The notes under the pieces were generated by a model. The model made no database searches, was not told the DNA's origin, and worked only from the letters and a program-made list of their open reading frames with translations. From a bacterium (GTDB lineage Bacteria > Actinomycetota > Acidimicrobiia > Spongiisociales > UBA5794), in contig JAAELU010000292.1 in the NCBI GenBank assembly GCA_024226255.1, forward strand, positions 1-36,638: a stretch of DNA of 36,638 nucleotides, written 5' to 3'. The first letter of the stretch is position 1; each line of letters starts with the position of its first letter. Positions 1-36,638 of the stretch are shown piece by piece. Position numbers and translations under genes: made by a program.

Positions 1-1
1 C

Positions 2-1897
2 GATAACACCGGTACTGCCAGTGGAACCGATCCAGGTGGTAACCCGGTCGATGATCCAGACGATGAGACGGTCCCGGTCGACCAGACTCCGTCCATCGCA
101 CTGGTGAAGTCGTTGCTCTCGAACGCCGACGAGGACGCTTCTGGGGACGTGAGCGTTGACGACACCCTGACGTACGAGTTTGTCGCCACAAATGACGGCA
201 CGGTGACGCTAGATGGCGTGACAGTCACGGATCCGCTTGTGGGCCTGTCGGCACTGACTTGTGTACCGGTGGCCGGCTCAACCCTGGCCCCGACCGAGTC
301 GATGACTTGCACAGCCACCTACTCGGTGACGCAGGCAGACGTGGATAACGGTCAGATCGATAACACGGCGACCGTCAATGCCACCGATCCGGGCGGCAAC
401 CCGGTGGACGACACTGACGACGAGACCGTTCCGGTGGTTCAGAATCCGGTGATCGGCCTGGCTAAGACTGTCACAGTGGTTGTGAACAACGGTGACGGCA
501 CCTACACCGTGACGTTCAGCCTTGTTGCCGAGAACCTCGGTGACGTGACACTGAGCGCCCTGGTACTAACCGACGACATCGTCGGCCAGTTCGTCGGACT
601 CAGCCCGACCGGCTTCACTGCGACCGACGGTTCGCTCGCTGCGAGTGGAACGTGGGATGGCACGGCGGCGAGCAACATCCTGGTGGCAGGCCAGATGCTG
701 GCCCCGGGACAGACCGGTGATGTCACGATTACGTTCACGGTGACGCCAGGTGCGATCACGTCCCGCGACAACAACGCCGATATCGCTGGTACTCCTCCGG
801 GTGGCGGTTCGGTCGTTGACACGTCAACGTCCGGTATCAATCCTGACCCGAACGATGACGACGATCCCGATGAAGAGGACCCGACGCCGGTCAACTTCGC
901 GGAAGCGCCGATTATCGGCCTCGCCAAGCGGGTGACCAGTGGCCCGACCAGCAACGGCGACGGCTCGTTCGACGTCACATACGAACTCATCGCCTCCAAC
1001 CTCGGCGACACCGATCTGCTCGGCCTGCAGATAACAGATGATATGTCGGCGACCTACGCCGCGGCCGATGCCTTTGTCGTTCTGTCGGTAACCAGCGGCG
1101 ACTTTGCCGTCAACGGCGCCTACGACGGCTCGGGCGATGTCAGTCTCTTGGCGGGAACGGACACGCTGGCCATCGGTGCCTCGGGTGCCGTCCAGGTAAC
1201 CGTTGAGGTGACGCCAGGGGCATTCCTCGGACCGTACGAGAACGAAGCGACCGCAACCGCGACCAGCCCCGGCGGTGTCGACGTTACGGACGACTCACAG
1301 GATGGTGTCGATGTCGACCCCGATGGCAACGGTGACCCGGGCGACAACTCGGATCCGACGCCGGTCACGTTCCCGGTCGACGACTTCGACCTGACAATCA
1401 CAAAGACAGGACCGGGCGAGGTCAACGACGGCGACTCTGCCACTTGGTCGATAGTTGTCACCAACCTCGGCCCGGGGACGGCGCCGGCGCCGATCGTTGT
1501 GACCGACGTGCTGCCCGCAGCTCTCGAGTTTGTCTCGGCGTCCGGTGCCGGATGGGTGTGCGGGGCAGTTGGCCAAACTGTCACCTGTACCCGTGGAGCG
1601 GATCTCCCGGTTGCTGGTTCCGCTTCAATCACGCTCGAGACTCTGGCCTTCGGCGAAGAGGGCGACGAGGTCGTCAACCCAGCTTCCGTTGAGTCGCAGG
1701 GCCTGATCATCGAGACGATTGTCGACAACAACGATGACGACGCCACCCTGGTGATTGGCGTGTTGCCGGCTACCGGGCGCAACCTGCTGTCCTTCGCCTG
1801 GGTTGGCATCCTGATGCTGCTCGCCGGTGGCCTGCTCATCCTCGGGGCGCAGCGTCGAGCCGATCGTCTGTGGATCGAACAGGGCATCAGGGCTTAG
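2..1897 (+). CDS. DUF11-repeat cell-surface protein with LPATG anchor, 5' truncated
   Basis: The reading frame is open from the first bases of the window, so the gene begins upstream; the GTG at 104 is only an internal codon. The visible part is a chain of about four DUF11-like beta-sandwich repeats. Each ends in an acidic Asp/Gly/Pro-rich linker (for example DPGGNPVDDTDDETVPV, which occurs twice with small changes). The C-terminus is a cell-wall sorting signal: LPATG (codons 1763-1777), a hydrophobic stretch (FAWVGILMLLAGGLLILGA) and a basic tail (QRRADR). This predicts sortase-mediated attachment to peptidoglycan in a Gram-positive-type envelope. The repeats probably form a stalk or adhesin; the ligand is unknown. 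No sortase gene is visible nearby. Confidence is high for the family and anchor, low for the function. Confidence 0.85.
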   Translation, partial: DNTGTASGTDPGGNPVDDPDDETVPVDQTPSIALVKSLLSNADEDASGDVSVDDTLTYEFVATNDGTVTLDGVTVTDPLVGLSALTCVPVAGSTLAPTESMTCTATYSVTQADVDNGQIDNTATVNATDPGGNPVDDTDDETVPVVQNPVIGLAKTVTVVVNNGDGTYTVTFSLVAENLGDVTLSALVLTDDIVGQFVGLSPTGFTATDGSLAASGTWDGTAASNILVAGQMLAPGQTGDVTITFTVTPGAITSRDNNADIAGTPPGGGSVVDTSTSGINPDPNDDDDPDEEDPTPVNFAEAPIIGLAKRVTSGPTSNGDGSFDVTYELIASNLGDTDLLGLQITDDMSATYAAADAFVVLSVTSGDFAVNGAYDGSGDVSLLAGTDTLAIGASGAVQVTVEVTPGAFLGPYENEATATATSPGGVDVTDDSQDGVDVDPDGNGDPGDNSDPTPVTFPVDDFDLTITKTGPGEVNDGDSATWSIVVTNLGPGTAPAPIVVTDVLPAALEFVSASGAGWVCGAVGQTVTCTRGADLPVAGSASITLETLAFGEEGDEVVNPASVESQGLIIETIVDNNDDDATLVIGVLPATGRNLLSFAWVGILMLLAGGLLILGAQRRADRLWIEQGIRA

Positions 1898-1962
1898 CGC
1901 AGATCTGTTGGGGTAGAGCGTCTCTAGGCGGCCCGTTCCTTGGGAGTGCTGCGCGAGAGGTA

Positions 1963-4539
1963 CTACTTGGGCTCGAAGGCGAGTTTGCCGTCTTCGACCA
2001 CGACCTGCACGTGGTCGCCTTCGACATACGTACCGTCCAAGATCTGCAGCGCCAGTGGATCTGCGATCGACTTCTGGAGCAGTCTCTTGAGGGGCCGGGC
2101 GCCGTAGCTGGGGTCGTAGCCCTCGCTCGCCAGCCAGTCGGCGGCCTCATCGGTGAGCGTGAGTTCGATTCGGCGCGCCTCCATCCGAGTCTGCAGGGAG
2201 CGGAACTGAATCGTCACGATCTGGCGCAGATCCTCCTCCGAGAGGCGGTCGAACACGAGGATGTCGTCGACCCGGTTGATGAACTCGGGCCGGAAGTGGG
2301 CCCGCACGGCGGTCATCACCCGCTCTGTGACCACCTCATTGGGCAAATCCGGGTCGATCAATTCGGATCCCAGGTTGGACGTCATGATCAACACCGTATT
2401 GGTGAAGTCAACGGTTCGTCCTTGACCATCGGTAAGTCGGCCGTCGTCCAGTAGCTGGAGCAGCGAATTGAACACATCCGGGTGCGCCTTCTCGACCTCG
2501 TCGAGCAGGACAACGCTATACGGACGTCGCCGCACAGCTTCTGTGAGCTGTCCGCCCTCGTCGTAGCCGACGTAGCCGGGCGGCGCTCCGATCAACCGGC
2601 TGACAGAGTGCTTCTCCATGTACTCAGACATATCGATCCGCACCATGGCCCGCTCGTCATCGAAGAGGAAGTCCGCAAGGGCCCGCGCCAGTTCGGTCTT
2701 GCCCACGCCGGTCGGGCCAAGGAAGATGAAAGACCCGATGGGACGGTTTGGATCGGACAGACCTGCCCGGGAGCGCCTGATGGCATTGGCCACCACGTCA
2801 ACCGCGTCGTCCTGTCCGATCACACGCTCGTGCAGCACGGTCTCGAGGCGAATGAGCTTCTGAATCTCGCCCTCCATCAGCCGGCTCACGGGCACGCCGG
2901 TCCACCTACTGATGACGTCGGCGACATCCTCTTCAGAGACCTCCTCCTTGAGCATCTTGAGGTTGGCCTGCAGCTTTTCGAGGCCCTCCTGTTCGGAGGC
3001 GAGCGCTGATTCCAAATCGGGCAATGTGCCGTAGCGCAGTTCGGCAGCTCGCTGCAGGTCACCGGAGCGCTCGGCCTGGTCGGCGGCGCCGCGCGATTCC
3101 TCGATCTGCAGCTTGGTGGTCTGGATCGCTTCGATCGCGTCCTTCTCCAGCTGCCAATGCGCGGTCAGTCCCGTCAGATCCTCACCAAGATTGGCCAGTT
3201 CCTCCTCAATCGAAACGAGCCGCTGGGCGGAGACATCATCGGTTTCCTTGCCCAACGCGTTCCTCTCTATCTCGAGCTGGCGCTGCCGTCGGGTCAGCTC
3301 GTCGATCTCCTCCGGCATCGAATCAATCTCGATACGTAGCCGGGATGCCGATTCGTCGATGACATCAATCGCCTTGTCGGGCAGATGTCGCGAGGTTATG
3401 TAGCGATCGGACAGGACAGCGGCGGCCACAAGAGCCGTGTCGGTAATCCGAACTCCGTGGTGAACCTCATAACGTTCCTTGAGGCCACGCAGGATCCCGA
3501 CCGTATCGTCAACGCTGGGCGCTTCAACCAGAACGGGCTGGAAACGACGCTCTAGCGCGGCGTCCTTCTCGATGTACTTGCGGAACTCGTCGAGCGTGGT
3601 GGCGCCAATCATGCGGAGTTCGCCGCGCGCCAACATCGGCTTGAGCATGTTGGAGGCGTCCATCGATCCCTCAGCGGCTCCGGCGCCGACGATGGTGTGC
3701 ATCTCGTCGATAAAGGTGATGATGCCGCCGGCGGCAGCCTTGATCTCATCGAGGGTGGCCTTGAGCCGCTCCTCGAACTCGCCGCGATACCTGGCTCCGG
3801 CCACCATTGCTCCCAGATCGAGAGCGATCAGTCGTTTGTTCTTGAGGCCCTCAGGGACATCGCCGTCGACAATGCGCTGTGCCAGACCCTCGGCAATCGC
3901 AGTCTTGCCGACGCCCGGTTCACCGATGAGGACTGGGTTGTTCTTGGTTCGGCGCGATAGAACCTGAATCACGCGCCGGATCTCCTCGTCGCGGCCGATG
4001 ACGGGATCGAGCTTGCCTTGCGCGGCGAGCTGCACCAGATCGCGGCCGAACTGTTCGAGCGGCGCCATGGTGTCCTCGGGGTTCTGCGAGGTGACACGTT
4101 GCGATCCACGCACTTCAGCTAGGGCTCCGAGGATCGTGTCGGGGTCGATCCCCAATGACCGCAATCCCGAACCAATGGCTCCCGAGTCGCCGGCCAGAGC
4201 CATCAGTATGTGCTCAATGGAGATGTAGCTGTCTTTGAGCTTAGCCTTCTCGCTATCGGCGGCATTGAGAATGGCGATCGTGGCGGAGGAAAACGAGACT
4301 TCGCCGCTGTCGCCGTACACCTTGGGGGTGGAGTCGAGCTCCCTGAGCGCCAATGTGTTCACGTCGCTCGGATTGACGCCAAGCTTGGCGAACAATGGCA
4401 GGACAATCGTATCTGGCTGGCCGGCAATCGCCTTCAGAAGGTGGCCGGGGTGAACCTCTTGGTGTTGGAGGCTGCCGGCCGCTTGGCGCGCATCGAAGAT
4501 CGCTTGCTGCGACTTTTGTGTGAAGTTGTTTATATCCAT
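1963..4539 (-). CDS. clpB: ATP-dependent disaggregase ClpB
   Basis: ClpB is a Hsp100 AAA+ unfoldase that extracts proteins from aggregates together with DnaK/DnaJ/GrpE, which are encoded about 5 kb away. Domain order is complete: Clp N-domain (about 1-145), NBD1 with Walker A GEPGVGKT and Walker B-type FIDEMHT, a coiled-coil middle domain (about 405-525) and NBD2 with GPTGVGKT and [12 protein letters not shown]. Length (858 aa) is normal for the family. I chose the ATG at 4539 ([12 protein letters not shown]) over the GTG two codons upstream because a GGGG-rich Shine-Dalgarno fits it better and the sequence matches the usual ClpB start. The 3' end faces the DUF11 gene. An imperfect inverted repeat lies upstream. 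Identification is secure. Confidence 0.97.
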
Positions 4540-4603
4540 GTTCACCCCGATTCAGAACGGTGCACTATCTACAACGTCCGGTGAGCGGCAATCTTCCAAG
4601 AAA

Positions 4604-4624
4604 TCTGAGTCATAGACTATCAGA
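4604..4624. promoter_or_regulatory. Inverted repeat upstream of clpB (possible HspR-type site)
   Basis: TCTGA-N11-TCAGA lies 65-85 nt upstream of clpB. Read on the clpB strand it contains CTGATAGT-N5-ACTCAG, which resembles a degenerate HAIR element (CTTGAGT-N7-ACTCAAG), the HspR operator of actinobacterial clpB/dnaK. One arm has two extra bases, so the match is weak. Confidence 0.3.
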
Positions 4625-4717
4625 TATCGAGCAGTCCTTCCGTTCGTGCGTAGATTCCGGCCAATATCGGCCCGAATCTACGCTGGAACGGAGAGAGCGC
4701 CGCTAGCTTGGTGTGCA

Positions 4718-5167
4718 ATGGATATCGGCAGCAAGTGGGTGTGGGCACAGTTCATTGTGCTATTGCTGATTGCAGTCTCAGTCCTTGTGTTTGGCGGCGA
4801 CCCACAGGTTGGTGCCACGATCATCGCTCTGGCGCTATTCGTCGCCGGACAGGGGATCGCCATCGCCGCCGCCCTCAAGATGCGTGTGTACCTGACAGCC
4901 CATCCAGCTCCGGCGCGTGGCGCAGCTCTGCTGCGAGATGGGATCTACGGCAAGGTTCGCCACCCAATGTATGGCGGAGTCATTCTCATGGCATCCGCCG
5001 TCTCTGTTTTTGATCTCAACGTCGTGGCTGGGTTGCTCACGGTCGGTCTGGTGGTTCTCTTCTTCGGCAAGTCCCGATATGAGGAGTCGTTGCTGACAGA
5101 AGCCTTCTTGGGCTATGCCGAGTACCAAAAACAAGTCACGCGGCGCTTCATCCCCTGGGTCCTCTGA
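4718..5167 (+). CDS. Isoprenylcysteine carboxyl methyltransferase (ICMT/PEMT)-family membrane protein
   Basis: A 149-residue integral membrane protein with about four hydrophobic segments. The second half carries the ICMT/PEMT signature: DGIYGKVRHPMYGG, then an E...Y..Y pattern ending RFIPWVL. The family transfers methyl groups from S-adenosylmethionine to small or lipid substrates at the membrane; in bacteria the substrate is usually unknown. The ORF track begins at 4646, but the ATG at 4718 (MDIGSKWVWAQF) starts directly before the first membrane segment and is preferred; no clear Shine-Dalgarno decides it. It is divergent from clpB. Its stop codon lies in a short tandem repeat. Confidence 0.75.
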   Translation: MDIGSKWVWAQFIVLLLIAVSVLVFGGDPQVGATIIALALFVAGQGIAIAAALKMRVYLTAHPAPARGAALLRDGIYGKVRHPMYGGVILMASAVSVFDLNVVAGLLTVGLVVLFFGKSRYEESLLTEAFLGYAEYQKQVTRRFIPWVL

Positions 5168-5200
5168 ACCTGGGTCCTCCGAAACCAAGGTCCTCTGAAA
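5154..5200 (+). repeat. Three imperfect 15-16 bp tandem repeats across a stop codon
   Basis: Units are CCTGGGTCCTCTGAA (5154-5168), CCTGGGTCCTCCGAAA (5169-5184) and CCAAGGTCCTCTGAAA (5185-5200). The first contains the last codons and TGA of the ICMT-family gene, so the array grew across the gene end. Confidence 0.85.
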
Positions 5201-5269
5201 GTTTGCAACTTGGCGGCATTCTTGGTGTCATAGCTGTGCAACATTTGTGGGCACTAGAAGGAGAGAGCT

Positions 5270-5659
5270 TTGAAGAAGCTGATTAAGGAATTTAAGGACT
5301 TCGCGTTCGGCGGCACCCTGGTCGAGGTCGCGGTCGCTTTGGTTATGGCATTAGCCCTAGTTGCGCTGATTGGCGGTCTCGTAGACCACGTTCTGATGCC
5401 AATCGTGGGAATCATCTTTGGGAAGCCGAGCTTCGATTCCGCGTTGGTGCTGACCATCAACGACTCGAACATCCGATTCGGTTCCTTCCTCACAGAGCTG
5501 GTGACGTTCGCCGGAATCGCACTCGCCGTCTACTTCTTCGTCGTGAAGCCTTACAAGGCCTATCAAGCCCGAGTTGCGGCCGGCGAGGAAGAGCCTGCAG
5601 CCGGTCCGACCGAGCTCGATCTGCTCACCGAGATCAGGGACTCCCTCGCCAAGGGCTAG
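5270..5659 (+). CDS. mscL: Large-conductance mechanosensitive channel MscL
   Basis: MscL forms a homopentameric pore in the cytoplasmic membrane that opens under hypo-osmotic stretch. The 129-residue protein has the usual N-terminal amphipathic helix (MKKLIKEFKDFAFGG), TM1 (about 17-40), a periplasmic loop, TM2 (about 72-92) and a C-terminal helix (ELDLLTEIRDSLAKG). The start is TTG, decided by a strong AAGGAGAGAG Shine-Dalgarno just upstream. The gene has its own terminator. Confidence 0.95.
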   Translation: MKKLIKEFKDFAFGGTLVEVAVALVMALALVALIGGLVDHVLMPIVGIIFGKPSFDSALVLTINDSNIRFGSFLTELVTFAGIALAVYFFVVKPYKAYQARVAAGEEEPAAGPTELDLLTEIRDSLAKG

Positions 5660-5685
5660 TTCAGAAGCCGAGAACGATTAATCGG

Positions 5686-5721
5686 AAGCCCCGGGCACAC
5701 TGCCCGGGGCTTGCTTCTTTT
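5686..5721 (+). terminator. Rho-independent terminator after mscL
   Basis: A perfect 12-bp stem (AAGCCCCGGGCA / TGCCCGGGGCTT) with a CAC loop is followed by GCTTCTTTT. It begins 26 nt after the mscL stop. Confidence 0.93.
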
Positions 5722-5801
5722 GCCAAATAGGGGAATCTGCGGCGCAAGTCGGCGGTTGCACACGACAGCCAGGATCCCAGTTCGCAGTTCGAGGAGACAC
5801 G

Positions 5802-6086
5802 ATGGCCAAGGCGGTTTGGAACGGAGCGGTGCTCGCCGAGAGCGACAACACCGTGATGGTGGAAGGCAATCACTACTTCCCTCGGGACACAGTCAACGAG
5901 GAATACTTCACCGAGGCCAGAGCAACGAGCCGCTGCCCGTGGAAGGGTAAGGCCAACTACTTCGACGTGACTGTCGATGGCGATGTGAATACGGGTGCGG
6001 CCTGGATATACCACGAGCCGAAGGCGGCGGCCACAGACATCAAGGACCACGTGGCTTTCTGGCGTGGCGTTCGCGTAGAGGCCTAG
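5802..6086 (+). CDS. DUF427 domain protein
   Basis: A 94-residue soluble protein matching the DUF427 family across its length: an N-terminal KAVWNGAVLAESDNT strand pair, SRCPWKGKANYFDV in the centre and a C-terminal VAFWRGVRVEA. Several conserved aromatic residues suggest a small beta-barrel. No biochemical function is established. The ATG follows a GAGGAGA Shine-Dalgarno. The stop overlaps the end of the convergent gene at 6083 by four bases. Confidence 0.88.
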   Translation: MAKAVWNGAVLAESDNTVMVEGNHYFPRDTVNEEYFTEARATSRCPWKGKANYFDVTVDGDVNTGAAWIYHEPKAAATDIKDHVAFWRGVRVEA

Positions 6087-6718
6087 AGGACGATTGACTC
6101 GCCGTTGGCGAGTTGGACGACGAAGGCAATCACGATTGTCGACCGACTGGGCCAGTCGCCTAGCGTCGTCATGGCTCGCATGTTGGCCTCCGGACGGAAC
6201 AGTTTCCATTCGTCCCCGGGAGCTCCGCGCACCAATAAGTTGAGATTGGGGCGGGCCGAGAGCGCTCGGTTTTCGTAGTCGAACCCTTCCATCTCGACGA
6301 CTGCGATATCCAGTTCGTCGCACCGAGTGATGAGCGCCTCAGAGACCTTCTTGGAGAAGAACCCTTCACCGTCCTCGTTGCGGTAGGTTGCCTGCTCGTC
6401 GAACTCTTCGGCGAGGTTCTCGACGACATCACTGTCGGGCTCGCCGTCCGCGGCGGCCTGGACGCGGGTCCGGAGGTCGTCCAGCTCGTCTTCGCTGAAC
6501 ATGTCCGGCGATACGATTTGGTCGGCCATCTCGAGGATGCGCTGGAAATCCCGCAGATCGAGATCGAACGGATCGCCCTCAGCATCCGCAAAGACCTGCA
6601 CTATGGGAGTGTCGTCGTCCCAGAAGACGTAGCCGACAAACTCGTTCTCGCGCCACAGTTCGACGATCGGTTCGTCGAAGTCTTCGTGGTCTTTCTCGGT
6701 GAGTCGTAGGGGAATCAT
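6083..6718 (-). CDS. Hypothetical acidic protein, family not recognised
   Basis: A 211-residue soluble, strongly acidic protein (MIPLRLTEKDHEDFDEPIVELW). It has no signal peptide, membrane segment or known catalytic motif. The N-terminal 50 residues look like a small beta-rich fold (FVGYVFWDDDTPIVQVF); the middle is helical and charged. It runs convergent to the DUF427 gene and overlaps its stop. A repeat-rich intergenic region lies upstream. Length, composition and tight packing support a real gene; I assign no function. Confidence 0.7.
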   Translation of the reverse strand: MIPLRLTEKDHEDFDEPIVELWRENEFVGYVFWDDDTPIVQVFADAEGDPFDLDLRDFQRILEMADQIVSPDMFSEDELDDLRTRVQAAADGEPDSDVVENLAEEFDEQATYRNEDGEGFFSKKVSEALITRCDELDIAVVEMEGFDYENRALSARPNLNLLVRGAPGDEWKLFRPEANMRAMTTLGDWPSRSTIVIAFVVQLANGESIVL

Positions 6719-6735
6719 GAGGAAGAGAGTACAAA

Positions 6736-6804
6736 GTACAACGTAAAACGTACAACGTAGGGCCGACCTCGCTCGAGGCTCAATATGCTGTACTTGCTAC
6801 GTTG
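6736..6804. repeat. Intergenic GTACAACGTA direct and inverted repeats
   Basis: GTACAACGTA occurs at 6736-6745 and 6750-6759. The CAACGTAG ending at 6760 is repeated inverted as CTACGTTG at 6797-6804. It fills the gap between the starts of one hypothetical gene and the end of the next; no gene is seen. Confidence 0.7.
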
Positions 6805-6828
6805 GACTTGCCGCCGGAACGAAGCGAC

Positions 6829-7233
6829 TCACAGCAGCACCAGCAATCCGGCGCCGGCCAAGTAGATCAGCCCGGCGAGGAGCGGGTAGTTGGATATCGC
6901 CGTCTCCACTCGAGTGGATTCCCATGGCTGGCCGTATCGCAAGAGGTGATAGATGCTGTTGACGATGGGGCCTACGGTCAGCATTGCGAGTCCGGCGATG
7001 CCCAGGCCGGTCGAGTAGGCGGTTCGTAGGCTGACCGGTTCACACCGGCTGGGGAACACCGAGTAGCGCTCACACAAATCGATGTAGTTCCTGTCGACGT
7101 AGCTAGCGATCCACAGGGTTAGTAGGGCCCCGCTGATTACGAGAAGCGGAAATCGTACGGCTCGCGTAGAAGACACCCAGCGAATCGCTCGAATAAGGGG
7201 TCGACGCCGGGCGTCGGTCCCAGTTGCCTCCAT
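6829..7233 (-). CDS. Small hypothetical membrane protein
   Basis: A 134-residue protein with a basic N-terminus (DARRRPLIRAIR) and three likely membrane helices: about residues 28-45 (PLLVISGALLTLWIA), 75-95 (GLGIAGLAMLTVGPIV) and 117-134 (LLAGLIYLAGAGLLVLL). The loop between the first two contains two cysteines (DLCERYSVFPSRCEP) that could form an external disulfide. I do not recognise the family. It follows hspR on the same strand after a 266-nt gap holding two hairpins. Confidence 0.6.
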   Translation of the reverse strand: MEATGTDARRRPLIRAIRWVSSTRAVRFPLLVISGALLTLWIASYVDRNYIDLCERYSVFPSRCEPVSLRTAYSTGLGIAGLAMLTVGPIVNSIYHLLRYGQPWESTRVETAISNYPLLAGLIYLAGAGLLVLL

Positions 7234-7277
7234 GACGTCAGCTTAGGCCTAGGACAGATGTGAGATATGAGATGTGG

Positions 7278-7322
7278 GGAACGCCTGCGGCGTTCCTTGC
7301 GAGTTTGGCTAGCGCCAAACTC
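7278..7322. repeat. Two adjacent perfect hairpins between hspR and the membrane protein
   Basis: Hairpin 1 is GGAACGCC-TGC-GGCGTTCC (7278-7296); hairpin 2 is GAGTTTGGC-TAGC-GCCAAACTC (7301-7322). No T-tract follows on either strand, so they are not classic terminators. They may be a palindromic intergenic repeat or RNA-processing structures. The rest of 7234-7499 holds no convincing gene. Confidence 0.85.
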
Positions 7323-7499
7323 CGGTCATGTGAGAAGGACAGAAAGATGAGTGAGGAAGAGGCGTGAGGAATTGGCGTCTCGACATCTACGTCTCGGCCA
7401 GGACCTCCGGCTCCCAGCCTGACATCTGACATTTGGACCTCACCTCCATGCACTGGCCCGCGACGTTGTTGAAGGACGTGACGCCCACTCGGAGATGCC

Positions 7500-7892
7500 T
7501 CAGGGCCGGAAAGGGAATCCCCGGATGATGTCGGGAAGATTGCGCCGGCTACCGGGCTGCATTCCGCTCGAAGACGGCGGGGCTCCGGCATATCGGGCCT
7601 CGGCTTCCCCGAGGAGGCGACGCAGTCTCTCGACCTGGCCCCGAAGCCGCAGATTCTCGTGCTGTAGCGCCAGGATCCGTCGGACCCCTTCGAGGTTGAC
7701 GCCGGCGGCAGTCAGTTCCTGAATCAGACCGAGCCGTGCCAGATCCTCATCGGAATAGCGGCGGGTGCCGCCCGGCGTGCGGAATGGCTCAATCAGCCCT
7801 TTGCGCTCGTAGATACGCAAGGTCTGGGGGTGAACTCCCGCCAGCTCGGCGGCGACGGAGATGATGTAGACGGCCTCTGTCCTTCTAGCCAT
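7500..7892 (-). CDS. hspR: MerR-family heat-shock repressor HspR
   Basis: HspR represses the dnaK operon and often clpB in Actinobacteria by binding HAIR inverted repeats, with DnaK as co-repressor. The 130-residue protein has a MerR winged helix at the N-terminus (VAAELAGVHPQTLRIYERKGLIEPFRTPGGTRRYS, quoted in parts: HPQTLRIYERKGL, GGTRRYS), then a coiled-coil dimerisation helix (ILALQHENLRLRGQVERLRRLL) and a variable tail. It starts one base after the dnaJ stop and is the last gene of the chaperone operon, the typical actinobacterial position. Confidence 0.95.
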   Translation of the reverse strand: MARRTEAVYIISVAAELAGVHPQTLRIYERKGLIEPFRTPGGTRRYSDEDLARLGLIQELTAAGVNLEGVRRILALQHENLRLRGQVERLRRLLGEAEARYAGAPPSSSGMQPGSRRNLPDIIRGFPFRP

Positions 7893-7893
7893 T

Positions 7894-8805
7894 TCAGACT
7901 CCTAGGTGTGCGCGTGGGTCGCCATCGGGACCGTTGTCACGGAACTTCTCGAGCAGTGCTCTCTGCTCGTCGGTCAGTTCCTTGGGCACCACGATTTCCA
8001 CAACGACCAGCAGGTCTCCAGCCGTCTCGGTGACGCCGACGACTCCCCGCCCGGCGACTCGGAAAGTCTTGCCGTGGGCGGTTCCTGGCGGGATACGCAG
8101 CTTCACGGTCCCCTCCAGAGTAGGCACTGTGATGTCGGCACCCAGGGTCGCCTCGGCGAAGGTGATCGGAGCGGTCAGACGCAGGTCACGCTTGCCGGAT
8201 CTCTCGAATATGGGGTGGGTGCCGACGTTGACGACTACGTAAAGGTCGCCGGCGGTGCCTCCCATAGTCCCGGAGGCGCCCTTCCCTTTGACGCGGATGC
8301 GGGTGCCGTCGGCTACGCCCTTCGGGATCCGCACCTTGACGGTCTGACCATCGATGTTCATCTCGCGAGTGACTCCCGAGATCGCCTGGTGGAAAGTCAA
8401 TCCGAGCTCTGTGGTGAGATCCCGTCCCGGGGTGCGCCGGCTTGTCGCCTGTCGTCCGAAGATGTCAGTCAGCCCACCGAACAGATCAAACGGGGAACCT
8501 CCGGCCGCTCCACCGAACAGGTCCTCTACCCGGACCTGCTGCTGGCCGGCCCCTCCGGCACCGCCCGAGAAATACCCCATCGCACGAACCTTGTCGTACT
8601 CGGCGCGCCGGGTGGAGTCTCCAAGCACCTCGTACGCCTCGTTGATGTCTTTGAAGCGCGCTTCAGCCGTGGCGTCGTCCTTGTTGGCATCCGGGTGGTT
8701 CTGCTGAGCTAGCTGCCGAAATGCCTTCTTGATGGCCTTGTCGGACGCGTCCTTATCGACCCCGAGGGTCTTGTAATAATCGCGTTCGAGCCATTCCTTG
8801 CGCAT
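7894..8805 (-). CDS. dnaJ: DnaJ-type co-chaperone lacking the zinc-finger domain
   Basis: J-protein that stimulates DnaK ATPase and delivers substrates. The J domain (about 8-75) has the HPD motif (QQNHPDANKDD). A Gly/Phe-rich linker follows (GGSPFDLFGGLTDIFG), then two C-terminal beta-sandwich domains (from about 130). The whole 303-residue protein contains no cysteine, so the four CxxCxGxG zinc repeats of class A DnaJ are absent; it is class B (CbpA/DnaJ2-like) although it sits in the dnaK operon. It starts at an ATG 5 nt downstream of the grpE stop. Confidence 0.93.
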   Translation of the reverse strand: MRKEWLERDYYKTLGVDKDASDKAIKKAFRQLAQQNHPDANKDDATAEARFKDINEAYEVLGDSTRRAEYDKVRAMGYFSGGAGGAGQQQVRVEDLFGGAAGGSPFDLFGGLTDIFGRQATSRRTPGRDLTTELGLTFHQAISGVTREMNIDGQTVKVRIPKGVADGTRIRVKGKGASGTMGGTAGDLYVVVNVGTHPIFERSGKRDLRLTAPITFAEATLGADITVPTLEGTVKLRIPPGTAHGKTFRVAGRGVVGVTETAGDLLVVVEIVVPKELTDEQRALLEKFRDNGPDGDPRAHLGV

Positions 8806-8810
8806 GGCGG

Positions 8811-9416
8811 CTACTCGCCGGCTCCTTCACTGTGCTCGACTGTGACCAGGGCTGCCCGGAGGACACGGCCGCTGAGCGTGTATCCGCGGCGCAACTCGTT
8901 AGCGACAACGAGGTCACCCTCTCCGGCAGCTGTCGGCCCTGAGACGGCTTCATGAACCGCCGGATCAAAGACAACACCAACGGACTCGATAGCCTCGAGT
9001 CCCTCGGCCCTCAGCAATTCCAGCAGCTGGGTACGGGTGCTCTTCATTCCATCGAGGATCCTGTCCTCGGATTCTGTCTGTGGGTCGTATGCCAGGGCGG
9101 CGTCAAAACTGTCGAGGGTCGGCAGCATCTCCATAATGAGTCGTTGGGCGGCTCGCTGCACGAGATCGATTCGATCGCGGTCGGCCCGCTTCCGGTAGTT
9201 GTCGAACTCCGCGGCGATCCGCTGCATTGTTTCGAGGTACTCGCCCGACTCCTGGCGTGCAACGAGAACTGCTCCCAGGAGCACTTGCTGCGCCTCAGCC
9301 TCATCGGCCGGTAGGTCCAGTCCGAGGTCGGCCGGACCAATCGCTATCGGGGCGGGCGCCTCCTCGATGACAACGTCGTCTGCCGCAGCCCGCTCTCCGC
9401 TAGGAGTCTCCGTCAC
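8811..9416 (-). CDS. grpE: Nucleotide exchange factor GrpE
   Basis: GrpE releases ADP from DnaK. The 201-residue protein has an acidic disordered N-terminus, a long helix ([19 protein letters not shown], typical of GrpE) and a C-terminal beta domain ([33 protein letters not shown]). It starts with GTG overlapping the dnaK stop by four bases, consistent with translational coupling. Confidence 0.96.
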
Positions 9417-11260
9417 GAATCGCTCCCATCGGCGTCGTCATCCTCGACGATCTCGGCCTCGACGACATCGTCGTCGTCGCCGCCGCTGTCATCATCGCCA
9501 GGGGCTCCTTCGGCCTGCTCGGCTTGGCTGGCCTCGTAGATCCGCTGGCCCAATATCTGACTCGCCGTCATGAGTTCGGTCGTCGCTGTTGTCAGCGAAT
9601 CGGTTGCGGCGTCCTCGGCCACGAGCTTGCGTAGATCGGCGACTTTGGTTTCGAGGTCGGCCTTCTCCTCGTCGCTCAGCTTGTCGCCGTGCTCAGAGAG
9701 CTGTTGATCGATTGTGTATGCGGCGTGATCGGCCTGGTTGCGAGCGTCCACGTGAGCCCGCCGCTCGGCGTCCTCATTGGCGTGGGCCTCGGCGTCGTCG
9801 ACCATCGTTTGGATCTCGTCCTTGTCGAGAGCAGTCCCACCGGTGATAGTCACCTGTTGGGTGGCTCCGGTGCCAAGGTCCTTCGCCGATACGGAGACGA
9901 TGCCGTTGGCGTCGATGTCGAAGGTCACCTCGACCTGGGGCACGCCACGCCGGGCCGGGGCGATCCCCTGCAACTTGAAGCGTCCCAGCGACTTGTTGTC
10001 AGAAGCCATGGCGCGTTCGCCCTGGAGCACGTGAATCTCGACTTCTGGCTGGTTGTCAGCTGCGGTGGTGAAGATCTCACTGCGCCGGGTGGGAATAGTG
10101 GTGTTGCGCTCGATCATCTTGGTCATGACCGAACCTTCGGTCTCGACACCCAAGGTCAGCGGGGTGACGTCGAGTAACAGGATCCCCGACACATCACCAG
10201 TGAGAACTCCCGCCTGGATGGCAGCTCCGAGAGCTACCACCTCGTCGGGGTTGACGCCCTGGTGAGGGTCTTTTCCGGCCAATTCCTTGACCAGGTCCAG
10301 CACAGCCGGCATCCGAGTTGAACCGCCAACCAGGATTATCTGCTCGATGTCGCCAACAGACAGGCCGGCGTCCTTGACGGCCTGCTGAAATGGCTTGCGC
10401 GTACGCTCCACAAGGTCCTTTGTCATCCGCTGAAACTCGAGGCGACTCAACGTCTTCAACAGGTGGATGGGACCCTCGTTGGTTGCTGTGATGAAGGGGA
10501 GGTTGATCTCGGTCTCGTTGACCGACGACAGCTCGATCTTGGCCTTCTCGGCAGCCTCCTTGAGGCGGGTCAGCGCCATGGGGTCGCCGCTCAGGTCGAC
10601 GCCGGATTCGTTCTTGAACTCAGTCACGAGCCATTCAATGATTCGCTCGTCCCAATCGTCACCGCCAAGCTGGGTATCTCCAGAAGTCGCCTTGACTTCG
10701 AAGACACCCTCGCCGATTTCGAGCACAGAGACGTCGAACGTTCCGCCTCCGAGGTCGAAGACGAGGATGGTTTGATCGCCGCCCTTGTCGAGGCCGTACG
10801 CCAGGGAAGCCGCGGTGGGCTCGTTGACGATGCGCAGCACCTCGAGCCCCGCAATCTGGCCGGCTTCCTTGGTGGCTTGACGCTGGGCATCGCCGAAGTA
10901 GGCCGGTACTGTGATGACAGCCTGATCGACGGTCTCTCCGAGATAGGCCTCGGCATCACGCTTGAGTTTCATCAGGATTCGGGCCGAGATTTCTTGAGAC
11001 GTGTACTTCTTGCCGTCGACCTCGCTGCCCCAGTCGGTGCCCATATGGCGCTTGACGGAACGGATAGTGCGTTCCGGGTTGGTGATCGCCTGGCGCTTTG
11101 CCTGGTCACCCACGAGGACCTCGCCACTCTTGGCGAATGCGACAACCGAAGGGGTAGTGCGTTGCCCTTCAGCGTTGGCAATGACGCGAGGGTCGTTGCC
11201 CTCCAATGTGGCGACAACCGAGTTGGTTGTGCCCAGATCGATACCTACGGCGCGTCCCAT
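9413..11260 (-). CDS. dnaK: Hsp70 chaperone DnaK
   Basis: A 615-residue Hsp70. The ATPase domain has [12 protein letters not shown] at the N-terminus, [17 protein letters not shown] and [12 protein letters not shown]; the substrate-binding domain begins around residue 365 ([17 protein letters not shown]). The C-terminus is a very acidic tail (repeated D/E/G). The ATG is preceded by an AAAGGAG Shine-Dalgarno. It heads the operon dnaK-grpE-dnaJ-hspR on the minus strand, which implies heat-shock autoregulation by HspR. Confidence 0.98.
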
Positions 11261-11344
11261 GAGGCTCCTTTGTCTAATCCGAGAGTGTTGGTTCGTTTCA
11301 GCCCCGCCGCGGCAGCGCCGAGGAAACGTTCTAAGTGTTTACAG

Positions 11345-11373
11345 AGTTTATAACCTGAGTGCCCCATTGTCAT
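11345..11373 (-). promoter_or_regulatory. Candidate dnaK operon promoter
   Basis: On the minus strand ATGACA (11373-11368), 17 nt and TAAACT (11350-11345) form a sigma70-like pair about 85 nt upstream of the dnaK ATG. An ACTCAGG sequence resembling half a HAIR element lies in the spacer. No complete HAIR palindrome was found in 11261-11477, and no other gene was seen there. Confidence 0.35.
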
Positions 11374-11477
11374 ATTCCGGCTTTGTTGTATCCCGGGGAA
11401 CTTTTTGGCCGGTGTCGGGGTCATATCGCAGGCAACACAAACGCACGTTTATTACAGAGGCACCCAAGGAGCCCCCG

Positions 11478-11681
11478 TTGAGCAGCATCTATCAAGATCA
11501 CACGGCCCTAGATCGGGTGCATCTCAGCGCCCGCTTCGGGGTCAACAGTGCCGTCTCCGGTCTCAGCCGGCCAACTTATTTGCCGCCGAAGATCGTGGAT
11601 GTGACCATGGCGCAGCGGGCTGCAATCTGTCGTGACGCCAATTGTGCGACTTCCAAGACTCTGTCCGATTCGCCGTCCTAG
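11478..11681 (+). CDS. Possible small ORF, 67 aa, unrecognised
   Basis: A TTG codon preceded by AAGGAG at a suitable distance opens a 67-codon frame (MSSIYQDHTALDRVH...), with a moderate GC bias at third positions. Two cysteines (ICRDANC) occur near the end. It lies in the 500-nt gap between divergent dnaK and the ArfA-like gene. No family is recognised; it may be non-coding. Confidence 0.25.
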   Translation: MSSIYQDHTALDRVHLSARFGVNSAVSGLSRPTYLPPKIVDVTMAQRAAICRDANCATSKTLSDSPS

Positions 11682-11763
11682 CGGATTTTCCGGTTGCCTA
11701 TCAGCTTGCGGTCTCGCTCCGATTGCCGGAAGTACACGGCACGGCTCCGGACATAGTTAACTG

Positions 11764-13239
11764 TTGGCCGATGACGACGGCCATGAGCCGATTGCCGAGG
11801 AGGGGACTCCCGATTTGAACGATGAATCACGTCACAGGCGCCCTCTGCCGCGCTCGGTGTGGATTCTGGGATTTCTCTGGTTGGCTGCGACTGCCGGCGC
11901 AGTCCTATGGGGAATCTCCCACGAAGAGGACGACCTTACGGACCGGGCGGCGCAAGCCCTCGACGGGCAATCGGTCAGTGTTGACTTCGTTGGTCGCGAT
12001 GCCCACATATCCGGTCTGGTGTCAACAGCAGCCGACCTCGACCGAGCCGTCGCCACTGCGCGGCAGGTGTGGGGGGTGCGCCGCGTCGAAAGTGACGGCG
12101 TCAGCATTGCTGCCGGTGACGCATCGCAGGTGCCAACCGAAATGTCCCCACCTTTCGTGGCGATCTCGATAGAGGAAGGCAACGTCGTCATGTCGGGCAC
12201 GGTGCCGGATCCCGCTACAGCGGACGCCATCATCCGAGCGGCGCGAGCGCGCTGGGGCGGCGACAATGTTGCTGACCAGTTGATAGTCGGATCCAATACC
12301 AGCGGTGCAGCTTGGCTGGCCGGAATCACCCGGGCCATAGACGGACTGGATGCTCTCGAATCCGCCCAGATCGAGGTCGACGCCGGCGGCGTCTCGATCC
12401 GAGGTGATGTGGCCTCCGAGGACATCCGGCGCGGTATCGAGGAGTCGCTCACCAGCGCCTTTGGAGCGGACATCGCCATTGACAATCAGCTGCTGGTCGC
12501 CGATCTGGCCGATCCCAGCTTCGAGGCTGAACTGATCGATGGTGGCATCGTCCTGCGCGGCCTGCTCCCCGACCGGGAAACCGTCGATGCCATCGTCGCC
12601 GGAGCGGTTGGGGTCTATGGATCCTCACAGGTCACCGACCAGATGATTGTCGGCCCCGCCACAGCTTCCCCTGGCTACTTGACAACGCTCCCCAGCGTCT
12701 TCGGGGCGATCGATGGCCTCAATCCGTGGCGCTTGAGTCTGGTAGCCGGAAAAGCGACGATTACCGGTCTCGCAGTCAGCGATAGCGCCATTGCCGGCAC
12801 GGTCGATCGGTTGACATCTGCGCTGGGCACAGGCGGCCTGTCGCTCGAGAGCGAGCTCGAAGTCGACCCGAGCGCGGTGGCCGCGGTCCTCACCGAACTC
12901 CTCCAGGGAACCGCCACGTTTGAGGTCGCCAGTGCCCGGTTGTCTGCAGAAGCGATGGTGCTGCTCGATTCGGCGATCGAAATACTTCAGGACAACCCGA
13001 CGACGGTGTTGACGGTCGAAGGTCACACCGATGACGTGGGCACAGAGGAGGACAATCGTCTATTGAGCGAGGCCCGGGCGCAGGCGGTGGTCGACTACCT
13101 CGTGGCAGGGGGAGTTGCTGAGGAACGACTCGCTGCCGTTGGATTCGGCGAGTCGCAGCCGATTGCGGACAACGGAACCGCCGACGGTAGGTCCGAGAAC
13201 AGACGGATTCAGTTTGTGGTCGAACAAGGAGACAGTTGA
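11764..13239 (+). CDS. ArfA-like BON/OmpA-domain envelope protein
   Basis: A 491-residue protein with one N-terminal membrane helix (about 31-50, SVWILGFLWLAATAGAVLWG). Several BON-like repeats follow (about 60-375; motifs such as NVVMSGTVPDPATADAI and GIVLRGLLPDRETVDAI), then a C-terminal OmpA-like peptidoglycan-binding domain (about 385-490; GHTDDVGTEEDN, GFGESQPI, ENRRIQF). This is the architecture of mycobacterial ArfA (OmpATb, Rv0899), which has fewer BON repeats. The TTG at 11764 has no clear Shine-Dalgarno; a TTG at 11815 follows GAGGAGGGG at 9 nt and may be the true start, giving 474 aa. Its stop overlaps the next ATG, so the two form an operon. It probably links the membrane to the cell wall. 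Confidence 0.85.
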   Translation: MADDDGHEPIAEEGTPDLNDESRHRRPLPRSVWILGFLWLAATAGAVLWGISHEEDDLTDRAAQALDGQSVSVDFVGRDAHISGLVSTAADLDRAVATARQVWGVRRVESDGVSIAAGDASQVPTEMSPPFVAISIEEGNVVMSGTVPDPATADAIIRAARARWGGDNVADQLIVGSNTSGAAWLAGITRAIDGLDALESAQIEVDAGGVSIRGDVASEDIRRGIEESLTSAFGADIAIDNQLLVADLADPSFEAELIDGGIVLRGLLPDRETVDAIVAGAVGVYGSSQVTDQMIVGPATASPGYLTTLPSVFGAIDGLNPWRLSLVAGKATITGLAVSDSAIAGTVDRLTSALGTGGLSLESELEVDPSAVAAVLTELLQGTATFEVASARLSAEAMVLLDSAIEILQDNPTTVLTVEGHTDDVGTEEDNRLLSEARAQAVVDYLVAGGVAEERLAAVGFGESQPIADNGTADGRSENRRIQFVVEQGDS

Positions 13240-14099
13240 TGCGAGGCACCGAATACGCCATTGCAGAGATCATCTGGTGGATGCTCGCCGCCGCGGTGAT
13301 CGGCGCCGTTATCGGCTGGATGCTGCGGTACTGGTACGGGGGAGGACGATCCCGCAAGGAGGCCGAGGCGAAGATCGAGGCCCAGAAGGGCCGCTACTCG
13401 GAAATCTCCGAAGAGTTGGGCAAGTGGAAAGTCAAGGGTGAGAAGCTCGTCAACAACCTCGATGAGAAGACCAGCGAGTTGGCGACGATGGCCGAGAGCC
13501 GCGGTGAACTCGAGACTTCCCTGGCAACGGCAACCAACGAGTTGGCGGCGTTGCAGGCCACCCATGCTGCATGTGGAGTAACGGCCGAGGGCCACGCCGG
13601 TGAAATCGCCGCGTTGGAGTCGAGGATCGCCGAGCTGTCCGCCTCCAATCGCGAGTTGCAGGATCAAGTAGCGGCTTCCGTCGCGGCCCACGCTGTGGGG
13701 AGCGATCTCGAATCCTTGGCTGCTGCCGAAGAGGAGGACGCCGACGCATCCGGGCAAATGGCAATGGAGACCGAAACCGCCGTCATGGCAGTTGCCACAC
13801 CACCACTTACCCGCTTCGGGACTGCGGGGGCCGACCACACGGACGATCTGAAGGTCATCAACGGAATCGGGCCCAAGCTCGAGGGTGTCCTCAACGGCTA
13901 TGGCATTGAGTCGTGGGAACAGTTGGCGGAGCTGAGCGAGGACGAGATCACAGCCGTTGACGAAGCTCTCGAAGAGTTCCCGGGGCGTATCCAGCGCGAC
14001 GAATGGGTGCAGCAGGCGACCGACCTCATCAGGCGTTTCCCTGAAAAGGTGGATCGACCCGACAGGAAGGCATTCCTCAACGAGTCTCCGTCCCAATAG
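13239..14099 (+). CDS. Membrane-anchored coiled-coil protein with C-terminal helix-hairpin-helix domain
   Basis: A 286-residue protein. It has an N-terminal membrane helix (about 10-31, IIWWMLAAAVIGAVIGWMLRY), a long charged coiled coil (about 40-160) and a C-terminal domain (about 200-280) beginning DDLKVINGIGPKLEGVLNGY. That motif is the tandem HhH-type fold seen at the ends of some NuoE, L21-like and envelope proteins. I chose the ATG at 13239 rather than the TTG one codon earlier because AAGGAG is better spaced to it. It overlaps the stop of the ArfA-like gene (TGATG), so the two are probably co-translated and may act together at the envelope, possibly with ArfB/ArfC-like roles. Exact function is unknown. 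Confidence 0.75.
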   Translation: MRGTEYAIAEIIWWMLAAAVIGAVIGWMLRYWYGGGRSRKEAEAKIEAQKGRYSEISEELGKWKVKGEKLVNNLDEKTSELATMAESRGELETSLATATNELAALQATHAACGVTAEGHAGEIAALESRIAELSASNRELQDQVAASVAAHAVGSDLESLAAAEEEDADASGQMAMETETAVMAVATPPLTRFGTAGADHTDDLKVINGIGPKLEGVLNGYGIESWEQLAELSEDEITAVDEALEEFPGRIQRDEWVQQATDLIRRFPEKVDRPDRKAFLNESPSQ

Positions 14100-14235
14100 A
14101 GCTCGTCAGCCCTCGGAATAAGCCGGCAGCAGCTCCACGAACCGAGCGTCCCCGTCGCCGACGGCTGGCCGGTGACGACGTCCGTCAACTGATCAAGGTG
14201 AGCGTGCCATCGGGCTCCGCTTCTATCGTGGGAGC

Positions 14236-14667
14236 GTGAATCTCTTGCCGACTCTTGACGATCCGCGATTGTTACCGCTACTACTACCGATCTACGTTGC
14301 CCGGTCCGACGGCGAGTTGAGTGACGCCGATTCGGAGCACCTACACGATCGGCCGTGGCACCTCGAGTTGCTCGAGTGGAGGGCGGCCCACCAGGTTGCG
14401 GCGCCGGCGGCACGGATCAAGAAGCGTGCAAACGAGAATCCAGCGCAACGTGGAGTTCTCAATCTGATGTGCGACCTTCACGTTCTCACCAGGATCGAGC
14501 ACGACCGCGGCCAGCTCCTCGAACACGGGCAAAATGCGGCTGCGACCTCGAAAGCCGTCCGTAGGCCGGCGATCGAGCTGTCGGCCGAATCCCGAGCCCA
14601 TGCCCGAGACCTCGTTGACACCTTCTTGATTCCCGACGCCGCGCTGGCTGCTCCGATTGCACGATGA
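14236..14667 (+). CDS. Hypothetical protein upstream of clpS
   Basis: A 143-residue, mainly helical protein starting with GTG ([28 protein letters not shown], quoted in part). The segment [15 protein letters not shown] looks like the start of a TerB-like or EF-hand-like helical fold, but I cannot confirm a family. Its stop overlaps the clpS ATG by four bases (ATGA), which supports coding and an operon with clpS. The preceding 136 nt (14100-14235) contains no convincing gene. Confidence 0.55.
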
Positions 14668-14960
14668 CGGCGGCAACTCTGGCTCCTGAACGGATTATCA
14701 CCGAGGATGAGTCGGAACTCCTGGACGTGGCGCGTCCGTGGAACGTCGTGGTCTGGGACGACCCAATCAATCTCATGTCATACGTCACCTTCGTCTTCAG
14801 GAAAGTGTTCGGCTACAGCAAGGCGAAGGCAACACGCCTGATGCTTCAGGTCCACAACGAGGGGCGGTGCATCGTTTCAAGTGGCCCCTTGGAGCGGGCA
14901 GAAATGGAAGTGGCTGCGATGCACCACCATGGGCTTTGGGCAACCTTGGAGCAGCCATGA
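14664..14960 (+). CDS. clpS: ATP-dependent Clp protease adaptor ClpS
   Basis: ClpS delivers N-degron substrates to the Clp unfoldase. The 98-residue protein has a flexible N-terminus followed by the core: [20 protein letters not shown], where the Asn-Asp/Asp-Pro region contacts the substrate amino terminus, then [20 protein letters not shown] and an end [18 protein letters not shown]. Both ends overlap neighbours by four bases, so it is the middle gene of a tight three-gene operon. Confidence 0.95.
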
Positions 14961-15427
14961 GGAAGTTCGTGTGGCACGATGGTGTCATCACGGCTCGCCT
15001 CGACGAGTTCGATCTCGCGCTCTTGTCGGCCGTTCCGCCGCTGATTACCGGAGTTGGCGACGTTGGCGTCGACCCGGCGGCGAGCCGCCTGGAACCGGCG
15101 GTGCACAGAGAGGACGCGGAGCGTTCCGCCGAGTTCCTTCGTCTTTCCTCGAGCCTGATCGACGAGGGTCGGGCGGCGGATCTGGCGGTCTTCGAAGAGA
15201 GCCTGCAAAGAGCTGCCGATGACGACTCGCTAACTGCGGCGGAAGCGGAGTCGTGGATTCGTGTTCTCTCGTCGGCCCGGCTCATTCTCGGGGCCCGGCT
15301 CGGAATCGCCGACAACGACTGGGAGGACGGAGAAGCCGTTGATAGACATGACCCGCGGGCGCTCGCTCTGTATGTGCTAGGAATGCTGCAAGAGGATCTC
15401 GTGAGTGCCTTGTCCACCATCTTCTAG
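14957..15427 (+). CDS. DUF2017 family protein
   Basis: A 156-residue helical protein ([19 protein letters not shown]) of the actinobacterial DUF2017 family, which nearly always follows clpS. Conserved features include LDEFDLALL near the start and the [18 protein letters not shown] helix. Function is unknown; gene order suggests a link with Clp proteolysis. The ATG overlaps the clpS stop (ATGA). Confidence 0.85.
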
Positions 15428-15564
15428 GGAAACCTGGTCGCGTCGGCGAACCTGATTGCCATTTGAGCCGTGTTTGATCCAGGGTCCAACGGCCCTGCAA
15501 TGTCGTGACTCCCGGCGCGAGAGTATTGGCGTACGTTGTCAGCCAAGACATAGGAGGAGGCCGT

Positions 15565-15978
15565 ATGCAGATCAGATCCTTGGTAGGCGGCACGGCTCAG
15601 CTGTGCGGTATGACCACGAGTCTCACGGATGCCGCCCGCTCGATGATCGAAGAAGCGACCGGTTCACTCGGGGTCATCGAGGGTGGCCACCTGGCGGGCA
15701 TCGTGACCGAACGTGACGTGTTGCGAGCAGCCTCCAGGGGAGCCGACCTCGGCACCGAGGCAGTTGCGGACTGGATGACGCCTGATCCCGACACGGTGGG
15801 ACCGGACATCGCCGTCGACGAAGTAGCCCAGTGGATGTTGGCCGCCGGCTACCGGCACCTGCCGGTCATGCAGGAGGGCGAGCTTCTGGGTATCGCATCG
15901 ATCAAGGACGTTCTCTGGGCGCTCCACAGCGAAGCCAACGACCCCAAGGTCGTCGAGCATCTGCCGACCAATTCATAG
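15565..15978 (+). CDS. Two-CBS-domain protein
   Basis: A 137-residue protein made of a tandem CBS pair (Bateman module). CBS1 is about 15-60 (GVIEGGHLAGIVTERDVLRA); CBS2 is about 75-125 (YRHLPVMQEGELLGIASIKDVL). Such modules bind adenine nucleotides or S-adenosylmethionine and act as sensors; no effector domain is attached. The ORF track starts at 15505, but AGGAGGAGG four bases before the ATG at 15565 fixes the start. It converges with the soeA-like gene. Confidence 0.9.
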   Translation: MQIRSLVGGTAQLCGMTTSLTDAARSMIEEATGSLGVIEGGHLAGIVTERDVLRAASRGADLGTEAVADWMTPDPDTVGPDIAVDEVAQWMLAAGYRHLPVMQEGELLGIASIKDVLWALHSEANDPKVVEHLPTNS

Positions 15979-15987
15979 CGGCGACTC

Positions 15988-18714
15988 TCAAACGTTGTAA
16001 GCATCCGGAGTCGGCTTGACCGGACGGTGCAGCCACAGGGGGCGACGCAGGTTTCCTGGTCCGGGTCCTGGTCGCGCCTTGTCCATCCACTCCCGATAGA
16101 TCTCCATGGACTTGTTGGTATCGACCGAGATATCGCCGTAGCGGTCGCCGGGCTCGGCCGCCGTCAGCCGTACTCGCTGGTGCCAACAATGCATGCCCGA
16201 CACCGGGTCGGGGTGTACCGGGAAAGTGAGGTTCTGATTCACGCCGGCGTCCTGCCACCAGATGCGCTCACTGTCGGGATCTGACGACTCGAAGGGCCTG
16301 ATGCCCTCCTTCTGGCGCAGCATCCAGCCGCTGTCTGTCTTCTGAAGATCGACCAGGGCGGAACTCCACCGCTCGTTGCCGATGGCGTCGTTGAGGCGCC
16401 ACCGTCCGAGATGGTGCGATGCGGCGACAACACCCGGCCGAATCCCCTCGGTGCGCCAAGCTCGCATGACGAAGTACCCAATGTCGGTTGTGATGCGAAC
16501 CATCTGGCCGGTCTCGAAGTCGAACGCGTCGGCATCTCGAGGGTTGACCCACAGCGGATGACCATGGGAGATCTCATAGAGGTACTTGGCGTTGCCCGAT
16601 CGGGTATGGATCAGCGTGGGCAGCCGGAAGGTCGGCAGCAGGATACGCTGGTTGCCTTTCAGGTCGAGGTCCCGCCAGTAGACGTGGGTCTTCATGTATT
16701 CCGGGATGGCGACGTCGTCCCAGCCCCAGTCGTTGAGCGTTGAGGAGTACCACTCGAGCTTCTTCGAAGGGGTCGGCCAGCCGATCCTCTCCGTTCCGTC
16801 GACGACCACGCCGGCACCCGGCTCCGACGGCCGTTCGTGGACCTGGTAGATCTCGCGCTCGACTTCAACGGCGCCGTACTTGCGCATGAACTCGAGGGGG
16901 GTGAGTCCCTGGGCCGCCGCCTTGTCGGGCAGTCCGGGCACCGAGTTCTCGAACATCCAGCCGTAGTACTCATCTACGGAAACTGGTCGACTGGGATCGT
17001 CCGGGGATTCGAACCATTTCCTGATGCCGAGTGAACCGTCGGGATCGACGCGCCACGACAGGTCGATCCAGAACTCGGTTTCTTCCCACACCTCGCCGGG
17101 GTTGGCTTCGTGGGTGCGGTCATATGTCTTGCCGTCCCGTTCTCCGGCGACACGCAGTACGGGCTGGCGGAAGCCGAGCCAACTGCCGGCGTGGGTCGCG
17201 TAGGAGTGGGTGTCGTGACGCTCCGATGACACGCCCATCGGGAGGATGTAGTCGGCGAACCAGGCACTCTCCGACCAGGTTGGGGTCAGTGCTACGTGCA
17301 GACCGATCTTCGTCTCGTCGGTGAGCACATCGAGCCAGGTGAACCCGTCGGGATTGGTCCACATGGGGTTGTAGACCCGGGTGAAGTAGACGTCGAGTTT
17401 GCCGCGGCCCTCTTTGAGGAAGTGGGGGAGCAGGATCGACATCTCGTGATGGGCGATCGGGTATTCGGGGGGCCACAACATTTCGTTCCAGCGGCTGTGC
17501 GGCGGCGGCATATTCCAGTGTTTCGGCTTGAACTTGTCCCAGGTGTTGGGCGACACGCCGCCGGGCGTGCCCACCGATCCGGTGAGGACCTGCAGGAACC
17601 ACAGCCCTCGGGCGACCTGCCAGCCGCCCTCGTTGCCCGATCCGGCCGACCGCCAGTTGTGCGAGGCGAAGCGGTTGCCGGCTTCGGCGATGCCGCGGGC
17701 CACCTTCTCGAGCCGGTCGAGCGGGACTCCGCACTCGTCGGCGGCGAATTCGAGTGTGTACTTGGCATAGGTCTCTTTGAGGTGCTCGATGAACCGGTCG
17801 ACGGTGCGCTCTGTCTCGGGGGTCCGCGCCTCGAGGGCCTCCTCCCAATTCACCCATTTGCGGATGAATTCGCGGTCGACGGCGTCGTTCTGGAGGAGGT
17901 AGTTGGCGAAGGCGAGGAGCATGGCCGGCTCGGTGCCGGGCCACGGTGACAGCCAGACGTCGGACATCGACGCCGTGTTCGACAGCCGGGTGTCGATGGT
18001 GGCCAGCTGGGCGCCCTTCTGTTTGGCTTCCATGATGCGCTGGGCGTGAGGGTTGAAGTAGTGGCCGGTTTCGAGGTGGGCCGAGATCAGCAGGATGAAC
18101 TTGGAGTTGGCGAAGTCGGCTGATGGCCGGTCGTGACCCATCCATGTGGCGTAACCGACCCGAGCCGAGCTGGAGCAGATGTTGGTGTGGCTGTTGTGCC
18201 CGTCGACGCCCCACGCTTTGAGGGTGCGGTCCATGAACCCGTCTTCTCCCGGCCGACCGACGTGATACATGATCTCGTCGTGGCGGTCTTCCTTGATGGC
18301 CTTGCGCATCCGCCGGGCGATCTCTTCGAGGGCGGTCTCCCAAGTGACCCGCTCCCATTGCCCTGAGCCGCGCTCGCCGACCCGCCGCATCGGATAGAGG
18401 ATCCGTTCCGGGTCGTACATCTGGTTGAGGGTGGCCGGACCCTTGGCACAGTTACGGCCCCGGGAGCCTGGATGGGCCGGGTTACCTTCGAAGCGGCGCA
18501 CTTCGCCGGTGTCTTTGTCGACATAGGCCAGCAGCCCGCACGCTGACTCGCAGTTGAAGCACGTCGTGGGTACGAGGCGGTAGGAGTTCTTCTGCTTGGT
18601 CGGCCAAGCTTTGGCGTCGTACTCCTGCCAGTCATCCCACATCTCGGGCGGGGGGAAGTTGGTCAGCTCGCTGCCCGGCAGCAGTCGGTCAAGATCGTGT
18701 TCGGTATCGGTCAT
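15988..18714 (-). CDS. soeA: Cytoplasmic molybdopterin oxidoreductase, SoeA-like
   Basis: A 908-residue large subunit of the complex iron-sulfur molybdoenzyme (DMSO reductase) family. The N-terminal [4Fe-4S] site is C52-x2-C55-x3-C59-x29-C89 (TTCFNCESACG ... GRNCAKG). Molybdopterin-guanine dinucleotide-binding regions follow, including NICSSSARVGYATWMG, AQLATIDTRLSNTA and a C-terminal dinucleotide-binding domain. There is no twin-arginine signal, so the enzyme stays in the cytoplasm. That separates it from periplasmic PsrA/PhsA and agrees with SoeA, which oxidises sulfite to sulfate. The 1007-aa track ORF is extended into the upstream gene; the true ATG at 18714 overlaps that gene's stop (ATGA). 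The sulfite assignment rests on this and on the neighbouring sHdr operon; a polysulfide or other sulfur substrate remains possible. Confidence 0.75.
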   Translation of the reverse strand: MTDTEHDLDRLLPGSELTNFPPPEMWDDWQEYDAKAWPTKQKNSYRLVPTTCFNCESACGLLAYVDKDTGEVRRFEGNPAHPGSRGRNCAKGPATLNQMYDPERILYPMRRVGERGSGQWERVTWETALEEIARRMRKAIKEDRHDEIMYHVGRPGEDGFMDRTLKAWGVDGHNSHTNICSSSARVGYATWMGHDRPSADFANSKFILLISAHLETGHYFNPHAQRIMEAKQKGAQLATIDTRLSNTASMSDVWLSPWPGTEPAMLLAFANYLLQNDAVDREFIRKWVNWEEALEARTPETERTVDRFIEHLKETYAKYTLEFAADECGVPLDRLEKVARGIAEAGNRFASHNWRSAGSGNEGGWQVARGLWFLQVLTGSVGTPGGVSPNTWDKFKPKHWNMPPPHSRWNEMLWPPEYPIAHHEMSILLPHFLKEGRGKLDVYFTRVYNPMWTNPDGFTWLDVLTDETKIGLHVALTPTWSESAWFADYILPMGVSSERHDTHSYATHAGSWLGFRQPVLRVAGERDGKTYDRTHEANPGEVWEETEFWIDLSWRVDPDGSLGIRKWFESPDDPSRPVSVDEYYGWMFENSVPGLPDKAAAQGLTPLEFMRKYGAVEVEREIYQVHERPSEPGAGVVVDGTERIGWPTPSKKLEWYSSTLNDWGWDDVAIPEYMKTHVYWRDLDLKGNQRILLPTFRLPTLIHTRSGNAKYLYEISHGHPLWVNPRDADAFDFETGQMVRITTDIGYFVMRAWRTEGIRPGVVAASHHLGRWRLNDAIGNERWSSALVDLQKTDSGWMLRQKEGIRPFESSDPDSERIWWQDAGVNQNLTFPVHPDPVSGMHCWHQRVRLTAAEPGDRYGDISVDTNKSMEIYREWMDKARPGPGPGNLRRPLWLHRPVKPTPDAYNV

Positions 18715-20330
18715 GAGAGGGGCACGCTTTGTCCAGCTTTCACGTATGCGTCGTCGGAAAACCAAATACCAGCAATTGCGGCGATGCCGGCCGCCGCCCC
18801 GACGATGTCGAGATCGGGATTCCCGGCGTAGATCAGACCGAGCACCACCGGGACAACTACGCCGAGGAGTTGTCCGCCGAGCCACCACTCGCGGGCGAAT
18901 CGACCCTTCGTCATGTGATGCATCGCCTCGGCAACGTTTCGGGTCGGATGGCGCGAGACGAGTTCGGCGAGTGCAATCAGGCCCAGAGCGGCGGCCCCGC
19001 CGATGAGGCACCAGGTGGCGGCATCAACCAGGGGCTGGTCGTCGATAGAGAACACAAAGGCAGCCAGCAGAGTGGCCCCGCCACCGGCGGCGAAGGCCCC
19101 GGCAATCATGTGCCACAACAGGATGGGGTTCTGCCAGAGGTCCCTGGCTTCGGCCTGGCCAAACAGGAATGCGGTGTATCCGGCAACGCCGAGCCCGATG
19201 AAGGCAGCGATCCAGACGAGCGCTGACATTGCATCCCCACCGCTGAAGACACCCATGAAAAACCACAGTCCAAGGACCGCGGCGTAGGCACTGAGAATCC
19301 AGGCCCCACGCACCAGCCATGAACCGGGGTTGCCCTTTGTGAGGAGGTAGTGGAAACGATCGGGCCGCTTAAGGTCCCAGAGCAACAGAACTCCGGTAGC
19401 TGCCAGCAACAGCCCAGCAACGAGGGGCGCACCCCAACTGGCCCAGCGAGTGTCGATGTTGGCGCCACCCAGCAGCGCCATCGCCATAACGATCGCAAGG
19501 CCGGCGGCGATGCCCTTGGTGAGGAAGTAGCTCGAGACCCGCCAACCCCACGGCATGGGGTGGCGGTTGTTGTAGACGACCCGGGCCGGGGCATTGCGGT
19601 GTTCATGAACGATCTTGGGCCCGGGAGCGGCGTTGGGGTTAGGGGCCGAGTTGGGGTAGCCGCCGCCGGTTTGGGTAGCTGCTGAACCATTGGTGGGCGT
19701 CAGGTCCACCGCGAGCCATGAGGCGGCCGGGTCCTGCCAGATGCCGCCGTCGCCGGGGTCCACCGCGCCGAGCGGATCGAGGTTCGCCTTGTGGCCCCCC
19801 TTGTACCAGAGGTTCGGCTTGGTGCCTTGCTCGACTGCTCGCTGGGACAGTTTCTCGGTCGCCACCATCTGAGCGATTCGAGTGGTGGGATCGTCGAGGT
19901 CGCCGGCCACGATCGCTTGCTCGGGGCACACGACGACACAGGCCGGCTGCAGCCCGATGTCGGTGCGGTGGGCGCAGTAGTTGCATTTCTGCGCGGTGTG
20001 CTCTCCGGGGTCGATGTAGAGGGCGTCGTAGGGGCAGGCCTGCATGCAGCTCTTGCAGCCAATGCAGCGGTCGGTATCGAAGCCGACGATGCCGTCTCTA
20101 CGTTTGTAGAGGGCGGATGTGGGGCAGATTTCGACACAGGGAGCATCGGTGCAGTGATTACACCGCATAACGGAGAAGAACCGTTTGGTATCGGGCCAGG
20201 CGCCCTTCTCGACGTACTTGACCCAGGTTCGGTTAACGCCGAGAGGCACGTCGTGCTCGGTCTTGCAAGCCACGGTGCAAGCATGGCAGCCGATGCAGGT
20301 TGTCTGGTCAATTACAAAGCCGTAACGCAA
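18711..20330 (-). CDS. Fused iron-sulfur and NrfD/SoeC-type membrane subunit (SoeBC)
   Basis: A 539-residue fusion. Residues 1-190 are a four-cluster ferredoxin subunit (16 cysteines: CIGCHACTVAC, CNHCTDAPCVEIC, CIGCKSCMQAC, CNYC...CVVVC), as in SoeB/DmsB/PsrB. A Pro/Asn/Gly-rich linker (NSAPNPNAAPGPK) follows. Residues from about 265 to the end form about eight membrane helices like NrfD/PsrC/SoeC, which pass electrons to or from quinone. The start is TTG, set by GGAGGA just upstream. Together with the SoeA-like gene downstream (4-nt overlap) this makes a two-gene version of a three-subunit enzyme. Confidence 0.8.
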   Translation of the reverse strand: MRYGFVIDQTTCIGCHACTVACKTEHDVPLGVNRTWVKYVEKGAWPDTKRFFSVMRCNHCTDAPCVEICPTSALYKRRDGIVGFDTDRCIGCKSCMQACPYDALYIDPGEHTAQKCNYCAHRTDIGLQPACVVVCPEQAIVAGDLDDPTTRIAQMVATEKLSQRAVEQGTKPNLWYKGGHKANLDPLGAVDPGDGGIWQDPAASWLAVDLTPTNGSAATQTGGGYPNSAPNPNAAPGPKIVHEHRNAPARVVYNNRHPMPWGWRVSSYFLTKGIAAGLAIVMAMALLGGANIDTRWASWGAPLVAGLLLAATGVLLLWDLKRPDRFHYLLTKGNPGSWLVRGAWILSAYAAVLGLWFFMGVFSGGDAMSALVWIAAFIGLGVAGYTAFLFGQAEARDLWQNPILLWHMIAGAFAAGGGATLLAAFVFSIDDQPLVDAATWCLIGGAAALGLIALAELVSRHPTRNVAEAMHHMTKGRFAREWWLGGQLLGVVVPVVLGLIYAGNPDLDIVGAAAGIAAIAGIWFSDDAYVKAGQSVPLS

Positions 20331-20366
20331 CTGTCCTCCGGCTCAGTAACCTAGCCGACAACTCAA

Positions 20367-20387
20367 TTGTCCGGACAATACGGACTA
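20367..20387. promoter_or_regulatory. Putative GntR operator in front of the soe operon
   Basis: The perfect palindrome TTGTCCGGACAA extends into ATACGGACTA. The same 21 bp occurs, inverted on the plus strand, at 25112-25132 beside gntR. It covers the -10 box of the soe promoter, as expected for a repressor site. The protein that binds is inferred. Confidence 0.75.
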
Positions 20388-20404
20388 ATCGGCGGAGGGG
20401 TCAA
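20375..20404 (-). promoter_or_regulatory. soe operon promoter
   Basis: On the minus strand TTGACC (20404-20399), an 18-nt spacer and TATTGT (20380-20375). The predicted transcript starts about 37 nt before the TTG start codon. The -35, spacing and -10 match the promoter at 25095-25124. Confidence 0.7.
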
Positions 20405-20437
20405 CTGCCGATGGATTCTGCGTGAATCCCGAGTCCT

Positions 20438-20773
20438 CTACAGGATCGTCGGGCGGTTGCCGTCGGTGCTGCGAAGCGGAAATCCAGCGGCGTCCCACGC
20501 CCTCAGGCCACCCGTAAGGTGATAAGCGGAGTAGCCGGCCTTGGCGAGTCTCTTGGCCGTTCGTTTCGACTTTGAGCCGTCGGCGCAAACCGCGATCACA
20601 GAATCGGCGCGGCCGACCGTATGGGAGTCAACCTGGCCGCGGGGTACTCGATCGGCTCCCTCGACGTGGCCGGCGGCCCAGTCGCGTTCACTGCGCACGT
20701 CGATCATGCGGGCGCCGGCGTCGACGAGTTTCCTTGCGGTTTCCGCGCTAATCGACTTGAACTCCGTGGCCAT
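20438..20773 (-). CDS. Single-domain rhodanese
   Basis: A 111-residue sulfurtransferase. The active-site loop is VCADGSKSKRTA with the catalytic cysteine at about residue 63. The fold markers MIDVRSERDWAAGHVEGA and HLTGGLRAWDAAGFPL match the family. No signal peptide is present, so it is cytoplasmic. It lies directly upstream of the soe promoter on the same strand and diverges from a SulP gene. In this setting it may load sulfane sulfur onto TusA or DsrE carriers (inference). Confidence 0.9.
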   Translation of the reverse strand: MATEFKSISAETARKLVDAGARMIDVRSERDWAAGHVEGADRVPRGQVDSHTVGRADSVIAVCADGSKSKRTAKRLAKAGYSAYHLTGGLRAWDAAGFPLRSTDGNRPTIL

Positions 20774-20849
20774 GGAATGATCTTATCCCGATGTGGAGCC
20801 GGCGTACATGAGGATCCGGCAGCGCGTCGTGCTAGCTAGCTAGTGCGAT

Positions 20850-22457
20850 ATGGAAGTTTTTCCGGTCAACTTGATGAATCCCGGCATGGGCGGCCTATTG
20901 TCTCGGGGTCGGGCAGACTGGATTGAGATGACCGCACGAACCTGGGAGAAGCCACAGCGCGGCGACGTCATTGCCGGCTTGAGTGTGGCAGTTGTGGTTA
21001 TTCCTCAGGCGTTGGCCTATGCCGAAATCGCCGGTCTCCCGGCATACATCGGGCTCTACGCTGCGGCACTGCCCCCTCTGGTTGCTGCCGTTTTTGTTTC
21101 GTCCCGGTATCTCCAAACCGGTCCTACCGCAATGACTGCGTTGCTGACTTTCGGCGCGGTTAGCCAGATCGCGAAACCCGGCTCAACGGAGTATGTGGAG
21201 GTCGCGATCGTTCTGGCGCTGATTGTGGGTCTCTTGCGGCTGGCGCTCGGACTCGTGAGAGGTGGCGTCGTTGCATTCCTGATGTCTTCGCCGGCCATGA
21301 TCGGCTTCACGGCTGCCGCCGCGATCCTGATCCTCGCCTCCCAGCTACCGACCGCGTTGGGCGTGTCGAGTGGCGACGGTTCGCTGCTCGGCAACGCCTG
21401 GGATGCCGTCGTCGATCCATCCGCCTGGAGTTGGCCGGCCCTCTTGATTGCGTTGGCGACGGGCGCCATCGTTCTTGCTGGGAGGCGGATCCATCAACTG
21501 TTTCCCGGAGTGCTGCTGGCTCTTGTCGCCGGGATCCTCTTCAGCGAGATCATCGATTACACCGGCCAGGTCGTGGGTGAGGTCCCCAGCGGTCTGCCAC
21601 CGCTGTCTCTGGCCTTCTCTTTCAACAGCATCTGGAAGCTGTTGATCCCGGGTGGCGTGATCGCGTTACTCGGTTTTGCCGAGGTGGCGGCCATCTCCCG
21701 CACCTTCGCGACTCAGGACCGGGAGCACTGGGATCCGAACCGCGAGTTCGTCTCACAGGGGATGGCCAACATTGCCGCGGCGGTTTCCGGTGGCTTCCCC
21801 GTTGGCGGCTCTTTCTCCCGATCCTCCATCGCGCGGGTGGCCGGAACGAAGACCCGATGGGCAGGAGCCATCACAGGCGTAGCTGTGTTGGCGTTCCTGC
21901 CATTCGCCAACGTCATTTCACCCCTTCCGCGGGCGGTGCTGGCGGCCATCGTCATCGTCGCTGTGCTGCGGCTGGTGCGCCTTGTGACGATGGTTCGTCT
22001 GATCGCCAAGACGTGGGGTCAAGCGTTCGTGGCGTGGGTGACCTTCTTCGCAACTCTGGCGCTGTCGCCACGTATTGAGCTGGGCGTCGTCGTCGGAGTT
22101 GTGTTGGCAGCTGCCGTGCACTTCCGCAGGGAGACGCTGATCCGGGTGTCGGCCGAACAGGATGGCGGAGTGCTAGTGCTGAAACCTGCGGGAGTCCTCT
22201 TCTACGGCTCCACTGCCCGCCTCGACGAGACGTTCTCGAATCACTTGGCCGCCCACCCGGAAACTGAGTCGGTGATCGTCGACCTCGAGGGGCTCGGCAG
22301 AATCGACTACACCGGTGCGCTGGCCCTCAAGGAGCTTCTCGACGACGCGGCTGCCGCCGGCCTCAGCGTCGGCGTCCGGGACATACCTCGCCACGCCGAA
22401 GGCACTCTCAATCGCAGCTGGGGCGATGATCTAACTCACCTCCGGTGGGAGGGATGA
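20850..22457 (+). CDS. SulP-family anion transporter with STAS domain (1)
   Basis: A 535-residue SulP (SLC26-type) permease. About 10-12 membrane helices span residues 40-425, opening with GDVIAGLSVAVVVIPQALAYA, the family signature in TM1. A cytoplasmic STAS domain (about 435-530, VIVDLEGLGRIDYTGALALKELL) follows. Substrates of the family include sulfate and bicarbonate; sulfur neighbours favour sulfate or a related anion. The N-terminus is uncertain: ATG at 20850 is used, but 20928 (MTARTWEKPQRGD) would also give a complete transporter. Confidence 0.88.
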   Translation: MEVFPVNLMNPGMGGLLSRGRADWIEMTARTWEKPQRGDVIAGLSVAVVVIPQALAYAEIAGLPAYIGLYAAALPPLVAAVFVSSRYLQTGPTAMTALLTFGAVSQIAKPGSTEYVEVAIVLALIVGLLRLALGLVRGGVVAFLMSSPAMIGFTAAAAILILASQLPTALGVSSGDGSLLGNAWDAVVDPSAWSWPALLIALATGAIVLAGRRIHQLFPGVLLALVAGILFSEIIDYTGQVVGEVPSGLPPLSLAFSFNSIWKLLIPGGVIALLGFAEVAAISRTFATQDREHWDPNREFVSQGMANIAAAVSGGFPVGGSFSRSSIARVAGTKTRWAGAITGVAVLAFLPFANVISPLPRAVLAAIVIVAVLRLVRLVTMVRLIAKTWGQAFVAWVTFFATLALSPRIELGVVVGVVLAAAVHFRRETLIRVSAEQDGGVLVLKPAGVLFYGSTARLDETFSNHLAAHPETESVIVDLEGLGRIDYTGALALKELLDDAAAAGLSVGVRDIPRHAEGTLNRSWGDDLTHLRWEG

Positions 22458-22493
22458 GGAGATTGCCGAGTGTCTGACTTCCGATTTCTCCCC

Positions 22494-22570
22494 GTGTCCT
22501 GAGTCGTGAGTTCGTAGTGATTGTGCCGAGGGCCGCCACAATTCGGTGCATGACTTGCGACTCAGGACAC
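22494..22570. repeat. 13-bp inverted repeat between convergent SulP genes
   Basis: GTGTCCTGAGTCG (22494-22506) is matched exactly inverted by CGACTCAGGACAC (22558-22570), with ATTGTG/CACAAT nested inside. It fills the gap between two convergent genes and could act as a bidirectional terminator, though T-tracts are missing. CTCAGGACAC recurs at 25945. Confidence 0.8.
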
Positions 22571-24285
22571 TAGAACAGATCCGCGTCGTGATCCTCGCTG
22601 CTCTCCGGGCTCCGCAACGGATTCTCCAAGCTGTATCCAGCTGTATCAAGAGCGCTCTCGATGTCGGGGTGGACGTTGTCGCGTCCGAGCCTGGCAAGTA
22701 GCCCGGAGCGCGTCATCACCTCGCGGACGGGCCCACGGATGGTCGCCACGTGTATCTGGATACCGGCGTCGTTGAAGTGGTCGATGACCTCGCGGAGGCT
22801 GTGGTCAGCCGACCCATCGAGGTCGGATACGGCGCTCGCATCGAGCACCACGGTGCGCAGATCGGGGCGTGACGCCACCAAAGCCAGCAATCGATCGCGG
22901 AGGAAGTTGGCATTCGCGAAGTACAGCGGGCCGTCCAGGCGAACGATGGCTAGATGAGCATCTGTGATCGTCCGGTAGGCCTCGACGTTGCGGAATGTCG
23001 TGGTTCCCGAGACCCGGCCCAGTTCCGCAATGTGCGGCTTGGCGCTGCCGTAGACGAAGAGGCCGAGGCTGACGAGGACGCCGATGGCGATCCCGATTTC
23101 GATGCCAAGAAGGAGCGTTGCCAGGAACGTTGCCAGCAGGGCAATCCCATCGGTGATGCGCACCCGGAAGATGCTGCGGGCGGTGGCCACGTCGACCAGG
23201 CTGGCAACCGCCACAACGATGATCGCCGCAAGAACAGCGTTCGGGAGGTTGAAGAACAGCGACGTGATCAACAGCACCGACAGGGCAACCGTCACTGCGG
23301 TGATGACTGTCGCCATTCCCGTGCGGGCACCTGCTTGGTAGTTGACCGCCGTACGCGAAAATCCACCGGCCACAGGGAAGCCCTGGAACAGACCGGCGGC
23401 CACGTTGGCCGCGCCCACCGCGATGAACTCTTGATTCGGGGAGATCTCCTGGCGAGTCTTGGCTGCCATGGCCTTGGCGATGCTGATTCCCTCGGTGTAT
23501 CCGATCAAAGCAACCGTCAGTGCGGTTGGGATCAATGCTTCGACGGAGTGCCAGCTGAGATCTGGCACTACCAAGCCGGGGAGCCCACTGGGGATGTCGC
23601 CGAGGACGGCGACGCCGCGGTCTGCGAGATCAACGCCGGCCACGATCGCGATGGCGGCGGCGACCACCAGTAGCGGGGTGGGGAATCGGGGCATGCTACG
23701 GCGTCCCACGATCAATACGGCCATCGCCGCGACCGATACGGCAACAGTGGTCGCGTGCACATCGCCCAGGTTGGACAGGATGTCTCCAACGCCGGCCACA
23801 AACCCATCTGGCCGCGGCAGGTCCAAACCGAGGAGCGGCCGGACCTGGCTCAATGCGATAATCAAGGCCGCGGCGCTCGTGAAACCAACCAAGACCGGGT
23901 GCGACAGCAGGTTGGTGAGGGCCCCGAGCCTCAGCACTCCAAGCACCAGCTGAATCACACCGACCATCAGGGCCAGCGTGCCTGCCAGCGCAACGTATTT
24001 GATCGGGTCGCCGTCTGCAAGTGGGGCCAGCCCGGACGCTGTCAGCAGAGAAATCACGGCAACCGGGCCAATGGCCAATTGGCCGCTTGTGCCGAGCATC
24101 GCATAGGCCAGGAGCGGCACGACGGACGCGTATAGCCCGGCGATGGGAGGCAGGCCGGCGAGCGAGGCATAGGCCATGCTCTGAGGTACCAGCATGACGG
24201 CGACGACTAGCCCCGCTCTCAGGTCATCTCGGAAGACCTCGCTCGAGTAGGTGCGGAGCCAGGTGGCGGCCGGGAAGGGGTTCAT
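22570..24285 (-). CDS. SulP-family anion transporter with STAS domain (2)
   Basis: A 571-residue SulP permease with family marks DDLRAGLVVAVMLVPQSMAYA, LSHPVLVGFTSAAALIIALS and GFPVAGGFSRTAVNYQAGA. The C-terminal STAS domain includes VVLDASAVSDLDGSADHSL. It differs substantially from SulP 1. I use the ATG at 24285 (MNPFPAATWLRT) rather than the track's 24438: it is one base from the gntR stop and precedes TM1, while the extension overlaps gntR in another frame. It is therefore probably co-transcribed with gntR and under its control. Sulfate is the likeliest substrate; direction of transport cannot be read. Confidence 0.9.
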   Translation of the reverse strand: MNPFPAATWLRTYSSEVFRDDLRAGLVVAVMLVPQSMAYASLAGLPPIAGLYASVVPLLAYAMLGTSGQLAIGPVAVISLLTASGLAPLADGDPIKYVALAGTLALMVGVIQLVLGVLRLGALTNLLSHPVLVGFTSAAALIIALSQVRPLLGLDLPRPDGFVAGVGDILSNLGDVHATTVAVSVAAMAVLIVGRRSMPRFPTPLLVVAAAIAIVAGVDLADRGVAVLGDIPSGLPGLVVPDLSWHSVEALIPTALTVALIGYTEGISIAKAMAAKTRQEISPNQEFIAVGAANVAAGLFQGFPVAGGFSRTAVNYQAGARTGMATVITAVTVALSVLLITSLFFNLPNAVLAAIIVVAVASLVDVATARSIFRVRITDGIALLATFLATLLLGIEIGIAIGVLVSLGLFVYGSAKPHIAELGRVSGTTTFRNVEAYRTITDAHLAIVRLDGPLYFANANFLRDRLLALVASRPDLRTVVLDASAVSDLDGSADHSLREVIDHFNDAGIQIHVATIRGPVREVMTRSGLLARLGRDNVHPDIESALDTAGYSLENPLRSPESSEDHDADLF

Positions 24286-24286
24286 C

Positions 24287-25027
24287 TCAGCCCGCGACGA
24301 GGCGAGGTACGACCAGGGTGTCCGACGCTCTCCACTCGGCAAGGAAGCTGTAGCGATCTCCCCGTACCGAGGTGATGCGCCACTCCAGTGGGGCGCCCCG
24401 TGCCGTGGTGCGCCGCTCGATTTCGAGAACGGGCTCACCCGCGGCCAGTTCTAGGTACCCGGCGTGAACCGGATCCGGTAAGGCGGGCTTGATACGTTCT
24501 CGGCCTCCCTCGGGAGAGATGTGGCAGTGCTCCTTCAACTCCGAGTAGAGCGCGGTATGGCCGAAATCAATTCCGAGTAGTGATTTGGTGATCGTTCCCG
24601 GCAGCCAGGTGCGGTCGTGGGCTATCGGCTCGCCATCGGCAAGGCGGATCCGTTCGAGATAGAACAGGTCGGCATCGGCGGGTAGTTCGAGAACGGCTGC
24701 CGCTAGCTGGTCGTGCCGCATTTCGAGTGCCAGCACGATCGAATCCTGATTCATGCCGGCCTCTTCGATACTCTCGTAGAGTGAGTACACGGTCCCGAGA
24801 GGTTGCTCGTAGAGGGTGGTTTCAACTCGTGAGCCCCGACCGGGGTGCCGGCTGATTTTGCCCGAGGTCTGTAACTCGCGAACCGCCTCGCGCACTGTGT
24901 GCCGGCTCACGCCGTACGTTTCCATGAGTTCGCGGTCGGTGGGGAATCTCGAGTCGAACTCACCGGATTCCAAGCGCTGCAACAGGTCATCGAGGACTGT
25001 GCGCCACAGGGGAGTTCGCTGAGTCAT
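24287..25027 (-). CDS. GntR/HutC-family regulator with UTRA domain
   Basis: A 246-residue transcription factor. An N-terminal winged helix (about 1-70: FPTDRELMETYGVSRHTVREAV, quoted in part; ISRHPGRGSRV) is typical of GntR. The C-terminal UTRA effector domain (about 95-240, ELPADADLFYLERIRLADGE) is typical of the HutC/FarR subfamily, which binds a small organic ligand and is usually a repressor released by it. The gene heads gntR-sulP2. The palindrome at 25112-25132 lies in its upstream region and again at the soe promoter, making it the best candidate to bind both. The ligand is unknown; a sulfur-containing organic molecule would fit the context. Confidence 0.9.
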   Translation of the reverse strand: MTQRTPLWRTVLDDLLQRLESGEFDSRFPTDRELMETYGVSRHTVREAVRELQTSGKISRHPGRGSRVETTLYEQPLGTVYSLYESIEEAGMNQDSIVLALEMRHDQLAAAVLELPADADLFYLERIRLADGEPIAHDRTWLPGTITKSLLGIDFGHTALYSELKEHCHISPEGGRERIKPALPDPVHAGYLELAAGEPVLEIERRTTARGAPLEWRITSVRGDRYSFLAEWRASDTLVVPRLVAG

Positions 25028-25071
25028 CTGGTGAACTTGGAGCCGAGGTTTCGTGTCATGATTGGTTGACC

Positions 25072-25091
25072 ATTCCTTCGCCGCAAGGAAT
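25072..25091. promoter_or_regulatory. Perfect palindrome upstream of the 25095 promoter
   Basis: ATTCCTT-CGCCGC-AAGGAAT sits three bases upstream of the -35 TTGACG, between gntR and the plus-strand promoter. The position suits an activator or a second regulator site. It is unrelated in sequence to the other two operators found here. Confidence 0.5.
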
Positions 25092-25094
25092 CAC

Positions 25095-25124
25095 TTGACG
25101 GCCAGACTAAATAGTCCGTATTGT
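25095..25124 (+). promoter_or_regulatory. Promoter of the relic/methyltransferase unit
   Basis: TTGACG, an 18-nt spacer and TATTGT, with the -10 box inside the 21-bp operator. The predicted start is near 25131, about 25 nt before the GTG of the small ORF. Confidence 0.7.
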
Positions 25125-25132
25125 CCGGACAA
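25112..25132. promoter_or_regulatory. Putative GntR operator beside gntR
   Basis: Contains AGTCCGTATTGTCCGGACAA, identical (inverted) to the site at 20367-20387. The 12-bp core TTGTCCGGACAA is a perfect palindrome. It overlaps the -10 of the rightward promoter and could also regulate gntR leftward. Confidence 0.78.
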
Positions 25133-25155
25133 ATCTTACGAAGGGTGCCATATCA

Positions 25156-25308
25156 GTGGAGGCAATCGGGATCCGCACTGCCGGCCTGGGTGACGCGACC
25201 TACATCGTTACCGTTGGCGATCGGGCGCTCGCCAACGGGATCCTCGAAGGACTCGGTCTCGATCTGATCGTTGTGTCCAGGGGTGGGGTTCCGGACATCG
25301 TGAGCTGA
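25156..25308 (+). pseudogene. Probable internally deleted MBL-fold/rhodanese gene, 50 codons
   Basis: A GTG-started frame too short for the ORF track. Its first half (GIRTAGLGDATYIVTVGDRA) resembles the N-terminus of MBL-fold/rhodanese fusion proteins (persulfide dioxygenase-like), where an LGDxSYL motif precedes the metal-binding domain. Its second half (LEGLGLDLIVVSRGGVPDIV) resembles the end of the C-terminal rhodanese domain. The whole middle, with the metal ligands and catalytic cysteine, is missing, as if removed by an in-frame deletion. The frame remains intact and has its own regulated promoter. It may be a dead gene or still make a small peptide. The homology is judged by eye only. 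Confidence 0.5.
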
Positions 25309-25309
25309 C

Positions 25310-25927
25310 GTGGCCTCTACCTCCGCTGCCGAGCACTGGGACGGAATCTACGGATCCAAGGACGCCTCCACTCTCAGCTGGTACCAGGATGTACCCGCCA
25401 CTTCGCTGCACCTCATCTCCGCGGCCGGGCTGGGGCCTGATGATCGGGTGATCGATGTTGGCGCAGGCGCCTCGGCGCTGGCCGATTCCCTGGTCAGGCT
25501 GGGCTACTCATCCGTTGTCTTGACCGATATCTCGTCGGCGGCGCTGGCTTTGACCAGGCAGAGGGTCGCGGACGCCGTTGACTACGTGGTCAGCAACGTT
25601 CTTGACCTTGACCTCGGCCCTGCGGTCATGTGGCACGATCGGGCCGTCTTTCACTTCCTGGCCGATCCGGCCGATCAACTTCGCTACGCGGCCGTGATGG
25701 CCCGTCATGTCAGCTCCGGTGGCTACGCCATCGTGGCTACCTTTGCGCTCGACGGTGGGGAAATGTGTAGCGGCCTTCCGGTCACCCGATACTCGCCCGA
25801 AGCACTGGCGGAGTCATTTGAACCCGAGTTCTCGCTTGTCGAATCGTGCCGCGAAGAACACACCACACCCAATGGTTCCATCCAGCCTTTTACATTCGTC
25901 TTGCTCCAGAGGAATTCGCAGCCGTAG
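25310..25927 (+). CDS. Class I SAM-dependent methyltransferase
   Basis: A 205-residue protein with a Rossmann methyltransferase fold: HWDGIYGSKDASTLSWYQD at the N-terminus, motif I VIDVGAGAS at about residue 48 and acidic loop LTDIS at about residue 71. HDRAVFHFL marks the motif IV region. The substrate is not readable. The N-terminal HWD...LSWYQ block occurs in small-molecule methyltransferases, some near the thiopurine/thiol methyltransferase group. It starts with GTG one base after the relic stop, so it shares the promoter with the putative GntR operator, placing it in the sulfur regulon. A role in thiol or sulfide methylation is only a guess. Confidence 0.82.
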   Translation: MASTSAAEHWDGIYGSKDASTLSWYQDVPATSLHLISAAGLGPDDRVIDVGAGASALADSLVRLGYSSVVLTDISSAALALTRQRVADAVDYVVSNVLDLDLGPAVMWHDRAVFHFLADPADQLRYAAVMARHVSSGGYAIVATFALDGGEMCSGLPVTRYSPEALAESFEPEFSLVESCREEHTTPNGSIQPFTFVLLQRNSQP

Positions 25928-25944
25928 AGGAAACGGTGCTCCGG

Positions 25945-25962
25945 CTCAGGACACCAGGTGTC
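25945..25962. repeat. Small palindrome between convergent genes
   Basis: CTCAGGACACCAGGTGTC contains GACACC-A-GGTGTC. The CTCAGGACAC part repeats the motif at 22561-22570, which is also between convergent genes. Confidence 0.6.
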
Positions 25963-25964
25963 TG

Positions 25965-26273
25965 CTACTCAGCGGGGACGAGTTGGTCGGCCATGACTTC
26001 GCGCAGCAGGTCCATGGCCTGAATGATCTTCGGCGAGGACAACGAGTAGTACACGAATTGGCCATCGCGCCGGGCGTTGACGAGACCCTTGTCGCGCAGG
26101 ATCGCCAGATGCTGAGAGACGTTGGCCTGTGGTAGCTCCAGCGTGGCACAGATCGTGCCGACAGCCAGTTCACCGTCGCGCAGCGCGTTGATGATCAACA
26201 GTCTCTTGGGATCGGCCAGGCCCTTGCACACACTTGCATGAAGCGCCATCAGTTCACGTCTAACGCCGGACAT
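25965..26273 (-). CDS. ArsR-family regulator of the sulfur oxidation operon
   Basis: A 102-residue winged-helix repressor: LADPKRLLIINALRDGELAV, then recognition region ELPQANVSQHLAILRDKGLV and wing RRDGQFVYYSL. Cysteines are C16 and C42. SqrR/BigR-type sulfane-sulfur sensors also have a cysteine in the last helix, but that helix (IIQAMDLLREVMADQLV) has none here, so any thiol sensing would use a different pair. The 230-aa track ORF is an over-extension; ATG 26273 gives the normal family length. It is divergent from the tusA-sHdr operon, which carries an ATTC-N8-GAAT operator. sHdr clusters often have such a regulator (sHdrR). Binding to that operator is inferred. Confidence 0.9.
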   Translation of the reverse strand: MSGVRRELMALHASVCKGLADPKRLLIINALRDGELAVGTICATLELPQANVSQHLAILRDKGLVNARRDGQFVYYSLSSPKIIQAMDLLREVMADQLVPAE

Positions 26274-26279
26274 GTATTC

Positions 26280-26309
26280 ACTATGCCATATGTACTCGGA
26301 GAGGGTCAA
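26280..26309 (-). promoter_or_regulatory. arsR promoter, probably leaderless transcript
   Basis: On the minus strand TTGACC (26309-26304), 18 nt and CATAGT (26285-26280). Only six bases separate the -10 from the ATG, so transcription should start at or next to the start codon. Confidence 0.55.
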
Positions 26310-26351
26310 AGGGGCCGCGGCGCCGGGGGCCGCATTGATATGCAGAACCTG

Positions 26352-26381
26352 TTGACGCCGTGCTTGGCAGTATGGGATACT
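26352..26381 (+). promoter_or_regulatory. Promoter of the tusA-dsrE-sHdr-etf-emo operon
   Basis: TTGACG, an 18-nt spacer and GATACT. The predicted start is about 26388, immediately before the ATTC-N8-GAAT palindrome and about 70 nt upstream of tusA. No other promoter of this quality was seen downstream. Confidence 0.65.
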
Positions 26382-26390
26382 CGGCCGCAG

Positions 26391-26410
26391 ATATTCGTGT
26401 ATGCGAATAT
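26391..26410. promoter_or_regulatory. SqrR/BigR-type operator upstream of tusA
   Basis: ATATTCGTGTATGCGAATAT has 7-bp arms in perfect inverted symmetry and fits ATTC-N8-GAAT, the consensus I recall for SqrR/BigR sulfane-sulfur sensors. It sits just after the predicted transcription start, where a bound ArsR protein would block elongation or initiation. Confidence 0.75.
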
Positions 26411-26459
26411 GGCACCAAGCCCCGTTTTGAAGCCGTGCCGACGAGAGGAGATACGTTTC

Positions 26460-26705
26460 GTGACGACCGCCGACATCCAGGTCGATCAGGTTCTCGACTG
26501 CACCGGGCTGCTTTGTCCGATTCCCGTGGTCAAGGCCTCTCAAGCCATCAAGACCATCGACGTGGGACAGGTCCTGCAGATGATCGCCACCGACCCCGGA
26601 GCGCCGCCCGACATGGAGGCCTGGTCTCGCCAGACCGGTCATGAGCTGCTCGCCCAATCAGCGGAGGACGGCAAATTCGTGTTCTGGTTCAAGAGGACTA
26701 GGTAA
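26460..26705 (+). CDS. tusA: TusA-family sulfur carrier
   Basis: An 81-residue sulfur-carrier protein with the TusA signature DCTGLLCPIPVVKA; C19 of the CPxP motif carries the persulfide, and C14 precedes it. The C-terminus (ELLAQSAEDGKFVFWFKRT) matches the family. The start is GTG with GAGAGGAGA upstream; the longer 155-aa track ORF reads through the operator region and is rejected. In sHdr organisms TusA passes sulfane sulfur between rhodanese/DsrE proteins and sHdr. It is first in the operon. Confidence 0.93.
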   Translation: MTTADIQVDQVLDCTGLLCPIPVVKASQAIKTIDVGQVLQMIATDPGAPPDMEAWSRQTGHELLAQSAEDGKFVFWFKRTR

Positions 26706-26719
26706 GAGGGAGAAGACCT

Positions 26720-27277
26720 ATGACGGCACAGACAGGAGATCCAACACTCAAGCCGGTGGAGGATGCAGCTCCTGCTGATGAAGCCGTCCCCGCCCGTAAG
26801 AAGATGGCGCTGGTTGCCTCGAAAGGCGGGTTGGACGAGGTCTACCCGGTCCTGATCATGGCCTCGACGGCCGGGGCTCTCGGCTGGGACACTCAGGTGT
26901 TCTGCACCTTCTATGGGCTCGACATCGTCAACAAGAAGCGCCGGAAGAACATGAAGGTATCTGCCCTTGGCAATGCGGCGTCGCCGCCTCCCATCAGCGG
27001 TGTCGAGGTGCGCGTGCCGGCCATTTTCGGAGTGTTGCCCGGTATGAACCGGGTCGCCACCTGGATGATGAAGAAGTGGATGAAAGACTCGAATATCCCG
27101 GACGTGGAGGACCTCTTCCAGATCTGTATCGAGTCGGGCGTCAAGTTCCACGCGTGTGCTACCACCATGGGAGTGATGAACGTGGAGCAGGACGACATCC
27201 TCGATGATGTGGCCTGTCTCGGGGCGACCGCGTTTCTGGACTTCGCGGCCGGTGCCGATCTGGCCTTGTTTGTTTAG
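26720..27277 (+). CDS. DsrE3A-like sulfurtransferase
   Basis: A 185-residue protein of the DsrE/DsrF family (DsrE2/DsrE3 type). After a 27-residue flexible N-terminus it has KKMALVASKGGLDEVYPVLIM and a central helical region. The active-site region is KFHACATTMGVM with C146 as likely sulfur-binding residue; C166 lies further on. The end (GATAFLDFAAGADLALFV) is typical. The central hydrophobic/Met-rich stretch (VLPGMNRVATWMMKKWMK) may lie at a membrane or a partner surface. DsrE3A exchanges sulfane sulfur with TusA in sHdr systems; tusA is 14 nt upstream. Confidence 0.85.
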   Translation: MTAQTGDPTLKPVEDAAPADEAVPARKKMALVASKGGLDEVYPVLIMASTAGALGWDTQVFCTFYGLDIVNKKRRKNMKVSALGNAASPPPISGVEVRVPAIFGVLPGMNRVATWMMKKWMKDSNIPDVEDLFQICIESGVKFHACATTMGVMNVEQDDILDDVACLGATAFLDFAAGADLALFV

Positions 27278-27295
27278 CGGCGATCGGAGGGTGTA

Positions 27296-27670
27296 ATGGA
27301 TGACGATGATGCCCTAATTGTCTACGTACAGACTCATGGGGACGATGAGCCGTCGAAGTCGGCCACGCCCTTCTACCTGGCAACGGCGGCGGCTGCCATG
27401 GACATGGAAGTCGCCATCTACTTCACGATGCACGGCCCGACCCTGCTGAAAAAGGGCACCGGGGACACCCTGACGGCCAAGGAGGGCGGCGCCCCGCTGC
27501 AGAGCTTCATCAAGCAGGCACAAGACATCGGGGTGCGGTTCCTCGTGTGTCAGCCGTCGCTCGATCTCGTCGACCTCAACATGGAGGATCTCATCGACGG
27601 TGTCGAGATGATCGGCGGTGCCGCCTTCAACGACCTTGCCGCCCGAGCCGACGCAGTGATCAGTTTCTGA
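27296..27670 (+). CDS. Second DsrE-family protein
   Basis: A 124-residue DsrE-like protein: ALIVYVQTHGDDEPSKSATP at the N-terminus, AMDMEVAIYFTMHGPTLLKK and GVRFLVCQPSLDLVDL. The single cysteine, C85, is in the position of the family's sulfur-binding residue. It ends GAAFNDLAARADAVISF, parallel to its neighbour. It may be the DsrE3B-type partner seen in some sHdr clusters. The ATG follows CGGAGGG; its stop overlaps the sHdrC1 ATG (TGATG). Confidence 0.82.
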   Translation: MDDDDALIVYVQTHGDDEPSKSATPFYLATAAAAMDMEVAIYFTMHGPTLLKKGTGDTLTAKEGGAPLQSFIKQAQDIGVRFLVCQPSLDLVDLNMEDLIDGVEMIGGAAFNDLAARADAVISF

Positions 27671-28404
27671 TGGCGGCAGCCGCTCCCGTGACAACTTTCG
27701 CCACCGCCGGTGGTGCCACATTGTCGCCAGACCACTATGTCGACGTCGCGTACGAGGAGAAGCTGCGGCTGTGGGACGAGGTGAAGGCCGATCCTCGCTT
27801 CCCGGATTACCTGTATGGCTGCTACGAGTGCGGTATCTGTGTCGCCGCCTGTCCGTCTGCCAAGTTCTACAACTTCTCGCCACGCAAGATTGCCCAGGCC
27901 GCCGCCCGTGAGGACGTCGAGCTCATTTTCGAGCAGATGAACGATGACGTCTGGAACTGCTCGCAATGTTTCTCGTGCAATCGTTGTCCCCGGCAGAACT
28001 CGCCCGGTGGCCTCATCACGATCCTGCGAGAGGTTGCGGTCAACAATGGCTTGGCCTCGTCGAAGGCGGCCCTGGAGGGATACACCAGGATCGTCTACAA
28101 GATCATGACAACCGGTACCCAGGTGTCCCCCGACATGCTGCAGGCGGACGCCTTCCCCGACTGGGGACCTGGCGTCATGGAGGTCTCGGACAACCTCGAG
28201 TTATGGCGCAAGGCCCTGCCCCCGGAGACCCTGCACACCACATCAATGAGCTGGCAGGTGGACGACAAGACACTCACCGAGCTCTACCTCATCTGGCACT
28301 ACACCGGTGTGATGGACTTGATTGCGGAGGTCGATGAGGGGCTCCACATGATCATCCTCGATGTGATGGAAGAGACGCTCGAGGAAGCCGGGTTCGAGAT
28401 ATGA
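27670..28404 (+). CDS. shdrC1: sHdrC1, ferredoxin-like subunit of the sulfur-oxidising Hdr-like complex
   Basis: A 244-residue iron-sulfur protein with two cluster motifs: C51/C54/C57/C61 (CYECGICVAACPS) and C97/C100/C103/C106 (CSQCFSCNRCPRQ). This is the HdrC pattern; the second motif's shortened spacing is seen in sHdrC1. The rest is helical (LWRKALPPETLH). It should carry electrons between HdrB1 and HdrA. The ATG at 27670 overlaps the upstream stop; the longer track ORF is rejected. Confidence 0.88.
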   Translation: MAAAAPVTTFATAGGATLSPDHYVDVAYEEKLRLWDEVKADPRFPDYLYGCYECGICVAACPSAKFYNFSPRKIAQAAAREDVELIFEQMNDDVWNCSQCFSCNRCPRQNSPGGLITILREVAVNNGLASSKAALEGYTRIVYKIMTTGTQVSPDMLQADAFPDWGPGVMEVSDNLELWRKALPPETLHTTSMSWQVDDKTLTELYLIWHYTGVMDLIAEVDEGLHMIILDVMEETLEEAGFEI

Positions 28405-28417
28405 CGAGGAGAGTTTT

Positions 28418-29605
28418 GTGACGAGCATCATTCCGATCGAATCGCTGCGAATGAAGCCGCGGCCGGATCCGGCGAATGCCCCGACCATCGATATTCGGGA
28501 AACGCTGTTCGAGCTCGAGGCCGCCGGCGAATTGATCGTGCACCGTGTTCCCGAACCGTATGTCGAGGTCATGACCAAGTACGGGCGTACCAAGAGGATC
28601 CCTGAGCAGATGACGTGGCACCACAAGTCGTGCGGGCAATGCGGTCACATCCCCGGCTATTCCACCTCGATCTTCTGGCTGAATCGCAAGCTCGGATTCG
28701 ACTACGTCGATCCGACAGACCAGACATCGTGCACGGCGTGGAATTATTACGCGTCGGCTACGTCCAATGCGGCGGCGCAGGCCGGCGTCGCCATGCGGAA
28801 CTTCGCCGCCGCCCACGAGGTCGGCTACTACCCGCTGATTCACTGCGGCACCTCATACGGCCACTACAAGGAGGTGCGCGAGGAGATTGTGCACCACGCC
28901 GACCTGCGAGCCCAGGTACGCGACATCATGGGAAAACTCGGCAAAGAGCTCGTAATGCCCGAGGAGATCGTTCACTACTCCGAGTGGGTTCACGCCATGC
29001 GCCATCGGTTCGCCGAGCTCCAGGTGTACGACCTGTCCAACGTCACGGCCTCCGTTCACCCGGCGTGTCACTACTACAAGCTGGTGCAGGAAGACGCCAT
29101 CTACGATCCGGATCTGTACGGCGGAGAACGCACGGCGACAGTTTCCGCGTTGGTGGAGGCCCTCGGCGCCACCGTCGGCGACTACTCCACCTTTTTTGAC
29201 TGCTGCGGCTTCGGCTTCCGCCACATCCTCGTCGAGCGCGATTTCAGTCGCTCATTCGCCACCATGCGCAAGATCGAGGTGATCAAGGAGGAGGCCAACC
29301 CCGACGTAGTGCTCACACACGACACGGGTTGCGTCACCACCCTGGACAAGAGCCAGTTTGCCGCCCAGGCACACCAGAGGAACGTGGGCATTCCGGTGAT
29401 GTCCGACGCCCAATTCGCCGCGTTGGCCATGGGGGCCCATCCATACAAGGTGTGCCAACTCCACTGGCACACAACCGATTACACAGCCCTGCTCGAGAAG
29501 ATGGGTATCGATTGGGAGAAGGCGTGGATCGAGTTCGAAATGGATGTCGCCCGAATCGAGCGCGGTGAAATCGAGTATCTGTCTTGGGAGGACGCCGGTG
29601 TCTGA
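28418..29605 (+). CDS. shdrB1: sHdrB1, catalytic-type subunit of the sHdr complex
   Basis: A 395-residue HdrB-type protein. Cysteine-rich regions are HHKSCGQCGHIPGYS (C72, C75), DQTSCTAWNYY, HPACHYYK, FFDCCGFGF and HDTGCVTTLDK. The C-terminal set has the CCG order C...CC...C, but the last CxxC is reduced to one cysteine (GCVTTL). In HdrB of methanogens such motifs bind non-cubane [4Fe-4S] clusters; in sHdr the bound sulfur substrate, thought to ride on lipoylated LbpA, is processed here. It starts with GTG after GGAGAG, 13 nt behind shdrC1, and overlaps shdrA by eight bases. Confidence 0.87.
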   Translation: MTSIIPIESLRMKPRPDPANAPTIDIRETLFELEAAGELIVHRVPEPYVEVMTKYGRTKRIPEQMTWHHKSCGQCGHIPGYSTSIFWLNRKLGFDYVDPTDQTSCTAWNYYASATSNAAAQAGVAMRNFAAAHEVGYYPLIHCGTSYGHYKEVREEIVHHADLRAQVRDIMGKLGKELVMPEEIVHYSEWVHAMRHRFAELQVYDLSNVTASVHPACHYYKLVQEDAIYDPDLYGGERTATVSALVEALGATVGDYSTFFDCCGFGFRHILVERDFSRSFATMRKIEVIKEEANPDVVLTHDTGCVTTLDKSQFAAQAHQRNVGIPVMSDAQFAALAMGAHPYKVCQLHWHTTDYTALLEKMGIDWEKAWIEFEMDVARIERGEIEYLSWEDAGV

Positions 29606-30656
29606 TCGTATCGTTGTCATTGGAGGCGGCCCGGCCGGGCTTGAAGCTGCGGCCATGGCCGGCCGGCTGGGGGCGCCGGTGCTCATTGTCGAGAAGAGGT
29701 CCCACCTCGGCGGGGCGCCGATTGCGGAAAGCTACGCAGCCCTCACCCACGGTCTTCAGTCGGCCGAAGAGCTGATGGGCAAGATGATGGCCGCCGCCAC
29801 CGACCTCGACCGGGTCGAGGTCAGGACGGAGTCCGAGGTCGTTGCGATGAGCGGGACCGGCGGCAACTTCACCGTCACGATTTCGTCCAACGGGTCGGAG
29901 GAAACAGTCGATGCCGGGGCCATCGTGCTCGCCACCGGCTTCCAGCACTTTGATCCGGGGCGCGAGACCCAGCAGTACGGCTACTACGAGTTCCCCGACG
30001 TCATCACGATCCAGGACGCCGAAGGCATGCTGAAGGAAGAGACCTTCGTCACCCCATCGACAGGTAAGCCGCCGGAGCGGGTGGCGTTCATACAGTGTGT
30101 CGGTTCACGAGATCGCCAGATCGGTAACGAGTATTGCTCCAAGGTGTGTTGCGGGATCTCGTCGAAACAGGCCATTGAGGTGCGCCAACAGGTCCCGGAT
30201 GCCCGGGTCTTCATCTTCTACATCGACATGCGCATGTACGGCTATTGGGAGAACGAAATCTACTGGCCGGCCCAGGAGCAGCACCGGGTCAACTATGTGA
30301 AGGGCATCGTCACGGAGGTCCTGGCCAAGAATGGGCGCCTGATAATTCGTGGCGAGGACACCACGATGGGGCGGCCGATGGAGGTGCCCATGGACGTTGT
30401 GGTGCTGGCCGTTGGGATGGAGCCGTCGCCAGGCACCAGGCATATGGCCGACATCCTGGGGATCGCCACCAACAAGTACGGATTTGTGGAAACCGTTCAC
30501 GACGTCCTCGACACGGTGACCACTGCCGTTGCGGGCGTCTATGTCTGTGGCTCCGCCACCGGTCCTGCCGACCTCGACGATACGATCTCTTCGGCCGGGT
30601 CGGCCGGCGCCAAAGCTGTGGCGTACCTGCGCTCCGGTGCGGAGGTGCCCGCTTGA
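29598..30656 (+). CDS. shdrA: sHdrA, flavoprotein subunit of the sHdr complex
   Basis: A 352-residue FAD protein: Rossmann motif VVIGGGPAGLEAAAMAG at the N-terminus, second FAD signature AIVLATGFQHF, and the HdrA cluster motif IQCVGSR...YCSKVCCGISSKQA. The final FAD region is GVYVCGSATGPADLDDTI. It lacks the N-terminal and C-terminal ferredoxin extensions of methanogen HdrA, as is normal for sHdrA. I chose the GTG at 29598, giving VSDRIVVIGGGPAG; the track's 29544 start is inside shdrB1. It overlaps both neighbours, so the subunits are translationally coupled. Confidence 0.92.
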   Translation: MSDRIVVIGGGPAGLEAAAMAGRLGAPVLIVEKRSHLGGAPIAESYAALTHGLQSAEELMGKMMAAATDLDRVEVRTESEVVAMSGTGGNFTVTISSNGSEETVDAGAIVLATGFQHFDPGRETQQYGYYEFPDVITIQDAEGMLKEETFVTPSTGKPPERVAFIQCVGSRDRQIGNEYCSKVCCGISSKQAIEVRQQVPDARVFIFYIDMRMYGYWENEIYWPAQEQHRVNYVKGIVTEVLAKNGRLIIRGEDTTMGRPMEVPMDVVVLAVGMEPSPGTRHMADILGIATNKYGFVETVHDVLDTVTTAVAGVYVCGSATGPADLDDTISSAGSAGAKAVAYLRSGAEVPA

Positions 30657-31435
30657 CCGCAGCCGATTTCTACTCCGGACAGGTCGTCGACACACAAACG
30701 GCGCGCGAGTTCACGGAACAGGTGCTTTCACGGGTCGGCAGGGACGAGCTGAGCGATGTCGCTGCTCTCTTGGAGCACAAGGTGCAGGCGTTCCAGACTC
30801 TGCTGGCGAGAGATGCGCTCCGCTCCCTGACCGAGGCACAGGCAACGAACCTGCTGCGCTCGGTCTTCTCCACTCGCCGCAAGCACCGGGTGATCCTCGA
30901 CACTCTCACCCTTGGGGGATTCGTCGATCTGTGTGACGACCTGCTGTACGGAGACGCTCCTGTAGCCACGCGGCTGGCCATTTTTCACAACGAGGTCGGC
31001 GGAATTGGGCGCGACTTGCCCAGCCAGGTCGGCTTCGACCTTGGGAGCAGCTTGTTGCATTTCTCCGATCCCGAGCGGTACTGGCTGTGGACTCAGTGGA
31101 TGTGGGATCCAAGAAACCTGACGGGGTCCCTCCCCTTGGTAGTCACAGAAGAGGTCGATCTCATCGCAGACGACATAGCCGAGACCTATCGACGAATCGG
31201 CGTGGCGATTGCGTTTGTCAACGATGTTGGCGAGGCTGCTGAATTCCGTGAGCGCGGCCACGGGATTCTCGATACCGACGTTTTCCTGGCCTGCGTCTAC
31301 GGAATCTATATGTACACGACGCTGCGGATGCGGATGACCCAGGAGTTCAACCAGGTCGTCCCCGAGCTGGGCGAGCTGCTGCGTCGGCTACTCGGGGTAC
31401 ATCGTTCACCCCTCATAGAAGGGACGGCGCCATGA
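30653..31435 (+). CDS. sHdrHyp, conserved protein of sHdr clusters
   Basis: A 260-residue mostly helical protein with no cofactor motif; its two cysteines are not in a cluster arrangement. Notable segments are QVGFDLGSSLLHFSDPERYW and WMWDPRNLTG. It starts with TTG overlapping the shdrA stop (TTGA) and ends overlapping the next ATG. Position between shdrA and the second HdrB-type gene is exactly where sHdr clusters carry the hypothetical gene named Hyp. Biochemical role unknown; assembly or structure within the complex is possible. Identification is mainly by synteny. Confidence 0.75.
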   Translation: MTAADFYSGQVVDTQTAREFTEQVLSRVGRDELSDVAALLEHKVQAFQTLLARDALRSLTEAQATNLLRSVFSTRRKHRVILDTLTLGGFVDLCDDLLYGDAPVATRLAIFHNEVGGIGRDLPSQVGFDLGSSLLHFSDPERYWLWTQWMWDPRNLTGSLPLVVTEEVDLIADDIAETYRRIGVAIAFVNDVGEAAEFRERGHGILDTDVFLACVYGIYMYTTLRMRMTQEFNQVVPELGELLRRLLGVHRSPLIEGTAP

Positions 31436-32724
31436 CGCGAGGCCCCAATCCCAAGGTCGACCCGGAACGGGTCATGGAGCTCGAGCATGCCGTCATCGAC
31501 GGCATGGATGTCTCCGGTCACTGGAACCGGATGTTCGAGCAACGAGTCATCTTCGACTACGACATTCACCAGCTGGACCGGGTCACCGAGCTCGACGGCG
31601 GCGAGTCGATGGGCTGGTGTTATCAATGCGCCCAATGTGTGCCGGTGTGCCCGGTCGACCACGTCGGCACCTACGGCCCGCGCAGGATCTTTCGCAATCT
31701 CCAGCTCGGCCAGGACTTCTTTGCGAACGACGATTTGTGGCTGTGCACCACCTGCGCCAACTGCCTGCGGGTGTGCCCCAAGGAAGTCGACATGCTCCAG
31801 ATCATGCCGGCTGTCCGCAAGGAGGCGGTCCTGGCCGGGGATGTTCCCAAGGAGCTGCAGGATGTGTTCGAGAAGACGGCGCGCTATGGAAACCCGCTGG
31901 GCAAGAACGCCAAGCGCCGGGCGGCATGGACCAAGGGTCTCGATGTCGACGTGCCGCTCATCTCCGAGCTCGACCGCAAGGTCGATGTGCTGTGGTGGGT
32001 CAGCGACTACCCGTCCTATCACCCGCGCGGCATCGATGCCTCCCGGGCCCTGGCCAGGGTTCTCACCCATCTCGGCGTCGACTTCGCCATCCTCGGAGCG
32101 GAGGAGCGCCACGATGGCGACTCGATGCTGCGGGCGGGCGAGTCCGGCCTCTTCGAGATGCTCGCCGAGCAGAACATCGAGACCCTCAATCAGTATGAGT
32201 TCGATGTCCTGCTGACTACTGATCCCCACGCCTACAACGCCTTTCTGCACGAGTACCCGCAGCGCGGCGGCACCTACAACACCGCCCACTACACCCAATT
32301 CCTCGAGGAGCGCATCGAAGCGATGGGGCTTACGGAGTCGATCGACCGCACGATCACATTCCACGACCCCTGCTATTTGGGAAGGCACAACGGCGAATAC
32401 GAGGCGCCGCGAACCCTCATTGGTGCGCTTCCCGGTTCCGAACTCGTCGAGATGTGGCGCAGCCGCGAGAACGGGTATTGCTGCGGCGGCGGGGGTGGCG
32501 GAATGTGGCTCGACGGTCTGGCCGCCGACAACCAGAGCATGCGACTCTCGGAGAAGCGTGTGCGCGAGGCAGTGGAGACGGGGGCGGACACCTTATGTGT
32601 CGCCTGCCCGTACGAAGTGTCTCGATTCGAGGATGCCGTGAAGTCGACGAACAACGACGGCAGCCTGGAGGTGCTCGATATTGCCGAGCTGCTGGCTGCT
32701 GCCCTTGGGCTGGCAACGGACTGA
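31432..32724 (+). CDS. shdrB3: sHdrB3, fused HdrC-HdrB/HdrD-type subunit
   Basis: A 430-residue protein. Two [4Fe-4S] motifs (CYQCAQCVPVCP at residue 63; CTTCANCLRVCP at 105) form an HdrC part. Two CCG-type domains form an HdrB part. The second CCG is complete: DPCYLGRHN, YCCGGGGGG, CVACPYE. The first has kept its fold (ASRALARVLTHLGVDFAIL, SGLFEMLAEQNIETL) but lost every cysteine; TTDPHAYN replaces the usual CPHC. It is homologous to the C-terminal half of the EMO-like protein downstream. In type II sHdr clusters B3 replaces C2+B2 and is thought to link with EtfAB. Confidence 0.85.
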   Translation: MTRGPNPKVDPERVMELEHAVIDGMDVSGHWNRMFEQRVIFDYDIHQLDRVTELDGGESMGWCYQCAQCVPVCPVDHVGTYGPRRIFRNLQLGQDFFANDDLWLCTTCANCLRVCPKEVDMLQIMPAVRKEAVLAGDVPKELQDVFEKTARYGNPLGKNAKRRAAWTKGLDVDVPLISELDRKVDVLWWVSDYPSYHPRGIDASRALARVLTHLGVDFAILGAEERHDGDSMLRAGESGLFEMLAEQNIETLNQYEFDVLLTTDPHAYNAFLHEYPQRGGTYNTAHYTQFLEERIEAMGLTESIDRTITFHDPCYLGRHNGEYEAPRTLIGALPGSELVEMWRSRENGYCCGGGGGGMWLDGLAADNQSMRLSEKRVREAVETGADTLCVACPYEVSRFEDAVKSTNNDGSLEVLDIAELLAAALGLATD

Positions 32725-32751
32725 GTGGACCGGAAAAGTGGAGGATTGACG

Positions 32752-33525
32752 ATGGACATAGCTGTGCTGCTGCGAGCGGTGCCGGATCCCGTCGAGGAGC
32801 TCGAGCTCAACGACGATGAGACGGACCTCGACCGGGACTACCTCGGTTACGTGCTCAACGAATTCGACGACCACGCTCTCGAGGAGGCCCTTCTCCTCAA
32901 AGAGGACACGGGGGGCTCGGTCACGGCGTACGCCATTGGCACTTCGGACGAGGTTGAACAGATTCTCGTGACCGCGATCGCCAAGGGGGCTGATGCCGCA
33001 GTCAAGCTTGGCGATGACCTGGGGGTGCTCGACGCCCACGCCCAGTCCGAAATCTTTGCCGCCGCCCTCGGCGAGAGGTCTCATCAGGCAATCCTGTGTG
33101 GTGTGCAGGCATCCGACGAGATCGACGGCCAGGTGGCAATGTTGCTTTCGGCCCGGCTTGGTCATCCCCATGTGTCGGTCGTGGTGGCGACATCTGTAAC
33201 AGATGCGGGCCTCAGCGTCACCAAGGAGTATTGGGCCGGCATCACCGCGACATACGACGTTAGGTTGCCGGCCGTGCTCGGCATCCAGGCGGCCCGCCAG
33301 GCGCCCCGGTATGTTGCCGTGAGCCGGATTCGCCAGGCCCAGGATTCCGGAGCCTTGTCCGAAGTGGACACGGTGGCGCCTGCCAGTTCATCTGGTGTGA
33401 CGATTACCGCAATACGCATTCCGGAGTCTGGCGCAGGTGCCGAGATGATCTCTGGAGACGAAACCGCCGCGGCGGAACAGATCGTTGCGCTGCTCCAGGC
33501 TGCCGGTGTGGGAGGTGCGCCATGA
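32752..33525 (+). CDS. etfB: Electron transfer flavoprotein beta subunit
   Basis: A 257-residue EtfB. Family marks: IAVLLRAVPDPVEELEL at the start, VLNEFDDHALEEALLLKE, and the signature DVRLPAVLGIQAARQAPRYV. ATG 32752 follows GGAGG; the track's start 27 nt earlier is rejected. It overlaps etfA by four bases. Paired with etfA it should accept electrons from the sHdr complex, probably at HdrB3, and hand them to the membrane EMO. Whether it bifurcates electrons cannot be decided by eye. Confidence 0.93.
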   Translation: MDIAVLLRAVPDPVEELELNDDETDLDRDYLGYVLNEFDDHALEEALLLKEDTGGSVTAYAIGTSDEVEQILVTAIAKGADAAVKLGDDLGVLDAHAQSEIFAAALGERSHQAILCGVQASDEIDGQVAMLLSARLGHPHVSVVVATSVTDAGLSVTKEYWAGITATYDVRLPAVLGIQAARQAPRYVAVSRIRQAQDSGALSEVDTVAPASSSGVTITAIRIPESGAGAEMISGDETAAAEQIVALLQAAGVGGAP

Positions 33526-34481
33526 GCGGAGCCATTCTTGTCGTCACCGAACATCTCGGCGGACAGTTCACCGATGCAACGTTCGAGCTGTTGGCGTTGG
33601 CCAATGGTCTCGCCACCTCAACAGGTGCCGAGGTGGAAGCGGCGCTCGTCGGCGCCGACGTCGCCGGAATGACCACCCAGCTAGGAGCCGCCGGCCGCGT
33701 TCTGCTGATCGAGGACCCGGCATTGGAGTCGTTCAACCCGCATGGGCATGCTTGCGTTGTGGCCGGCCTCGTCGCAGACCGTGAGCCGGGCATCGTTCTT
33801 GTGCCGTATACCTCAACCGGCATGGATATGGCATCTCACATCGCGTCTCGCAGCGACCTGCCATTGGTGTCCTACTGCCAGTCGATCGACGCCTCCGCGG
33901 GACTGGCCGCCACATGTCAGCTGTATGCAGGCAAGATCGAGGCAGATGTCTCAGTAGATGGCGACCGCGCCGTGTTTGCCGTCCTGTCCGGTGCCGCCGC
34001 GGCGGCCGACGGGCGCCGGGACGGCTCGCCGACCGTCGAGTCGGTCACAGTCGAGGTTCCCGGTGGAACCTCATTCACCGGCCAGGTCGAGCCCGAGGCC
34101 GGTGACGTGGACATCACGGTCCAGGATGTGCTCCTGGTTGTCGGCCGCGGTATCGAGTCGGAGGACAACATCGAGGAGGTGGCCGAGCTGGCCGAGGCGC
34201 TCGGCGGTGCCGTTGCGGCCTCTCGTCCCGTCGTCGATCAAGGCTGGCTGCCAAAGACGCGGCAGGTCGGAAAGTCCGGCCTCACCGTGAAGCCCAAGGT
34301 GTACCTGGCGCTGGGGGTGAGCGGGGCGCCGGAGCACGTCGAAGGAATGCGCGACTCGTCGACGATCATTGCGGTGAACACCGACCCGCAAGCACCCATC
34401 TTCGGGGTGGCGCACCATGGTTGGGTTGGCGACCTGTTCGACCTCGTACCGGAACTGGCCGATCTACTAGAAGGAAGCTGA
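33522..34481 (+). CDS. etfA: Electron transfer flavoprotein alpha subunit
   Basis: A 319-residue EtfA. The C-terminal FAD domain is well conserved: GGAVAASRPVVDQGWLP, RQVGKSGLTVKPKVYLALGV, SGAPEHVEGM, IIAVNTDPQAPIFGVAHHG and VGDLFDLVPELADLL. No ferredoxin extension is present. The ATG overlaps the etfB stop. The downstream EMO-like gene begins 45 nt later on the same strand. Confidence 0.95.
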   Translation: MSGAILVVTEHLGGQFTDATFELLALANGLATSTGAEVEAALVGADVAGMTTQLGAAGRVLLIEDPALESFNPHGHACVVAGLVADREPGIVLVPYTSTGMDMASHIASRSDLPLVSYCQSIDASAGLAATCQLYAGKIEADVSVDGDRAVFAVLSGAAAAADGRRDGSPTVESVTVEVPGGTSFTGQVEPEAGDVDITVQDVLLVVGRGIESEDNIEEVAELAEALGGAVAASRPVVDQGWLPKTRQVGKSGLTVKPKVYLALGVSGAPEHVEGMRDSSTIIAVNTDPQAPIFGVAHHGWVGDLFDLVPELADLLEGS

Positions 34482-34526
34482 ACGCTCATTGTGCTCCTGC
34501 AGTTCCGTCGGGTCTAGAGAGTGACC

Positions 34527-36626
34527 ATGGCATCCCATCAGTTGGCGGCCGGCGCTACCGAAGGCCGTGAGGTGTTCGAGGGCTTCGGCACCGCCCCGAT
34601 CGTGGTCTTCTACCTGTTGACCCTCGTCACCATCGCCATCTTCACCTACGGATTCTGGCGGCGGTTCGCCAAGTACCGCACCGGCCGTGCCGCCGGTCGG
34701 TTGAACCTCAACAATATGAAACGGGTGGTCGTCGACCTGTCCTCGCAGCGCACGATCGGAAAACGTGATCCGTACATTCGTGTCGCTCACTTTCTCGTGT
34801 TCTGGGGCTTCATCGTCCTGCTGATTGGCACGACGATCATCGCCATCGACGAGGACATCTTCGGTTTCCTGCTGAACAAACCGGGCTGGCAGTTCTGGCA
34901 CGGCGCCTTCTACGTCGGGTATGCCCTGGTGCTCGATCTCTTCGGGATCGGGTTCATCGTTGGACTACTCATGCTCGCCAATCGCAGGAGGAGCAAGCCC
35001 TTCCGGCTCGATTATGGACGGGTCGATCGTGATGATTATGACCGGGGCGGCTACTCACGGGACGACCGTGTCTTTCTCGGGATCCTGCTGTCCCTCGGGG
35101 TTTCCGGCTTTCTCATCGAGGGCTTCCGCATTGTTGCCAACGACTTCCCCTCATTCGAGCGGGTTTCGATTGCGGGCTATACCGTCGCACTGCTCTTCTC
35201 CTGGCTCGGTGAGGCCGGCAGTGACACGGCGCGGGTGGTGACCTGGTGGTTCCACGCCGGCGCGGCCCTCGCCTTCGTCGCATACATCCCGTACTCCAAA
35301 GCGATGCACATCGTCGTCGACGCCGTGGACCTGCTGGTCACCAACCCGGACTCGGCTCGCTCGCTGCCGGCCGTGGCGGACCCGGCATCGCCGGGATACC
35401 AGACCATGGAGTCATTCACCTGGAAGGAGTACCTGGACTTCGATGCGTGCACCAAGTGTGGCCGCTGCCACGAAGTCTGCCCGGCACGCACCTCCGGGGC
35501 GCCACTGTCGCCGCGTGATTTCATCCTCGATCTGCGAGAGGCTGCCGACAGCCGGGCCGGGATCAAGCTCTGGTACGGCGGCGGGGCCGAGCCGCGTCAC
35601 GCCGGAGCGACCGAGGTGGCCGGTTCTGTCATCGCTACCGACACTCTGTGGGCCTGCACCACCTGTATGGCATGTATGGAGGTGTGTCCCGTCGGTATCG
35701 AGCATGTGCCCACGATCGTTGAGCTGCGGCGGCGCCTTGTCGACGTCGGCGATGTCGAGCCCGGCCTGCAGAACGCCTTCCAGTCACTCACCAGGGGCGG
35801 CAACAGCTTCGGCAAGTCGGCCAAGCAGCGGGCCCGGTGGACGAAGGGCCTCGATTTCACGATCAAGGATCTTCGCAAGGAGCCGGCCGAGTACCTGTGG
35901 TTCGTCGGTGATCAGGCCGCGTTCGACCCGCGGGCGGCCGAGGTGTCCCGCACGGTGGCCCAGCTTTTCCATCGCGCCGATCTCGATTTCGGGCTGCTGT
36001 ACGAGGCCGAACGTAACTCGGGCAACGATGTGCGACGCGCCGGCGAGGAGGGCCTCTTCGAGATGTTGCGCGACCAGAACCGCGACGCCTTCGATTCTGC
36101 CGGATTCCAGAAAATCCTGACCACCGATCCCCATTCCCTCAACACGCTCCGTCACGAATACGACCTGGAGCAACCCGTCGTTCATTACTCGCAGATCCTC
36201 GATGAGCTCGTGAGTTCTGGGCGCCTCAGCCTGAAGACTCTGCAGGGCCGGGCGACATACCACGATCCGTGTTATCTGGGCCGCTACGCCGAGGAATACG
36301 ATGCCCCCCGTCGCCTCATTGCGGCAACCGGCCTCGAGTTCGTCGAGATGGGACGCTGCCGAGAGAACTCTTTCTGCTGTGGCGCCGGTGGCGGCCGTAT
36401 CTGGATGGACGATTCGGGCCTCGAGGAGCGACCGGCGGAGAACCGTATCCGCGAGGCCGTCGCTCTCGGTGATGATGTGCGGTTCTTCGTCGTGGCGTGT
36501 CCCAAGGACATGGTGATGTACACCGACGCGGTCAAGACGACGGGCAACGAAGGGCGGCTCGAAGTAGTCGACATCGCCCAGCTGGTTGGGCGGGCCCTCG
36601 AGACGGAGGGCGCCCTTGCCGGATAA
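34527..36626 (+). CDS. emo: Membrane ETF:menaquinone oxidoreductase-like protein (EMO/EtfD type)
   Basis: A 699-residue protein. The N-terminal 290 residues form about 5-6 membrane helices of NarI/cytochrome b type, with histidines suited to heme binding (VAHFLVFWGF, WHGAFYVGYAL, WWFHAGAALAF, YSKAMHIV). Two [4Fe-4S] motifs follow at residues 308 (CTKCGRCHEVCP) and 377 (CTTCMACMEVCP), then two CCG domains. The first CCG has no cysteines (LTTDPHSLN). The second has DPCYLGRY, FCCGAGGG and only VVACP instead of CxxC. This layout matches mycobacterial EtfD and the EMO of type II sHdr clusters: electrons from EtfAB enter and reduce menaquinone. GTG 34521 is an alternative start two codons upstream. 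Only 12 nt of the window follow. Confidence 0.85.
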   Translation: MASHQLAAGATEGREVFEGFGTAPIVVFYLLTLVTIAIFTYGFWRRFAKYRTGRAAGRLNLNNMKRVVVDLSSQRTIGKRDPYIRVAHFLVFWGFIVLLIGTTIIAIDEDIFGFLLNKPGWQFWHGAFYVGYALVLDLFGIGFIVGLLMLANRRRSKPFRLDYGRVDRDDYDRGGYSRDDRVFLGILLSLGVSGFLIEGFRIVANDFPSFERVSIAGYTVALLFSWLGEAGSDTARVVTWWFHAGAALAFVAYIPYSKAMHIVVDAVDLLVTNPDSARSLPAVADPASPGYQTMESFTWKEYLDFDACTKCGRCHEVCPARTSGAPLSPRDFILDLREAADSRAGIKLWYGGGAEPRHAGATEVAGSVIATDTLWACTTCMACMEVCPVGIEHVPTIVELRRRLVDVGDVEPGLQNAFQSLTRGGNSFGKSAKQRARWTKGLDFTIKDLRKEPAEYLWFVGDQAAFDPRAAEVSRTVAQLFHRADLDFGLLYEAERNSGNDVRRAGEEGLFEMLRDQNRDAFDSAGFQKILTTDPHSLNTLRHEYDLEQPVVHYSQILDELVSSGRLSLKTLQGRATYHDPCYLGRYAEEYDAPRRLIAATGLEFVEMGRCRENSFCCGAGGGRIWMDDSGLEERPAENRIREAVALGDDVRFFVVACPKDMVMYTDAVKTTGNEGRLEVVDIAQLVGRALETEGALAG

Positions 36627-36638
36627 TCAGTCAACACC

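Follow-up and report, generated by a model that had tools for sequence, protein, structure and literature searches.

The arsR gene and the adjoining sulfur operon

The window – the whole 36,638-nucleotide stretch of an Acidimicrobiia genome (contig JAAELU010000292.1) – contains a gene for an ArsR-family repressor (25965..26273, minus strand) that lies divergent from a long run of sulfur genes on the plus strand. The 102-residue protein carries the LHASVCKGLADPKRL motif; C16 and C42 are its only cysteines, the C-terminal helix having none. It matches Pfam HTH_5 at 58.9 bits and the NCBIfam HTH_metalloreg subfamily at 91 bits (cut-off 55), and its AlphaFold2 model (pLDDT 91, pTM 0.79) has the standard ArsR fold, in which alpha1 (residues 3-19) contains C16 and alpha3 (residues 38-45) contains C42.

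The sulfur operon begins with tusA, encoding a sulfurtransferase (sulfur carrier) (26460..26705; Pfam TusA, 74.5 bits), followed by genes for a DsrE2/DsrE3-type sulfur carrier (26720..27277; Pfam DrsE_2, 132 bits; NCBIfam SulfCarrDsrE2, 159.7 bits, below the cut-off of 210) and a second DsrE-family protein (27296..27670; Pfam DsrE, 68 bits). Next are an hdrC1-like gene for an Fe-S protein with 4Fe-4S dicluster domains (27670..28404, start approximate), an hdrB1-like gene for a CCG protein (28418..29605; Pfam CCG) and an hdrA-like flavoprotein gene (29598..30656, start approximate; Pyr_redox_2). The window Hdr proteins all score below the cut-offs of the HdrC, HdrB and HdrA models, which were set for methanogen-type enzymes. 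A gene for the Hyp subunit of hdr-like clusters (30725..31435, start approximate), whose product has no Pfam or NCBIfam match, occupies the same position as in the relatives L062, L064 and L071, and is followed by an hdrC2-hdrB2 fusion (31432..32724; 4Fe-4S plus CCG), etfB and etfA (32725..34481; NCBIfam ETF beta/alpha matches below cut-offs), and a gene for an HdrD/QmoC-like membrane protein with 4Fe-4S and CCG domains (34521..36626), all on the plus strand. Judged by gene content, tusA-dsrE-dsrE-hdrCBA-hyp-hdrC2B2-etfBA is an sHdr-type sulfur-oxidation cluster: it has the order hdrC1-hdrB1-hdrA-hyp-hdrC2/B2 together with TusA and DsrE, with hdrC2 and hdrB2 fused and etfBA next. An HdrB1 of the window type is encoded in 13 of the 138 genomes of the same order.

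A second sulfur gene cluster is located at 16000-20773 (minus strand), with a rhodanese gene first, together with genes for a molybdopterin oxidoreductase and its FeS and membrane subunits. Two convergent genes for SulP-family anion permeases (20850-22457, plus strand; 22570-24438, minus strand) lie between the two clusters.

An operator at the predicted start of the sulfur operon

The 186-nt gap between arsR and tusA contains a perfect inverted repeat with 7-bp arms, ATATTCGTGTATGCGAATAT (26391..26410, assigned to neither strand), of the form ATATTCG-N6-CGAATAT and 117 nt from the arsR ATG at 26273. A sigma-70-like consensus scan finds two promoters, one on each strand, compared with 0.2 in shuffles. 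The predicted sulfur-operon promoter (TTGACG-18-GATACT, 26352..26381, plus strand) would start transcription at about 26388 and, because the repeat begins 9 nt past its -10, the repeat overlies the point where the tusA-first transcript is predicted to begin; the same promoter-then-operator geometry is seen again in relatives. The predicted arsR promoter (TTGACC-18-CATAGT with a TG before the -10, 26280..26309, minus strand) places the arsR start on or adjoining the ATG, so that the arsR mRNA is probably leaderless, and a block resembling this promoter is kept before the ATG in many relatives. A candidate for a further operator, at the start of arsR (26274-26293), scores only 3.9 bits with the matrix described below, and the conserved block there is better explained as the arsR -10.

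A recurring palindrome is visible on reading the intergenic regions of relatives, and a de novo search for palindromic motifs in 30 related regions (non-redundant, de-duplicated by shared 8-mers) yields ATATKCG-N6-CGMATAT, in which K is more often G than T. The motif has a log-likelihood of 298, compared with 41-49 in six dinucleotide shuffles, a contrast inflated by the shared descent of orthologous regions, and tests on held-out promoters are for that reason more telling. A matrix trained solely on the 30 regions (background 1.6e-5 per position at 15 bits or more) gives the window operator 27.0 bits. The runner-up in the window, at 12.3 bits, lies within hdrA (30226-30245) and recurs in the same coding stretch of relatives, probably through codon conservation. 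The exact family pattern TATKCG-N6-CGMATA occurs once in the 5.0 Mb genome, at the window site. Nine other sites with one mismatch are present (reversed control, 3), and tblastn identified no sulfur gene at these.

The preliminary description had placed an operator at the start of the sulfur operon, divergent from arsR, and had assigned it to the ATTC-N8-GAAT class. The position holds, and the window copy does fit ATTC-N8-GAAT; it is the only such match in the window, for which dinucleotide shuffles predict 0.41, so that about 0.002 would be expected in the 186-nt gap. The class assignment holds less well: the family consensus is close to ATTC-N8-GAAT, but the strict form is exact in just two of the 30 related regions.

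The held-out promoters carry the site as well. In many relatives a gene for a rhodanese plus metallo-beta-lactamase (persulfide-dioxygenase-type) protein has its own operator, often with a SulP permease gene after it (e.g. L065:2310-3437, L066:5386-6513 and L047:5538-6665); a search of the window's own genome did not find this gene. Where the gene is near arsR – about 2.3 kb away in L039, L040 and L042 – all 22 promoters have a site (p<0.01 against shuffles in each), with 17 of the 22 sites at 15 bits or above. Sites are also present before hdr operons whose arsR is at another locus or beyond the contig (L151, 26.1 bits; L149, 14.2 bits; L148, 13.7 bits) and at a second tusA-hdr promoter in L070 (21.7 bits). 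Together, these observations make it well supported that the palindrome at 26391-26410 acts as the operator of the divergent ArsR.

Some operator-like sequences are less readily placed. The FeS-molybdopterin operon of relatives has dsrE-tusA and an operator, whereas the window copy at 16000-20773 has neither, the best matrix score before its rhodanese gene (20700-20900) being -7.9. Elsewhere in the window's genome, L076:1500-1673 has two matches (15.4 and 18.1 bits), the stronger of which precedes a gltB-like open reading frame by about 40 nt; this may be a regulon member, a target of another regulator, or chance. The gaps in L008/L037 and L026 contain overlapping or tandem half-sites (GATATTCG...CGAATATC, 14 nt apart) rather than one simple palindrome.

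A sulfur-linked group of ArsR proteins

Orthologues of the window ArsR are encoded in 43 of the 138 genomes of the order (the named matches are mostly Acidimicrobiia MAGs), and the operon divergent from them is either tusA-dsrE-hdr or, as the commoner case, dsrE-tusA-FeS-molybdopterin oxidoreductase. More widely, the family profile finds a close match in 48 of 397 genomes of a phylum sample. Sulfur genes are found within 1.5 kb at 19 of 28 wider C16-type loci from outside the order and at 0 of 24 other ArsR loci in the same search, where DsrE, TusA, rhodanese, cysteine desulfurase and flavocytochrome c sulfide dehydrogenase (FCSD) were counted and the rhodanese and FCSD queries, having come from neighbours of the C16 family itself, favour the 28-locus set. 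Counting DsrE or TusA alone (queries from the window and L050), the numbers are 12 of 28 and 0 of 24. In L050, a Raymondbacteria relative with the motif HADICK, the gene precedes cysteine desulfurase-like and DsrE-like genes (both assigned by eye). A site is present upstream of arsR at 10 of the 28 wider-family loci, in other Actinomycetota (p<0.01).

The earlier proposal that an operator at the sulfur-operon promoter serves a sulfur-linked ArsR is thus borne out by recurrence in relatives, in held-out promoters and beside sulfur genes. A regulon of sulfur genes is likewise well supported as a prediction, with the operator carried by tusA-dsrE-hdr, dsrE-tusA-FeS-molybdopterin and rhodanese/metallo-beta-lactamase promoters.

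The window ArsR resembles known sulfane-sulfur sensors in several respects. HlyU, SqrR and BigR are among the PDB fold matches of its model, and BigR (Xylella), SqrR (Rhodobacter), YgaV and HlyU likewise have a palindromic operator at the -10/start region; the SqrR/YgaV operator is ATTC-N8-GAAT (PMC9774250), compared with ATATKCG-N6-CGMATAT in the window family. BigR senses H2S and polysulfide, and its operator overlaps the -10 of the operon for a sulfurtransferase/sulfur-dioxygenase fusion (PMC5823870), a target comparable to the rhodanese/dioxygenase gene of relatives. The sHdrR and SoxR proteins of Hyphomicrobium denitrificans, which are ArsR-type sulfane-sulfur-responsive repressors, share the fold and adjoin sulfur-oxidation genes including the shdr operon. 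The window ArsR probably works like a SqrR/BigR-type sensor. It is not placed in that group because it fails the defining cysteine test: the alpha2 cysteine (SqrR C41, BigR C42, sHdrR C50) and the alpha5 cysteine (C107, C108 and C116, respectively) are both absent, and the NCBIfam BigR equivalog scores 61.5 bits against a cut-off of 155. The lack of a C-terminal-helix cysteine had been recognized in the preliminary description and extends to all 41 aligned orthologues, none of which has a cysteine in alpha5; that the alpha2 column is occupied by N29 (in an alignment with HlyU) had been overlooked. The best PDB fold match is the nodulation regulator NolR of Sinorhizobium (TM-score 0.78, 39% identity), which has leucine at the C16 column. 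A related ArsR/SmtB profile, NCBIfam NF045707 TsoR (Dbac_1936), gives only 58.9 bits where 115 are required, none of the genomes in the phylum sample passes it, and the literature searched yielded no paper on TsoR.

The conserved cysteine and a proposed mechanism

C16 is present in all 41 orthologues, inside the motif L-H-A-x-x-C-K (HAxxCK), and is the sole cysteine in many; residue 16 is also cysteine in 28 of 28 wider relatives. One helical turn away is the nearly invariant H12. An additional cysteine beyond C16 and C42 occurs in a single orthologue (C66 in L036, by aligned columns).

C42 is distributed differently. It had been suggested that C16 and C42 would, if anything, form a new sensing pair, and such a two-cysteine polysulfide switch, possibly acting between protomers, has some attractions. 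Elements in alpha1 and alpha3 can meet across the ArsR dimer, as in CadC-type sites, and the window ArsR has both cysteines, as does each of the seven orthologues from the order whose gene is divergent from a tusA-first (hdr) operon (L001, L008, L026, L035, L062, L064 and L071). However, C42 is present in only 27 of the 41 orthologues, with V, A, T or S in the other 14, and has changed at least three times on trees of about 110 columns whose poor resolution makes such counts lower bounds. ArsRs without C42 adjoin strong operators (L030, 25.0 bits; L067, 24.7 bits; L063, 22.6 bits), the hdr-linked L049 has A42, and C42 is absent from the wider family. Located 13 residues past N29, C42 has the same offset as sHdrR Cys63 from Cys50 and occupies its column, and a general importance of Cys63 has been considered unlikely (PMC12423496); the invariant C16 is distinct from the sHdrR cysteines. 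The pair is thus an unlikely sensor, although C42 could have a modulating role in the subgroup divergent from tusA-first operons.

We favour instead, with a probability of roughly two in three, a sulfane-sulfur-responsive repressor that acts through C16 alone and belongs to a group distinct from SqrR/BigR. The ArsR dimer would bind ATATKCG-N6-CGMATAT, which spans about +4 to +23 in the transcript of the sulfur operon, and would block RNA polymerase, keeping tusA-dsrE-hdr-etf off when there is no oxidizable sulfur. When sulfane sulfur accumulates (as persulfide or polysulfide delivered via TusA, DsrE or a small thiol), it would modify C16 in alpha1, and a C16 persulfide or a C16-Sn-C16' link across the dimer would cause the repressor to leave the DNA, with C42 an accessory residue at most. 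The operator and the regulon are established at the level of sequence; steric repression is suggested by the operator position, sulfane sulfur as the inducer by the genes controlled (sulfur carriers, sulfur-oxidizing complexes and the rhodanese/dioxygenase fusion), and C16 as the sensor by its invariance. Because there is one invariant cysteine, a C16 persulfide or C16-Sn-C16' bridge would be the simplest chemistry; with one cysteine per protomer, an intraprotomer tetrasulfide as in SqrR-type sensors is not possible. Several points weigh against the C16 mechanism. The invariance of C16 could be structural, or could reflect metal binding with H12, and another regulator could read the same motif, an unlikely option given its recurrence beside this arsR and before several types of sulfur operon. 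Moreover, the site is present only once in the window's genome, and the sampled genomes of the same genus lack this arsR.

Two other functions are less likely than sulfane-sulfur sensing. A metal or metalloid sensor using H12 and C16 (plus C42 where present), with sulfur genes targeted for some other reason, would agree with the ArsR/SmtB fold, the HTH_metalloreg match and the position of H12 relative to C16, but is very unlikely: the ELCVCD motif of alpha3 is missing (the protein reads ELAVGTIC), there is no His in alpha5, and among the flanking genes examined there are none for arsenic resistance or efflux, the neighbours handling sulfur. A general thiol-oxidation switch on C16, responding to peroxide or disulfide stress, is the least probable: oxidation of a single cysteine is chemically easy, and the ArsR relative RexT is described as sensing H2O2 through cysteines (PMC8960804), but the targets here are sulfur trafficking and oxidation genes, with no peroxidase or thioredoxin operon among the neighbours examined.

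A 2025 study of sHdrR noted the absence of the two known cysteines from many ArsRs encoded next to shdr genes, and suggested that shdr expression may often be controlled by ArsRs that act in other ways (PMC12423496). The proteins described here offer a candidate class for which both an operator sequence and a predicted regulon are available, along with one residue to target by mutagenesis; this makes the question of shdr-linked ArsRs directly testable and provides a handle on sulfur-oxidation control in uncultured Acidimicrobiia; we found no paper describing a single-cysteine HAxxCK class among the open-access literature. More tentatively, such ArsRs, across Actinomycetota and possibly beyond, might constitute a second route of sulfane-sulfur sensing, independent of the SqrR/BigR pair, in which one alpha1 thiol per protomer, which H12 may prime and which may be joined to its counterpart in the other protomer, controls sHdr, molybdenum-oxidoreductase and persulfide-dioxygenase operons via ATATKCG-N6-CGMATAT.

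Two further arrangements occur among the relatives. Genus g8 (L018, L029, L031 and L061) has ArsR copies that lack C42 and whose divergent neighbour is a lipoprotein-like gene; no operator could be detected there. In L049:239-1631, a tusA-dsrE-hdr operon lies near three ArsR genes, including a tandem pair of the C16 type, and the operator ahead of tusA is weaker (15.7 bits).
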